A stretch of 64,000 nt of DNA from the NCBI GenBank assembly GCA_938092135.1, contig CALLJL010000001.1, positions 88,506-152,505 of the forward strand. Direction: 5' to 3'. The notes under the pieces are model-generated. The model saw nothing but the letters and a program-made list of their open reading frames with translations. It did no database searches and was not told the DNA's origin. Positions 1 to 64,000 of this stretch are shown here, piece after piece. Each line of letters begins with the position of its first letter. Within the stretch, counting starts at the first letter, position 1. The stretch comes from an uncultured bacterium. Lineage in GTDB: Bacteria; Acidobacteriota; Aminicenantia; Aminicenantales; CALLJL01. The translations under genes and the position numbers were made by a program.

Positions 1-11
1 GAGATAGAGAA

Positions 12-449
12 ATGACTAATAAAGCAAAGGCGGGCAGAATTACTGAGGTGAAGAAAAATAAGCTCCTCAAGAGTCTAAGGTCGTTTAGTGAAGAATTCGG
101 AAAGGTTCTCGATCCAGTCGCCTTTTTGAAAGAGAAAAATCCAGAATTGTGTGCGGCTTTTTTGGAACTCCATGAACTAACACTCAATGAAGGCGCGGTC
201 TCCAAGAAACACAAGTTTTTGATTCATGCGGCTGTGACCGCTTCCCAACATGACCGGGAAACGACCGCCATGCACCTTATTGGAGCCATTAAAGCCGGAG
301 CCAGGGAGGATGAACTCCTGGAAACAGCTTTCACGCTGATTCCGGTTGCCGGGATGCCGGCATTTGCCGTCTTTTTGGCGGCCTGGCAGCAAGTCCGGCA
401 GTTAGCTTTAAATCAGACTAGAAAAAGGAGGAAAAGCTATGGACGATAA
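12..449 (+). CDS. Carboxymuconolactone decarboxylase (AhpD-like) family protein
   Basis: 145-aa ORF; CMD-type pattern (HKFLIHAAVTASQHDRETTAMHLIGAIKAGAREDELLETAF). Confidence 0.75.
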   Translation: MTNKAKAGRITEVKKNKLLKSLRSFSEEFGKVLDPVAFLKEKNPELCAAFLELHELTLNEGAVSKKHKFLIHAAVTASQHDRETTAMHLIGAIKAGAREDELLETAFTLIPVAGMPAFAVFLAAWQQVRQLALNQTRKRRKSYGR

Positions 450-1224
450 AATCAGGCGGGTCGAGGTCTGTTGCGAATTGTCGGCGATGCTTCGACCGAA
501 GACCTATCCTTTTGGGGTAAAATTTTATGAAACCTTAGAGGAAAGGCCTTCTGGAACAACCCGACCGCGCCATCCCATGAATACCTGTCAGATTACGGCC
601 ATCGTTCGCTATTATGGACGATCGATGTATTTTACGGCCGAAGATATGGCCTGTATAGTAGGCGGGGTGACCATTGGTCTAATTCCGGAGCCAGAGATAA
701 TGAAAAATGGTGAAATTGCTAAAATGCTTCATGCTGATCTGGAATCAGCGCGCGAGTTCACTTCGCAGGTGGCCAAAATCCCCTATGGGGAATTCAAGGC
801 TGTGGCCGTGGCTCCGATGGCTAAGATAAATTTTGAGCCGGATATTGTCGTCATGTATGGAAACACGGCACAAGTGATGCGGGTTGTTCAGGGATATCTT
901 TATAAAAGGGGTGGCCGGGTTCATTTTTCCACCGGGGGTGAATGGAGTCTTTGCGCCGATAGCATTGCCCAAGCTTACGTCTCCCAGGATATTGCGCTGG
1001 GATTGCCCTGCTTCGGCGACCGTAAAACAGCTTTAGCCCAGGAGGATGAAGTGACTGTGGCCTTCCCCTTTAAAATGTACGATTCTATATTAGAAGGAAT
1101 ACGGGAGACGGCCAATGTCGCTGCCTATCCAACACCTTTTGATATCGGTTTTCCCCAGATGCCCGATTATACCTTAACTTCCTGGGCGGTAGAATATCGC
1201 CGGAAGCATTTAAGTGGGAAATAA
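439..1224 (+). CDS. DUF169 family protein
   Basis: 261-aa ORF overlapping the upstream gene; DUF169-like features (PFGVKFYE, CQITAIVRYYGRSMYFTAEDMAC). Confidence 0.7.
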   Translation: MDDKIRRVEVCCELSAMLRPKTYPFGVKFYETLEERPSGTTRPRHPMNTCQITAIVRYYGRSMYFTAEDMACIVGGVTIGLIPEPEIMKNGEIAKMLHADLESAREFTSQVAKIPYGEFKAVAVAPMAKINFEPDIVVMYGNTAQVMRVVQGYLYKRGGRVHFSTGGEWSLCADSIAQAYVSQDIALGLPCFGDRKTALAQEDEVTVAFPFKMYDSILEGIRETANVAAYPTPFDIGFPQMPDYTLTSWAVEYRRKHLSGK

Positions 1225-1241
1225 ACGGGAGGAGACAAGAA

Positions 1242-1598
1242 ATGAAAGTAAAAATTGTGCTCAATGGCGGCTTAAGGTCCTGCTGTTCAAGCTTTCCACC
1301 TGAGTTAGTCCGTGACATTATCAAGGATTGGCTAAGGCCTGAAGACGAGCTCGAAGTTCTGGACAGGCAAAAAGATCCCTGGGAGCCAGACGAGCTGGCA
1401 GCTGTTGCTGAAAAATACTTTGGCGAGGCCATCTATCCATTGCTTTATGTTGGAGCCCACCTGATGACTGCAGGTGACCTTCCTGATAGGGATACTCTTT
1501 TGAAAATGGTAGCCGACCCGAAAAAATATGCAATTAGCAAAGAAGACATTCTGGAAGAAGCCAGGCTCCGGGGTCTTCTGGAAAAAGAGCCGAGTTGA
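1242..1598 (+). CDS. Hypothetical small protein, possible thioredoxin-fold with N-terminal CC motif
   Basis: 118-aa ORF in the same operon; N-terminal beta strand followed by GGLRSCCSSFP. Confidence 0.5.
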   Translation: MKVKIVLNGGLRSCCSSFPPELVRDIIKDWLRPEDELEVLDRQKDPWEPDELAAVAEKYFGEAIYPLLYVGAHLMTAGDLPDRDTLLKMVADPKKYAISKEDILEEARLRGLLEKEPS

Positions 1599-1693
1599 TT
1601 GTCTTCTTTCCTTTTAGGTGATGCGACCAGCGGATAGAGACAAGATGAACAGAAGGTAAAAATAATTAAAAAAGAATTAAAAGGAAAACAATT

Positions 1694-2428
1694 ATGGAAA
1701 TTTTAAGAGTAGAAAAAGTTTCCCTTCGTCTCGGGGATAGAGAAATCTTAAAGGAGCTGAGTTTTTCCGTTGAGGCGGGCACGATCCATTCTCTTCTTGG
1801 ACCCAATGCCGCCGGCAAATCGAGCATTGCCTACTGCCTTCTCGGCTGCTGTGATTATCTTCCCCAGAGCGGCCGGATTTTTTTTGACGGCCAGGATATA
1901 ACTACCCTGCCTGTCTATGAGAGAGCCCGAAGGGGTATAACTTTAGCCTGGCAGGAGCCGGCTCGCTTTGAGGGGTTGACGGTGAAGGATTATATTGCGG
2001 TGGGGATGAAGAATAAGGACGTGACCGAAATTGAGAGAGTTCTTTACCAAGTTTTATTGGAGCCAAAAAATTATTTAAACAGGGTTATTGATAAAACGCT
2101 AAGTGGCGGCGAGAGAAAGAGGATTGAACTTGCCGCGGTGATGGCCATGAAACCCAGACTGGCTATTCTGGATGAACCTGACTCGGGCATTGATATCTTA
2201 GCTTTGGATAGCATTGTCGGCATCATAAAAGGATTGAAGGAGGAAGGTACGACCGTTCTTCTGATTACGCATAGGGAAGAGGTGGCCGAAATCGCCGATC
2301 GGACTTCGCTCATCTGTTCAGGCTTTGTGGTCAAGGAAGGAAGCCCCCAGGAAGTTGGCCGTTATTTTAAAGAAAAATGCATTCCCTGTCCATCGCGAAT
2401 TTATCCTTCCCCTGAAAATAATATCTAA
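1694..2428 (+). CDS. sufC: SufC-like Fe-S assembly ABC ATPase
   Basis: Walker A GPNAAGKSS, signature LSGGERKR, Walker B LAILDEPDSGID; adjacent to SufB/D-like ORF. Confidence 0.85.
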   Translation: MEILRVEKVSLRLGDREILKELSFSVEAGTIHSLLGPNAAGKSSIAYCLLGCCDYLPQSGRIFFDGQDITTLPVYERARRGITLAWQEPARFEGLTVKDYIAVGMKNKDVTEIERVLYQVLLEPKNYLNRVIDKTLSGGERKRIELAAVMAMKPRLAILDEPDSGIDILALDSIVGIIKGLKEEGTTVLLITHREEVAEIADRTSLICSGFVVKEGSPQEVGRYFKEKCIPCPSRIYPSPENNI

Positions 2429-2439
2429 GGAGTCAATAA

Positions 2440-3375
2440 ATGCAGGATTATGAATATATGCTGAGGGCCTATGAACAGGCCGGAGGCGAAACTTCAATTT
2501 TTAAGGATTCCCGGATTGCCCATCTGGTGGTTCATAAAAACAAGGTCATCGGTAAGCATTTAGTCCCAGGCCTCTTTCTGGAGCCAGAGGAGACCCCTTC
2601 TGGCGTGGATATTCGCCTGCGGGTTGAAGAGGGAAGAAAAATAGAGCATCCCGTTCATCTTTGCTTCGGAATATTGCCTAAGGAGGGCGTTCAAATAATT
2701 AACATCAAAGCCAGGATAGAGGATGGCGCCCAGATAAGGCTCCTTGCCCATTGTGTCTTTCCTAATGCCATTAAAGTTGTTCACCAGATGGAAGCTGAAA
2801 TCGAGCTGGGCGATAACGCTCTTTATGAATATAATGAGGTTCATTTTCATGGCGATGAGGGAGGAATAGAAGTTGTGCCCAGGGCGAAGGTAAAAGTGGG
2901 CAAAAACAGCTCCTTTCAAACCAATTTTTCCTTGCTCAAAGGCCGGGTCGGTGTCTTCGATCTGGATTATGAAGTTCGGGTTGATGAAAACTCAAGTTTG
3001 GCCATGATGACCAAAATCTACGGCTATGGTGATGATAGGATTAAAATCAGGGAAGCGGGATGGCTCGAAGGAAAATCTTCCCGTGGTCTGATCAAGAGTC
3101 GGATTGCGGTCAAAGATAAAGCCATAAGTGAAATTGTGAATGAACTCACCGCCTCAGCTCCTGAAGCCAGGGGTCACGTTGATTGTTTAGAAGTAATTCA
3201 GGGGATGGCCCAGGCCAAGGCCGTCCCCATTGTTAATGTTAACCACGAACTGGCCCAGGTGACTCATGAGGCGGCCATTGGTCGGGTGGATAAAAAGCAG
3301 ATCCAGACCCTCATGGCCAGGGGACTCAAAGAGGAAGAAGCCATCGACCTTATAATTAGTGGAATGCTGAAATGA
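2440..3375 (+). CDS. SufB/SufD-like scaffold protein
   Basis: 311-aa ORF with SufBD core-like sequence (GRVDKKQIQTLMARGLKEEEAIDLIISGML; NHELAQVTHEAAIG) directly after sufC. Confidence 0.85.
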   Translation: MQDYEYMLRAYEQAGGETSIFKDSRIAHLVVHKNKVIGKHLVPGLFLEPEETPSGVDIRLRVEEGRKIEHPVHLCFGILPKEGVQIINIKARIEDGAQIRLLAHCVFPNAIKVVHQMEAEIELGDNALYEYNEVHFHGDEGGIEVVPRAKVKVGKNSSFQTNFSLLKGRVGVFDLDYEVRVDENSSLAMMTKIYGYGDDRIKIREAGWLEGKSSRGLIKSRIAVKDKAISEIVNELTASAPEARGHVDCLEVIQGMAQAKAVPIVNVNHELAQVTHEAAIGRVDKKQIQTLMARGLKEEEAIDLIISGMLK

Positions 3376-3920
3376 TTCTAAAAGCATAACTACATTGAGA
3401 AGGCTTATCGGGAAGCAATTTGACGGGCTAATTAGGGCAAGGCTGAAATGATTGGTCAAGCCAATAAAAGAAGTTCAGAATTTAAAATGAAGCTATAAAA
3501 TGGAGAAGTCTTCGGAAGGACTTAACCTGGCCAGCACCATCGATATTTCTATCTTTTTATCGATTACAGCGGCGACAGAAGAAGGAACAGAGCTAAAATC
3601 AAGTGGAATTAAAAAAGTAGGCAAAAGTCCGCAGCCGAGCCTTATGAAGGCAATCAGGACTCAGGAGAAAAAGCTATGTGTCAATACTGCGGAAATACTG
3701 GGCTTTGCTATTTTGTTTTAAGCTACGGAATATGGTGGTTTTTTAAAAGGGTCTTTTATCGTCTGAAAATAAATCGTCTCAAAAATAAAAATTTTTGCTT
3801 TCGGCTAAAGAGGAGACGAGAAGTTTTTTCTTTTGATAGAAACCCTTATGTCACTAAATAAATGTTCGCATTTACTGGAGGCCAACAAATTCTTAAAAAA
3901 TATCAAAGAGGAGAAAGAAG

Positions 3921-4229
3921 ATGATAGTAGTTAATTTGAATGAGCTGGTGGAGTTTTCGGCCACCTCCCATACGAAAAGTGTCTTTTTCGAAGCAACCAA
4001 CATTAAAGCTCAGGTCATGGGACTGGAAGCGGGACAGCAGATTCCTCCTTGCCGGATGGATTACGACGTCGTTTTTGTTGTCCTTTCGGGACAGGGAGAA
4101 ATCATCGTCGAGGGCGAAGAAAAAGCTATTAGCGAAAATTCCTTCATCTTTGTCCCCAAAGAAAAGGAGACCCGCTCCCTTAAAGCTCGAACCAGAATGG
4201 CCGTGCTGGCCATTCAAATTAGGGGATAG
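3921..4229 (+). CDS. Cupin domain protein
   Basis: 102-aa ORF; small cupin pattern (GQQIPPCRMDYDVVFVVLSGQGEIIVEGEEKAISENSFIFVPKEKE). Confidence 0.75.
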   Translation: MIVVNLNELVEFSATSHTKSVFFEATNIKAQVMGLEAGQQIPPCRMDYDVVFVVLSGQGEIIVEGEEKAISENSFIFVPKEKETRSLKARTRMAVLAIQIRG

Positions 4230-4232
4230 ACC

Positions 4233-4712
4233 ATGCTGGTCGCCATCATCTGGGGCCTGGCCATTATCCTTCTTTTATTCTCTCTTTTTCAAAACAGGGC
4301 AAAGACCTGGCGAGCACTTATTTTCGCTTGGAAATTTTTTCGCTCGATGGCCCTGCCGGTTCTGGCTACTATCTGGGCAATAGGGTTTCTTCTATCTTTT
4401 CTGACACCGTCTATCATTTCTAGGGCCATTGGCCAGGAATCGGGCTGGTGGGGAGTTACTCTGGCTGCTCTCTTCGGGTCAGTGGTTTTAATTCAAGCCT
4501 TTATTGCCTTTCCCCTTGCGGGTTCTTTGCTTCGCCAGGGAGCGAGCGTGAGGGCCATCGCCGCTTTCGTGACCACCTTAGTCATGGTTGGAGTAATCAC
4601 TGCCCCGTTGGAAGCCAAATTCTTCGGCCGACAATTTACCTTCTGGCGGAATTTCCTCAGTTTTATTCTGGCCATCCTCATTGCTTTAATCATGGGTAGC
4701 ATCCTCAGATGA
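4233..4712 (+). CDS. Half-size permease (DUF318/ArsP-like), subunit 1
   Basis: Hydrophobic multi-TM ORF; AFPLAGSLLRQGAS shared with the next ORF. Confidence 0.6.
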   Translation: MLVAIIWGLAIILLLFSLFQNRAKTWRALIFAWKFFRSMALPVLATIWAIGFLLSFLTPSIISRAIGQESGWWGVTLAALFGSVVLIQAFIAFPLAGSLLRQGASVRAIAAFVTTLVMVGVITAPLEAKFFGRQFTFWRNFLSFILAILIALIMGSILR

Positions 4713-5224
4713 AAAAATTTTTCTCGGCTCGAAATATCCTCATTTTGCTTGCTTTAACTAACATTCTGGTGTATTTTTTCGCGCCGGCCAAGGCCCTTTT
4801 AATTCTATCTAACGCCCGAACTTATCTTCTGGAGATGTTATCGGTTATGCCGCCGATTCTCGTTCTTATCGGTCTATTCCAGGTCTGGGTTCCCCGGCAG
4901 ACCGTGGAGCGAGCAATGGGAAGCAAGTCAGGTTTGAAGGGAATTATGATGGCTATTCTTGTAGGCACAGCGGCCATGGGACCTCTTTATGCCGCTTTTC
5001 CCCTCGGCGTTTCTCTCCTTGAAAAGGGAGCGAGCCTGTTTAATGTAGCGGTTTTTCTCTGCGTCTGGGCCTCCGTCAAGATTCCGATGATTTTTTTTGA
5101 AATTAAATTCCTTGGACCAGATTTTGCGGGTCTCAGGCTCGCTTTAACCTTGCCCAGCATCATTCTTATAAGTTTTCTGCTGAAAACCATTTTGAAGAGG
5201 AGGAGTTTTTATGAAAAAACTTAA
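4709..5224 (+). CDS. Half-size permease (DUF318/ArsP-like), subunit 2
   Basis: Hydrophobic ORF starting with ATGA overlap; AFPLGVSLLEKGAS matches subunit 1. Confidence 0.6.
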   Translation: MKKFFSARNILILLALTNILVYFFAPAKALLILSNARTYLLEMLSVMPPILVLIGLFQVWVPRQTVERAMGSKSGLKGIMMAILVGTAAMGPLYAAFPLGVSLLEKGASLFNVAVFLCVWASVKIPMIFFEIKFLGPDFAGLRLALTLPSIILISFLLKTILKRRSFYEKT

Positions 5225-5711
5225 ACTCCAGAAAAGCCTTCACGTCGGCCTTTATTTGTCATCCCTGATACTTTTTATTTTTATAAATCCAGCCTGCCAG
5301 AACCAGAAAGGAAGCCAAAACGAAATGATGCCTTCTACGCCGGCTACGGAGGTTGGAAAATCGGGCACCTCAAGTCCTAGGGGAACTGAAGGAGAGGTTC
5401 TGGTTACCTTTGACCTTAACCTGGATTTTTCTAAATACAAGGTCACTTTTATCGAGCTTGGAGCCGACCGCTGCCTTCCTTGCCGGGCTATGCAGCCCAT
5501 CATGCGCGAACTCGCCAGGGAATTTAAGGGCCAGCTGCAGGTGGTTTTTTATGATGTCTGGAAGGACCCGCGTCCGGCCCGAAAATACGATATTCAACTC
5601 ATTCCTACCCAGGTCTTCATTGACCAGAATGGAAAGGAATTTTTCCGCCATGTGGGCTTTTTCCCGAAGGAGGAGATTCTTAAGGTTCTTAAAATGAAAG
5701 GTATTGAGTAA
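5211..5711 (+). CDS. Thioredoxin-family lipoprotein
   Basis: Lipobox-like NPACQN; active site CLPC; cis-Pro region IPTQVFID. Confidence 0.8.
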   Translation: MKKLKLQKSLHVGLYLSSLILFIFINPACQNQKGSQNEMMPSTPATEVGKSGTSSPRGTEGEVLVTFDLNLDFSKYKVTFIELGADRCLPCRAMQPIMRELAREFKGQLQVVFYDVWKDPRPARKYDIQLIPTQVFIDQNGKEFFRHVGFFPKEEILKVLKMKGIE

Positions 5712-5733
5712 AAGTTCTTAAGCAGGAAAAACC

Positions 5734-6423
5734 ATGGAAAAAATCTTTGGCAATATTGAGCAGCTCATCCAGCAAAATCCGTGGCTGGCGGTGGTGGCTG
5801 TTTTTCTCGGCGGCGTGATGACAGCTTCCAATCCCTGCGTTCTGGCCATAGTGCCGCTCATGATCAGTTTTGTAGCCGGGAAGAAGGGCCAGGTTACTAT
5901 AAAAAATTCCTTCTTTTTTTCCCTTCAGTTTATCCTGGGTCTATCCATCACCTTCACGATTCTGGGAATTGTCTCGGCCCTAATGGGCCGGATGTTTGGT
6001 GATGTTGGCGCCTTCTGGAGATATGCAGTTGTAGCTGTCTGTTTGGTGATGGGAATTCATCTTTTAGGTCTTTTCAAGTTTAACTTTCCTTTTCCCAAAG
6101 CTCTGGCCGCCGAAAGAGCTGAAAATCTGGGAGCCTTTTTGCTGGGCCTACTCTTTGGGGCCGTCTCGACACCTTGCGCCGTGCCCATTCTTGCTGTTCT
6201 TCTGGCCTTCATCGCCAGCAAAGGGAATATTTTTTATGGTGCCTTTTTACTTTTTATCTATGCCCTCGGGCACTCCTTTCTGATTCTTGTAGCCGGCACA
6301 TCTATGGGCGCGGCCAGGAGGATGATCGAATCGAAAGGACTGAAAAAGACGAACCTCCTTTTCCAAAAAATCGCCGGCATTATCATCCTTCTTGTTGGTG
6401 CCTATTTCTTGTTTGCTATTTAG
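5734..6423 (+). CDS. ccdA: CcdA/DsbD-type cytochrome c biogenesis transmembrane protein
   Basis: ASNPCVLAIVPLM and STPCAVPILAV paired Cys-Pro motifs, 6 TM-like segments. Confidence 0.85.
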   Translation: MEKIFGNIEQLIQQNPWLAVVAVFLGGVMTASNPCVLAIVPLMISFVAGKKGQVTIKNSFFFSLQFILGLSITFTILGIVSALMGRMFGDVGAFWRYAVVAVCLVMGIHLLGLFKFNFPFPKALAAERAENLGAFLLGLLFGAVSTPCAVPILAVLLAFIASKGNIFYGAFLLFIYALGHSFLILVAGTSMGAARRMIESKGLKKTNLLFQKIAGIIILLVGAYFLFAI

Positions 6424-6496
6424 GATAACTAAACATGGTGAAGCAAAAAATCACCAAGGTCTCAAAAGGGCGGGGTCACAAGAAAAGAGGAAAGAA

Positions 6497-6742
6497 ATGA
6501 AAAAATTTTGGAAGGCCTTTTTTATAATCGTCCTCGTGTCTCTTGTCTCGGCCGAGACGACCGAGAAAGAGGAGGTCAAAATAACCTTACAGCAGGCCAT
6601 CGATGAGGCTTTAACGAATAATGACCTCTTGAAGAAATCTCAGTCCGAGGTTGAAGGGGCTGTGGCCTTAGTTGGAAAGATAAAAAGCAATGAAAAATGG
6701 TTGTCACTCCTTAACGACATATTTTTTTATTTTACCTCTTAA
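6497..6742 (+). pseudogene. Truncated TolC-family outer membrane factor (N-terminal remnant)
   Basis: Signal peptide then ITLQQAIDEALTNNDLLKKSQSEVEGA (TolC N-terminal helix), ORF ends after ~80 aa. Confidence 0.55.
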
Positions 6743-6754
6743 AAGGAGGCGCAA

Positions 6755-7537
6755 ATGACCTTTGAGAAGAAAGTAGGATTTATTGGCGGAGGACGAATTA
6801 CTAGGATTCTGTTAGAAGGTTTTGAGAAAAAAGGATTGAGTTTCCAGGAAATTTATGTGAGCGATATCAATTCAGAAATTCTGAAGCAGTTAAAGGAAAG
6901 ATTCCCTGCAATAAAAGCTTTTTCTGACAACAGCATGCTTGCCGCTGCAAGTGAGGTGATCTTTATGGCTCTCCATCCGCCTGGGCTGTCAATTGTTCTC
7001 GATGAAATTAAATCCTCCCTCAAGCAAGAAGTAATCCTCATCTCGCTGGCGCCCAAAATTACCATGGCTAAAATTTCAACAGTTTTGGGTGGATTCAATC
7101 GAATTGTTCGAATGATCCCCAATGCGCCTTCAATTGTCAATGCCGGATATAATCCCGTTGTTTTTGGGGCCGGTCTCAGCGCCCCGGAAAAGGAGGAGCT
7201 TTTGGCCCTGTTTTCCTCGCTGGGCGAATGTCCTGAAGTTAAAGAGGAAACCCTTGAGGCCTACGCCATCCTGACGGCCATGGGTCCAACTTATTTCTGG
7301 TTTCAGCTAGCCGAGCTGGCCAAACTTGGCGAGGCTTTTGGAGTTTCCACGAAGGAGTCGCGACGAGCTTTGCTTCGGATGATTGAAGGAGCAGCGAAAA
7401 CTCTTTTTGACTCCAGCTTGACCGCCGAAGAAGTCATGGACCTTGTTCCCGTTAAACCTTTAGCTGAGGATGAGCCAAAAATCAGGGAGATCTATCGCCT
7501 TCGCCTCGAACCTCTTTATCAAAAATTAAAACCCTGA
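6755..7537 (+). CDS. proC: Pyrroline-5-carboxylate reductase-like protein
   Basis: GFIGGGRITRILLEGF Rossmann motif; RMIPNAPSIVNAG; AILTAMGPTYFWF. Confidence 0.75.
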   Translation: MTFEKKVGFIGGGRITRILLEGFEKKGLSFQEIYVSDINSEILKQLKERFPAIKAFSDNSMLAAASEVIFMALHPPGLSIVLDEIKSSLKQEVILISLAPKITMAKISTVLGGFNRIVRMIPNAPSIVNAGYNPVVFGAGLSAPEKEELLALFSSLGECPEVKEETLEAYAILTAMGPTYFWFQLAELAKLGEAFGVSTKESRRALLRMIEGAAKTLFDSSLTAEEVMDLVPVKPLAEDEPKIREIYRLRLEPLYQKLKP

Positions 7538-7683
7538 TAGCTAACCAATTAGGCTTTTTTAACGAGCAATGAAATTGTAACTATGAGAACGCTGGAAAAG
7601 GAGTTCATCAGGGAGGAGCGAAGTATCAGGCCAACTGGTGCGGAGGCACGGAGATGGTGTTAATTCGGCCATGAAATGGAAAC

Positions 7684-8436
7684 ATGAAAGGAGAAATTAT
7701 GGGTCAAAACAGCGCGATTATTATCGGGCTAATTTTACTATCTGTCATTTCAGGAATGCTTGGCCTTGGGGTAGCCTTTGCGGCGGTGCCCTTTCTCGGA
7801 CTTTTCTTTACTGACCTTGTCCATCAGGTTCAACCTCTCAGTCTGCTCCTCAACGGCTTTACCGCTCTTTTTTCGACCTTCGGATTTGCTCGCTCGGGGT
7901 ATATGGATTGGAAGAAGGCACTTATCCTTTCCATAGCCACGACCATTCCTTCCCCTCTTGGCGCCTTATTGGCTCAGCATATTCCCCAGACCTATATTTG
8001 GTTAGTCTATCTGGCCGCCGTCGGCTACCTTATTTACAGGCTTTTTGAACCAGCCAAAGTGGAACAAAAAAGAGAAAATTTCAGGTTAGCTTTTATGCTG
8101 GCCATTCCCATTTCTATTCTCGCCGGCTTTCTTGGGGTCGGCCCGGGATTCTTACTCATGCCCACATTGATTTTGCTTGGCTTCGAGCCAAAAAAAGCCG
8201 CCGGAATCAATGCCTGGGCCGTGACTTTGCCCTCTTTTTCGGCGCTCATCCCCCATTTGGATACAGCCCGAATATCCTGGAATCTGGCCGCTATTCTCAT
8301 CGTTGTTGGGGCCGCAGGTTCGTTTTTGGGAGCGAGGCTTACCAGCCTCTATATCCCCGCGAAAAGAGTCAAACAGATTTTCGGCTTTCTAATCCTGATT
8401 ATGACAATTTATAAAGTCTCTATCCTTCTTCGCTAG
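7684..8436 (+). CDS. Sulfite exporter TauE/SafE (TSUP) family permease
   Basis: Two hydrophobic repeats with GMLGLGVAFAAVPFL and GFLGVGPGFLLMPTLILLGF. Confidence 0.8.
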   Translation: MKGEIMGQNSAIIIGLILLSVISGMLGLGVAFAAVPFLGLFFTDLVHQVQPLSLLLNGFTALFSTFGFARSGYMDWKKALILSIATTIPSPLGALLAQHIPQTYIWLVYLAAVGYLIYRLFEPAKVEQKRENFRLAFMLAIPISILAGFLGVGPGFLLMPTLILLGFEPKKAAGINAWAVTLPSFSALIPHLDTARISWNLAAILIVVGAAGSFLGARLTSLYIPAKRVKQIFGFLILIMTIYKVSILLR

Positions 8437-8708
8437 GTTTTGACGCGCTCGATATAATTTGTGGAATAATTTTTTTCGTGGGTTTAAAAGCAGTTAATTT
8501 GAGAAAGTGCTTGATGGGTCAGTTTCCTTAGATTAAAAATTGTTAAATCACCGGCTTCAGGGCCGTGGCCGAAGATTAAAGAGAAGAAGATTGAGCTGCT
8601 AATGAGAAAAAAGAGGCAAAGGCTCGCTTTTATCTAAGGTTCAAATATTAACAATCAAAAGCCTTCTTAAATTTGCCTTCCAGGGGATATAGATATGTGT
8701 CCCCCCTT

Positions 8709-9940
8709 TTAGAAGTAATTGCTGAATTTTCTAAGGAATTTTTCGTGGTCCTTTTTCGCCTGAGCCACGATCTTTTCGAATTGAGGGTCATTCCTGAGAT
8801 TTTTAAGACAAGAATCATTAATCAATCTGAGGTATGGAAAAGGGGTGCCTTCCGACATCTCTTTCTTCAACGCCTGAATGGCCTCAGCTTCCACCCGAGA
8901 AGTGAATAGACAGTGGCACTCCTCGTCAGTCTGAGAGCCTTTGCCCTTTCACCTCTTAGTGCATAGGGCTGGGCTTTGTACTCAGTCAAGACCCAAAATT
9001 CCGGGTCTATGCTTTCGAGCTCTTGAAGCAGCCTCTCGGCCTCATCGTCTCTTCCAACTTAATCATGTGTTTGGCGAGATGACCGAGACAGAAAGGGTTT
9101 CTTGGATTTAGGTTAAGGGCCTCTTTCAAATAGAGTTCAGATTTCTCCAATTCCCCTAAACCGCGCAAGAGATAGCAGGATGGTTCTGAAAAAAATAGAG
9201 AACGGAGCAAGTTCGAACCTTCTGTCAGGTAAAGAATGGCCGTCTCGAACAGCCCAATCTCAGATAGCGAATAGCCTATTCCGGTGCATACCCCATGGCT
9301 ATTGGGCTCTTTTTCATCGGCAACCCGGTATTTTTCGAGCGCCTTATCGTCATCGCCTTTAAGGAAATGATTGAATCCTTTGGCCAGGTTTGAGCCCGAA
9401 TCCTCAGGGTCAAGCTGATAGGCTTTTTCTCCATAAAGGGCAACCTAATTAAGGTCTTCCAGACTCAGGGTGAGCGAATATTTATGCCAGTAGGCCCAGG
9501 CCATCCCGAGGTAAATCAGAGCATAGTCTGGATCGATCTCCTTGGCGGCTTCAAACCTCTCGATTGCTTTGATGAAATCCTTTTCCTGGTAGGTCACCAC
9601 ATATCGGCTGTTAATGAAATACATACCCTAGAGATAGGTCTCATAGAGTTCTATATTATCCGGGCGTCCCACCCTGATGGCTTTAATTGATTCAGCCCTC
9701 AGTTTGATCTGGAGGGCATTGGCGTTGGGCTAGGAAATTTCGTCAATCAGCTACCCACCCCCCAAAAAACCTACCCAGAATTTTAACCCTTCGCTTTCTT
9801 TTCATCTGGCTAAGGAATTCAGCCAACTTAGAAGGTTTTGATCGGGCCAAAGGTGGGACTTGACGCCTCATAAGGCTCATGATTTCCCTTTCTTCTTTTA
9901 TTAGTCCTAGCCTATAAGAAAGCTCGGAATCAATTAACAA
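8709..9940 (-). pseudogene. Decayed TPR-repeat protein gene
   Basis: Broken minus-strand ORFs (8709-8894, 9007-9210, 9743-9940); TPR-like GELEKSELYLKEALNLNPRNPFCLGHLAKH; intervening frames interrupted. Confidence 0.55.
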
Positions 9941-10062
9941 ACTTAATCATCAGCAAAGCTTCAACTCCTAAGGCCGCTGGATTGAGAATCTAGAGGGGCG
10001 AAGGTTGGACCGATTTGGGCGGCCGCTTTGAAGCACCGTTGGCCGCTCAGGCCCTGCATCCT

Positions 10063-10281
10063 CTACCACCTTGGCGTCCCAGAGAATCTTGCCTTAAACC
10101 ATTCTAGATCTGAAAGGATCGTCTTAGCCGCCTCCGGATCCTCTTCGGCCTCAGCGAGCTCAGTTAGCCACTCGTTCACCTGGCGTCCCCCCTCCATGAG
10201 GGCAACCCTGTCTAAAGTGGCTTTGCGAACATATTCGCTAAGAGAAGTTTTATAGCCATATTTGGTAACCAGAAGATTCAT
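10063..10281 (-). CDS. Hypothetical small protein, translationally coupled to HdrA-N-like gene
   Basis: ATG at 10281 overlaps the upstream TGA (ATGA); MNLLVTKYGYKTSLSEYVRKATLDRVALMEGG. Confidence 0.55.
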   Translation of the reverse strand: MNLLVTKYGYKTSLSEYVRKATLDRVALMEGGRQVNEWLTELAEAEEDPEAAKTILSDLEWFKARFSGTPRW

Positions 10282-10664
10282 GGGTTCACCTCCTCCATGT
10301 TCTTTACCTTCTCCACCGTCTCGGCGAGGAGCTTTTTGGCCTCTTCGGTAGTCAAATTCTTTATATTTATGGGGAACCACTGTTTTTCGAGATCGAGACC
10401 TGATCCCTCTAGGGCCCTTTTGAAAAGCTTCCTCTGCGCTTCAGGAGCGCAGGCGAAGGTTATGTATTTCCCATTAGGGTCCTTCAGCAAATCGCGCAAA
10501 AAGGCGTAGCCATCTTCAGGGCCACAGAGCATGGCATGGACTACCCCATATTCGATGTCTAACTCCAGTCGGGCATAGTTGGCTAGCTCCCAGATGTCGA
10601 TGTTCCTCATAGTCGGACAAGATCCGGTGCAGAAACAGAAAATCACTTTAGGCTTGTTAGCCAT
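10278..10664 (-). CDS. HdrA N-terminal domain-like protein (stand-alone)
   Basis: 128-aa ORF resembling the HdrA N-terminal domain: FCFCTGSC..., ANYARLELDIEYGVVHAMLCGPEDG, ITFACAPEAQRKLFKRALEGSGLD. Confidence 0.6.
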   Translation of the reverse strand: MANKPKVIFCFCTGSCPTMRNIDIWELANYARLELDIEYGVVHAMLCGPEDGYAFLRDLLKDPNGKYITFACAPEAQRKLFKRALEGSGLDLEKQWFPINIKNLTTEEAKKLLAETVEKVKNMEEVNP

Positions 10665-10787
10665 TTTTCGCCTCCTTTGTTAAGCCCATATTTTAAGCTC
10701 ATCCCTTATTTAGCTAAATGAGCCTTAGCATAAAAAAACATAGGAGTGTCTCTCTATTCTTAGCTTCTCATCCCTCCTTTCCTCGGC

Positions 10788-11390
10788 CTATTTAGCGTAG
10801 CCCGAGCATGGTATACAATAGGGTTTGCCTTCAACAAGCCTCGCCTTATCCTCAGCCACAATCTCTCCACACTTTGAGCAACTGAGGTTCCGGAAGAGGA
10901 GCGGCTCCTCTTCAAGGTGATATTCCTCCAGGTGCTCCACTTTAAAGAGCTCCTCGTCCTTCTTGGCCAGCATGGTTTCGATGATGGCGTCCGCCGTTTC
11001 CCTTGGGATCTGAGAGAAGGGCACGCCCTTCGCCCTCAGCTGGGAGAGTTGGGAGGATTTTATCTCCATCATTATCTCTGGCCTCAGGGAGACCCTGACC
11101 GCTTGTTTCTTTTTTTTAGAGACCAAAGTAAGGGCAAATTTACCATACTGCAGCCTTTTGATATTTCCCTTGCCAAAGGTGCAGCCGGTGGCTACTTGAA
11201 CCCCATCGGCTAGGCAACCGCCTGCTTGGTTATCGCTTAGCTCCAATAAAGCTACGGGGTCCCGATCCGGAGCTCTCCCCACGGATAGCTCTTTGAGAGC
11301 AAGATTTCCCATCCTCACTCCCAGGGGCATCAGCACGCATCTATGCCCGTGGAACAAAAAAGCCAGTTCCAAAGTCTTCTCAAGCTCCAA
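10788..11390 (-). CDS. FmdE/FwdE family (formylmethanofuran dehydrogenase subunit E-like) protein with zinc ribbon
   Basis: FHGHRCVLMPLGVRMGNLAL, VATGCTFGKGNIKRLQYGKFAL, C-terminal CSKCGEIV...CIPC. Confidence 0.85.
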   Translation of the reverse strand: MELEKTLELAFLFHGHRCVLMPLGVRMGNLALKELSVGRAPDRDPVALLELSDNQAGGCLADGVQVATGCTFGKGNIKRLQYGKFALTLVSKKKKQAVRVSLRPEIMMEIKSSQLSQLRAKGVPFSQIPRETADAIIETMLAKKDEELFKVEHLEEYHLEEEPLLFRNLSCSKCGEIVAEDKARLVEGKPYCIPCSGYAK

Positions 11391-11830
11391 TGTTCTGACC
11401 CCCTTATTTTGATTTTTCTACGGGTCTCAAGGTTTAATAGTATCGCTTCTCATGTCCCTTTGCGGACAGATCTGGTCAAGTTGATAGGAATTTACTTTCT
11501 GATTATAAACGATTAATTTATAATTTTGCGTTTATTTACCCCCTAATTAACTAAAATATTTTAAATTATTGATTAGGCCAATGTCAACAAAATATAATCG
11601 TTTAGGGAATTAGCGACAATTAGGTTGTTGGTTTAAGCGTGGCTGATAATATTTAGCCGGCGTAAGAGAATTTAGGAAGCTCGCAACATCTTGAGCGCAA
11701 AAGTGAAGACAGCCGCCCTTCGGCTTAAGGCGAAACTTCAAGGATGCACTTGAATCAGGTCTTCCAAGAGCTTCGACCGAATAATTTCTAGTCATCTTGA
11801 AAGCATAACATGTCTTCCTCGTCTCCTTAC

Positions 11831-12214
11831 TTAATGACATCTGCGGCTTTGATGACAGCCTTCAGTCAGCTCCTTTAACCCTTTTTCTCGGTAAGCAGTC
11901 AGAGCTTTTTGCACCGTATCCCCTTCAGCTTTGAGCACAGTAACCCCAGCTTCAGCCATAGAGAACAGCCCCCGCGGGCCCATCCCGTAAACAATCAGAA
12001 TATCGGGCTTTTCGCTGAGAATGTTATCATGGGCATGGCCACGGCCCCCAAAATGCTCATCAAAATTGGCTATGGTTTTAAGTGAAATCACCTGGCCATC
12101 TTCTTCCATTTCAATCACCGCAAAATAAGGTGCCCTTCCGAAATGATCAGCCAGTTTCGAATCCAGGCCACGCCGGTCCTCAACGGGAATAATTATTTTT
12201 TTCGCCATAGGCAA
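11831..12214 (-). CDS. Dinitrogenase iron-molybdenum cofactor (NifX/NifB-like) family protein
   Basis: IIIPVEDRRGLDSKLADHFGRAPYFAVIEME; DILIVYGMGPRGLFSMAEAGVTVLKAEGDTVQKALTAY. Confidence 0.85.
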   Translation of the reverse strand: MPMAKKIIIPVEDRRGLDSKLADHFGRAPYFAVIEMEEDGQVISLKTIANFDEHFGGRGHAHDNILSEKPDILIVYGMGPRGLFSMAEAGVTVLKAEGDTVQKALTAYREKGLKELTEGCHQSRRCH

Positions 12215-12236
12215 CCTCCTCTTTTATTATAATATG

Positions 12237-12256
12237 TTATGAGCATATGCTCATAA
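12237..12256. promoter_or_regulatory. 20-bp perfect palindrome TTATGAGCATATGCTCATAA, putative operator
   Basis: Exact inverted repeat 23 bp upstream of the NifX-like gene; near-identical site upstream of DUF134 gene. Confidence 0.75.
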
Positions 12257-12731
12257 TGTCAATAGGTCCAAGTAATTTTCGATTTCATAAAAAGGACCTC
12301 AGACAAAGATTCCAGGTGACTAAAGATCAGTTTTACCGAATTTTGTTTTCTTAGAATCTTGGGGGTTAGACCTGGGACCTAAAGAAATGAATGACAGAAG
12401 AAAAAATGGCCAATATCCTTGAGGGAATCAAAGGGCTGAACTCGATAGCCCAAATCTATCGTAATGGAAAATTTCTCTCGCAGAATTAACTCGCCTCCTT
12501 ACATCTTAAATTGGATTTTCTAATCGCATACTTATCTAATTCTATTTTATCTAAACAGGCTGAGCGAATTATAAAAAAATAAATTTAGGAACTTAAGTGG
12601 GCTCTTTTTTATAGACAATATTCTTTTTTTAAAATGCCGGAAAAAGTAAGGCAATTCTTAAAAAATAAGAAATATTAATCATGCCGATAGTTTTCGAAAA
12701 AATTAGGTAATAGAGTAGATGTCACCATTTT

Positions 12732-15700
12732 TCAGAAGAGGGGACCAAGGGTGAAGAAAAACACAGTGCGGGGCTCGCCGGCTCTGGGACGCAGATTAAA
12801 CCCTAAGTCGAAGCGAAGGAGCCCCAAAGGAGACCACAATCTCAGGCCGACTCCTGCGCTGTGGCGTAAATGGCTTAATTTTAAATTCTTCACTTCAGGA
12901 AAAACGTTACCGCTGTCATAAAAAATAACGCCATCCACTCCTGGTAGAATAGCCAGCCTCAACTCCTGGTTAGAAATAAAAACAGCCTCGCCGCCCTCAG
13001 GTTGTTTGAGATAAGGATCGTAGGGGCCAACCATATCTTGCTTAAAGCCCCGAATTGAGTAGCCACCACCGGCATAAAAACGCCGGGCTGGCACCATTAC
13101 CTGGTCGAAAGCTGTAGCCAGCCCAAGCCTAAAATTAGAAGCAAATACCAGCCTCGAGCTTAAAGGTTGATAAAAAGAGGCCTGACCGAACCAGCTAAAA
13201 TAGGTCAGCTCTGATTTTAGCTGCTTCGGTGAATAAGTCAGACTGGACGAAAAGAAGCTTCCACGATGGGGGTCGAAGGGGTCATCCCTTAAATCTCGTA
13301 TTGCCTGAAGCGAAAGTTCAGTCAAGCTCAAAGAAATATCAAAGAGAAAAGGCCCTTCCGTCTCTGCCTCGTAAGTATGGATGCTGCTTCGGCGAGCAAC
13401 TAGGGAAAGAAGAATTTTTCCGGGCAGTTTAAACTGTTGCCGCCAGCTTGCTCCCATCTCATCCGTCGTAAACCCAGCCTCTTTTTTTCTTGTTGCATAA
13501 AAAGAAAGCAAGGAGTCAACCTTCAAGCCAAGGAAATTACGGTCGTGAAAAGAGAAACGCCAGTCTTTTAGCCTCTCATTATAGATAAAATTTGTCAAAC
13601 CCTGTCGTCCTAAGCCGAAAAGGTGACGAAAATCAAGTCCAGCCGTAACTTCCGTTTTGGCCTCAGAATCGTAGCGTAACCCGTAACGGAAATTAATCGC
13701 CGGCTCTCGTCTCAGCTCGACGCGCACCTTTTCTAGACCTGGCTCCGTCGTCGGCTCAGTCCTCACCTGAACTAAATTAAAATCGCCAATGTCATAAAGG
13801 GCCTTTTGTCCTTCGGAGATGCGCTCAAAAGTGAGCCTTTCTCCTGGTTTAAGCCCAAAGATTTGGCTTAGCTGACGTCTCTGTTCCTCCTTGGGAGCGT
13901 CAAATTCTACCTCGGCCACGCGATGAATAACTCCTTCTTCAATTGTAAAAATAACTTTTGCTTCCTCGCCGGATTGACTAAATTCAACCCGGCTGGTCAC
14001 CGAAACATCCTGATAGCCATGGCGGCGGTAGAAAGATAAAAGCCTGTTGCGATCAGAAAGAAGAAGTGTCGGGTTAAAAGGCTCGCCTGCTTTCGTTCGT
14101 ACAAGCGACTTGAGCTCGGTAGCCGAGACCGCTTGATTACCCTCAAATTTTACTTCTTCTACAAAACTCTGAGGTCCTTCCTCGACTTCGAGGACGCAAG
14201 TTAATAAACCCATTTCTTTATCTTCTTCTATAGAAACTGCTGCCTTTGCCTCAAGGAACCCCTGTTGTTCATACCAATTGCGAATGGCCTCCATAATCAG
14301 ACGCGGATCAGTAATTAGAAGCCAGAAGCCCTTTGCCTCCTCTCGTCGCCAGGATTTGATCTGTTGCTGAAGCCTTCGAGCTCTTTCCGGGCTTGCGCCC
14401 ACAACTCTTACTTCTTTTATCTGATAACGGTGACCCCTATTCACAATTATAAAATTGGCAATTCTTTTTTCCTCAACTTTTAGCACTGATTTTACGTTAG
14501 CCTGATAGTAACCTTGACCGACAAGATTTTTGGCAACGAGGGCAGAAGCCCCCTTGGCCGCTCGCTCGGGACTTGTCTCCCGGGACCAAAGAGTCTCCAC
14601 CCGGTGCCTCAGCCTTCGGGAAGGAGAATAACCGCAGTATTCAATTTCTATTCTCGGCCCAGCGTTAATCTCAAGGATGATATCGACTTTTCCTTCTGCC
14701 TCGCTGATAATTTGGGGATTAATTTTCGCCTGGAAAAATTGATGCCGGTGATAGAAGGATTCAAGCAGCTTCATTTGCTGGTCGAGAAGACGATGGCTAA
14801 AGGTCTTTCCCGGCTGGAGCGAACGAATTTTTCCCTGGATCAGCTCGCTGGTAAAAAATGGGTCGCCTTTTATTTTTAATGAAGAAATAATTTTGGGAGA
14901 AAAACTTTCGGCGGAAACGCCAGCCGGAGAAACTTTACTCCCCTCCCCCTTTCGTTTTTCGCCTCCAAGAGAAAGACTATGGCGCAAACCCGTACCATAG
15001 CTTCCGTCATCCCGGCGAAAGAGGTTGAGAAGCATCCCGCGGGATAGCCGGTAATCCAAGTTCCAGCTCTGTCGTTGGGAATTGGTGATGTCAACGGAGG
15101 TTACGAGACGGGCAGCTGGTGTTATTTGCTTAACGAGAGTAAGCCGGGCACCAGGGTCAGTTTCGCCAGCAATTCCGAGGGGTTCAATCCTCATTTCCTC
15201 GACGCCAATTATTCTTCGAATCTCGGCACCAAATCTGGAGGCGACTGGCGTGGCCAAAGCAAGGAGTATCTGTTCCCGCAAACCGCTTAATCCTTCTCGT
15301 CTAATCTCTTCAAGGCTTTTCCCCGTTAGCAGTAGAAAAGCAAGTTCTTCTTGGGAGCGAGGGGGTGTTGATTGAAAGCTGAGACGAAGGTTGGAAATCG
15401 GACCATTCAAAAGTAATTTTACTTCAACCTGATCATAACGATGGATAAAATCTGTCTGGGCAATGATCTCGAGCTTCGGGTCAGGAGGAAAGCTTCCGGT
15501 AAAATCAATCTGCATCTTTTCCAGTTGATAGCGTCTTTCGGCCCAAGTAAATTCGCCTGCTGCGGCGTTAACAAGCCTGCCGAGGATTATCGGTTGGGCT
15601 AAATTTCCAGAAATAGTTAGACCGCCCTCAATGGAGGTGCGAAGAAAGGAATTGGTAACTAAAGCAGGTTCAAAAAGATTAATTTTTAAATTAAGGTAAA

Positions 15701-18700
15701 TGTTTTCAAGAAATTGAGGCTCCGGGGTTGGTGAAGGACGGCGAAAGGAAGCTCGTCGCCGCAACCATGGACCTAATGAGTTGATATCGGCTAAAATCGT
15801 CATCCCTTTTGCCGTTATATCACCTGCAAGAAAGAGCCTCCCCCGGTCCGAATTGAGGTCGAGATAAGCATCGAGGGCTGTGGCCATAGTATCTTTAATC
15901 TCTATTGGAAGGTCTTTTATGATTAAATTGATTCCAGTCGATTTTATTTGGCCATCTTGACCAACTTCTAAAAAGCCGCTGATTTCCCAGGGTGCACCGT
16001 TGATCAACCCGCGACAGGAATTGATTTCAAGCTTGTTTCCTGCCAAAAAGAAATATCCCGATCCCTCGCTTAATCGAAGGGGTAAGTCAGTCTTTTCAGC
16101 CGCAAGCTGCCGAAATTCAATTGTCGCCTTAGGCTCAATTTTGGCCAAGGAGCCAGCAAGGCTCAGGCTGATTGTCACGTTTCCCCTGAGGGTAACATCC
16201 TTAAGCCAAGGAGAGAGAGCTTCTAAATCTCCAAAGGCCTGCAATGAGACGTCAAGCTCAGACTGAGCTTGAGGCTGAGAAAAGGGATGCCTTAACTTGG
16301 CCTTGACTTTGAGGCTACCAGATTTGCCGCTAATCTCGACTTTTTTTAAAGTAATAAGGTCTGGTTCAACATTAAATATGATTGGTTCTTTATTGGCCAG
16401 GATTATATGGTCTAAGCTGAGCCTTAAAGTTTCGACTTTTAATTCTGCCTTAAGGCTGGGGCGCCATTGCTTAGGCTCAGGGATAAAACTCACATTAATC
16501 TCGCCGCTCAATTCACCTGATGTTTTGCCCGCAAACTTCTCTTTTAGGGAAGCTGGGATCTTATTGATTTGAACTGGGATAAAATCCCAAGGGTTGAGTT
16601 GGCTGAAAGCAAGGTTGATTTGGGCCTCCCTTGTCCTGCCGTTCGCTCTTAACCCGCTTAGAGGAATTAGGCCACGAGCAACAATCTGGCCGTTTCCCAG
16701 GTTTAAACTCAAGTTGTCGATGGTCAGCATGATTTGGTTAAGTTTTGCCCGCAAATTAATATGCTTAAAAATCAGTTCTTGTCCTGGATAAATGGGCCAA
16801 GCAAGCTGGCCATCGGAAATGATTAGTTCTAAATTAGGTTCTATTTCTGCAAAATGGCTAATATTTCCGCTTACTTGGCCTTGGAAAAGAATCTCACCCC
16901 TTGCGGTTACTTTTTTCAAAGAGTTATCAGAGGGTCTAACCTGGCTAAAAAATTCAACCAAAAGGAGAAAAGGCAAGCGGGCTTCTATCTTAAGTTCTGC
17001 CTTCCTGGATTTAAAACCGAGACCGCCAACGAGGCGAAAGTTTAAATCACGACTTTTCCAGTCAAAACCTCGGATAAGCAGTAAATCATCCTGCAATAGG
17101 AGCTCGAGCGGCTCAGCCGTGGTTATCTCGAAGGAACCAATTCTAAAGCCGGCCGGCCCTGTACCGTTCCCCCCAAAATCAGCTTTTAAATTAAAAAAAG
17201 TCAGACTTCCCATTTTTACAGTAAGGCGTCCAGAAATTCGAACTGCCGGGACCGTTATTAAAGGAAGATAGGGGCGCGCTTGCCCTGAACTTATCAAAGC
17301 TGAAGAGTAAGAGGAACCCGGAAGATATAACGGGGGAGGCAAGAGGGGAGAGAAATTAAAAAATTTGAGGTAATTAATTAGATTATTAGTAAGGTTAGCT
17401 CTATCGCCGCTTCCAAGACCAGGATTATTGTTTTCAGAAAAATAAATGGCGAGGTTTTCTGAAGCGGAATCAATTTTCGAGGCGAAAGAAAATAGGGGAA
17501 AGAAAAAAGAAGGAAGAAAGGTGCAGCCAGGAGCAAAGTAAAAAAGGGAAGGAAAAGAAAAAAAACAAGATGAAGTAGGAGAAAAAGAATAGGAGAAAAT
17601 GGGGACAGAAAAAAAGGGGAAAGAGGTAGACGGTACCAGAGACGGAGCGATTCCTCTCCGCCAAAATTTTATTTCCTTTCCCTCAATTCGATAGGTTAAT
17701 TCATAGTTATCGAGGCTGCCCATAGCCTCAAGTCGAAAGCCAACCTGGCCAATAACAGCAGGAGTAGAAGAAGGAATCAATTCAACCCAGTCGCCGAGCT
17801 CGAGCGAATCAGCCTCGATAGTTATCTTAAAAATTTTACGCTTCCAGTCAAAATTTAGGCTGGCGGATAGAGGTCTTTGACCATCACTTTTTTGAAGTTG
17901 AAGATTCGTTATCTGGACCTTTTCTATGTCCCCTTGGCCTTCGGCTTTAAGCGCGACTACTTCCATTTTTCCGGCCCGGAGCTCCTTTGCCTGGACCCAG
18001 AAATGAGCTGGGCTTTGGTTGACCGGACCAGCGAGCGTTGCTTCCAATTTAATACATCCTCCAAGGGGCAAAAGCCCTTTTTCTCGGAGGAAAGATTGAA
18101 ATTGGGCTGGCAGGATTGATTCCCAATTTTTTATTTCAGCAATGGCGAGCTTCAATTTAAGATTCGATTGAAGACCGAAATCGTGGCTTAAGGGATCTAA
18201 TGTAAAGGAACCGTCAAGATTGACCTCAAATTCAGGCGAAGAAAAGGCAAAATGGGCAAAATTAATTTTCCTTTTTTTAAGGTCAATTTTCGCTTCCAGA
18301 TGGCCATCTGTCCAGAAAGGACCTTGGAGGGCTGAGCCCTCCAGGCTAATTTTCCCTTGAAGTTCCGGCCAGGAAGAACGCTTTCGTTGGCGGTGAAACT
18401 CATTATTGGCGAGATATCCTTTGGTCTCGCTATTCTGTTCATTATTGCCTTTAGGCCAGAGCCCCTTTATATGGCCATCAAGGCGAAGCTTGCCAGCCAC
18501 AGGTTTTCTTTCCATCTGCACCTTTGGCTTTTCGATTTCCTCCAATACTTTAAACGGAAGGAGCATCCTCTTTCTTAATTCGCTCAGGCTTCGGCCAAGG
18601 TTTTCAGTTGTCAGGGTAAATGTCGTGATTAATTCCTGTTTAGGTTTAAACTGGCCAGAGGCAGAAAGACTGATTCCAGCCCAGACTAATGAGAATTGGG

Positions 18701-20072
18701 CTAAGTTAAGCTCTTTGTTTTTATAATTTCCCCTAATTTGACCAGTTAAAAGTTCAATTTGTCCTTTAGAAAAGCTTAATTTTTTATTAGGTTCAGATAA
18801 CTTAAATCTAAAATTAGCTTCGAGCTGGCTAAAATCGGCTTTTCCTGAGACCAAAGGCACCAGTAACTCGATTTGGCCGCAAAGGGGCGCAGCCTCAAGA
18901 TTGGCCAGAGCAAAGTTTGTAGCGTTTATTCGGCCTTGACCAACCCAGCCTTTTTCTGCTTCTTTAAGGCTGAAGGTGAAGTTTATTTTGCCTTCGACTG
19001 AAAATTGCCTGTAAAAGGGATGAGAGAAACTTCCATTTTTTGATTCACTGGCAATGTCTTTGGTTGAATTGGGAAGTTTATAAACCATGCCTGGAGCAGA
19101 CACTAAGGGCGAATTAATGCCTGATGTAAGCTCAAAAGAGGCAACCGAGGGAGGGGTTTTAATTGCTATCTTTTCTTTATTCCAGAAAAAAGGCATTTTT
19201 TCAGCCTGCATTTCTCCCTCGATGATAGCCTGAAAGAGAGAGATTTGAGGTTTAAGCTTTACCCTGGCCTCGGCTTTCAGATTTAGGGCCTCACTCTCGA
19301 CAATAGCCTCAGTCAAAATCACTTCTTTTTCATCAAAACGGAAGAGGAAGCGGGTTGAAGCCACGATAAAGCGAGATTGGCCAGCAAGTTCAACTCTTCC
19401 TTGCCCCGTTGTGATCCATCCGTCATGCTCCATCTTTTTTTCATCAAACTTAAGTCCGACTTCGATGTTATCCAGAAAAATGGATTGAAGCCAAGCAGTC
19501 CTCGAAAAAGATTCTGAAAGGGAAAATCTTCCGGGTTCAATCAGAAGATGGTCAATCCGGAAGGACCAGGGTTTGAATTTCCGGGAAATCTTTTCTTTTA
19601 TTTTGATTGATTCGGGCTTATTTCTTCTTTCTCCCAAAAAATCAAGCCTTCGCCAAGCGAGAGTGGGTTCAATTATTTTAACTTTCTGGAGATGAATTCG
19701 GCGACGCAGTAGCGGCCAGAGGGAAAAATTGATATCCAATTCTTTGGTCGAAAAAAGAGGCTTAGCGGAAGATATAAGGTACTCTTGGTAGCCGCTTTTA
19801 GGAAAAGTTGAAAGGGCAAAAACTCTTATATTCTTTGCTTTTATTTTAAATTGCCATGGATTAAGGCGAAGGAAGTCTGCTTTAATGGTCAATCCGAATT
19901 GCAAGTTGAGACGCTGGTTGAGATGAGAGAGAAGCAAGGCCGAAAAGTGACCACTCTGCAAGTAGATAAGGGCTGCGGCCAGGAAAAAAAGAAGAACAGC
20001 GAGAATGATTCCCCCTTTAAGCCATCGCCGTCGCCACGTCATGGTATTGATCTTAGTTGTTACTTCGTCCAA
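12732..20072 (-). CDS. TamB-TamA fusion: N-terminal TM anchor, TamB/DUF490 repeat domain, POTRA repeats and Omp85 beta-barrel
   Basis: Uninterrupted 2446-aa ORF; N-terminal TM (GGIILAVLLFFLAAALIYL), TamB C-terminal pattern (LAFLLLTGKSLEEIRREGLSGLREQILLALATPVASRFG), POTRA-like repeats, Omp85 FYAGGGYSIRGF motif and terminal LGPLF. Confidence 0.85.
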   Translation of the reverse strand: MDEVTTKINTMTWRRRWLKGGIILAVLLFFLAAALIYLQSGHFSALLLSHLNQRLNLQFGLTIKADFLRLNPWQFKIKAKNIRVFALSTFPKSGYQEYLISSAKPLFSTKELDINFSLWPLLRRRIHLQKVKIIEPTLAWRRLDFLGERRNKPESIKIKEKISRKFKPWSFRIDHLLIEPGRFSLSESFSRTAWLQSIFLDNIEVGLKFDEKKMEHDGWITTGQGRVELAGQSRFIVASTRFLFRFDEKEVILTEAIVESEALNLKAEARVKLKPQISLFQAIIEGEMQAEKMPFFWNKEKIAIKTPPSVASFELTSGINSPLVSAPGMVYKLPNSTKDIASESKNGSFSHPFYRQFSVEGKINFTFSLKEAEKGWVGQGRINATNFALANLEAAPLCGQIELLVPLVSGKADFSQLEANFRFKLSEPNKKLSFSKGQIELLTGQIRGNYKNKELNLAQFSLVWAGISLSASGQFKPKQELITTFTLTTENLGRSLSELRKRMLLPFKVLEEIEKPKVQMERKPVAGKLRLDGHIKGLWPKGNNEQNSETKGYLANNEFHRQRKRSSWPELQGKISLEGSALQGPFWTDGHLEAKIDLKKRKINFAHFAFSSPEFEVNLDGSFTLDPLSHDFGLQSNLKLKLAIAEIKNWESILPAQFQSFLREKGLLPLGGCIKLEATLAGPVNQSPAHFWVQAKELRAGKMEVVALKAEGQGDIEKVQITNLQLQKSDGQRPLSASLNFDWKRKIFKITIEADSLELGDWVELIPSSTPAVIGQVGFRLEAMGSLDNYELTYRIEGKEIKFWRRGIAPSLVPSTSFPFFSVPIFSYSFSPTSSCFFSFPSLFYFAPGCTFLPSFFFPLFSFASKIDSASENLAIYFSENNNPGLGSGDRANLTNNLINYLKFFNFSPLLPPPLYLPGSSYSSALISSGQARPYLPLITVPAVRISGRLTVKMGSLTFFNLKADFGGNGTGPAGFRIGSFEITTAEPLELLLQDDLLLIRGFDWKSRDLNFRLVGGLGFKSRKAELKIEARLPFLLLVEFFSQVRPSDNSLKKVTARGEILFQGQVSGNISHFAEIEPNLELIISDGQLAWPIYPGQELIFKHINLRAKLNQIMLTIDNLSLNLGNGQIVARGLIPLSGLRANGRTREAQINLAFSQLNPWDFIPVQINKIPASLKEKFAGKTSGELSGEINVSFIPEPKQWRPSLKAELKVETLRLSLDHIILANKEPIIFNVEPDLITLKKVEISGKSGSLKVKAKLRHPFSQPQAQSELDVSLQAFGDLEALSPWLKDVTLRGNVTISLSLAGSLAKIEPKATIEFRQLAAEKTDLPLRLSEGSGYFFLAGNKLEINSCRGLINGAPWEISGFLEVGQDGQIKSTGINLIIKDLPIEIKDTMATALDAYLDLNSDRGRLFLAGDITAKGMTILADINSLGPWLRRRASFRRPSPTPEPQFLENIYLNLKINLFEPALVTNSFLRTSIEGGLTISGNLAQPIILGRLVNAAAGEFTWAERRYQLEKMQIDFTGSFPPDPKLEIIAQTDFIHRYDQVEVKLLLNGPISNLRLSFQSTPPRSQEELAFLLLTGKSLEEIRREGLSGLREQILLALATPVASRFGAEIRRIIGVEEMRIEPLGIAGETDPGARLTLVKQITPAARLVTSVDITNSQRQSWNLDYRLSRGMLLNLFRRDDGSYGTGLRHSLSLGGEKRKGEGSKVSPAGVSAESFSPKIISSLKIKGDPFFTSELIQGKIRSLQPGKTFSHRLLDQQMKLLESFYHRHQFFQAKINPQIISEAEGKVDIILEINAGPRIEIEYCGYSPSRRLRHRVETLWSRETSPERAAKGASALVAKNLVGQGYYQANVKSVLKVEEKRIANFIIVNRGHRYQIKEVRVVGASPERARRLQQQIKSWRREEAKGFWLLITDPRLIMEAIRNWYEQQGFLEAKAAVSIEEDKEMGLLTCVLEVEEGPQSFVEEVKFEGNQAVSATELKSLVRTKAGEPFNPTLLLSDRNRLLSFYRRHGYQDVSVTSRVEFSQSGEEAKVIFTIEEGVIHRVAEVEFDAPKEEQRRQLSQIFGLKPGERLTFERISEGQKALYDIGDFNLVQVRTEPTTEPGLEKVRVELRREPAINFRYGLRYDSEAKTEVTAGLDFRHLFGLGRQGLTNFIYNERLKDWRFSFHDRNFLGLKVDSLLSFYATRKKEAGFTTDEMGASWRQQFKLPGKILLSLVARRSSIHTYEAETEGPFLFDISLSLTELSLQAIRDLRDDPFDPHRGSFFSSSLTYSPKQLKSELTYFSWFGQASFYQPLSSRLVFASNFRLGLATAFDQVMVPARRFYAGGGYSIRGFKQDMVGPYDPYLKQPEGGEAVFISNQELRLAILPGVDGVIFYDSGNVFPEVKNLKLSHLRHSAGVGLRLWSPLGLLRFDLGFNLRPRAGEPRTVFFFTLGPLF
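17470..17645 (+). repeat. Polypurine/polypyrimidine-biased low-complexity tract within the fusion ORF
   Basis: Long A/G-dominated run on + strand encoding FFS/FPSLFYF-rich segment on minus strand. Confidence 0.75.
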
Positions 20073-20386
20073 TGTTTTAATATATCATAAAACCAATTTA
20101 TAGCTTAGTCTAAAAATTAGCCTCAAGAAGTTGCTTTTAAATTTAAAATGATGTTATTAACAATTTTTTAACCAGTAGTTTTTAATTTGGTGAGCCCTGC
20201 ATCTTAAAAGTAGATAAAATTTAAGGCAAATTGTGTAGCTTCAGGACAATTCTTATGAAAATTAAAGAAAGGTTTTGCCCTTAATTAGCCAAAGCCAAAG
20301 AAAAGCCCAAAGAATTTTGGAGCAGCAGCTGGAATTTTGACTGGCAGTATGGCGGACAAAGTTTCTTACCGCCCAGCTAGTTGAGA

Positions 20387-20410
20387 GCAGTTTTTTACCT
20401 GAGGATTGGC
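20387..20410 (+). repeat. 24-bp direct repeat copy 1 (GCAGTTTTTTACCTGAGGATTGGC)
   Basis: Exact match to 20458-20481. Confidence 0.9.
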
Positions 20411-20457
20411 TAACCCCTTTAACAAACTAGGCCCAGCGTATGAATTTAAGGTTGATG

Positions 20458-20481
20458 GCAGTTTTTTACCTGAGGATTGGC
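20458..20481 (+). repeat. 24-bp direct repeat copy 2 (GCAGTTTTTTACCTGAGGATTGGC)
   Basis: Exact match to 20387-20410. Confidence 0.9.
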
Positions 20482-20632
20482 GAACTACTCCATAGCTAAT
20501 GATTATGCCATTTAAAAATTCGTTCGAAAGCACCTATTAAGTTTCTATTTTAAAGAGTAAAAATTTGACAATAAATACAGAAATAAATATGGAAAAAATG
20601 GAAAGGGCTAATTTTTGGCGAAGGAGGCCAAA

Positions 20633-21568
20633 ATGAGGACAAAAGAGGCATCCCAATTTTTAATTTTTTTAGGCATATTTTTAATAGTTGGCCCATCTTT
20701 TGCCCAGAAGGATGTCGAAGGAAGCAAAGATCATCCAATCATTTCAAGATATCCAGGTTCATATATATATTTTTATGATCAAAAAGAGTTTGATGAATTT
20801 GAAATTCTTTTGGGACCTGAAAAGATATTTCAAGGAGATGATTATGTTAAAAAAGCAAAAAAGGAGAGGACTGAAGGGAAAGTTACAAGAATTGGATACC
20901 AAGCACCAAAAAACAGAAGTGTCTTTGAGGTTTTTAAAAACTATGAAGAAGCTGTTAAAAAAGCCAACTTTGATCTACTTTATTCAGCCAGTGGAAAGGA
21001 TTTTTCCATCTCTGACTTTCTTAATCATTATTTCCGCCTTCGAGCTGGATGGAGTGAGGATAAAAGTTTCTACCTATCTGCAAGAAATAAATCAGGTAAT
21101 GTGATGATTTCGATTTGTGTTTTACCGGGGTGGGATGGTCCAGTTGCCCTTGTAGGCATTGTTGAAAAAAAAGAAATGGAAATGGGGCTTATCAAAGCCA
21201 AGGACATATATGAAAAAATAAAAAGTGAAGGCAAAGTTGCCATTTATGGAATATACTTTGATTTTGATAAAGCAGAAATCAAACCAGAATCGAAGCCGGC
21301 TTTCGAAGAGATAGCCGCTTTTTTAAAAGCACATCCTGAAATAAAGTTATACATTGTGGGGCATACTGATAATATAGGAAGACTTGAATATAATTTTGAA
21401 CTTTCAAAGAGGAGGGCAGAAGCGGTTATGAAAGAATTGGTAGAAAAATATGGAATTAGTGGCGACAGGCTTAAGGCTTTCGGCGTTGGCCCTCTTGCAC
21501 CTGTTGCCTCTAACTCTACAGAAGAAGGAAGAGCAAAAAACAGGAGAGTTGAACTTGTAGAGCAGTGA
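20633..21568 (+). CDS. OmpA-family protein (C-terminal peptidoglycan-binding domain)
   Basis: RBS aaggagg then ATG; C-terminal IYFDFDKAEIKPES...IVGHTDNIGRLEYNFELSKRRAEAV...NRRVEL. Confidence 0.85.
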   Translation: MRTKEASQFLIFLGIFLIVGPSFAQKDVEGSKDHPIISRYPGSYIYFYDQKEFDEFEILLGPEKIFQGDDYVKKAKKERTEGKVTRIGYQAPKNRSVFEVFKNYEEAVKKANFDLLYSASGKDFSISDFLNHYFRLRAGWSEDKSFYLSARNKSGNVMISICVLPGWDGPVALVGIVEKKEMEMGLIKAKDIYEKIKSEGKVAIYGIYFDFDKAEIKPESKPAFEEIAAFLKAHPEIKLYIVGHTDNIGRLEYNFELSKRRAEAVMKELVEKYGISGDRLKAFGVGPLAPVASNSTEEGRAKNRRVELVEQ

Positions 21569-22041
21569 GTAAAGGCATAGGAACTATGAAAAAATATTGG
21601 ATTTGGAAAGTAATTTTGCCCACTTTGTTATGTGTCGAGATGACCTATGGATGCTTTCAAGAGTCTCTGGTTGAGCTTAGGATTATAGGCGGGATTGCAG
21701 GATTTAGACGCTACCTCGTTATCTACCAAAATGGACTTGCTTATGTAGATTTAGGTAAAGAAAAGGTTTGGAAATATTTAAAAGAAAATAAATTAATAGA
21801 GATTCGGCGCGCACTGGAGAATTTAGATTTTAAGCACCTTAAGCCTGAGTATATACCATCTCAACCTATTTATGATGGTTTCGCTTATAACCTTACTTAC
21901 CATGGTTTTACTGTCCGTTTGCAAGACCCCATTGAAGATGTAGCCCCTAAGGACTTATGTGATGTCGTTAAAATGCTCCAGGGAATCCTAGAATGTTTTA
22001 GAGTGAATAAAAAGAACTGTAATTATTTTCGACGAGGCTGA
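21565..22041 (+). CDS. Hypothetical exported protein
   Basis: ORF overlaps the preceding stop; hydrophobic N-terminus. Confidence 0.5.
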   Translation: MSKGIGTMKKYWIWKVILPTLLCVEMTYGCFQESLVELRIIGGIAGFRRYLVIYQNGLAYVDLGKEKVWKYLKENKLIEIRRALENLDFKHLKPEYIPSQPIYDGFAYNLTYHGFTVRLQDPIEDVAPKDLCDVVKMLQGILECFRVNKKNCNYFRRG

Positions 22042-22328
22042 GACCATAATTTTTTGGTTAATTTTTAGAGTGTGTTAGGCCTCTCATGATGAGAGAATGC
22101 CAAAAAAAACGACTAATAATCATCTGGTTACTTCTCGTTGGAGGTCATGAGCCTAATCGATTTGCTAAGCGCTTAAGCGATATTGCCAGGAAGACATTCT
22201 CTAGCTTTGCGATTTGATTCTTGGATAATCCCCAACGTCTAAATTAATGGAAGGGACTGGATTTAGGGGGGCAACCTTAGCCATTCACGATTATCGCCCT
22301 TATCTCTTATATTTTTTTGATTGATGAA

Positions 22329-22348
22329 TTATGAGCATATGCTTATAA
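22329..22348. promoter_or_regulatory. Near-palindrome TTATGAGCATATGCTTATAA, putative operator
   Basis: 19/20 identical to the site at 12237-12256; upstream of DUF134 gene. Confidence 0.7.
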
Positions 22349-22401
22349 TTTAAATGATTCGGGTATGAAAAAATGCCAATAACTTTAGAAAGGAGATAGG
22401 A

Positions 22402-22752
22402 ATGCCTAGGCCTTTCTGTCGCCGGCGCATCGGCTGGCAACCGGAAAGATGTCGTTTTTTCCCCGAAGGTGCCGAACACCAACCTGTAGACGTCATTACC
22501 TTGAACCTCGATGAATTGGAAGCCATCAGGCTGGCTGACCTGGAGGGATTATATCAGGAGCAGGCAGCTGAAAAAATGAATATTTCCAGACCAACCTTTG
22601 CCCGTATCCTCGAATCAGGCCGTAGAAAGGTAGCAGAGGCTCTAGTTTACGGCAAAGGTCTTATTATAGGAGGAGGATCTGTAGAAATAGAGCCGCAGCC
22701 TTGTGGCCCTGGATTTGAACCAGGTTGTCCGGGAGGAAGACGCATGCCCTAG
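22402..22752 (+). CDS. DUF134 family DNA-binding protein
   Basis: MPRPFCRRRIGWQPERCRFFPEG...LNLDELEAIRLADLEGLYQEQAAEKMNISRPTFARILESGRRKVAEAL. Confidence 0.9.
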   Translation: MPRPFCRRRIGWQPERCRFFPEGAEHQPVDVITLNLDELEAIRLADLEGLYQEQAAEKMNISRPTFARILESGRRKVAEALVYGKGLIIGGGSVEIEPQPCGPGFEPGCPGGRRMP

Positions 22753-22769
22753 GTCAGGAAAAAATAACA

Positions 22770-22988
22770 ATGGATAATAGATTTCATGGTTCCTATCCAG
22801 GCCGTTTTATTAAACAGGGCCCAGAGGTTTACTGCTTTTGTCCAAAATGGGGTCATCGCGAGGAGTATAAACCTGGTGTTCCCTGTATAGACGAACGTTG
22901 TCCAAATTGGGGAATAGCTCTAATTCGCGAAAGCTCTGAACACCATCGGCTGATGGAGGAAAGAAAAGAATTAAAGGGCAAGAAATAG
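22770..22988 (+). CDS. Small Cys-rich (zinc-ribbon-like) protein
   Basis: Repeated knuckles CFCPKWGH and CIDERCPNWG. Confidence 0.6.
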   Translation: MDNRFHGSYPGRFIKQGPEVYCFCPKWGHREEYKPGVPCIDERCPNWGIALIRESSEHHRLMEERKELKGKK

Positions 22989-23020
22989 ACAAAATTAGTT
23001 AGAATGGAAGGAGATTTAAG

Positions 23021-23389
23021 ATGATAGGCTATGGTAGAAAACATTATAGTTTTGGATATGGTCAGGCGTTTGGTGGTAGCTTTGGCCGCGGCTGGTGCCG
23101 TTTAAGGCCTTTCGCTGTCAGGCATCCTGAAGACTTTACTTACCTTGGCCCCTGCCGTTGCGGCTTTGGTCCTAACGCCTTCTGGCAAGAGAAAAAGACT
23201 GGCCATATCTTTCGCGGCCTTCTTCCTTATGGGGCCTGGTTCGAGGCAATTTATAGCGGGTCGAGCCGGGAAATATCGGCAGATGAACTCAAAGCCGAAC
23301 TTGACTGGCTAAAAAAGGAAAAGGAAAACTTGGAGAGAAAGATCCAGGAAGTGGAAGAATCTCTCAAAGGAAAAAATAGCAAGAATTAA
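23021..23389 (+). CDS. DUF5320-like Gly-rich protein with C-terminal coiled coil
   Basis: N-terminal Gly/aromatic-rich segment and AELDWLKKEKENLERKIQEVEESL tail; follows DUF134 gene. Confidence 0.55.
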   Translation: MIGYGRKHYSFGYGQAFGGSFGRGWCRLRPFAVRHPEDFTYLGPCRCGFGPNAFWQEKKTGHIFRGLLPYGAWFEAIYSGSSREISADELKAELDWLKKEKENLERKIQEVEESLKGKNSKN

Positions 23390-23606
23390 TGATCGTTTTT
23401 AATAAATTAAAGATAAAAAGCAAGAGAGTTCTCGTTAGCCCTCTCTGCTGACGAAATTAAAAAATTAAAATTAAAGCCGGAAAAGAGAAATAAATCTGTT
23501 GTTGACTTTAGGTTTTAAGATATCTATCATTTTTGGGAAATAAGAGAGAAGAAACCTTTCATTTCGAAAGATTATCCTCTCTCAATTAGATTAAAGGAGG
23601 CAATAA

Positions 23607-24416
23607 GTGAAAAAATGGCTGATTGGGATTTTTATTGTTTTAATTATAGTAGTGATTATTGTTGTAGTGGCTCTGCAAGCGACGAAGGGCGTAGTTAAAT
23701 CTGCGGACAAATTTTTTGCTTTGATCCAAACGGGCAAGGTGGAGGAAGCCTATAATTCCACAGCCAGAGAATTTCAGGCGGCTGCATCCTTGGAAGTATT
23801 CCAGAAATTCCTGGAAATAGCTACCCTGGATAACTTTGCCCGCGCTTCCTGGACGACTAGGTCAATTAGTGGTAATACGGGAAAGCTAATTGGTTCCATC
23901 CATACGAAAGAAGGTGGTGTTGTGCCTATCGAGATTGATTTCGTTAAAGAAGAAGGCCAATGGAAAATCCTGAGAATAACCAAACAAACGGCGGGCATAA
24001 GCCAAAAACAAAAAGAGGCTGAATTGGAAGAACCGGCGCCTTTAATGGGAAAGGAGGTTCCCTCGGATGAAACACTTGCGGCCATGATTAGCGAATCAAT
24101 CTGGATTTTGGGGGATGGGATTAACAAAAACGACCTAGCAAATTTCTATAATCATATAGCCAAAATTTGGCAGAGACAGACCGACGCGTCTTCCCTTAAG
24201 CAGGCCTTCTATGATTTTATAGATAAAAAAATAGATTTGACGATTATTCAAGGTCAGACACCGGTGTTGAGTGAACCGCCGGCGATTGATAATGACGGCG
24301 TATTGAGGCTCAAGGGTTATTATGCCACTCAGCCCTACATCATCAATTTTGAGCTCGGCTACCTTTACGAACATCCCCAATGGAGGCTTGTGGCCGTCAA
24401 TATTCATACAAAATAG
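23607..24416 (+). CDS. Membrane-anchored hypothetical protein
   Basis: N-terminal TM then DUF4864/DUF4878-like soluble region (FFALIQTGKVEEAYNSTAREFQ...VKEEGQWKILRI). Confidence 0.55.
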   Translation: MKKWLIGIFIVLIIVVIIVVVALQATKGVVKSADKFFALIQTGKVEEAYNSTAREFQAAASLEVFQKFLEIATLDNFARASWTTRSISGNTGKLIGSIHTKEGGVVPIEIDFVKEEGQWKILRITKQTAGISQKQKEAELEEPAPLMGKEVPSDETLAAMISESIWILGDGINKNDLANFYNHIAKIWQRQTDASSLKQAFYDFIDKKIDLTIIQGQTPVLSEPPAIDNDGVLRLKGYYATQPYIINFELGYLYEHPQWRLVAVNIHTK

Positions 24417-24895
24417 GGATAATTGGTTAAAGAAACAGGATTGTTATTCAGCAGGTTAAGCCTGGCAAAGAAAAATTTATATGGTGAGGAACATTTCATC
24501 AACCCTTAGAGGCCGGAAGGCAAACAGGCCTACGAAAGCGACCTCCAGAAAGGAAAGGAATGTGGCTGAAACTCTCTCGGCTATTATCGCCTTAAAAGAA
24601 GCCATGAAGAAGCGGATAATCACGATGGATGCGCCCACAATGATCCTGGCAATGATCGCTCAATTAATCAAATTTCGCCCGTAAAAAACCAGAAGAACGA
24701 CCGACCCTAAAGGAGCTCCACTCCTTATCAGGCAGACGTAAGATATTTAAGGTTCGAATTTTAAGCCTCTAATTCTATTTTTATTCAGTTTGAAAAAGAA
24801 GAGCGAAGTATTTCCTATACAGAGACCAATATTAAGGGGAATTTTTTAATTATTTATTATTATTTTTATATTTCCGCTAATTTCTATAGAAATAC

Positions 24896-24924
24896 TTGAC
24901 ATTCTACATTATGTAGAATAAACT
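24896..24924 (+). promoter_or_regulatory. Sigma70-like promoter TTGACA-N17-TAAACT containing BlaI/CopY-type operator ATTCTACATTATGTAGAAT (24901-24919)
   Basis: Perfect 9-1-9 palindrome bridging -35 and -10; 6 nt from -10 to the ATG of the blaI-like gene. Confidence 0.8.
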
Positions 24925-24930
24925 ACTTTT

Positions 24931-25347
24931 ATGAAGCGGTTTTTGCCCGGAGGTTTGACCAGGAAGGCACCGTCTCTTGGCGATTTAGAAATGAGAGTCA
25001 TGGAAGTTCTTTGGGAATATGGTCGCCTGAGCGGTCGAGAAGTTCATCAAAAAATCGCGGCCACCTGTCCGATTGCGCTAACTACTATTTTGACCATCCT
25101 TAACCGATTAGCCAAGAAAGGTTTAGTTAATAAAGAGATGGGCGAAAAAATTTATTTTTTCCGGGCCACTCTGTCACGCGAGCAATGGCAAACAATTGTT
25201 GGCCGAGAGCTTCTTCTTCAGGCCTTGAAAATTTCTCCTCAGACAGTTTTTTCCACCTTTGCCGATATCCTTACCTCACTGCCCTCTGAAGAATTCATGG
25301 AATTAATCGCCAGAATCCAAAGAAAAAGAGATGAGAAAAAACCTTAG
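24931..25347 (+). CDS. BlaI/MecI/CopY family transcriptional regulator
   Basis: LGDLEMRVMEVLWEYGRLSGREVHQKI...LTTILTILNRLAKKGLVNKEMGEKIYFFRATLSREQ. Confidence 0.9.
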   Translation: MKRFLPGGLTRKAPSLGDLEMRVMEVLWEYGRLSGREVHQKIAATCPIALTTILTILNRLAKKGLVNKEMGEKIYFFRATLSREQWQTIVGRELLLQALKISPQTVFSTFADILTSLPSEEFMELIARIQRKRDEKKP

Positions 25348-26287
25348 TTTCGGCCTTAACAACCCTCAAGTTAGCTTTTTAAGGTTTTTATCTTCCGCCT
25401 ATTTATTCCTTTTCGGGAGCGGTCTTATTTTTATTTTGGTCAACATGGCTTTAACAATTCCTTTTCCTTCTCTTTTTAAAGTTTTAAGGAGTTGGCCCAT
25501 TTTTAAATGTTCCTGGCAATGCCTGGGCAGAACGATGACAGTATTTATTCTGGATGGCGGCTTCCGGACAATGGCCTTTCTTTTTCTATTTATTATCTTC
25601 CTGCGCGCCTTCGCCAGGCTAATCCATAGACTGAAAGAAACATTGGCCTTTCAAAAAAACCTAAAATCAACTGCTGTGGCTCGAAGCCGATGGGGCGTCG
25701 AGTTTTTTGTTTTTCCCTTTAATTTCCCTTTGGCTTTAACGACTGACTGGATGAAACCAAAGATTTTTCTTTCTACCTCGCTCGTCGAATCTCTTACTCA
25801 GGAAGAATTAAAGACGGTCTTATTCCATGAAGCTTTTCACCAGAAAAGACGGGACCCCCTGAGAAATCTTTTCATTTCTTTTCTTGTTGACCTCCTTGTC
25901 TTTATTCCCTTCACGAAAAAAATGTTTCAAATTCTGGGAACAACAACAGAATTGCAGGCTGATTTTTACAGTCTGGCGAAAGGTCAAGAAATAACTTCTC
26001 TTATCACCTCCTTACAAAAAATCCATAACTATAAAATTTCTCCTGAACTAAATCTTTCTCATTATTCAGCCACTCGTTCCAATGATTTAGATAGACTGCG
26101 TTATTTCGGCCAGGGAAAGCTAAAACTGGAAATTACAAAGGCCCGGCTTTTTATCTCAGCGGCCGTGGTTATTCTGCTTTTTTTTCTGGCCTTCCTTGGT
26201 TCTGGGCCAGGCAGAGAAAAAGTTATTCTGGAACATCAATCATCCTGTGCCATCCATTCTATCGTTAATGAGGAGTTTAAGCGGTGA
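25331..26287 (+). CDS. M56 family (BlaR1-like) membrane metallopeptidase
   Basis: HEAFHQKRRDPLRN zinc motif within TM segments; paired with BlaI-like gene. Confidence 0.85.
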   Translation: MRKNLSFGLNNPQVSFLRFLSSAYLFLFGSGLIFILVNMALTIPFPSLFKVLRSWPIFKCSWQCLGRTMTVFILDGGFRTMAFLFLFIIFLRAFARLIHRLKETLAFQKNLKSTAVARSRWGVEFFVFPFNFPLALTTDWMKPKIFLSTSLVESLTQEELKTVLFHEAFHQKRRDPLRNLFISFLVDLLVFIPFTKKMFQILGTTTELQADFYSLAKGQEITSLITSLQKIHNYKISPELNLSHYSATRSNDLDRLRYFGQGKLKLEITKARLFISAAVVILLFFLAFLGSGPGREKVILEHQSSCAIHSIVNEEFKR

Positions 26288-27567
26288 ATAAAAATAAAAC
26301 CGGTTTTTTTCCTTTGGTCTTTCTTTTCTTTCTTTTTTATTTGCCTCCAGCTGCTCCTGCCGAGCAAGATAAACTGAACTTGACCGAGCTTCTGCAGCTG
26401 GCGAAGGAAAGAAACCCCGGACTCCTTTCGCTTCAAGAGGAAATTAAGGCGTATCAATTTCGCGTTGAACCTCAGGCCACTCTTCCTGATCCCGTTTTGG
26501 CTTTCAGCTTAAGAAATATCGCCGCGACTCAATTTACCGTTGGCCAGGAAATGATGAGCGGGGTGGGATTCTCTGTTTCCCAGATGATCCCCTTTCCGGG
26601 AAAACTCAGATTAAAGAAAGAGATGGCCAAAATTCAGGTTCAGCGGGCCAAACGAATAAGTGATGGATATACTTTAGCTTTATTCCGCCAACTAAAAGAA
26701 CTCTACGCTAAGCTTTTTTATTTTCAAAAAAGCCTAAGAGTTCTGGAAAAGAAAAAGCTTTTTCTGGAAAAGGCGCTGGAAGCCGCTAGTATCCGCTACT
26801 CTGTCGGCGAAGGAGTGCAAACTGACGTTTTAAAAGCCAGGCTTGAAATTGCCGAACTCGACCAAATGATCAAGCCTATGGAGCAAATGCTCCGTGCCGT
26901 CGAGGGTCAAATCAATTCTTTACTTGCTTTTCCTATGGAAAAGCGATGGGGGGAGGCAGAGGAGATCCCTGTTTTTGAGCTAAATATTCCCCTTGGGCAA
27001 TTAATCGCCGCGGCAATCGAGAAATCGCCTAAACTTAAGGAAGCTGAGTTAATGATTGAAGAACAGGAGCTTGAGGTCAGGCTGAGCCGTCGAGAATTCC
27101 TTCCCAATTTTATGATCCAGGTTGGCAAGGAATTCAAGGGCCCTTTTAAAGATATGTATGAAGTTATGATCGGCGTAGAGATTCCTCTTTTTATAAAAAA
27201 GAAACAGGCTAATCTCCTTGAAGCGTCTTTAGCAGAGCTAAGCCAAGCCCGTTATTCCTTTGCTTCTATGGAAAATGAGCTTTTGGCGATGGTTAACGAA
27301 AATTATCTTCTGGCCAAGAGCGCTGAAAACCTCATCAAGATCACCCGAAACAGCTTGCTTCCCCAGGCTTCCTTAACCTTGGAATCTTCCCTGGCTAATT
27401 ATCAGGTGGGAAAAGTGGATTTTCTTACTTTTCTTGCTGATATCGACGCTCTTTTTTCTTACGAAATGGACTACTATCGGCAGCTGAGTGAATTATGGCA
27501 GGCCGTCTCCAGGATTGAAGAATTAACCGGTCTTAATCTTTTGAGTGAGGTGAAAAATGAAAATTAA
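26284..27567 (+). CDS. TolC/CusC-family outer membrane efflux protein
   Basis: GTGA overlap; LTELLQLAKERNPGLLSLQEEIKA, repeated coiled-coil; followed by CusB/CusA homologs. Confidence 0.85.
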   Translation: MNKNKTGFFPLVFLFFLFYLPPAAPAEQDKLNLTELLQLAKERNPGLLSLQEEIKAYQFRVEPQATLPDPVLAFSLRNIAATQFTVGQEMMSGVGFSVSQMIPFPGKLRLKKEMAKIQVQRAKRISDGYTLALFRQLKELYAKLFYFQKSLRVLEKKKLFLEKALEAASIRYSVGEGVQTDVLKARLEIAELDQMIKPMEQMLRAVEGQINSLLAFPMEKRWGEAEEIPVFELNIPLGQLIAAAIEKSPKLKEAELMIEEQELEVRLSRREFLPNFMIQVGKEFKGPFKDMYEVMIGVEIPLFIKKKQANLLEASLAELSQARYSFASMENELLAMVNENYLLAKSAENLIKITRNSLLPQASLTLESSLANYQVGKVDFLTFLADIDALFSYEMDYYRQLSELWQAVSRIEELTGLNLLSEVKNEN

Positions 27568-29209
27568 CAAAGCCAAAATTATCTCCAGCAGAATAAATAA
27601 AAAGATAAATAATCAATGTAATTTTTCTTTAGAGCCTAAATTTTCTCAGCCTCGAAGAAACAAGGCTGAGAAAAGTAGTTCGGGTTTGAAGCTTTCTTTT
27701 TTAGGAAAGGCTAAAGCGCTCAAAAAGAATTCGCCCTTTTTAATTATTCAAATTATTTTAATAATTCTCGTTGTCTCCTTCTCGTTCACTAACTGCCGAC
27801 GAAATTCTGGGTCAAAACTTTCTTCCTCCCCCGCCATGACGGGTAAAACTCAACCTGAACTAGCCGGCGAACAGAAAAAGACAACCTATCATTGCCCGAT
27901 GCATCCCAACTATATTTCTGATAAGCCTGGCGAATGTCCCATTTGCGGGATGACCCTTGTTCCTGTGGAAAAGGAGAAAACAAAAGGAACGATGGCTCGA
28001 GCCGAAGGGGCCATTGAAATCAGCCCGGAAAAACAGCAACTCATCGGCATCACTTTCGGTCAAGTGGACCGCCGTGAGCTTCATCTTTTAATTTCAGCCT
28101 ATGCCCGATTTACCTATGATGAGACCCGCTTGGCATCGATAACCACTAAGTTCTCGGGCTGGGTGGAAGAGCTCTTTGTTGATTATACAGGAAAGCTGGT
28201 CAGGCGGGGCGAACCCCTCTTTTCCATTTTTAGTCCAGAACTTATTGCGGCCCAGGAAGAATACCTGCTTGCTCTCCGGGCTGAAAAAACCTTTGGGTCT
28301 AATAAAAGCGGAAGCGTTTCATCCAATCCGGAAGGACGCCAAGAAAATGGGGAAGAAGGGAGCCAATCCAGGGCTTCTGATTCGACGGTCAACTTAAATA
28401 ATGTTCAAGGCGCTTTATCTAGCAGGCCTGGGTTAAAAGAGCCAGTTCAAAATATAGGCGATCTGGCCGCAGCGGCTAAGAGAAGACTTCTTCTCTGGGA
28501 CATAACCGAAGAACAGATTAGAAAGCTCGAAGAGGAGGGCCGTTCTTTTCGAACCTTAACCATCTTTTCCCCCGTATCAGGGTTTATCATTGAAAAAAAT
28601 GTGGTTCAAGGGAAATTTGTCATGGCCGGCGAGACTTTATTATCCATTGCTGACCTTTCACGAATTTGGCTTCTGGCCGACGTGTATGAGAAGGACCTTT
28701 CTTTTATAGCTGTCAACAAAGAAGTAGAAGTGGAAATCACTTCCTTTCCAGGAGAGCGCTTTCGCGGCCGGGTAAGTTATATTTTCCCCTTTCTTGAAAA
28801 AGAGAGTCGTACGGTCAAGGTCAGGATGGAATTTCCCAATCCGGACTACAGACTTAAACCAGAAATGTATGGTCGAGTCAAAATACATCTTAGGTTGGGT
28901 AACAGGCTATCGATTCCGGCCGAAGCCGTGATTGATACCGGGGAAAGAAAGGTCGTTTTCGTGGCCAACGGGACAGGTCATTTTGAACCCCGCGAAGTCA
29001 ACGTGGGACTCAAAGCAGGTGATTTTTATGAAGTTCTGGATGGCCTGGAGGAAGGGGAGAGGGTAGTGACTTCAGCTCAATTCTTAGTTGATTCCGAAAG
29101 CCGTCTTAAAGCGGCCATTAAAGGTTGGCATCTCCATCCCTCGGAGAAAAAGCCAGAAACAGAGGAAAAGCAAAAATTAGCTCCTCCGCCCAAACATATT
29201 CACCAATAA
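27557..29209 (+). CDS. cusB: CusB-like RND periplasmic adaptor with N-terminal heavy-metal-binding domain
   Basis: HCPMHPNYISDKPGECPICGMTLVPVE domain; adaptor barrel-sandwich and beta-barrel motifs. Confidence 0.9.
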   Translation: MKINKAKIISSRINKKINNQCNFSLEPKFSQPRRNKAEKSSSGLKLSFLGKAKALKKNSPFLIIQIILIILVVSFSFTNCRRNSGSKLSSSPAMTGKTQPELAGEQKKTTYHCPMHPNYISDKPGECPICGMTLVPVEKEKTKGTMARAEGAIEISPEKQQLIGITFGQVDRRELHLLISAYARFTYDETRLASITTKFSGWVEELFVDYTGKLVRRGEPLFSIFSPELIAAQEEYLLALRAEKTFGSNKSGSVSSNPEGRQENGEEGSQSRASDSTVNLNNVQGALSSRPGLKEPVQNIGDLAAAAKRRLLLWDITEEQIRKLEEEGRSFRTLTIFSPVSGFIIEKNVVQGKFVMAGETLLSIADLSRIWLLADVYEKDLSFIAVNKEVEVEITSFPGERFRGRVSYIFPFLEKESRTVKVRMEFPNPDYRLKPEMYGRVKIHLRLGNRLSIPAEAVIDTGERKVVFVANGTGHFEPREVNVGLKAGDFYEVLDGLEEGERVVTSAQFLVDSESRLKAAIKGWHLHPSEKKPETEEKQKLAPPPKHIHQ

Positions 29210-29232
29210 ATTTGGGACCCAAAGGATAAACC

Positions 29233-32200
29233 ATGGTTGAAAAGATTATTGAATGGTCAGCTCAAAATAGATTCTTTATTTTTATTGGCGTTGCGGTGGC
29301 GATCCTCGTCTCTATTTGGAGCCTCCAACGGGTGCCCCTCGATGCTATTCCCGATCTTTCGGACACGCAGGTAATTATTCTGGCGCGCTGGGACAGGCCG
29401 CCGGATATCATCGAGGACCAGGTGACTTATCCGATTGTTACCGCCCTGCTCGGAGCTCCTAAGGTTAGAGATATTCGCGGTTTTTCCGATTATGGCTATT
29501 CCTACGTTTATATCATTTTTGAGGACGGAACTGATGTTTACTGGGCTCGTTCCCGTGTGCTTGAGTACTTGAGCAAAGTAACCCCTTTACTTCCCCAAGG
29601 AGTCAAGGTGGAACTTGGACCGGATGCCACCGGAATTGGCTGGGTCTTCCAATATGCCCTTGTTGATCGCACCGGTCAGCACTCGCTTGAAAAGCTGCGG
29701 TCCTTTCAGGATTGGCATTTGAGGTATTTGCTTCAATCTGTGAAGGGAGTGGCTGAGGTGGCCACAGTTGGCGGATTTGTCCGCCAGTACCAGGTCATCA
29801 TCAACCCCGAAGCTCTCTTGGCCTACGGAATTGGGGTGAAGGATGTGGTCATGGCGCTTCGCCTGGCGAACAACGATGTCGGAGCGAGGCTAATTGAAAT
29901 TTCCGGTCGCGAATATATGGTCACGGGGAGGGGTTATGTTAAATCTAAGGAAGACATTGAACAAATTGGGTTAAAACATGACGAGGGAGGTATCCCCATA
30001 AGAATAAAAGATGTGGCTCGCGTCGACCTCGGACCGGATATTCGCCGTGGAGTAGCCGAGCTCGATGGCGAAGGTGAAGTCGTTGGCGGCATTGTCATCA
30101 TGCGCTATGGGGAGAATGCCCTCGAGGTGATAAAAAGAGTGAAAGAAAGGCTGGAAACAGTGGAGCTTCCGGCTGGCGTTGAACTTGTCACCACCTATGA
30201 CCGTTCTGACCTTATCCTTCGGTCAATTAATACGTTGAAAACCAAGCTCATCGAGGAAATGCTTATCGTCGCCCTGGTCATCTTTGTTTTTCTGTGGCAC
30301 TGGAGATCTGCTCTTGTTCCCGTTGTCACCCTGCCTCTGGCGGTGCTTCTTTCTTTTATTCCGATGTATTACTTACGGATTACCTCTAATATCATGTCGC
30401 TCGGCGGAATTGCTATTGCTATCGGTGCCATGGTGGATGCCACCATCGTCCTGGTGGAAAACACCCATAAGCGACTCGAGAGGTTCGCTGGCGGGGGCAA
30501 GCGAAAGCGGGAAGAGGTTATCATTCAAGCCACCAAAGAGGTTGGCCGGCCGATATTTTTTAGCCTGCTGGTGATTGCCGTTGCTTTCCTGCCCATTTTT
30601 ACCTTAGAAGCCTATGAGGGTCGCCTTTTCAAACCCCTGGCCTATACCAAAAACCTGGCCATGTTGTTTGCGGCCTTAGTGGCGATTACGGTAGCTCCGG
30701 CCTTGATCATCCTTCTTGTCAGGGGAAAAATTCACTCCGAAGAAAAACATCCGGTCAGTCGTTTTCTTTTTCGCCTTTACGAGCCGGCGGTTCACTTCAT
30801 CTTAAAAAAACCCTGGTGGGTTGTAATGGCTGCCCTTATTTTGATCTTGAGCATCCTTCCTGTTGCCCGCAAACTCGGCTCGGAGTTCATGCCGCCATTG
30901 AACGAAGGTTCAATTCTTTATATGCCCACGACATTACCTGGAATTTCGGTCACTGAGGCCAGCCGGCTGCTTCAGATTCAGGATAGGATTTTTCGGCAAT
31001 TTCCGGAAGTGGAACGGGTATTCGGAAAGGCGGGCCGGGCTGAAACGGCGACCGACCCGGCGCCATTTTCCATGATGGAAACGACAATTTTACTTAAACC
31101 CCAGAATGAATGGCGCAAAAAGGAGCGATGGTATTCAGGAAAAATTCCTGAGTTTTTACAAGGGCCTTTTAGAATTTTCTGGCCTGACCGGATTTCCTGG
31201 GAAGAATTGATTTACGGCGAGGGGGGACTTGACCAGGCCCTTCGTCTTCCAGGCGTGGTTAATGCTTGGACGATGCCCATCAAGGCGCGAATTGATATGT
31301 TGACGACAGGTGTGCGCACCCCTGTGGGGATAAAAATCTATGGAGATGACCTCAATAAATTGGAAGAAATTGGCGTTCAGATTGAACAGCTGCTGGCTGA
31401 AGTGCCTGGAACAAAAAGCGTCTATGCCGAGAGGGCGGCTCAGGGCTATTTCCTGGATATTAGGATAAAAAGGGATGAAATCTCCCGTTATGGGCTGAAC
31501 ATCGAAGATGTCCAGATGGAGCTGATGGCCGCTGTGGGCGGCGAGAATATTACCCAGACCATTGAGGGACGGGAACGATATCCCATCAATGTGCGCTATC
31601 CAAGAGAGTTGCGGGAGGATTTAGATAAATTAAAAGGAGTTTATCTTTCCACTCCCATGGGCACTCAAATTCCTTTAGCCCAGCTGGCCGATTTAGAGCT
31701 TAAACTAGGTCCAGGCATGATCCGGGACGAAAACGGGCGTCTTTCAAGTTATGTTTATATTGACGTTGCTGGTAGGGATATCGGGGGTTATGTTAAGGAG
31801 GTCAAGTCGCTTTTAAAAGAAAAACTGGCGCTTCCCTCGGGTTACTCATTGCAGTATTCAGGCCAGTATGAGTACATGGAGAGGGTCAAAAAAAGGATGC
31901 TTTTCGTTGTGCCCTTGACTATTTTTATCATCCTGATTCTTCTTTATCTTAACACGCGTTCCTTCGCCCAAACGATGATTGTTCTTTTGGCTGTGCCCTT
32001 TTCTCTAATTGGGGCTTTCTGGTTCCTTTATTTACTGGGCTACAACATGAGCATTGGCGTCTGGGCGGGGATAATTGCCCTATTGGGAGTTGATGCCGAA
32101 ACGGGAATTATTATGCTCCTTTACCTTGATCTGGCCTATAAAGAAAGAAAAGAGAAGGGACTTCTGCGGAATTTGAACGATCTAAAAGAGGCTATTATTC

Positions 32201-32466
32201 ACGGAGCTGTAAAGAGGGTAAGGCCAAAGATGATGACCGTGGGCACAACTTTCATGGGTCTTTTGCCGATCATGTGGTCACAGGCTCATGAAACCGGTGC
32301 TGACGTGATGAAAAGGATTGCCGCGCCGATGGTGGGCGGTATTTTTACGTCCTTCGTTATGGAACTTTTGGTCTACCCGGCGATATTTCTGCTCTGGAAA
32401 TGGCATAGCGAGGTAAAAAAATCAACCCAGGAAAGGGATCAAGCTGCCATGTCCGAGCCTGAATGA
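29233..32466 (+). CDS. cusA: CusA/CzcA-family heavy metal efflux RND transporter
   Basis: 1077 aa; RVPLDAIPDLSDTQVII, GAMVDATIVLVENTHKRLE, GVDAETGIIMLLYLDLAY. Confidence 0.95.
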   Translation: MVEKIIEWSAQNRFFIFIGVAVAILVSIWSLQRVPLDAIPDLSDTQVIILARWDRPPDIIEDQVTYPIVTALLGAPKVRDIRGFSDYGYSYVYIIFEDGTDVYWARSRVLEYLSKVTPLLPQGVKVELGPDATGIGWVFQYALVDRTGQHSLEKLRSFQDWHLRYLLQSVKGVAEVATVGGFVRQYQVIINPEALLAYGIGVKDVVMALRLANNDVGARLIEISGREYMVTGRGYVKSKEDIEQIGLKHDEGGIPIRIKDVARVDLGPDIRRGVAELDGEGEVVGGIVIMRYGENALEVIKRVKERLETVELPAGVELVTTYDRSDLILRSINTLKTKLIEEMLIVALVIFVFLWHWRSALVPVVTLPLAVLLSFIPMYYLRITSNIMSLGGIAIAIGAMVDATIVLVENTHKRLERFAGGGKRKREEVIIQATKEVGRPIFFSLLVIAVAFLPIFTLEAYEGRLFKPLAYTKNLAMLFAALVAITVAPALIILLVRGKIHSEEKHPVSRFLFRLYEPAVHFILKKPWWVVMAALILILSILPVARKLGSEFMPPLNEGSILYMPTTLPGISVTEASRLLQIQDRIFRQFPEVERVFGKAGRAETATDPAPFSMMETTILLKPQNEWRKKERWYSGKIPEFLQGPFRIFWPDRISWEELIYGEGGLDQALRLPGVVNAWTMPIKARIDMLTTGVRTPVGIKIYGDDLNKLEEIGVQIEQLLAEVPGTKSVYAERAAQGYFLDIRIKRDEISRYGLNIEDVQMELMAAVGGENITQTIEGRERYPINVRYPRELREDLDKLKGVYLSTPMGTQIPLAQLADLELKLGPGMIRDENGRLSSYVYIDVAGRDIGGYVKEVKSLLKEKLALPSGYSLQYSGQYEYMERVKKRMLFVVPLTIFIILILLYLNTRSFAQTMIVLLAVPFSLIGAFWFLYLLGYNMSIGVWAGIIALLGVDAETGIIMLLYLDLAYKERKEKGLLRNLNDLKEAIIHGAVKRVRPKMMTVGTTFMGLLPIMWSQAHETGADVMKRIAAPMVGGIFTSFVMELLVYPAIFLLWKWHSEVKKSTQERDQAAMSEPE

Positions 32467-32664
32467 TTGGCTTAAATGATTTTAGCGCCCTGAAGGGCAA
32501 AGGACGGAAGAAAAGAGGAGAAAGGATAGAATGAGAAAAAGGAGAAAACATAATGAGTTAAATTTAAACAGGAGTTCTGGCCCAAGCCGGCTTTTAACCC
32601 AAGTTGAATTAGGCCAGAAAATAAAGGAGAAACAAATGCAGGAAAAAAATAAAAAGGAGGCAAT

Positions 32665-33267
32665 ATGAAAAAAGAAAGGTTTATGGCTTTAGGTCTTCTG
32701 GTGGCCATCGTTATTTTTCTGGGTGTTTTTGCTTTAGCTGAAGAAGTCCGCGACCCGGTTTGTGGCATGAAGCTTGACCCGGCTAAAGCTAAATTCAGTA
32801 CAGAATATATGGGCAAAAAGTATTATTTCTGCTCAGCTGATTGTCAGGCTGAATTCAAGAAAAATCCAGGAAAATATGTTCCTTCCATGGAGCCGTCAGC
32901 CGACCTCGGAGCTGTTTGTTGTTCTCTTTCCAAGGAAATGATGGCCGAGGTTAAATTAGAAAAAAAAGAAACACCGGACGGCTTAGAGATTACGATGACT
33001 TCAACTAAATCGGAAGTGGTTAAGAAGTTACAAGAGACTTTGGGGGAATGCCATCAGGAAATGATAGTGGCTGAACATGGTGAGCCCTGCCAGAAAAAAC
33101 AAATGATGGAAAAACAAGCTCATGGGGAGCATATGGCTCAGCATCAGCACGCCACCAGTGAAACTGGAACCAAGGCCACCTGTTGTTTGATGCATGATAA
33201 AAATTATGAGGTTAAATTGATTAACCTGAATAATGGCGTTCGATTGGAATTAAAGAAAAAGAGCTGA
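32665..33267 (+). CDS. Exported YHS-domain metal-binding protein with His/Cys-rich C-terminus
   Basis: VRDPVCGMKLDPAKAKFSTEYMGKKYYFCSADCQAEFKKNPGKY; later HGEHMAQHQHA and CC motifs. Confidence 0.85.
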   Translation: MKKERFMALGLLVAIVIFLGVFALAEEVRDPVCGMKLDPAKAKFSTEYMGKKYYFCSADCQAEFKKNPGKYVPSMEPSADLGAVCCSLSKEMMAEVKLEKKETPDGLEITMTSTKSEVVKKLQETLGECHQEMIVAEHGEPCQKKQMMEKQAHGEHMAQHQHATSETGTKATCCLMHDKNYEVKLINLNNGVRLELKKKS

Positions 33268-33388
33268 ACTTATCGTCGGGTTAAGTAAGAAAAAATAATT
33301 GACTAACAAAGGCAAAAATTAACTCACCCATAAAGCTATTTCTTTATGATTTTGTTCCATTGACAGCTTCTTATTTTTGGTTATTATG

Positions 33389-33406
33389 TATGCTCAATAG
33401 CGCATA
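33389..33406. promoter_or_regulatory. Imperfect inverted repeat TATGCTCAA-TAGCGCATA, candidate ArsR-family operator
   Basis: 7/9 paired positions, 10 bp upstream of the ArsR-family start codon. Confidence 0.45.
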
Positions 33407-33415
33407 GGAGAATAT

Positions 33416-33850
33416 ATGATTGAAAAATACTCCCTCATATTCAAGGCTCTTTCCGATAAGACAAGATTAAGAATAATCCATTTGCTCCTTTGGGCTGGAC
33501 TAAATCTTTGCGTTTGCGAAATTGTCGATTCTCTCGGCGAGTCCCAGTATAACGTTTCCAAACACCTGAAAGAGCTAAAGTATGCTGATTTAATCGAGGA
33601 AAAGAAAATGGGTAAATGGGTTAGTTATGGCCTGAAATCTTCTCCTGATGATTTTAAGAAAAAAATTTTTGAAGCTATAGCTTCAATGCCTGATGAGGTA
33701 ACCACTAAAGACAAAATAAGACTTGAAGCCAGGCTTGGTCTGAGAAAGGAAGGAAAGTGTGTCATTGGATTTAAAAGTGAACAATGGGCTGCTGTCCTTA
33801 AGAAAATCACTAAAATAGAGGAGACTGACCATGTTCAGAAAACCGACTAA
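33416..33850 (+). CDS. ArsR-family transcriptional regulator
   Basis: LSDKTRLRIIHLLLWAGLNLCVCEIVDSLGESQYNVSKHLKELKYADLIEEKKMGKWVSY. Confidence 0.9.
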   Translation: MIEKYSLIFKALSDKTRLRIIHLLLWAGLNLCVCEIVDSLGESQYNVSKHLKELKYADLIEEKKMGKWVSYGLKSSPDDFKKKIFEAIASMPDEVTTKDKIRLEARLGLRKEGKCVIGFKSEQWAAVLKKITKIEETDHVQKTD

Positions 33851-35138
33851 GAAAGAGCTATTTTATCTGCTCCTTATCTTTGTCTTCTATTTCGGTGCTT
33901 TAGTCTATGTTTATCAACATGATCTTTCCTTTGGAGCCCTTTTTAAATATGGTTTACTGCAGGCGAAAGGAATTCAGGCAGATGAAGCCAGAGTTTCCGA
34001 TATTGATACCCCCCTTTCCTGGAATATCCTCCAAGTTCTCTGGTTTATTTTTCTCAAAGGCGCGGCCGTTTTGGTCGAGTTATTTCAATACTGGGTAGTG
34101 GGCATGCTTATAGCCGCCTGCCTTGTCGTTTTTGTGCCATGGCAGAAGGTTAGAGAAAAGATGGGCTATGGCGGACTTGCGGCTAATTTTATTGCGGCCA
34201 CCGCTGGCGCAATTATCCCCATTTGTTCCTGCGGAATCGTGCCTGTCCTAGCCGGAATGGTCGAGGCTGGGATTCCCTTGGGGCCGACTATGGCCTTTCT
34301 TATCGCTGCTCCGATGCTGAATGTCCCTGCCGTTTTTATTACAGCGGGTGTTTTAGGATGGAAGCTGGCGATCGGGAGAATCCTTGGCACTTTTTTTATT
34401 GCTCTCCTCGTCGGTGGCGTTATTACCCGATGGCAGAGAAGGCAACGCTTTTTGAGGCGGTTCATAAAGCTAAGTATTACTCCCCGCCTGCCGGCTGAAC
34501 TTCAAAAATTTGCCTTTAAAGTGGGGATGGCTCTTTCGAAAAACCCCAAAGGACTTCCCACTGAAAGGCTTGCTCCTGGAGAAGAAGAAAAGCTTTTTCT
34601 CCTAGCCGAAGCCGGTATTATTGACCGCAATAGGGAAGGCCTCTGGTATCTTCCCGCAGTCAGCGAAGTCTCGACCAATGCTTCGGCGGCTTGCTTTGTT
34701 TTGCCCACGGGTGATCAGCGGCTTTCCTTTTTCCAGGGAATAAAAAGGATGCTCCAGACAGCCTGGGATTTTTTTCTTCAACTCAATTATTACCTAATTC
34801 TCGCCGTTATCATTGCCGGGGCGATAAAAGTAATAATTCCCACTAAGGTTGTGATAAGCCTCGTTGGTGGCGAAAAGCTCAATTCGGTCCTAGTTTCCTC
34901 TTTTATCGCCGTCCTTGCTTATGTCTGCACCTATGTTGAAGTGCCTACAGCCCTCGCTTTGATTCAAAAAGGCATGGGGGGAGGGGCGACTCTGGCTTAT
35001 CTCCTTGGTGGGCCAGGATTATCTCTTCCCTCGATTGCTATGCTTTCCGGAGTTTTTAAGGCTAGAATCCTGGCTTTATATGTGGGAATAAGTTTTATCG
35101 GCTGTGTTATAGCCGGTTATATCTTTAATCTTTTGTAG
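33831..35138 (+). CDS. DUF318/ArsP/SO_0444-like permease
   Basis: 435 aa multi-TM; PICSCGIVPVLAGMVEAGIPLGPTMAFLIAAPMLNVPA. Confidence 0.85.
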   Translation: MFRKPTKKELFYLLLIFVFYFGALVYVYQHDLSFGALFKYGLLQAKGIQADEARVSDIDTPLSWNILQVLWFIFLKGAAVLVELFQYWVVGMLIAACLVVFVPWQKVREKMGYGGLAANFIAATAGAIIPICSCGIVPVLAGMVEAGIPLGPTMAFLIAAPMLNVPAVFITAGVLGWKLAIGRILGTFFIALLVGGVITRWQRRQRFLRRFIKLSITPRLPAELQKFAFKVGMALSKNPKGLPTERLAPGEEEKLFLLAEAGIIDRNREGLWYLPAVSEVSTNASAACFVLPTGDQRLSFFQGIKRMLQTAWDFFLQLNYYLILAVIIAGAIKVIIPTKVVISLVGGEKLNSVLVSSFIAVLAYVCTYVEVPTALALIQKGMGGGATLAYLLGGPGLSLPSIAMLSGVFKARILALYVGISFIGCVIAGYIFNLL

Positions 35139-35148
35139 GAGGTAAACT

Positions 35149-35343
35149 GTGAGTAAAGAAAAAGTTATTGAGCTTTTTAAGAGCTTGAGTCCTGAGGAGA
35201 AAATTGAGGTGGTTAAAGCTATTATGCCTGAATTTTGCCAGAACATGATGAAGGACCCCCGACAAATGCAGGAGATTATGAAAGTGATGATGGCTTTCAT
35301 GGGAGGCGATATGGCAACCTGGATGGGTATGATGAAAGGCTAA
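35149..35343 (+). CDS. Hypothetical small Met-rich protein
   Basis: 64 aa, SPEEKIEVVKAIMPEFCQNMMKDPRQMQEIMKVMMAFMGGDMATWMGMMKG; close spacing in operon. Confidence 0.5.
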   Translation: MSKEKVIELFKSLSPEEKIEVVKAIMPEFCQNMMKDPRQMQEIMKVMMAFMGGDMATWMGMMKG

Positions 35344-35435
35344 AATTTAGAAAGCTAAAAAAGCAAAAGGAAAAAATAAGAAATAGACATAATGAAAAAA
35401 AGGAAAAAAAGATATAATATTAAAAGGAGGTTTTA

Positions 35436-35795
35436 ATGAAGACGAACAACCACATAGTGAGAATATTTACCATGCCCCTTCAGTTTCCCTGTGGCCCCCA
35501 ATCAGCCTGTTGCGGTCCTATTGGACAATCAGAGGAAGAGATCCAACAGCTAAAAGATTACATTGAAAATAGCCTTGGGGTTAAGGTCGAAGTCAAAAAT
35601 GTTATCAAGGGAGAGGATATGAAGGCCCATCGTGAGATTCTCTCTCTTTTTCGCACTTTCGGACCAATGTCTCTCCCCATAATAGCTGTCAACGACGAGG
35701 TCGTTTCCATGGGTAGACCCACCCCCGAAGAAGCTGTCGAAGCCCTTCGGGAAAAAATAAACCAAGTTGAAGCAGCGAGTCAGGGAGGTGAGTGA
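35436..35795 (+). CDS. ArsD-like/thioredoxin-fold protein with N-terminal Cys cluster
   Basis: FPCGPQSACCGP near N-terminus, MSLPIIAVNDEVVSMGRPTPEEAVEAL. Confidence 0.55.
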   Translation: MKTNNHIVRIFTMPLQFPCGPQSACCGPIGQSEEEIQQLKDYIENSLGVKVEVKNVIKGEDMKAHREILSLFRTFGPMSLPIIAVNDEVVSMGRPTPEEAVEALREKINQVEAASQGGE

Positions 35796-35798
35796 GAA

Positions 35799-36014
35799 AT
35801 GCCCATTTATGAATTTATCTGTCCCGTCTGCAAGGAGAAAATTGAAATTATCGCCAGTATTTCCGAGAAGCAAAAAGGTCTGAAGCCCCTATGTCCCAAG
35901 TGCGGAAATGAAAAAATGATTCAGGTCTTCAGCGGTTTTGCTGTTGGCTCTTCTCGTGGATCCTCAGGTAGTTCCTTTTGTCCGCCCACAGCCGGTCCCG
36001 GATGCTGTAGATAA
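35799..36014 (+). CDS. FmdB-like zinc-ribbon protein
   Basis: MPIYEFICPVCKEKIEIIA...CPKCGNEKMIQVFSGF; Ser/Gly tail ending CPPTAGPGCCR. Confidence 0.85.
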   Translation: MPIYEFICPVCKEKIEIIASISEKQKGLKPLCPKCGNEKMIQVFSGFAVGSSRGSSGSSFCPPTAGPGCCR

Positions 36015-36048
36015 TAGGCCGATGAGATTTAGATCTCGAAGAGGCTAA

Positions 36049-36435
36049 ATGGACAACTTAGAGTCCAATTTAATCGACGAAAAACTGGAAAGGGCCATTA
36101 AAGAATTCGCCGAGGCGATAGCTGAATCTCCTGAATTTTTAGCCTATGAGGAAGCCAGGAAAAATCTCAAGGATGACCAGGAGACCCAGAAAATTCTGTA
36201 TGAATATGAAGAGAAACGACAATTATTCCAGATGTTCGGGAATCCTGATGATAGCCAATTGCAGGCTGAATTCAGGGCTTATCGGGATAAAATGCTTACC
36301 AATTTCACCATCCGCAATTATCTCAAGAAACAAGATGAACTTATGGTCTTTTTCCAGAAGTTAGGCCATTTAATTAATGAGGTCGCCGGATTTGATTTCG
36401 GCCAGGCCTGCGCTCCACCGACCGGTTGCTGTTAA
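36049..36435 (+). CDS. YlbF/YmcA family protein with C-terminal Cys tail
   Basis: AEAIAESPEFLAYEEARKNLKDDQETQKILYEYEEKRQLFQ...; ends ACAPPTGCC. Confidence 0.75.
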   Translation: MDNLESNLIDEKLERAIKEFAEAIAESPEFLAYEEARKNLKDDQETQKILYEYEEKRQLFQMFGNPDDSQLQAEFRAYRDKMLTNFTIRNYLKKQDELMVFFQKLGHLINEVAGFDFGQACAPPTGCC

Positions 36436-36537
36436 AGAGGAAGAAGATGAACCAGAAAGTTAGGGAAAAAGCCATAGAATTTGCTTTAGCCATAAAAAAT
36501 TCTTTGATCATCGTCGCCTATATTGAGGCGCAAAAAA

Positions 36538-36810
36538 ATGGAAACCGATAGGGAAACGCAAGAACTCATTTCTCAATTTCTGAATAAACAAAGAGAGCTC
36601 TGGCTTAATCAAAGAAATAGAAATCTCACTCGAGATGAGATCGCAAGTTTCAGGAATCTCCAAAATAAGATCATTGCCAATCCTGTTATTAGAAAGTTTT
36701 CCTTAGCTCAGATCCAAGCTTTTGATTTTTGTCGCCTTGTGGCCGGGAGATTAAGCGAACTCTTAGGCACTGATTTTGGAACTTTGATATCTCCGCCGTC
36801 AAGCTGTTAA
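36538..36810 (+). CDS. YlbF-like protein, second copy, C-terminal Cys
   Basis: METDRETQELISQFLNKQREL...; ends ISPPSSC. Confidence 0.55.
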   Translation: METDRETQELISQFLNKQRELWLNQRNRNLTRDEIASFRNLQNKIIANPVIRKFSLAQIQAFDFCRLVAGRLSELLGTDFGTLISPPSSC

Positions 36811-36828
36811 AAGCAGAAAGGATAAATT

Positions 36829-37110
36829 TTGAGAACAAGGAGCGGGAAAGAAAAAGAAATTGTTCTTTATACTAAACCGAATTGTCCTCTCTGCCTGGAG
36901 GTGGAAGAACTCCTTGAGGATATAGGCGAGCGTCTCGGCTTCTCTTTTTCTAAAGTAAATATCCTCGAAAATAGTCATATCTATGAAAAATATAAGGACC
37001 AAATCCCGGTTGTTGAGTTTGGAGACGGTCAATCTCTTTTTGGGAAAATAAGTCGGAAAGAATTAACCCAAAAGATTTATGCTTTTATCGGCGAGCGGCA
37101 AAAAGGATAG
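36829..37110 (+). CDS. Glutaredoxin-like protein (DUF836-type)
   Basis: IVLYTKPNCPLCLEVEELLEDIG...IPVVEFGDGQSLFGKIS; TTG start. Confidence 0.7.
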   Translation: MRTRSGKEKEIVLYTKPNCPLCLEVEELLEDIGERLGFSFSKVNILENSHIYEKYKDQIPVVEFGDGQSLFGKISRKELTQKIYAFIGERQKG

Positions 37111-37119
37111 GTTAATGCT

Positions 37120-37724
37120 GGTAGGGAAAAACGATTATCCTGAAGGGCGCCGGCGGAATGGCGGCCTGTCAGGCCGTCGAAATTATAGCCCAGCTACGAA
37201 TCAGGCTGGCTGATGTCTATGTCATTATGACCAGAGCAGCGACAAGGTTTATAAGTCCTCTTTCCTTAGAAACCGTCTCCCTTCACCCCCGTCGTGACCG
37301 ACATATTTGTTGAGCCGAAACAATGGAATATTCCTCCCATTTTTTTAGCCCAGATGGCCGACATCTTTCTCATTGTGCCGGCGAAGCTAATCTCATCGTT
37401 AAAATCGCCAATGGCATCGCCGATGATATGCTGTCGATGACAATCATGGCCACCCGAGCGCCTGTCGTCATTGCTCCGGCAATGAATGAGAATATGTGGC
37501 TAAACCCAATTGTTCAGGGAAATCTGGAAAAGCTAAAAAAGCTGGGCTATCAATTTGTTGGACCGGAATATGGTCCGATGGCCTGCGGCGGCGAAGGCTG
37601 GGGCAAGCTGGCCAGAGTTGAAAGCATCATAGCTAAATTAATAGAGATTTCTGAGGAAATAGATAAGAGATTAATCCGCCGGAGAAATAAAGAAAAAAAA
37701 TTGAGGGAGGAAAATAATAAATAA
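37120..37724 (+). pseudogene. Frameshifted CoaC-type flavoprotein (phosphopantothenoylcysteine decarboxylase-like)
   Basis: Fragments in successive frames: KTIILKGAGGMAACQAVEIIAQL...MTRAATRFISPLS / PVVTDIFVEPKQWNIPPIFLAQMADIFLIVPA / EANLIVKIANGIADDMLSMTIMATRAPVVIAPAMNENMW. Confidence 0.7.
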
Positions 37725-37975
37725 TAAAAGGAAGATTTTCTGGAAGAAACGAGCAAGATTGGGTTTGTTGAGCAACAGGTAAGGCTTGGGAAAGTTTCCT
37801 CAAGAGCGGATGAGAGAGCATATTTTTTTCAGACCGCCTGGCGGCTCAGTTTCAATTAAAGAGCTGAAAGGCATCAAACGTAGGTTCGACAAGAGAAATA
37901 AGGGCGGCAGCTTTAAAGCGGGAGACACAGGGCAGAGGCCGCCGGTTCAAAAAAATGAGACGACAGGAGGCAAAA

Positions 37976-38248
37976 ATGCTTGATAAAGACAGGGTTTTGG
38001 CAGCCTTAAATGAGGTGATTGACCCGGAGATAGGAATGAGTTTGCCTGAGCTGAATATGATCAAGGAAGTTAATGTCGACGATGAAGTAATTGAGATTAA
38101 AATGGTATTAACCGTTCCCTTCTGTCCATTGGCCACATTCCTGGTTGAGGAAGTTAAGAGAAAAATGGCTGAGGTGGCTGAAGGCAGAAAAGTGAAGGTT
38201 GTCGTCCTTGATGAGCCCTGGAGACCACCGGAGAGTTTCAGGAAATAA
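37976..38248 (+). CDS. DUF59/MIP18 (SufT-like) family protein
   Basis: RVLAALNEVIDPEIGMSLPELNMIKEVNVDDEVIEIKMVLTVPFCPLATFLVEEVKRKM. Confidence 0.85.
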   Translation: MLDKDRVLAALNEVIDPEIGMSLPELNMIKEVNVDDEVIEIKMVLTVPFCPLATFLVEEVKRKMAEVAEGRKVKVVVLDEPWRPPESFRK

Positions 38249-38647
38249 CATTGGATTGAAGCTGTAATCAACAATAAACAGAAAATGGTTAAAGGGTCCA
38301 TTCTGGCTTTTATAAATTCCTATTCTTGCAAGGTTTAAGCCTTGGCTTTAATCTCTATCTTGATAAGCCTACCTGTCTTGTGGCAAAAATATCCTGGAAG
38401 GAGAAGTTTTCGCTCTTCCTTGATATGAGAGCCAGGCGGGTTGAAAGGTGCCTTTAGATTGTTGCAGGGGAAGATGCTGGTGAGGAGAAAGACAAAGGGT
38501 TCGAGAAAGAGGCCCTTCGGAAAGGCAAGAGGCTGTGGGCAGGGTCTTTAAAACCCCAGGTTCTTTATAACGAGGTCTTGCCTTTTGGGAGAGGGCCTCG
38601 GCAGATTATTATTTTTATACCAGAAAGGATAAAGGCAAAAGGAGAAA

Positions 38648-38872
38648 TTGATAATGGAAATTATGAACTCTAAGGTCCAAGAACTCATTGGAATTGCCGC
38701 AGCTGTAGCTGGTCATTGCCAGCCATGTTTTGATTACCATTTAGAACAAGCCAAAAAGCTGGGCGTCCGCGAAACAGAAATAAAAATGGCCATCAAAATC
38801 GCCCAAATGGTAAGAAAAGCTGGTAATGATAATATGGATAAGTATGTTCAGGATAAACTGGCTGGACAATAA
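38648..38872 (+). CDS. Carboxymuconolactone decarboxylase (AhpD-like) family protein
   Basis: ELIGIAAAVAGHCQPCFDYHLEQAKKLGVRETEIKMAIKIAQMVRKA. Confidence 0.85.
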   Translation: MIMEIMNSKVQELIGIAAAVAGHCQPCFDYHLEQAKKLGVRETEIKMAIKIAQMVRKAGNDNMDKYVQDKLAGQ

Positions 38873-38913
38873 GCGAAATATTCTTTTAAAGAAAAGGCAG
38901 GTTTTTAAAGTCT

Positions 38914-39429
38914 ATGGAAGACCTTGAGGGCCGGAAAGAGCTTCTGAAGATTTCTGGTCTTAAGGCAGGAAAAGTCCTCGATGTTGGTATGGGCAAATGT
39001 GGATGTATGTCCTTATTCCTCGCCCGCCGGGGGTTTAAGGTGACGGGAATAGACATCTCTTCTTGGGCAGTCCACAAAAGTCGGAAGGAAGCTTCTCGGT
39101 ACAAATTGAAAGGCTCTCTCGAGATAAGGCGGGCCAACGCCGAGAAACTTCCCTTTCCCGATAATAGCTTCGATGCCGTATTTGCCTATCACTCTCTTCA
39201 CCATATAAAAAATGTAGGTGAGGCCATTAAGGAAATGTTTAGGGTATGCAAAAAAGGAGGGCTGGTTGTCATTTCTGACCTTCATTCAAAAGGGAGAAAG
39301 GAGTATGAGCACGAACCTGACAGGGATTTTATGCGTAAAGTTGGAACCTATTTAAAGCGCCAGGGTACGTTTGTTCAGAAAGCAAGAACGAAAATCAACT
39401 TGATGTTTATCTATAGAAAAGACTCTTAA
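38914..39429 (+). CDS. Class I SAM-dependent methyltransferase
   Basis: VLDVGMGKCGCMSLFLARRGFKVTGIDIS; LPFPDNSFDAVFAYHSLHHI. Confidence 0.85.
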   Translation: MEDLEGRKELLKISGLKAGKVLDVGMGKCGCMSLFLARRGFKVTGIDISSWAVHKSRKEASRYKLKGSLEIRRANAEKLPFPDNSFDAVFAYHSLHHIKNVGEAIKEMFRVCKKGGLVVISDLHSKGRKEYEHEPDRDFMRKVGTYLKRQGTFVQKARTKINLMFIYRKDS

Positions 39430-39533
39430 TAAGAAAATTCGAATTACATCCCTTCCATAAGTTTGAGAAAAATTACGAGCTGAGATTAAATTGTGAAGAA
39501 AAGGGACATTAAAGAATTTTAAGAAGAGGGACT

Positions 39534-40430
39534 TTATTTACTCCTTAGATAGGCTTCATATAGACGTTGACCTAGCTGGGTCAGATAGTTTCTATTTTCA
39601 ATTCTTTGAAGCCACTTTTCAGGAAGACCCTCAAGGCCATATCTGGCACCAGCGATGGCGCCGCACATAGCGGCTATGGTGTCTGTGTCGCCCCCGAGAC
39701 TTATGGCATAGAGAATAGCTTCCTCGAAAGTAGGATTGGCCAGGAAGCAGAAAATAGCTGTCGGCACGGAATTAAAAGCCTCAATGCCGTGGCCGAGTTC
39801 CCGAACTATTTCCCTTCGGTTATCTTTTCGGGATAAAAAATATTTTATTTTATTTATTTTTAATTTATAGATGTCCTGTTCGACAAAGGCCATCAATTTA
39901 TCTAAAAAATCTTGATCCTCTTTTAATGCCAGGGCTACGGCATAAGCAAGTAAAGCTGCTCCCTCCATGGCCAGAGGATGGGAGTGGGTAAGGCGGCTCG
40001 ATAAATAGGCGGCTTGTCGCAGCTGTTCAGGCGAATCGCAATAAAAAAGACCTATAGGCGCCACCCGCATAGCTGAACCATTGCCGAAGGAGCCTCCAGG
40101 ATAAATTTTTTTATCCAGTTCATCCTGCCAGGATGCTCCCCTTTTCCAGCTAAAAAAAATTGTCGGCGGACCTGGACCATATCCACGCCATGGTTCTTTC
40201 TCATAATTTTCTAAAAACCTTCGGGCCAGATGTTCAGGGTCGAGGCCATTTTTTTCAATTAGCGATTCAGCAAGACCTATGGTCATCGCCGTATCGTCGG
40301 TATAATTCAAACTGATGACATCCTTAAAATTATTAGGCTTGTCCAGAATGCTCAGAGCGCCCTCTCTTCTGGCTCCCAGGGAATCTCCTAACGCTACTCC
40401 TAGGAGACATCCGATAAATTTTGATTCCAT
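39534..40430 (-). CDS. ADP-ribosylglycohydrolase family protein
   Basis: GCLLGVALGDSLGA; YTDDTAMTIGLAESL; GGDTDTIAAMCGAIAGARYG. Confidence 0.9.
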   Translation of the reverse strand: MESKFIGCLLGVALGDSLGARREGALSILDKPNNFKDVISLNYTDDTAMTIGLAESLIEKNGLDPEHLARRFLENYEKEPWRGYGPGPPTIFFSWKRGASWQDELDKKIYPGGSFGNGSAMRVAPIGLFYCDSPEQLRQAAYLSSRLTHSHPLAMEGAALLAYAVALALKEDQDFLDKLMAFVEQDIYKLKINKIKYFLSRKDNRREIVRELGHGIEAFNSVPTAIFCFLANPTFEEAILYAISLGGDTDTIAAMCGAIAGARYGLEGLPEKWLQRIENRNYLTQLGQRLYEAYLRSK

Positions 40431-40605
40431 CTGAGTCGCCTCATCTTTAGTTTATATTCTAATTTACATATTCTAATTTCACCAAAGCCGACGCCAGAGA
40501 AGGCTAAAAATAGGCTAAGGCTATCTACAAGAGCTATTTAAAGACTATTTTTTTTATTATTGCTCAGTCTGGCTCAAAAAGAAATTTAATAGCATAAAAA
40601 GAAAC

Positions 40606-41457
40606 TTAATAAAAAGAATTTAACAATTCCTGCCCTTTTCCGAGCTGAAGTTTTTGCTTTACCAGAGGTTCCTCTTTTAAAACAGGAATCTGTTCTTCCA
40701 GTGTTGGTTTATTCACTCGGTAGATGATACCTAAGGGAATTTGATCATCCCATTCAAGGCTCTTCTGGAAGGCCAAAATCTTATCCTCGGGGTTGTAAGT
40801 ATTGTCAAGCTCATAAACTCTTGCCTTATACCATTGATAGGTATTAATTTTATTGAAGCTAACGCAGGGCTGTAAAATATCAATCAAGGCGAATCCCCGG
40901 TGATGAACAGCTTCCTTGATTAATTCTTTCAGATGTTCTGAATATCCGGAAAAACCTCTGGCCACGAAACTGCAATCAAGAGCCACAGCCATGGCCAAAG
41001 GGTTAAAGGTTTCAGAGATAACCCCAAAAGGCTGGGTTTTGGTTAAAATTCCCTTCATTGAGGTGGGCGAGGCCTGCCCTTTAGTCAATCCATATATCTG
41101 ATTATTATGGACTAAGAGTTTTATATCGGGGTTTCTTCTAATGGCATGGATGAGATGATTACCTCCCTCTCCATAGCAATCTCCGTCGCCTGCCACAGCA
41201 AAAACCTTTAGCTTATGGTTAGCCAATTTTATCCCCGTGGCAACCGGTAGAGTTCTTCCATGGAGACCATTAAATGTATGGCCGCGAGTGTAATGAGGAA
41301 GTTTTCCCGCCTGACCGATGCCTGAAACAAGGACGAATTCGTGGGGGGCTAAACCCAGTTCAACCATGGCTTCGTTGAAAGCCCTCAATATCATAAAATT
41401 TCCACAGCCAGGACACCAGGCAGGCTTTTGCCCTTCAAAATCTTTTAAGGAAAGCAT
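40606..41457 (-). CDS. 2-oxoacid:ferredoxin oxidoreductase, beta subunit
   Basis: PAWCPGCGNFMIL; GDGDCYGEGGNHLIHAIRRN; NNQIYGLTKGQASPTS. Confidence 0.9.
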   Translation of the reverse strand: MLSLKDFEGQKPAWCPGCGNFMILRAFNEAMVELGLAPHEFVLVSGIGQAGKLPHYTRGHTFNGLHGRTLPVATGIKLANHKLKVFAVAGDGDCYGEGGNHLIHAIRRNPDIKLLVHNNQIYGLTKGQASPTSMKGILTKTQPFGVISETFNPLAMAVALDCSFVARGFSGYSEHLKELIKEAVHHRGFALIDILQPCVSFNKINTYQWYKARVYELDNTYNPEDKILAFQKSLEWDDQIPLGIIYRVNKPTLEEQIPVLKEEPLVKQKLQLGKGQELLNSFY

Positions 41458-43165
41458 CGATTTTCTCCTTTAATTCGTCGATCGTAAAGGGTCGTCCATC
41501 GAAGCGGTTAATATGCTTTTCTATTTTAATCCCTGTTTCCATTTGTAAAAGTTTAGCCAGCTGACTGGTAGCGTTTTGCTCAATATTTATGACTACTCTG
41601 GCTTTTGTAAAAATATCTAACCAGGTTTCATCCTCCGGCAAGGGGAAAAGTTCACTGAAGTGAAGCATGGCAATTTTATAATCCGCTGAAAGCTCATCCA
41701 CCACTTCTTTAGTTATTCCGTATCCTGATCCCCAACAGACAAGGAGAATTTCTGGATTAATATCTCCATAGAGCAATGGAGGTGACATGTCCTTTTTAAT
41801 AAGGGGCATTTTCCGGAAAAGTCTCTTTGTAACCATTCTAATTCTCGTCTCAGCATCCTCGACAATATGTCCATCCTCGTCATGCTCATCGCTATCAGTT
41901 ACGATGACGTGTTCAGCTTCTCCTGGAATAGCCAGAGGAGAAATGCCGCTTTCAGTAAAGGCATGTCGTTTATATTCCTTTAATCCCCTAAAGTCTTCTC
42001 CTCTTAAACGGTAATCGCGATATTCAAAATTAGTCAAATCTAATCCATCGTAGCTCCATTGTGAATCAGCCAGATACTGGTCAGTCAAAAGGATCACCGG
42101 GATTTGAAATTTTTCGGCCAGGTTAAAAGCTTTATAAGTCAGGCTAAGGGCTTGCTCGGGCGTTCCGGGCGCCAGGATAACTTTGGGAAATTCGCCATGA
42201 CCGGCATGAAGGGCAAAGAGAAGGTCAGCCGCTTCAGTTCTGGTAGGAAAGCCCGTGGCTGGACCCGGTCTTTGAGCGAGAACGATAACTATTGGTGTTT
42301 CTGTCATTCCGGCTAACGATAAGCCTTCAACCATAAGGGCAAAACCACCTCCAGAGGTAGCGGTCATGGCTCTTACGCCAGCAAAGGAAGCTCCGAGGAC
42401 CATATTTATGGCTGAAATTTCATCCTCCGCCTGTTCGACCACCAGGCCGAAATCCAGGGCATGTTCAGCAATGAAATTGAAAATTCCAGTCGAGGGAGTC
42501 ATGGGATATCCCGAATAGAATTTTAATCCCGAGACAATGGCCCCCAAGCCAATAGCCTCATTACCAGAAATGACCAGCTTAGGGTTTTTGACCTCAGCGA
42601 GCATAAAAGAACAGGTAAGGCATTCTTCATGGGCAAAGGAATATCCAGCCTTGGCCGCGTTTAAATTAGCTTCAACGGTTTCTTTTCCTTTTTTGGCCAA
42701 GGATCTTTTTATCCCTTCTAAAATTATCATCAGGTCCATCCCAAGCATGCCGGCTACAGCGCCTACCGCGACCGTGTTGGCCATGATTTTGCTTCCTCCG
42801 TGTTTTACGGCTAGCTCAGTAAGAGGGACATCAAGAAAATTGGCTTTTTTAAATTTTTCTTTTAAATAAAAAGAATCATAGAGAACATGACCGTTCTCAC
42901 TCAGCTCCTTCTCATGAAGAAGAATGCTTTCTTTGTCTAAGGCCACTAGAAGATGAATTTTGCTCCTTGAACAGGAAACAGGCTTATCAGCTAGGCGAAT
43001 CTGGTAAAAATTGTGTCCCCCTCTTATTCGCGATTCATAATCCTGATGGGAAAAAACATAATAGCCGGCGCGAGCGAAGATATGGGCCAGGGTGTCACCG
43101 ACAGTCTGGATTCCCTGCCCGGCTTCTCCACCTATTTTTATTGAATAATCCATAATTGATTTCAT
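41435..43165 (-). CDS. 2-oxoacid:ferredoxin oxidoreductase, alpha subunit with fused gamma domain
   Basis: N-terminal IKIGGEAGQGIQTVGDTLA; YSGYPMTPSTGIFNFIAEHA; overlaps beta subunit. Confidence 0.9.
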   Translation of the reverse strand: MKSIMDYSIKIGGEAGQGIQTVGDTLAHIFARAGYYVFSHQDYESRIRGGHNFYQIRLADKPVSCSRSKIHLLVALDKESILLHEKELSENGHVLYDSFYLKEKFKKANFLDVPLTELAVKHGGSKIMANTVAVGAVAGMLGMDLMIILEGIKRSLAKKGKETVEANLNAAKAGYSFAHEECLTCSFMLAEVKNPKLVISGNEAIGLGAIVSGLKFYSGYPMTPSTGIFNFIAEHALDFGLVVEQAEDEISAINMVLGASFAGVRAMTATSGGGFALMVEGLSLAGMTETPIVIVLAQRPGPATGFPTRTEAADLLFALHAGHGEFPKVILAPGTPEQALSLTYKAFNLAEKFQIPVILLTDQYLADSQWSYDGLDLTNFEYRDYRLRGEDFRGLKEYKRHAFTESGISPLAIPGEAEHVIVTDSDEHDEDGHIVEDAETRIRMVTKRLFRKMPLIKKDMSPPLLYGDINPEILLVCWGSGYGITKEVVDELSADYKIAMLHFSELFPLPEDETWLDIFTKARVVINIEQNATSQLAKLLQMETGIKIEKHINRFDGRPFTIDELKEKIDAFLKRF

Positions 43166-43556
43166 ATATTAAGTTTTCTCTCATTATCTAACATGATCGT
43201 CTTTTGTCAATACATTGAGAGCTGATAGCCTATAAGTCGGGGGCTGAAGATTTTAAGGAAAAGATGCCTTTTCTGCAAGGAAGTTCAAATCTAAGCAACT
43301 TTTTTGGCTAAATCTGGGGCTTTGTTTTCTACCTCTAATTTTCCTTGGCGTGACCGTTTTCAGAGGAAAGATAAAAGAATTGGAGGAAAGGGAAAGAGCC
43401 TTGAAAACAGACTCTCTTCTCCTGATTATAATATTCCTTAAAAGTCTTCAGCAAAAATCAGGTTGAAAAATTATTGAAAATATGGAAAGAATTCTTTGAA
43501 TTACTTAAAAGACTTAAGGAGTAAAATTAAAAGGTGAAAAAACATAGGGGGCGAAA

Positions 43557-44600
43557 ATGACTCAACGATTTTTCCGAAAATTAATAAAATTACAAAGGAT
43601 TTTTATAATTACTATAAGCTTTAATATTTTTACCGGAATATTAATAGCTCAAGGCAAGTTTAGCGGCTATATGTTCGGTGATTTTTATTATATCCTTAGT
43701 CACCATCGTGGCGATCTAAAGGGCCAGAATGGCTTTTGGTTTCGTAGAATCTACTTCACTTACGATTTTCAGATTAATGATAATTGGTCCACCCGCTTCA
43801 GGGTCGAGCTTAATAGCTATGGAGATTTTAAGACAAAGGATACTCTTAAGCCTTATGTCAAGGATGCTTATCTTCAGTACAAAAAGGGAAACCACAATAT
43901 TTATTTAGGAATTTCTCCGACTCCTACCTGGGAGTATATCGAAAGTTTTTGGGGATACCGCTCGGTGGAGAAAACACCTTTAGATCTCTTCAAAATGGGC
44001 GATTCCCGAGATTTTGGCCTTGCTTTTAGGGGTTTTTTTGGAAAAGAAAAAAGATTTGGTTACCACCTCCAGTTGGCCAATGGTGAAGGGACTAAATCAG
44101 AGGTTAATAAATATAAAAAGATTATGAGTTCGTTTCTTTTTAATCTAAACAAAAGCCTTTCTTTTGAAGTATACGGCGATTATGGAGCTGATGGCCCGGG
44201 CAAAGAGGTTTTAACCTATCAGGGATTTATTGGCTGGAAGCAAGAAAAAGCTCGCTTGGGCCTTATGTATTGCCATCAGACAAGAGGGCAGGGATCAGGG
44301 CAGGCCGATATTAAATTAAATTTGCTTTCAGCCTTGGCTGTTCTTAACCCTTCGGCAAAAATCTCTCTTCTTTTTAGATATGATAGGGCCATAAACCCTA
44401 TTCCAGGCGTTTCAACCCAGAGCTATGTTCCCCTGAATAGCGAATCGCCTTTCCATCTTATCATTGCCGGCATAGATCTGAAAATATTAAAAAATATAAG
44501 TTTTATTCCAAACATAATGCTCGTGACCTACGAGACAACCGAAGGGGTTAAACCTAAAAGCGATGCCCATTTTAAGCTTACTTTTTTCTATTCCTTTTAA
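43557..44600 (+). CDS. Outer membrane porin-like beta-barrel protein
   Basis: Signal peptide, alternating aromatic beta strands, terminal FFYSF. Confidence 0.7.
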   Translation: MTQRFFRKLIKLQRIFIITISFNIFTGILIAQGKFSGYMFGDFYYILSHHRGDLKGQNGFWFRRIYFTYDFQINDNWSTRFRVELNSYGDFKTKDTLKPYVKDAYLQYKKGNHNIYLGISPTPTWEYIESFWGYRSVEKTPLDLFKMGDSRDFGLAFRGFFGKEKRFGYHLQLANGEGTKSEVNKYKKIMSSFLFNLNKSLSFEVYGDYGADGPGKEVLTYQGFIGWKQEKARLGLMYCHQTRGQGSGQADIKLNLLSALAVLNPSAKISLLFRYDRAINPIPGVSTQSYVPLNSESPFHLIIAGIDLKILKNISFIPNIMLVTYETTEGVKPKSDAHFKLTFFYSF

Positions 44601-44648
44601 AGGAAAGAATAATTTGGGACCTTTTGGAATTTTTGAAAGAAAGGGGTT

Positions 44649-45020
44649 ATGATGAAAAAGATTTTAATTTTAGGGCTAATAATTATGGTTTCTTTTATTT
44701 TTGCCCAGGAGAAGAACCTGATCGATCTCCATAAGAAGGCGGGTAAGATTCCGAACGAGCAATGTCTTGGCTGTCATGGGAGGATCCTCAAGGAGGAGAC
44801 TCTTGATGGTCGGTTCAAAACTTTTCATCGAGTCCATCTCGAATCAGAGCTCGAAACGCCCAAGAATTGTTCTGATTGCCATGAGTCTGTTGATTTGAGA
44901 GAGGGTTCTGCTTCGGCTTTGCGAAAACAGGTGGACCCCGGGCTTTGTGCCCTCTGCCACAGTGGTGGCGAAAAGGGTTTAAAAAATTATTCTCGAAATA
45001 ACTTAAAGGCACGAAAATAG
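44649..45020 (+). CDS. Multihaem c-type cytochrome (three CxxCH)
   Basis: Signal peptide; CLGCH, CSDCH, CALCH. Confidence 0.85.
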   Translation: MMKKILILGLIIMVSFIFAQEKNLIDLHKKAGKIPNEQCLGCHGRILKEETLDGRFKTFHRVHLESELETPKNCSDCHESVDLREGSASALRKQVDPGLCALCHSGGEKGLKNYSRNNLKARK

Positions 45021-45046
45021 TTTCGAGACGTGAAAGGAGGGGTGTA

Positions 45047-47542
45047 ATGCGAAGAAGGGGAGAAGAGGAAAAGAATCTTATGGCCGAAATTATAGGAAAG
45101 AAGCTTTCCCGAAGATCTTTTCTTCAATGGACGACAGGTCTAGCTAGCTCTGCTATTGCTGGCGGCCTTGTCTGGGATCGTAAGCTTGGCCTTTTCCGAG
45201 AGGTCAGGGCTCAAGAGAGTCTTTCGATTCTTTCGGAAGCAGGAGAGTGGATTAATTCCAATTGCAATATGTGTGGCGGGCAATGTGGAATAAAAGTCAA
45301 GGTGGTTAATGGTCGCGCCATTAAAATTGAAGCTTTGGCCAATCCTAATAACATAGCCAATATTTCGACGAACTACGAAGATGTGCTCAAGGAGCTTGGC
45401 GCTTTATACCCTGACCAAGATTGCGCTGCCCGAATCTGTCCCAAGGGAAATTCTGGCCTCAGAACCCTCTATGACCCTGATCGGTTGAAGACGCCGATGA
45501 TAAGGCTGGGAGAAAGAGGAAGTGGCCGGTGGAAAGCCATAAGTTGGGAGGAGGCGATAGACCACGTGGCTCAGAATCTGCAGAGGATAAGGGAAAAATA
45601 CGGCGCCGAAAGCCTTTTATGGTTCAGTGAAGACCATTCTTTCACCCATATCCAGCAGGACTTCTGTAAGCTTTACGGAACGCCTAACTATTTCAATCAT
45701 TCCAACCTCTGCGATGTGGCCAGAAAAGCTGCCTTTAAACTCGTCATGGGAAACGATCGTCCCTTGGCTGATTTTGAAAATACTTCCTATGCTCTTATAT
45801 TCGGCTGGAACCTTCTCGGCGCAATGAAATGGGCACATCTTCTTGGTATTTGGATGAGGGGTCGGGCGAAAGGAGCGAAGATGGTCTACGTTGACCCCTT
45901 CTATAACCAGACAGCCAGTAAGTCCGATGAGTGGATTCCCATTAGACCAGGAACGGATGGTGCCCTGGCCCTATCTTTAGGCCATGTTCTTATTAAGAAA
46001 AATTTGATCAATAAAGCTTTTATTGAAGAATGGTGTACTGGCTTTGATGAATATGCCGCCTATGTTTCTGATAAAACCCCTGAATGGGCCCAGGAAATTA
46101 CCAGTATCCCCGCAGCGACCATTGAAAGAATAGCCACTGAAATCGGAGAAACCGCCAAAGCTGGCAAACCTGTGGTTATTGATGCCTGGAGCGGTCCTGG
46201 CCATCATACCAATGGCACCTTAGGAAGTTATGCCATTGCTGTTCTGCCGGCTTTACTTGGAATGATCGATAAGCCAGGCACGATGATCGAGCCTCAGCGA
46301 ATTGGTCCCAGGCATCATGAAATTGACGTCGATTTGCCCTCATTAAAAAAACCAAGAGTTGATGGCAAAGGAACTAAATATATCCTCGGCCATGACTCGG
46401 GTATCTATGTGGAAGTCAGGGATGCTGTCTTGGAGAATAAATACTGGAGCCCTGAAGTTACACCGCCCAGGGCTGCGGTTTTTGTCTTCCAAAATTTTGT
46501 CATGTCCGTCCCCAATACTCAAAAAAACATTGAATTTATTAAAAAACTTGAATTCGTTGTTGTTCAGGATATTTATATGAGCGAAACGGCGGAGCTGGCC
46601 GACATTTTGATTCCCGGATCGGTTTATCTGGAAAGGTATGATTTTAATGCTTACTGGGTAACCTGGCCTGTTCTTGGCTTGAGAAAGCCCGTGGTTAAAT
46701 CAGTGATAAAGGGAATGACAGAAGTAGAATTTTGGATGGCCGTAATGAAGAAAATGGGCCTCAGGGATAAAAAGGGCTATGCTCCTTACGACTTTTCTTA
46801 TGACTCCTATTATGCTGATGAATATATTCCTACCCCTTATTCGAAGAGGCAGGACTGGGAAACCTTTAAGAAAACAACTCTGGTGATGATCGGTAAGACT
46901 GAATATGAAAAGTTCAAAAGGGAAATTCCCCTACCTGAGGGCGGAACGATTGATGAGAAGACAGGGGTAGTCATGGACAAAGAGGGTAAACCTGTGGGCA
47001 TAAAAATTGGCGAAAAGATTATGAGAGGATTTAATACCCCCACAAGAAAGCTTGAGCTTGCCTCCACTGTTTTAAAAAAGCACGGTTACAGTGGTCTTCC
47101 CGAATATCATGAACCCGAAGATAAACCAACCGCTGATTTTCCCCTTTATCTGATCAATTTTAAACAGGCAGAGCATACCCATTCTCGAACTTTCAACAAT
47201 GATTACCTCATGGAGATGAAACCTGATAATCCTCTTCTGATTAACACGGCAACTGCCGAGCAGCTTGGCTTAAAGGACGGCGATGCTGTCTGGATAGAAT
47301 CACCTTTTGCTCGAGCAAAAGCCACTGTGCAGCTAACAGAGAGAATTCACCCTGAGGTTGTGGCCCTTCAGCATGGTTATGGCCACTGGGCATTTGGTAA
47401 GATAGCTAGGGGAGCGCTAAACAAAATTAATACCTGGTCGCCTGCAGGAACAGCTGATGGACAGTTTTTGCCCGGAAAGGCAGAGAGATTTTCAGGTCAG
47501 GCTGTTCATAAAGAAGTAGGCGTTAGAATCCGCAAAGCTTAG
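45047..47542 (+). CDS. Tat-exported molybdopterin oxidoreductase (Psr/Phs-like catalytic subunit)
   Basis: Tat motif SRRSFLQWTTG; CNMCGGQC...CPKG 4Fe-4S; HSNLCDVARKA possible Cys Mo ligand. Confidence 0.9.
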   Translation: MRRRGEEEKNLMAEIIGKKLSRRSFLQWTTGLASSAIAGGLVWDRKLGLFREVRAQESLSILSEAGEWINSNCNMCGGQCGIKVKVVNGRAIKIEALANPNNIANISTNYEDVLKELGALYPDQDCAARICPKGNSGLRTLYDPDRLKTPMIRLGERGSGRWKAISWEEAIDHVAQNLQRIREKYGAESLLWFSEDHSFTHIQQDFCKLYGTPNYFNHSNLCDVARKAAFKLVMGNDRPLADFENTSYALIFGWNLLGAMKWAHLLGIWMRGRAKGAKMVYVDPFYNQTASKSDEWIPIRPGTDGALALSLGHVLIKKNLINKAFIEEWCTGFDEYAAYVSDKTPEWAQEITSIPAATIERIATEIGETAKAGKPVVIDAWSGPGHHTNGTLGSYAIAVLPALLGMIDKPGTMIEPQRIGPRHHEIDVDLPSLKKPRVDGKGTKYILGHDSGIYVEVRDAVLENKYWSPEVTPPRAAVFVFQNFVMSVPNTQKNIEFIKKLEFVVVQDIYMSETAELADILIPGSVYLERYDFNAYWVTWPVLGLRKPVVKSVIKGMTEVEFWMAVMKKMGLRDKKGYAPYDFSYDSYYADEYIPTPYSKRQDWETFKKTTLVMIGKTEYEKFKREIPLPEGGTIDEKTGVVMDKEGKPVGIKIGEKIMRGFNTPTRKLELASTVLKKHGYSGLPEYHEPEDKPTADFPLYLINFKQAEHTHSRTFNNDYLMEMKPDNPLLINTATAEQLGLKDGDAVWIESPFARAKATVQLTERIHPEVVALQHGYGHWAFGKIARGALNKINTWSPAGTADGQFLPGKAERFSGQAVHKEVGVRIRKA

Positions 47543-47546
47543 GGAG

Positions 47547-48125
47547 GTGATGAAAATGGCCACAACTCAAATGGCCTGGTATTACAATGAAAATAATTGT
47601 GTCGCCTGTAGAGCTTGTGAGGCGGGATGTAAACAGGAGTTTAACCTGCCCGTAGGCCTTCGCCGGCGAAGAGTCATTATCCGGGAAGAAGGGAAATACC
47701 CTCAGGTTAAAGTAAGATATATTTCCCTTTCTTGCAACCATTGTGCCGAGCCAGCATGCCTGAAGGCTTGTCCTGTGGGAGCTTATACCAAGGAACAGGA
47801 ATTCGGAATTGTCCTTCATGACCAGGGCAAATGCATCGGCTGTAAACGCTGTATAGCTGCTTGCCCCTACGGGGCGCCTCAATTCAATGAGGCCACAAAG
47901 AAAGTTGATAAGTGTGATTTTTGCTATCATCGCTTACGTGAAGGCCTTCCCCCCGCTTGCGTTCGCACTTGTCTTGGCTATGCTCTTTGGCATGGAAGAA
48001 TGGAGGATATTGAGGCCGGGAAAATTCCGCCCGAAATTTACAGAAGACCCCCTCAGAAGACATTGCCAGGGTTTGCTGACCCAGAATTGACCAAACCGTC
48101 CATAAGATTTTCCGCGATGAAGTAA
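47547..48125 (+). CDS. 4Fe-4S ferredoxin-type electron transfer subunit (PsrB/DmsB-like)
   Basis: CVACRACEAGC, CNHCAEPACLKACPVGAY, CIGCKRCIAACPYGAPQ, CDFC...CVRTC. Confidence 0.9.
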   Translation: MMKMATTQMAWYYNENNCVACRACEAGCKQEFNLPVGLRRRRVIIREEGKYPQVKVRYISLSCNHCAEPACLKACPVGAYTKEQEFGIVLHDQGKCIGCKRCIAACPYGAPQFNEATKKVDKCDFCYHRLREGLPPACVRTCLGYALWHGRMEDIEAGKIPPEIYRRPPQKTLPGFADPELTKPSIRFSAMK

Positions 48126-48139
48126 AAAGGGTTATTGCT

Positions 48140-48745
48140 TTGAAAAAATTAGGGCTTAACAAAAGGAGAATTTCCAAAGATTTGAAATTATTAAGTAGTA
48201 TTTACCTTTTCCCGCCTACAAGGGAGGCTCTTAGAAGATGGGAAGAATTAATCGATGATAACTGCTCCGATTATCTCCAGAGTTTAAAAGAGGTCATTAG
48301 GAAATTAAAGCTTGAATCGGAAAAGCAATTGGAGGACCTTCACTGGGAATACACCAGGCTTTTTATTGGTCCCTATAAACTTCCCTGTCCACCTTTGGAA
48401 TCTGTTTATACCTCCCCCCAGAGGCTCATGAGGCAAGAGGCCTTTGAGAAGGTAAAGGCTTTTTATGAGCGAACCGGTTTGACGATAGACCAAATCATGC
48501 CTGACCACATCGGGGTAGAATTAAATTTTTTAGCCATTTTATTTGATAGGCTGGGTGAGAAGGGTAAAGACACTTCTTATTACCAGGGTTTGATAAAAAG
48601 TTTCCTGCACGAACATCTGGGAAGATGGGTCTTTCAGTTTACTAAAGACTTAGAGAAAGCGACCGCCACTTCTTTTTATCAAGCGCTGGCCAGATCAACC
48701 CGCGACTGCCTTATTTTTATCGCCAGCCAAATTGAAGATAAGTGA
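48140..48745 (+). CDS. TorD/DmsD-family molybdoenzyme chaperone
   Basis: LHWEYTRLFIGPYKLPCPPLESVYTSPQRLM; MPDHIGVELNFLAIL. Confidence 0.9.
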   Translation: MKKLGLNKRRISKDLKLLSSIYLFPPTREALRRWEELIDDNCSDYLQSLKEVIRKLKLESEKQLEDLHWEYTRLFIGPYKLPCPPLESVYTSPQRLMRQEAFEKVKAFYERTGLTIDQIMPDHIGVELNFLAILFDRLGEKGKDTSYYQGLIKSFLHEHLGRWVFQFTKDLEKATATSFYQALARSTRDCLIFIASQIEDK

Positions 48746-48791
48746 TTTTTTTAAAATATTATTGGCTTAAAAGTTTTGACCCAAATTCAAT

Positions 48792-49280
48792 TTAGCTAAG
48801 AAATTTATCAACTATAAAATCGACCAGACGCTCCACTTCTTTCCAGGAAAATTGAGGGACGTCGGTATCAAAGATCTGGTCAGAGACAATGGCTATAAGG
48901 TTATCTTCTTTAGTGCAGAGAAGTTTCTTCTGTTGACCCTTTCGGAACACCTCAATTTTCGGATAGGAGCTTCGCTTAAAGCCTTCCGTTAAAATTAAAT
49001 CGACGTCTTCAAAGTACTTGATCAACTCATTAAGGGGCAATTCCTTATCAACATCTCTTATTAAAGCAATTTTACTTGGAGAGGAAATTAAAACAGTTGA
49101 TGCTCCTGCTTTTTTATGTCGATAACTATCCTTCCCTTCTTTATCAATCTCGAAGCCATGGGTGTCGTGCTTAATTGTGCCGATTTTATAACCCCTTTTC
49201 TTGAGTTCCGGGACTATTTTTTCAATCAGAGTTGTCTTCCCTGAATCTGAATAGCCTACAATACAGATGATAGGAATCAT
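48792..49280 (-). CDS. mobB: Molybdopterin-guanine dinucleotide biosynthesis protein MobB
   Basis: ICIVGYSDSGKTTLIEKIVPELKKRGYKIGTIKHDTHGFEID. Confidence 0.9.
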   Translation of the reverse strand: MIPIICIVGYSDSGKTTLIEKIVPELKKRGYKIGTIKHDTHGFEIDKEGKDSYRHKKAGASTVLISSPSKIALIRDVDKELPLNELIKYFEDVDLILTEGFKRSSYPKIEVFRKGQQKKLLCTKEDNLIAIVSDQIFDTDVPQFSWKEVERLVDFIVDKFLS

Positions 49281-49993
49281 GGTTGATAATTTCTTTTTTG
49301 GGTCAGAAATTTTTGGATTCTCATTGCCTCTTTTAGGTCTTTCTCGGTATTAATGTTGAAAAAGCTCAATTTTTTAGGATCGAATCTTTCTATTTCTTCT
49401 TCGCTCAGGATTCTAATTTTAACTTTATCGTAAAAATCGAAAATTCTCAAATCATTCCTTTGGATACACTCTTCGATGAAAGGGAGACATCTTTTAGAGT
49501 AAATAGCATGAAGAGGTTCAAAGCCTGATTTTAATCGGGCCACAACCACATCATTTTCCTTTGAGACCTTTTTGAAATAATTAATTAGCGATGGATTAAG
49601 AAAGGGCATATCGCATCCAACGACAAAAGAATGATAATTAGAAGAAAAATTAAGGCCACTATGGAGGCCGCCTAGGGGTCCCTTTCGGTCAAAAATATCA
49701 GGGAAAATATTTATATTTAAACTCGAAAACTTCTGTCGATAATTCTCCTGTTTATCCCGGGAAGTGATAATCAAAATTTCGGTAAAGAATTGGCTTAAAA
49801 TTTTCACAATTCTTTCAATTAATAACTCTCCCCATAGAAAAATATCACCCTTATCTTTCCCAAACCTTTTTCCCTGTCCGCCGGCCAGAATAATTCCTGT
49901 CAAATCAGCCTCCCTCTCGATAGTTGTTTCTTTTTGCTGGCCTTTTTTTGAAAAGAGAATTTGACCTCGGTCTGGCTTTAGCCTGAAGGTCAT
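49277..49993 (-). CDS. mobA: Molybdenum cofactor guanylyltransferase MobA
   Basis: GIILAGGQGKRFGKDKG; FVVGCDMPFLNPSLINYF; overlaps mobB. Confidence 0.9.
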   Translation of the reverse strand: MTFRLKPDRGQILFSKKGQQKETTIEREADLTGIILAGGQGKRFGKDKGDIFLWGELLIERIVKILSQFFTEILIITSRDKQENYRQKFSSLNINIFPDIFDRKGPLGGLHSGLNFSSNYHSFVVGCDMPFLNPSLINYFKKVSKENDVVVARLKSGFEPLHAIYSKRCLPFIEECIQRNDLRIFDFYDKVKIRILSEEEIERFDPKKLSFFNINTEKDLKEAMRIQKFLTQKRNYQP

Positions 49994-50164
49994 TTGAGCT
50001 TACTTTATCCTATTTAGCTTGGTTTAATCAATCCTAGTTAAATCCTTCGAAAAATTAAAACTGGCAAAGGGGCTTATAATTTTCTTTGACAAAGAAAGGG
50101 TCAAACTTTAAAATATAGAAGATTTTAGCTTAAACCCTCTTTCTTAAGACTTTGAGGTATAGCT

Positions 50165-50989
50165 ATTAATCGAAGAAAAAATATAATAATTTTTTCTGAT
50201 CTCGACGGCACCCTTCTTGATCATGAAACCTTTTCTTTTGAACCTGCCGGCGAAGCCCTCCAAATTTTAGCCAAAGCCAACATTCCTCTCATTTTCTGTA
50301 CGAGTAAAACTCGGGCTGAGACCGAATACTGGCGACAAAGGATGAATAACCATCATCCCTTTATCGTTGAAAATGGAGGCGCTATCTATATCCCTTTCGA
50401 TTATTTCCCTTTTTCCCTACCACAAGCGATAAATCGAGGTGATTATAAAGTTATTGAGCTTGGCAAAGGATACGAAAAAATTCGTCAGTTTCTCAATTTC
50501 TATCGTCAAAGATTTGACTTAGATTTTCGAGGCTTTGGCGACATGAGCCTGGAAGAAATTATCACCTTATCCGGACTTTCAGCCGAAATGGCGGCTTTAG
50601 CCCAAGAAAGAGAGTATGATGAACCCTTTATTCTTGGCCAAAAGGAAAAGCTTGCCAAAATAAAAAAAGAAGCCGCTAAAAAAGGCCTTAAAATCCTGGG
50701 GGGAAGCCGTTTTTATCATTTAACAGGAAATAACGATAAGGGTAAAGCTTGTAAAATACTTAAAAAATTTTATGCCCAGCTTTTTGGTAAGGTAACAACA
50801 GTTGCAATTGGTGATAGTCACAATGACGAAGCTATGTTTAAAGTAGCTGAAATAGGCTTTCTTGTTCAGAAACCTGATCGCACTTACGACGAGCGAATTA
50901 AAATAAAAAAAATAACCTATATTCCTGAAATTGGTCCTGTCGGCTGGAATCAGGCAATTTTAAGCCTACTTTCATCAAGGGAAGATTAA
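50165..50989 (+). CDS. HAD-family mannosyl/glucosyl-3-phosphoglycerate phosphatase, possible ATT start
   Basis: In-frame extension beyond first ATG (50342) recovers HAD motif I (IIIFSDLDGTLLDHETF); GDSHNDEAMF motif; stop codon at 50153 limits the start. Confidence 0.8.
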   Translation: MNRRKNIIIFSDLDGTLLDHETFSFEPAGEALQILAKANIPLIFCTSKTRAETEYWRQRMNNHHPFIVENGGAIYIPFDYFPFSLPQAINRGDYKVIELGKGYEKIRQFLNFYRQRFDLDFRGFGDMSLEEIITLSGLSAEMAALAQEREYDEPFILGQKEKLAKIKKEAAKKGLKILGGSRFYHLTGNNDKGKACKILKKFYAQLFGKVTTVAIGDSHNDEAMFKVAEIGFLVQKPDRTYDERIKIKKITYIPEIGPVGWNQAILSLLSSRED

Positions 50990-51031
50990 TTTTATTTGAT
51001 AATTCCTCAATAATTTCTTCGGGAGGTCATC

Positions 51032-52240
51032 ATGGCTGATTTTCATCAGGGTCATTTAACTACCTTTCATCGCCTTAGGCCTTTCGATCGGGAAAGAATG
51101 GAAGCTGAGCTGAAAGAATTTAACCGCCATCGGCCAATAGCTCTTGTTCTACCAGTAACGCCGGCTGAACTGGAAAGCCAGGCCCTTCAAACCATTCTCT
51201 TGCATCTTAAAGAAATTGAATATTTAAATGAAATTGTCATCGCTTTAGGCCGAACCCAAGAGGAAGAGCATTTTATCAGAGCCAAAGAACTGTTTTCTGT
51301 TTTACCTCAGAGGCATGTCGTCATTTGGACTTCAGGGCCGAAGATGGAGGATTTTCTCAGAAGCCTAGAAGAGAAGGACCTTTCAGCTGGAGTTGACGGA
51401 AAAGGACGTTCGGCCTGGATTTCTTATGGCTACATTATTGCTCGGGAGAAGAGCAAAGTAATTGCCCTCCATGACTGCGATATTGTTAATTATACGCCGG
51501 AGCTTCTAGCGAGACTTGTTTATCCTATAGCCTCAACGACCATCGATTATGCCTTTTGTAAGGGATATTATGCTCGGGTTACCGACCGCATGCATGGCCG
51601 CGTCACCCGCCTCTTCGTTACTCCGCTTATTAAAAGTTTGATCCGCCTTTTTGGTTATGTGCCTTTCCTTGTTTATTTAGGCAGTTTCCGCTACATCCTG
51701 GCTGGAGAATTCGCTATGCTCTCTGATTTATCCCGAGTGAACCGCATTCCCAATGATTGGGGCCTTGAAGTGGAAACTTTGGCTGAGGTTTACCGAAATT
51801 ATTCTCTCCGCCGCATCTGTCAGGCCGAAATCTGCGAAACCTACGAACACAAGCATCAGCCCCTCAGCGCTGATAATCCAAAAACCGGACTGATGAAAAT
51901 GGCCATCGACATAGCTAAATCAATCTTTCGAAATCTGGCCATTGAAGGAATCATTTTGAGTGAGAGCGGATTGAGAACCCTATTGATTAATTATCAGCGA
52001 ACAGCTAAGGATGAGGTTAAACGCTATCGCGACGAGGCGGCCTTTAACGGTCTGTTCTTTGATTACCATGAAGAAAGCTCGACGGTTGAAGCCTTTACTC
52101 AAGCCCTTCAGATAGCCGGGGAAGAATTTATGGCCAACCCTCTTTATTCCCCTCTTATTCCTAACTGGAACCGGGTCGAATCTGCCTTTCCTGATTTTCT
52201 TTCTCAATTAAAGAAAATGGTGGAAGAGGATAACAAGTAA
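51032..52240 (+). CDS. Glucosyl-3-phosphoglycerate synthase-like glycosyltransferase (GT81-like)
   Basis: GKGRSAWISYGYIIAREKSKVIALHDCDIVNYTPELLARLVYP; NDWGLEVETLAEVYRNY; adjacent to phosphatase. Confidence 0.8.
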   Translation: MADFHQGHLTTFHRLRPFDRERMEAELKEFNRHRPIALVLPVTPAELESQALQTILLHLKEIEYLNEIVIALGRTQEEEHFIRAKELFSVLPQRHVVIWTSGPKMEDFLRSLEEKDLSAGVDGKGRSAWISYGYIIAREKSKVIALHDCDIVNYTPELLARLVYPIASTTIDYAFCKGYYARVTDRMHGRVTRLFVTPLIKSLIRLFGYVPFLVYLGSFRYILAGEFAMLSDLSRVNRIPNDWGLEVETLAEVYRNYSLRRICQAEICETYEHKHQPLSADNPKTGLMKMAIDIAKSIFRNLAIEGIILSESGLRTLLINYQRTAKDEVKRYRDEAAFNGLFFDYHEESSTVEAFTQALQIAGEEFMANPLYSPLIPNWNRVESAFPDFLSQLKKMVEEDNK

Positions 52241-52389
52241 AATAGAAAAAGGAAGCTTGCCCCTAGGATGGTTAAAAGGATTTTTCCCTAAAGCTCATTT
52301 TTTTCTTTGGCGAATTGATTCCAGCCCTTAATTTTCTCAGCGTTGACTTTTTTGATGGTCTATAGAATATTCTGAGCACAGGAGGAAAG

Positions 52390-53919
52390 ATGAAAGTTTT
52401 ATTGGCTGGTTATAACCTTGATTCTAAAGTTATTGAAGAATTAGCCCAAAATAGTCCTCCCAGGCTCGATATAACTCCGGAAACTCTTTCCGCGGCCTAC
52501 GCTCGCATCAGCCGTGATCCCCGACCTGTAGACGAATTAAGGGCTGATGCCAGGAAAGAAGTGGCTCGAGCCCGGCGTTCCAATGAAACAATTATTTTTA
52601 AAATGGGCCATCATTCGGTGGCTGAACATGCTGTTTTTAATTTCGATATCATTGGTCTCAGCCGGCTGGCCATTGAAGAGGTCGAGCATTTTCGCCTCGC
52701 TTCATATACGGAGAAATCGCAACGTTATGTTAAATTGGCTGGAGAAGTGGTTGTCCCAGAAGAAATCCAGGAAGCTGGTCAAAAGGAGGAATTTATTAAT
52801 TTAACTCGACGTCAACATGAACTTTATCAGTCCTTGTATGAACGGTTAAGAGGTTATTTTTTTGAACAATACAAGGATTATGCCTCTGATCCTAAAAATC
52901 AGGTTATCCTTGATAACTGGGCCAAGGAGGATGCTCGCTACGTTTTAAGCTTATCCACTCAGAGCCAATTAGGAATGACTGTTAACGCCCGGACTCTTGA
53001 ACTTATGATTCGCCGCTTAGCCAGCTCTAAACTGGCAGAATTAAGAAGTCTCGCAAAAAAACTCTATGAGCTTGCCAGCCAAATCGCCCCCTCTTTACTT
53101 CTTTTTACCGAAGCCAGTCCCTATGAAAGTTTGACTTATGATGATTTAAGAGAGGCCATTAATGCCCTCAGGGAAGAAAAAAAGAAAATTAAAATAAAAG
53201 GGAATAATAAGAAAGATGAATTGGTCAGACTTATCAATTTGACTCCCGGCGGGGATGATTATCTTCTCGCCTGTCTTTTGCATCGGGTTTACCCATTTTC
53301 CTTTGAAACTTGTCAGCAATTCCTGAAGGAATGGCCATCGAAGGAAAAAAAGCGGTTTTTTCTGGCTAGTCTACGACGGCTCGAATTTTATGATCGCCTT
53401 TTAAGGGAATTTGAACATGTCGATCTTACCTTTGAATTAACTGTTTCGGCTTCCTGCTTTGCCCAGCTTAAAAGACACAGAATGGCTACCTTAACCTGTC
53501 AGGCCTATGACCCCTCCCTTGGAATTACCATTCCCCCTTCAATAAAAGCTATTGGGGCAAGGCGAGAATTTCTGCGGATGATAAATGAAGTTGAAAACCT
53601 TTATAATCAACTCAAACCTTCCATCGGCGAAGCTGCAAATTATGTTCTCACGAATGCCCATCGGCGCCGGGTTCTATTTAAAGCCAATGTTCGTGAACTC
53701 TATCATATATCGAGGCTGAGGGAAGACCTTTCCGCTCAATGGGATATTCGCCAGGTTGTTGGTCGAATGATCAGGCTGGCCCGCCGGGCCATGCCCATGG
53801 CCTTTCTTCTTGCTGGCGGCAAGGATGCTTTTCCCCGCCTTTACTTTAGAGTTTTTGGTCAGGAACCCGAGGCGAAGCCACCGGCATTACTTCGGCCTGT
53901 TCCAAAATCATCTGAATAA
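52390..53919 (+). CDS. FAD-dependent thymidylate synthase-like (ThyX), tandem domain
   Basis: N-domain HFRLASYTEKSQRY and C-domain RHRMATLTCQAYDP, each aligning with the ThyX RHRxxSxNExSxRY motif. Confidence 0.8.
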   Translation: MKVLLAGYNLDSKVIEELAQNSPPRLDITPETLSAAYARISRDPRPVDELRADARKEVARARRSNETIIFKMGHHSVAEHAVFNFDIIGLSRLAIEEVEHFRLASYTEKSQRYVKLAGEVVVPEEIQEAGQKEEFINLTRRQHELYQSLYERLRGYFFEQYKDYASDPKNQVILDNWAKEDARYVLSLSTQSQLGMTVNARTLELMIRRLASSKLAELRSLAKKLYELASQIAPSLLLFTEASPYESLTYDDLREAINALREEKKKIKIKGNNKKDELVRLINLTPGGDDYLLACLLHRVYPFSFETCQQFLKEWPSKEKKRFFLASLRRLEFYDRLLREFEHVDLTFELTVSASCFAQLKRHRMATLTCQAYDPSLGITIPPSIKAIGARREFLRMINEVENLYNQLKPSIGEAANYVLTNAHRRRVLFKANVRELYHISRLREDLSAQWDIRQVVGRMIRLARRAMPMAFLLAGGKDAFPRLYFRVFGQEPEAKPPALLRPVPKSSE

Positions 53920-54017
53920 AAAAACTGCCCCTAACGAAAATATTGAAGATAATAGGGATGGCCATAGAATGGGAAGAGGGAATATTATTCGAAAGATTAA
54001 CTCAAGATTGATTTAGC

Positions 54018-55280
54018 TTAGTCTGTTCTTTTCAAGCGAAAGAATTTCTTTTTTCCAAGGCGAAGAATGTGTTCCTTCGATTGGCTGAAATCAATTCTAA
54101 AATTTATATCTTCAATTCTTTGGCCATTGAGATCAACACCGCCTTGTCTAATGAGCCTCTTGGCTTCACTGCGCGATGGAGCCAACCTATAATTAACGAG
54201 TAAATCAACAATATTAAGGCTTAATTCCTCTTTTTCGGCCGACAAAAAAGAAATGGCAATTTCGTTCATTTCTTCAGGCATCCCCTTCTGCCGGAAAACC
54301 CGGTCAAATTCCCGAGCCGCTTTATCAGCTTCTTCTTTTCCCCAGAAATCGGCGACAATCAACCAGGCTAATCTAGCTTTTAGATCACGGGGGTTTATTC
54401 TGCCTGCCTCAGCTTCCTTACGCCAGGCTTCGATTTGGTCAAGTTTGATATCGGTTAAAAGCTCATAATATCGAAACATGAGAGGATCGGAAATCGACAT
54501 TATTTTGCCATAGATTTCCTTAGGTGGCTCTGTAATTCCCACGTAATTACCTAAGGACTTGCTCATTTTTTCCACTCCATCGAGACCTTCGAGAAGAGGC
54601 ATGGTAATAACTATTTGTGGCTCCTGACCAAATTCGCGCTGGATATCACGGCCAACAAGAAGGTTAAATTTTTGGTCGGTTCCGCCTAGCTCAACATCAG
54701 CCCTGAGGGCCACCGAATCGTAGGCCTGCATTAGAGGATAAAGAATCTCATGGACCCCTATTGGTAGCCCCCCTTTGAGACGAAGAGCAAAGTCATCACG
54801 TTCAAGAAGACGAGCCACAGTGTATTTGGCTGTAAGGGTAATGATTTCAAAGCTGGTTAATGAACCTAACCAACGGGAATTGAAATCAACGATAGTCTTT
54901 TCAGGATCAAGAATCTTAAAAATCTGCTGGCGATAGGTTTCAGCGTTGCGATTGATTTCTTCCCTGGTCATAGGCTTGCGGGTGACTGAACGGCCAGAAG
55001 GGTCGCCAATTAATCCAGTGAAATCACCGATAAGAAAGATGACTTCATGCCCCAAATCTTGAAAATGTTTCATCTTTCTCAGGAGAACAGTATGTCCAAG
55101 ATGAATATCTGGAGCCGTGGGGTCAAAACCAGCTTTTATCCGAAGTGGTCTTCTTTCTCTTAATGACCTTTCTAATCGTGCCAGAAGTTCTTCTTCATTA
55201 ATAATTTCCACCGTTCCCTTTTTAAGATAATCAAATTGTTCTCTTGCCATGAGCTTGAGGTCGTTCGTCTCCATTTTCAA
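54018..55280 (-). CDS. tyrS: Tyrosyl-tRNA synthetase
   Basis: [31 protein letters not shown]-terminal S4 domain. Confidence 0.95.
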
Positions 55281-55319
55281 TCTCCCAATCCAGTTATAGA
55301 AAAATTATTAGGTTGATTT

Positions 55320-55964
55320 TTAGTCAATAATATATACTCTGCGGCCTCTAACTTCGAGTTTACCTTCAAAGAAAAGGCGAACTGCTTCCGGATAAATTCG
55401 ATGTTCCTCTTTAAGTATTCTTTCAGCGAGGGAATCCTCCGTATCATCTTGGAAAACTGGTACAACCGCCTGGAGGATAATTGGTCCCATATCCACTTCC
55501 TCAGAAACAAAATGAACTGTGGCTCCAGAATATTTGACACCCCATTCAAGGGCCTGCCGCTGGGCATTCAGGCCTGGAAAAGAGGGGAGGAGAGCAGGAT
55601 GAATATTCATGATCCGATAACGATAGGCTTGGCACAAAACTGGAGTCAATATCCTCATGTAGCCGGCAAGACAAACTAGGTCAACTTCCCTTTTGAGCAG
55701 TTCTTTGAGAATTTCTCGGTCATATTCCTCCTTTGTCGGATAAAGTTTAGGGTTGAGAACGAAGGTTTCCAATCCACGTTCACGGGCTATGGCAAGTCCA
55801 GGTGCCTCCGGCCGGTTGCTGAAAACAAGCACAATCTCGGCGTTGATTTTGCCAGCCAAGATGGCATCATGGATAGCCCGAAAATTAGAGCCTCGACCAG
55901 AAAGAAAAACAGCTATCCGGCCTCTTTTTTTTGGACTCCTAAAAATTTCCTGGGACATGAACAT
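55320..55964 (-). CDS. purN: Phosphoribosylglycinamide formyltransferase
   Basis: IAVFLSGRGSNFRAIHDA; NIHPALLPSFPG; GATVHFVSEEVDMGPII. Confidence 0.95.
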   Translation of the reverse strand: MFMSQEIFRSPKKRGRIAVFLSGRGSNFRAIHDAILAGKINAEIVLVFSNRPEAPGLAIARERGLETFVLNPKLYPTKEEYDREILKELLKREVDLVCLAGYMRILTPVLCQAYRYRIMNIHPALLPSFPGLNAQRQALEWGVKYSGATVHFVSEEVDMGPIILQAVVPVFQDDTEDSLAERILKEEHRIYPEAVRLFFEGKLEVRGRRVYIID

Positions 55965-55974
55965 TTCCCCTTGA

Positions 55975-56871
55975 TTAAAATGTAACTTTCACGCCTATTT
56001 TAATGGAAAATCCACTGAAATCAATAACTGATTTCTGGCGTTCTCGAATGAGCTCTGGAGAAGGCTCTGTAGTAACAATTATTAAACGGGCCTGCCAGAA
56101 ATCAAAGGAGGGGAGATATTCTTCATAAAATTCCAGGGGCCCCTTTTGGCCTGATTTATTGACACCTTTAAAGTTCTCGACCCTGGCCAGTCGATAGGCG
56201 GCCTCAAGGTAAAAAGCAGTTGCCCTTTCAGGTCGAAAGCTTAAGCCGGTACCTAACAAGAAGAAAGGAGAAGTGGCCGTGGCATTTTGATAAACTGGAT
56301 AAACAAATCTTAAATCTGTTTCTTTTCGATTAGCTTCTCTGTCGATGTAGCGAGCCAAAAGCAATCCCGCTCCGCCTTTTATAAAAAAACTAAAATTGTT
56401 AGTTAGAGGAAGAAAATGAATTAGATTCAAGCCGACAGGAATTGCTGTTGCTTTGACTGGATGAGCATAAAAATAAGTGCTATTTTCTTTTATTATCTTA
56501 AGGAAATTTTTTTTCTCAGTTAATTCAAAATAGAGGAAGCCAGAGGAAAAACCTAGGGAAAGTTTTGAACTCAGAGCCATTTGCAACCCGATTTCCAATT
56601 CATATCCATATCGAAGACTAGGGGAGGAGGACTCTTTAACCTGCCAGCCTTGACTTAAGGCTTCTTTGGACATTTTTTCTACCCAAGAGGTCAAACTACG
56701 ATTGATAAGAAAAAAGGAAGAACGATTTAATCCAGCTGACCAAATAAGGGAAATGTCTAATCCGCAAAGAAAGGAAGGAAAAAGAAAAAGGCTAAAGACA
56801 AGGGCAAGAAAGCAGGAATTTCGACTTAGCCGGAAATTTGATTTTAATTTTGATTTCAATCTTAGCCTCAA
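55975..56871 (-). CDS. Outer membrane beta-barrel hypothetical protein
   Basis: Signal-peptide-like N-terminus; alternating strands; ends SIKIGVKVTF. Confidence 0.55.
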   Translation of the reverse strand: MRLRLKSKLKSNFRLSRNSCFLALVFSLFLFPSFLCGLDISLIWSAGLNRSSFFLINRSLTSWVEKMSKEALSQGWQVKESSSPSLRYGYELEIGLQMALSSKLSLGFSSGFLYFELTEKKNFLKIIKENSTYFYAHPVKATAIPVGLNLIHFLPLTNNFSFFIKGGAGLLLARYIDREANRKETDLRFVYPVYQNATATSPFFLLGTGLSFRPERATAFYLEAAYRLARVENFKGVNKSGQKGPLEFYEEYLPSFDFWQARLIIVTTEPSPELIRERQKSVIDFSGFSIKIGVKVTF

Positions 56872-59085
56872 CTAAAAAGGCGAGAGAATTTTTTCCAGGG
56901 AATTTTTCCAGATATCGAAAGCCTCCTCCACCTTTAAATCGATGAGAAGATTTCCCGATTGGTAAAAAAGCATTCTCTTTCCTTGAACCTGGCCGATTAT
57001 TTTAATTGGAACTTCTTTCTGGGCAGCAAGTTGAGCGAAAGCCAAGAAATTTTCCTTTTTTAAGCTGAAAACTATCCTTGATTGGGTTTCACCAAAAAGA
57101 AGGGCATCGGGACGAATCCGGTCTTCGAGATTTACCAAGAAGCCAAATCTTTTATCACTTAAAAAGGAGCATTCAGCTAAGGCAACAGCCAATCCTCCCT
57201 CTGAAATGTCGTGGGCTGATTCGACTAGATTTCTTCTTATAGCTTCGATAGAAAAGAGATGTAATTTTCTTTCAGCTTCTAAATCAATTTCAGGTGGCCA
57301 TCCCTTCTCTAATCCGAACATTATCTGTAGATATAGGCTTCCTCCTAATTCTTCTTTGTTCGCGCCAGCTAAGATAATTAAATCACCCTCATTTTTAAAC
57401 CCAGGTGAACAGGGTTGACTTAGACCTTCAATCAGGCCGACAGCGCCTATGACAGGTGTGGGAATAATTGGTTTTCCTTCAGTTTCATTGTAAAAACTCA
57501 CATTGCCGCCAGTGACAGGAACATCAAAATATCGGCAGGCTTCAGCCATTCCTGTGACTACTTCTGAAAATTGCCACATGATTTCTGGTTTTTCTGGATT
57601 ACCAAAGTTGAGGCAATTAGTTATACCTAAAGGCTTAGCCCCGACACAGGCTAAGTTGCGGCAAGCTTCAGCCACTGCAATTTTTCCGCCAGTTCTCGGG
57701 TCAAGATAACAATACAAACCATTACCATCGAGCGTCATTGCCAAAAACTTTTTGCTGCCTTTGATCCGCAGAACAGCGGCATCTGCTCCAGGTAAAAGAA
57801 CTGTGTTGGTTTGGACCATATGGTCATATTGCCGAAAAATCCACTCTTTGTTAGCTATATTTGGATGAGAGATTAGGCTTAAGAGAACTTCATTGAAATT
57901 CTGAGCTTGATCAAGGGAATTATAATCAAGGTGATGTAAGAAATCGTAATTTTCAGGCTTTCGGCTGGGACGATCATAAACGGGGCATAAATTAACAACT
58001 GCTTCAACCGGTACGTCAACCACTTTTTTCCCTTGAAAGAAAACTTCGAGTTTTTGACTGTCGGTTATTTCGCCGATAACAACCGCATCAAGATCCCATT
58101 TGGCAAAAATTTTTTGGATTTCAGGAACATTTTCTGGCCGAGCGATTAGGAGCATTCTTTCCTGAGATTCGGAAAGCATAATTTCATAGGGAGTCATGCC
58201 TTCTTCTCGCTGGGGAACGAGATCAAGATTAATTCGGATGCCTGTCCCTGACTTAGCGGCAATTTCAGTGGTTGAGCAGGTTAATCCAGCCGCTCCCATA
58301 TCCTGAATGCCCACAATCAATCCCTTATCCATAACTTCGAGACAAGCCTCAAGGAGAAGTTTTTCCATAAAGGGGTCGCCTACCTGAACATTGGGTCGCT
58401 TCTTTTCTACTTGACTGTCAAATTCAGCCGAAGCCATGGTTGCTCCGTGAATTCCATCTCGCCCAGTTTTAGCCCCAACATAAATAACCGCATTCCCTGG
58501 AGAGCCAGCCCGGGCATAGAAAATTTTTCCCTTATTAACAAGGCCCAGGCAAAAGACGTTAACTAAGGGGTTATGGCTGTAGCTGGGATGGAAAAAAGTT
58601 TCACCGCCCACTGTAGGAACGCCTACAGAATTACCGTAAGAGGAAATTCCAGAGACTACGCCTTCCATAATTGCCCTATTTTTTGAAACTGTAAGAGGTC
58701 CAAAGCGAAGAGAATCAAGCAAGGCTATGGGTCTGGCCCCCATGGTAAAAATATCCCGAAGAATCCCCCCAACACCAGTGGCTGCTCCTTGAAATGGTTC
58801 AATAAAGGAAGGATGATTGTGAGATTCAATTTTAAAGACAATGGCCATTTCATCCCCAATATCGACGACACCCGCATTTTCTCCCGGCCCCTGAATTATC
58901 TGTGGACCTGATGTGGGTAATTTTTGAAGATGAATTTTGGAGCTTTTATAACTGCAATGCTCTGACCACATCAGAGAAAAAATACCGAGCTCTGTAAGAT
59001 TAGGCTCACGGCCAATTAAGCTTATGATTCTCTCATATTCGTATTTGGTTAAATTATGCTCTCGCAATAAATCTTCTAAAATCAT
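56872..59085 (-). CDS. purL: Phosphoribosylformylglycinamidine synthase subunit PurL
   Basis: 737 aa; [42 protein letters not shown]. Confidence 0.95.
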
Positions 59086-59100
59086 TTGTCAGTCTCAAAC

Positions 59101-59799
59101 TCAAATTATGCTTTTTTGAAAATTAATAATTGATTTAAAAATAATCAGGCCATCACAGCTGCCGAGCAAAGCCTCAGCGGCCCTTTCAGGATGAGGCATC
59201 ATTCCAAGCACATTACCGGAGGTGTTCGAAATGCCGGCAATATTTTCAATGGAACCATTTACATTAGCCTCTTCATTTATTTCTCCAGTTTCTGTACAGT
59301 AACGAAAAATAATTTGATCATTTTTTTTAAGTTTATCTAAGATTTCAGGTGGAGCGTAATAATTGCCATCAAAGTGGGCAATGGGAATTCTCAAAACCTG
59401 CCCAGGTCTGGCCTCTCGAGTAAAGGGAATTTTATTATTTTCGACTCTAATTGAGATAGTTTGACAGAGGAATTTGAGTTTTTTATTACGAAGCATGGCG
59501 CCTTCAAGAAGCCCGGCCTCCAAAAGAATTTGAAAGCCATTACAGATGCCTAAAACCAGGCCCCCCTTCTGAGCAAACTCGATTATCTCTTCCATGAGAG
59601 GAGAGAAACGGGCAATGGCCCCCGAACGAAGATAATCACCATAGGAAAAACCGCCCGGAAGAATCACACAATCGACTCCTTTAAGGTCATGGTCTTTGTG
59701 CCAGAGAAAAAAAGTTGGCTGGTTCAAAATTTCCTTCAAGACATAATAGGTATCATAATCACAATTGGAGCCAGGGAAGACAACAACACCAAACTTCAT
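59101..59799 (-). CDS. purQ: Phosphoribosylformylglycinamidine synthase subunit PurQ
   Basis: [52 protein letters not shown]. Confidence 0.95.
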
Positions 59800-59803
59800 G
59801 GTA

Positions 59804-60046
59804 TTAATCAAGGAAGTCCCAGGAAAAAGTTTCAATTATGGGATTGGCTAAAACTTTATCAGCAATTTCGGGAATAAGCCTTAAGGCTGTTTCTTGATCA
59901 ATTCCTTCAAGCTCAATTTCAAAAACTTTGCCTTGACGAACATCCTTTATTTGATGATAACCAAGGACATGGAGGGCGTGGCGGACTGTCTGACCTTGAG
60001 GGTCAAGAACCCCATTCTTCAGCCTAACAAGGACTCTAACTTTCAT
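59804..60046 (-). CDS. purS: Phosphoribosylformylglycinamidine synthase subunit PurS
   Basis: 80 aa; [26 protein letters not shown]; immediately upstream of purQ. Confidence 0.95.
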
Positions 60047-61337
60047 TGCCTAAAACCCTTTCAAAAATGAAATCAATTTTTTCCAGATAGGGATCTAATT
60101 GAAAGCAGGCTTCAATTTCATCAAGAGAAAGCCTTTCGCGAATACTCCTTTCTTCAAGGACAAGCTCTTTAAAGTTCAATTTTTCCTCAAGACAACGAAG
60201 GCTAAGTTTTTGGACGATTTCATAGGCTTCCTCGCGGCTCATCCCTTTTTGAGTGAGGGCCAGCATGACGGCCTGGGAGAAGACAAGGCCATGGGTAAGA
60301 AAGACATTGCTGGCCATTCTCTCCTTATTGACTTTCCAATGGCTAACCAGGTCGGTCATTTCATTTAAAATAAAATCAGTAAGAGTGAAGGCTTCAGGAA
60401 AAATAATCCTTTCAGCTGAAGAATGGGATATATCTCGTTCATGCCAGAGAGGAATATTTTCTAAAGCGGTCAGAAGATATGAGCGAATAACTCGAGCCAG
60501 TCCAGAAATTCGTTCTGCCCGAACAGGATTTTTCTTATGAGGCATTGATGATGAACCTTTTTGACCGGCGGTAAAGGGTTCCTCAAGTTCTTGAACTTCT
60601 GTTCTCTGCAAGTGCCTAATTTCCAAGGCTATTTTTTCCAGTGAAGTAGCTATAAGGGCTAAGATAAAAAGAATTTCAGCATGGCGGTCCCGCTGCAGGA
60701 CCTGATTTGAAACTCTGGCCGGGATAAGACCAAGCTTATTAAGGGCGATTTCCTCGACCCGAGGATCTAGATGAATATAGGTACCCACCGAACCGGAAAT
60801 TCGTCCTACCCCAATTATTTTCCGGGCCTGATTAAGGCGCTCTAGATGGCGCCCCAACTCATCATACCAAATAAGGAGTTTAACCCCAAAAGTAATTGGT
60901 TCGGCATGAACACCATGGGTTCGGCCAGCGATAATTGTTTTTTTATGTTCAATCGCCTGATTTTTGATTACCTCCCGCAGCTTTTTTGTTTTTTCAGCAA
61001 TTAGGTCAAGGGATTCCACCAGCAGAAGGGATAGGGCAGTATCGACAACATCATAGGAAGTTAAGCCAAGATGGATGTAGCGAGAATCCTCACCGACGTA
61101 TTCAGCCACATTGGTTAAAAAAGCGATGACATCGTGTTTGACTATTTTTTCAATGGCCTCAATTCTTTCAACAGAGAAATTGGCGGTTTTTTTTATTTTC
61201 TCCAGAGAGGAAGGGGGTATTTTCCCAAGCTCGGCCCAGGCCTCGCATACGGCTAGCTCAACATCGAGCCATCGCCGAAATTTGTTTTCCTCTGACCAGA
61301 TCCGGGTCATTTCAGGAAGAGAATACCTTTTAATCAT
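60036..61337 (-). CDS. purB: Adenylosuccinate lyase
   Basis: MIKRYSLPEMTRIWSEENKF; GSSSMPHKKNPVRAERISGLAR. Confidence 0.95.
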   Translation of the reverse strand: MIKRYSLPEMTRIWSEENKFRRWLDVELAVCEAWAELGKIPPSSLEKIKKTANFSVERIEAIEKIVKHDVIAFLTNVAEYVGEDSRYIHLGLTSYDVVDTALSLLLVESLDLIAEKTKKLREVIKNQAIEHKKTIIAGRTHGVHAEPITFGVKLLIWYDELGRHLERLNQARKIIGVGRISGSVGTYIHLDPRVEEIALNKLGLIPARVSNQVLQRDRHAEILFILALIATSLEKIALEIRHLQRTEVQELEEPFTAGQKGSSSMPHKKNPVRAERISGLARVIRSYLLTALENIPLWHERDISHSSAERIIFPEAFTLTDFILNEMTDLVSHWKVNKERMASNVFLTHGLVFSQAVMLALTQKGMSREEAYEIVQKLSLRCLEEKLNFKELVLEERSIRERLSLDEIEACFQLDPYLEKIDFIFERVLGNES

Positions 61338-61513
61338 AGGCTCTCCTGAAATTCGCATCTTATCAGGAGATTCACGGGATGTCAACGAGAGGCGATTCAA
61401 CCAATGGTCGAAAAAACCGGCGAAATTGGCTGAATTTAAAAATAAAGAAACTAATTTTTTAATGCTTAAATTATTAAAAATGAAATAAAATACTAAGGAA
61501 AATAAGCAATTAA

Positions 61514-62113
61514 GTGTCTAAAATAATGAGTAGGAGAATGGATGAACCAGAAGAGAAGCGTCTTGTGGCTGAAGCCAAAGGAGGCAATCTGGATGCCTTT
61601 GGCTTTCTTGTTGAGCGCTATCAAAGCAGGTTGTATCAACTTGTCCGAAGGTTTATTAGGAATCATGAAGACGCTGATGATTTAATTCAGGAGACCTGGA
61701 TGCAGGCTTTCAAGGCTCTTCCTTCCTTTCGAGAAGAGGCCGATTTTTATACCTGGGTTTATCGAATTGCCTTTAATTTGACTATAAATTTCCTACGAAA
61801 GCAGAAGAAGGAGAAACATAAGGAGTCGTTCGAGGAATGGAAAAGAGGTAAGGGTAAAATTGCTGAAGATGATTTAATTATATCGGGAAAAGATCAGGAA
61901 TTTTTTCATCTGAGGGAAAAAATCGAAGAGGCCATCATGGCCCTCCCTCTTCCTTACAGAAGTACTCTTATTTTAGTTATTCAAGAAGGCCTCAATTACC
62001 GGCAGGTAGCCGAAATTCTGGGTTGTTCCGAAAATACGGTTGCCTGGCGAATGTTTAAGGCCCGTCAATGGTTGCAAAAAAAATTGAGGCCTTATTTGGT
62101 TGAAAAAAAATGA
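61514..62113 (+). CDS. RpoE-type (ECF) RNA polymerase sigma factor
   Basis: NHEDADDLIQETWMQAFKALPSF; LPLPYRSTLILVIQEGLNYRQVAEILGCSENTVAWRMFKARQWL. Confidence 0.9.
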   Translation: MSKIMSRRMDEPEEKRLVAEAKGGNLDAFGFLVERYQSRLYQLVRRFIRNHEDADDLIQETWMQAFKALPSFREEADFYTWVYRIAFNLTINFLRKQKKEKHKESFEEWKRGKGKIAEDDLIISGKDQEFFHLREKIEEAIMALPLPYRSTLILVIQEGLNYRQVAEILGCSENTVAWRMFKARQWLQKKLRPYLVEKK

Positions 62114-62679
62114 GCTGTAAAAAATACCGAAAAATCATGTCTCTTTACTATGATGGGGAAGTTTCGCCAGCCGATCGAGAGAAGTTGATGAAACATCTGA
62201 GTTGCTGTCATTCATGCCATTCTTATTTTGAAAATCTTAAAATCCTTCAGGATGGAATTGCTTCCTTCAAAACGGCTAAAGCTTCAGATGAATATAATCG
62301 GGAAATGGCAAGTCGGGTAGTCAGAAGGTTAGCATTCGAGCAGATCCAATCGCGGCCAGCCCGAAAAGAGAAATTTTTATGGGCTATGAAAAGGCGATGG
62401 CTTGTGGCTTTGCCTTCCTTTTTAATAATTATTTTAGCTCTTTTCCTTTTGTATCAGGTTGCAAAAAAACCTAGCTATTTAAATGAAACTCGCTATTATT
62501 ATCAGGAACCCTTCGAGCTAATTGAATTTAAGATGGCAGTTGATGATGAAGTTTTTCTGGCGCTCAATGATTTAATTGAACAGGAAATAATTGATTTAAT
62601 TTTAAGCGAAATCGATTATCATTCTTTTGTTGATTATTTTTATTTTTCTTTAGAAAGTCTTCAGGATGAAGAAAAATAA
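62110..62679 (+). CDS. Anti-sigma factor with zf-HC2 domain and one TM segment
   Basis: ATGA overlap with sigma gene; HLSCCHSC; TM segment ALPSFLIIILALFLLYQVA. Confidence 0.85.
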   Translation: MSCKKYRKIMSLYYDGEVSPADREKLMKHLSCCHSCHSYFENLKILQDGIASFKTAKASDEYNREMASRVVRRLAFEQIQSRPARKEKFLWAMKRRWLVALPSFLIIILALFLLYQVAKKPSYLNETRYYYQEPFELIEFKMAVDDEVFLALNDLIEQEIIDLILSEIDYHSFVDYFYFSLESLQDEEK

Positions 62680-62738
62680 AGTTTGTTGAGGGAAATTTTG
62701 GGGAGTCAACAGGAAAATGGTATTTAAAGGGGTCAAAA

Positions 62739-63326
62739 ATGAAAAATAAAAGGAAATTAGAGGGTATATCAATCGTTTTTTTTCTCGGTCTAGCCGTATT
62801 TTTTAGTCGCCAGGCTTTCGGCTGGCCTATGTGGGGGAAAGCAGATTTCTTCAATTCTAGCCAAGAAAGGCCTAAACCAAAAGAAATTATCCAGAGACAG
62901 GCTCGTTTCAGCGAAAACCTGACTTTGTTCAAGCTTTTGAGAATGACTAAAGCTCTTGATTTGACGGAAGAGCAGGCGGCTAAAATTTTCCCTCAAGCCA
63001 ATCGGGTTGAAAAAGAAAAAATGGAGCTTAACCGGCAGATTAATCAGGAGATCAGGGAACTCAGATTTCTTGTCTCAACTTCTCCAGTCGATGAAGCCAA
63101 AATTATAGAAAAAATAGAAAAAATAAAGAAAATCAGGGAATCTCTTCGCCTTAAAGACGCAGAATTTGAAGCTTTTCTTGAGAAAAATTTAACGACCGTG
63201 CAAAGGGGGAAATATATTTTGTTTAATCTTGATTTTGCTCAATTTTTAAGCCAGAACCTTGAAAGAATAAGGAATCAACCAAGGCAGCAGCTAAAAGCCC
63301 CAATTAAAAAAAGCCCTGAAAAATAG
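62739..63326 (+). CDS. Exported Spy/CpxP-like hypothetical protein
   Basis: Signal peptide; long charged helices (LTEEQAAKIFPQANRVEKEKMELNRQINQEIRELR). Confidence 0.55.
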   Translation: MKNKRKLEGISIVFFLGLAVFFSRQAFGWPMWGKADFFNSSQERPKPKEIIQRQARFSENLTLFKLLRMTKALDLTEEQAAKIFPQANRVEKEKMELNRQINQEIRELRFLVSTSPVDEAKIIEKIEKIKKIRESLRLKDAEFEAFLEKNLTTVQRGKYILFNLDFAQFLSQNLERIRNQPRQQLKAPIKKSPEK

Positions 63327-63335
63327 TCCTTTCTC

Positions 63336-63364
63336 TTGACAAGAAAGCTGGATTAAGGTAGGAT
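63336..63364 (+). promoter_or_regulatory. Sigma70-like promoter TTGACA-N17-TAGGAT upstream of tRNA-tuf cluster
   Basis: Consensus -35, 17-bp spacer, -10 4/6. Confidence 0.55.
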
Positions 63365-63452
63365 TTGGAAGTAAAGTTTTATTTTGTTTCCAAAATAATT
63401 TAAATTAAGCCATTAAATGGAATTTTTAAAAAAGAAATTTTATTTAAAAAAA

Positions 63453-63525
63453 GCCAGCGTAGCTCAGTTGGTAGAGCAGCTGATTTGTAATCAGCGGGTC
63501 GGGGGTTCGAATCCCTTCGCTGGCT
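63453..63525 (+). tRNA. tRNA-Thr(TGT)
   Basis: Cloverleaf with GCCAGCG/CGCTGGC acceptor, anticodon loop TTTGTAA, GGTTCGAATCC. Confidence 0.95.
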
Positions 63526-63557
63526 CAGTTTTAGGGTAGAAAATAATGATTTCCTTT

Positions 63558-63640
63558 GGGCAGGTACCAAAGTGGCCAAATGGGGCGGGCTGTAAACCCG
63601 CTGGGGAAACCCTTCGGAGGTTCGAATCCTTCCCTGCCCA
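63558..63640 (+). tRNA. tRNA-Tyr(GTA), long variable arm
   Basis: GGGCAGG/CCTGCCC acceptor, anticodon loop CTGTAAA. Confidence 0.95.
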
Positions 63641-63645
63641 CTGGA

Positions 63646-63717
63646 GCGGGAATAGCTCAGCGGTAGAGCATCGGCCTTCCAAGCCGTTGGTCGCGGGTTC
63701 GAATCCCGTTTCCCGCT
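63646..63717 (+). tRNA. tRNA-Gly(TCC)
   Basis: GCGGGAA/TTCCCGC acceptor, anticodon loop CTTCCAA. Confidence 0.95.
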
Positions 63718-63734
63718 CTCTGCTGAGTTTAGAT

Positions 63735-63807
<73 letters not shown>

Positions 63808-63861
63808 TAATATAAATCGCGTAAGCGGCATTACCCATCTTTCGAGAGGAGGCAAAGCGAA

Positions 63862-64000
63862 ATGGCGAAGCCGAAATTTGAGAGGCGGAAGCCCCATGTT
63901 AATGTGGGGACGATAGGGCATATTGATCATGGGAAGACGCTTTTGACGTCGGCGATAACGAAGGTTTTATCGACGAAGGGGTTGGCGGAGTTTAAGACCT
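63862..64000 (+). CDS. tuf: Elongation factor Tu (5' part, truncated by window end)
   Basis: [39 protein letters not shown] gaggaggc upstream. Confidence 0.95.

Follow-up and report, generated by a model that had tools for sequence, protein, structure and literature searches.

A single open reading frame in the window, the 64,000-nucleotide stretch of acidobacterial DNA analysed here, encodes what is probably a natural single-chain translocation and assembly module (TAM), in which a TamB and an Omp85 barrel form one covalent bridge from the inner to the outer membrane that would act in lipid traffic or in the assembly of outer-membrane proteins (OMPs). The frame occupies positions 12732-20072 of the minus strand and is open throughout its 2446 aa, in agreement with a preliminary description of this DNA that had reported an uninterrupted ORF without giving its strand. 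ORF reading of the window places the start at a TTG codon; an ATG at residue 11 is a possible true start.

Pfam scans placed TamB (DUF490) PF04357 at residues 1380-1682 (15027-15935; this and all further features of the fusion lie on the minus strand) with 94.7 bits against a gathering cut-off of 22.4, and Omp85 PF01103 at residues 2151-2443 with 120.5 bits against a cut-off of 24, so that the two families that the preliminary description had read in one ORF are indeed both present. POTRA PF07244 scored 112.5 bits (cut-off 21.3), and DUF748 at the N-terminus stayed under its cut-off. The proposed N-terminal inner-membrane anchor was likewise recovered: a hydropathy scan revealed one hydrophobic segment in the whole protein, at residues ~15-48 (19929-20030), and AlphaFold2 predicts a helix at residues 6-39. 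This signal anchor is followed by a TamB/AsmA-like beta-taco groove at residues ~60-1573 (15354-19895), predicted as strands nearly throughout, and by a complete C-terminal domain of TamB, made up of helices and six strands, at residues ~1574-1702 (14967-15353), as judged from AlphaFold2 and from alignment with split TamBs. Then come a disordered interdomain linker of 24 residues (1703-1726; 14895-14966), seen by AlphaFold2, hydropathy and alignment, five POTRA domains at residues ~1727-2122 (13707-14894; AlphaFold2 and Pfam POTRA stretches), and a 16-strand Omp85 barrel at residues ~2126-2446 (12735-13697; PF01103, Foldseek and AlphaFold2) with the FYAGGGYSIRGF motif and a terminal Phe. A disordered Phe/Ser/Pro-rich insert at residues ~803-974 (17151-17666; pLDDT ~30) interrupts the predicted taco and is mostly missing from the alignment in the same-genus relative L049; its coding strand is pyrimidine-rich.

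Residues 1247-2446 were modelled with AlphaFold2 using 37 homologues (mean pLDDT 78), and the model contains taco strands, the TamB C-terminal domain (model residues 328-456), the linker (pLDDT ~33), the five POTRAs and the 16-strand barrel. The model of the N-terminal 1200 residues is of lower quality (pLDDT 63), with the anchor helix and beta strands throughout; in a fold search this model matched ApoB100 (E 1.5e-6) and a Vps13 N-terminal fragment (prob 1.00, E 1.3e-3), both lipid-groove proteins. Of the continuous groove joined to a barrel for which a structure model had been proposed as a check, the modules thus stand, but continuity from groove to barrel is putative, because the relative placement of the domains is of low confidence (pTM 0.54 and 0.41 for the models).

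Profile rescans of fetched loci recovered both domains, with the same one-frame architecture, in 84 distinct ORFs, whose named hosts are all Acidobacteriota, bar a few labelled just 'bacterium'. The search of relatives suggested in the preliminary description was thus rewarded, and its impression that the architecture might be uncommon gives way to a form that is common in Acidobacteriota; a fusion unique to this genome is ruled out by these relatives across the phylum. In a whole-protein search of forty order relatives, the split pair was present in all, whole or in part, and roughly twelve of them had a fusion frame or a fragment of one. At the level of the class, matches at E<=1e-90 came from 31 of 142 genomes, including a congener whose match ends at a contig end and another that is a barrel-only fragment, and 396 phylum genomes yielded many further families with single frames of 1900-2450 aa spanning both halves. 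A pattern-based GTDB scan of limited sensitivity gave 171 relatives, and the best 80 of them included no fusion outside Acidobacteriota; viral contigs scanned with the C-terminal half gave no relatives. With dN/dS of 0.07-0.33, both halves are under purifying selection, and the linker is less constrained.

In a tree built from concatenated TamB C-terminal and POTRA/barrel sequence, a branch with an SH-aLRT of 99.7 sets 35 main-lineage fusions apart from the split pairs. Two fusions of family f35 (L080 and L081) retain a POTRA region of ~650 aa and fall among the split pairs; when TamB and Omp85 are placed in trees of their own, these two have the appearance of a fusion that arose independently. 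A second, independent fusion event in f35 is possible; on the concatenated data, a single clade of all fusions was not rejected (p-AU 0.49). In genome G440, a second Omp85 ORF (L097:4982-7702) begins with a TamB C-terminal-domain tail and contains masked bases, and is a broken or partly masked second fusion.

The genome of the window (2.84 Mb, 33 contigs) also encodes a split pair, a tamB of 1131 aa and, 4 bp after it, a tamA-like gene of 912 aa; genes resembling a SurA-type protein and fabD follow. The fusion is therefore a second TamB system here, and in this genome it may be redundant or specialised. A further separate Omp85 of 770-777 aa is probably the true BamA. The tamB-tamA order of split pairs in Aminicenantales is the opposite of that in Terriglobia/Acidiferrales-type records (L166, L168, L172, L176, L179, L184 and L185), in which the Omp85 gene comes before tamB. 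In a PF04357 survey of 58 genomes, every Aminicenantales fusion genome keeps a split pair alongside, and in some genomes a split TamB accompanies two fusions. In 19 of the 58 there is no TamB other than the fusion, and 16 of these are at least 95% complete; in one such genome (98% complete), an 887-aa BamA-like protein and the fusion are the only Omp85 proteins.

A gene for a TPR protein of ~200-230 aa with a signal-peptide-like N-terminus adjoins the fusion in 37 of 50 informative named-genome loci (for example L039:12790-13431, L045:15613-16281, L127:3984-4682 and L129:4131-4748), lying upstream on the same strand in 14 (gaps of 1-76 bp) and downstream in convergent orientation in 23. That this neighbour is kept in two arrangements argues for a functional link with the fusion, and the TPR protein may be a dedicated periplasmic helper and a candidate new component. 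The obvious analogy would be BamD, a TPR protein that binds the POTRAs of BamA. No TPR gene was found beside the window's fusion, and no TPR ortholog in its own genome, where the best match is a 313-aa TPR protein (133 bits) that resembles TPR proteins in other genomes. The deep branch with L074, L082 and L094 has no TPR neighbour either. In the same-genus genome G001, the TPR ortholog (L186:8753-9422) lies on a different contig from the fusion and adjoins genes resembling a type III CRISPR cluster. As to the surroundings in the window itself, a divergent gene upstream of the fusion (20615-21568) encodes DUF4892 and an OmpA domain. The region 24931-35138 reads as a likely metal-resistance block, with probable BlaI/BlaR1-type regulators, a TolC-type protein, CusB/CusA-like RND efflux, an ArsR-type regulator and a permease, and 45047-48745 likely encodes a molybdopterin oxidoreductase, a ferredoxin-type subunit and a TorD-like chaperone; ahead of these lie a porin-like gene and a cytochrome-like one.

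The split pair that accompanies the fusion throughout the surveyed Aminicenantales, the genomes with two fusions and a split TamB, and the dedicated TPR gene beside many fusions would all suit a specialised paralogue, devoted with its TPR helper to a particular OMP or surface-protein substrate while the split TAM does the general work. However, where the fusion is the sole TamB, it must carry the general role at least in those 19 genomes, and no substrate gene consistently adjoins the fusion in the surveyed loci. We therefore regard specialisation as an unlikely account of the family.

A single-chain TAM that remains in one piece is better supported by the junction. The position of ~14950 given in the preliminary description falls inside the predicted disordered linker, and the joining point was also correctly placed directly after the TamB C-terminus: the split TamBs of the phylum end in a terminal Phe (26 of 36; most others in F-K), and in the alignment the fusions run through this Phe position and then continue in frame. 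The distance from the TamB end to the first POTRA is 27-41 residues (median 30) in 37 diverse fusions, in which the linker sequence is unconserved, rich in Gly/Ala/Pro/Lys and free of Cys. In the window's fusion, the junction is without a hydrophobic segment or signal peptide, the best 19-residue mean hydropathy at residues 1690-1770 being 0.62. Beyond the linker, the POTRA arm is shortened. The split acidobacterial partners have seven POTRAs, six in one case (Pfam, permissive threshold), and the fused proteins five; Pfam POTRA stretches at E<=10 number 4 in the window's fusion and 5 in L039. The median distance from TamB to barrel is 453 aa in the fused proteins, as against 658 aa from start to barrel in the split ones, and this corresponds to five versus seven POTRAs. 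On its sequence, the fusion thus reads as a TamB joined to an Omp85 protein with fewer POTRAs and without a signal peptide of its own, from which we infer that the covalent tether may replace docking on the distal POTRAs.

A linker that is disordered, exposed and unconserved in sequence also resembles a protease-accessible spacer, and in this same genome a split TAM works without a covalent link, as would be expected if the fusion were a polyprotein, made as one chain and cut in the linker by a periplasmic protease to yield an ordinary two-subunit TAM. We nevertheless consider such processing rather improbable. The linkers of the 37 fusions and a hydropathy scan revealed no conserved cleavage motif, no Cys or lipobox and no signal-peptidase-like hydrophobic segment, the narrow length range of a linker whose sequence drifts is easier to explain by a working tether, and the reduction in POTRA number suggests an architecture adapted to covalent linkage.

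The single chain does not correspond in all respects to the proteins after which its halves are named. The preliminary description had called the barrel half TamA, a name that does not hold in the strict sense: the 16-strand Omp85 barrel (PF01103, AlphaFold2) agrees with TamA, but the model has five POTRAs instead of three, and the score against the NCBIfam TamA equivalog NF047950 is 103.8 bits, far below the cut-off of 625. The best NCBIfam match is the BamA model TIGR03303, at 257.5 bits again below its cut-off (297.15), and the five POTRAs and barrel are those of a BamA, as seen in the AlphaFold2 model and a whole-length Foldseek match. Both curated cut-offs being missed, canonical TamA and canonical BamA are ruled out, and by its scores the barrel half appears as a TamA/BamA intermediate, nearer to BamA. 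In Foldseek, the BamA match (E 3e-41) took in all of the POTRA-barrel part, and the TamA matches three POTRAs and the barrel (8us1, TMt 0.73, the highest). The TamB half scored 40 bits against the NCBIfam TamB equivalog NF047952 (cut-off 825); the split TamB of the same genome gave no match to this model at E<=0.01, and the model therefore fails to cover acidobacterial TamB. The fusion further departs from TamB in that the last TamB strand is not a free C-terminus, the linker, POTRAs and barrel coming after it, and from the two-protein TamAB in that the halves are not separate polypeptides.

Five POTRAs, a BamA model as the best NCBIfam match (under its cut-off) and BamA as the best structural matches are also what one would expect of a BAM variant, in which the Omp85 half would serve chiefly as an insertase of BamA type and TamB as a scaffold. 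The precedent would be the hybrid of Borrelia burgdorferi, where TamB binds POTRA2-3 of BamA (PMC11361582) and has been modelled to complete the BamA barrel (PMC13382580). Yet this genome has the separate 770-777-aa Omp85, taken as BamA, and it is the TamB-operon partners, not this protein, with which the fusion barrels cluster in the Omp85 tree, in which the one outgroup row has a long branch. We accordingly give a BAM variant little credence. Finally, a missed stop or frameshift between two genes, the caveat raised in the preliminary description, has a negligible chance of being correct: a single lost stop could join genes that, like the split tamB and tamA, lie 4 bp apart, but relatives carry the same single frame in independent assemblies, including single-contig genomes, which rules out an assembly or missed-stop artefact, and the fused and split lineages are distinct, the fused one having no second signal peptide and two fewer POTRAs.

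The probable single-chain TAM can be set beside several known systems. In E. coli TamAB, the TamB C-terminal domain consists of helices and six strands, lipid-like density fills the groove, TamB is bound by the POTRAs, and its last strand is able to pair with strand 1 of the barrel (PMC12800296). The fusion shares with TamAB the anchored taco, the C-terminal domain, the POTRA-bearing Omp85 barrel and a 1:1 ratio of TamB to barrel; it differs in being one covalent chain, in having five POTRAs and not three, in that its last TamB strand is internal and followed by a linker, and in a barrel that scores under the TamA cut-off. Like the Borrelia BamA-TamB hybrid (PMC11361582, PMC13382580), it combines TamB with a five-POTRA BamA-type partner, and in Borrelia there is DUF490-POTRA contact; there, however, two proteins are involved and the partner is the general BamA, whereas Acidobacteriota also have a separate BamA-type Omp85. 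An acidobacterial TamB and a second, BamA-like Omp85 with seven POTRAs are described by Heinz et al. (2015; PMC4494059), whose main text makes no mention of a fusion. This split form comes from the same phylum and has the same Omp85 partner family, its genes adjoining each other, but in the fused lineage the POTRAs number five and a second signal peptide is absent.

For bridging both membranes with one lipid-traffic polypeptide there is a precedent in an unrelated protein, the elongated MlaD of Veillonella parvula, which has an inner-membrane anchor and an outer-membrane barrel in one polypeptide and which, on the basis of modelling and fractionation, has been put forward as a lipid bridge across the envelope (PMC10665443). 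The fusion, known from sequence and models, has the same combination of anchor and outer-membrane barrel in one chain. MlaD, in contrast, belongs to the MCE family, is 419 aa long, is modelled as a hexamer with a ten-strand barrel, is unrelated to TamB and Omp85, and has a function opposed to that of TamB (PMC10665443). With the AsmA-like/VPS13-type bridge proteins YhdP, TamB and YdbH, the fusion shares the anchor, a long predicted taco and the fold match to Vps13 and ApoB100, but where these proteins terminate in the periplasm or rely on docking to a partner, the fusion ends in its own outer-membrane barrel. The preliminary description had left it to be checked whether the architecture was already described; in open-access text, including that of PMC4494059, PMC4104836 and later TAM work, we found no natural fusion of TamB with TamA or BamA.

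Since the same modules are present in one chain, the simplest mechanism would be that of the same machine as TamAB, with a fixed 1:1 stoichiometry and a permanent connection from the inner to the outer membrane. The whole chain would be exported by Sec in one piece, its N-terminal helix would stay in the inner membrane and its C-terminal barrel would be inserted by BAM, giving a putative topology in both membranes. The ~1500-residue taco would provide a hydrophobic groove that carries phospholipids and/or guides OMP assembly toward the lateral gate, and lipid transport along a continuous lipid or OMP conduit may be the outcome. The short tether would keep the TamB C-terminal domain at the POTRA arm, a job that docking on the longer seven-POTRA arm may do in the split acidobacterial form. 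Although internal, the terminal strand of the TamB part may still pair with barrel strand 1. A broader proposition, which seems to us quite conceivable though short of probable, is that such proteins form a separate and self-sufficient class of trans-envelope machine, ancient in Acidobacteriota, in which one polypeptide combines an inner-membrane protein, a lipid-transfer groove and an Omp85 barrel, with a TPR helper in one branch; it would fully replace the two-protein TAM in many species, and covalent tethering would have taken over the role of the first two POTRAs.

It is debated whether TamB and its barrel are obliged to act as a 1:1 unit, and also whether lipids pass from TamB straight to the outer membrane. 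A fusion that has persisted through phylum-level divergence, and that some genomes have as their sole TamB, speaks on evolutionary grounds for an obligate unit; encoded by a single gene and fixed in stoichiometry, it also lends itself to structure and transport assays. The fusion further bears on the hybrid-barrel model of TamAB: here the terminal strand of TamB has no free end and is tethered within the reach of a short linker from POTRA1, so that contact with the barrel seam would require bending of the POTRA arm or movement of the TamB domain. The conservation of the fused form across the phylum, often as the sole TamB, suggests that this machine, made of two proteins elsewhere, can work as a single chain too.
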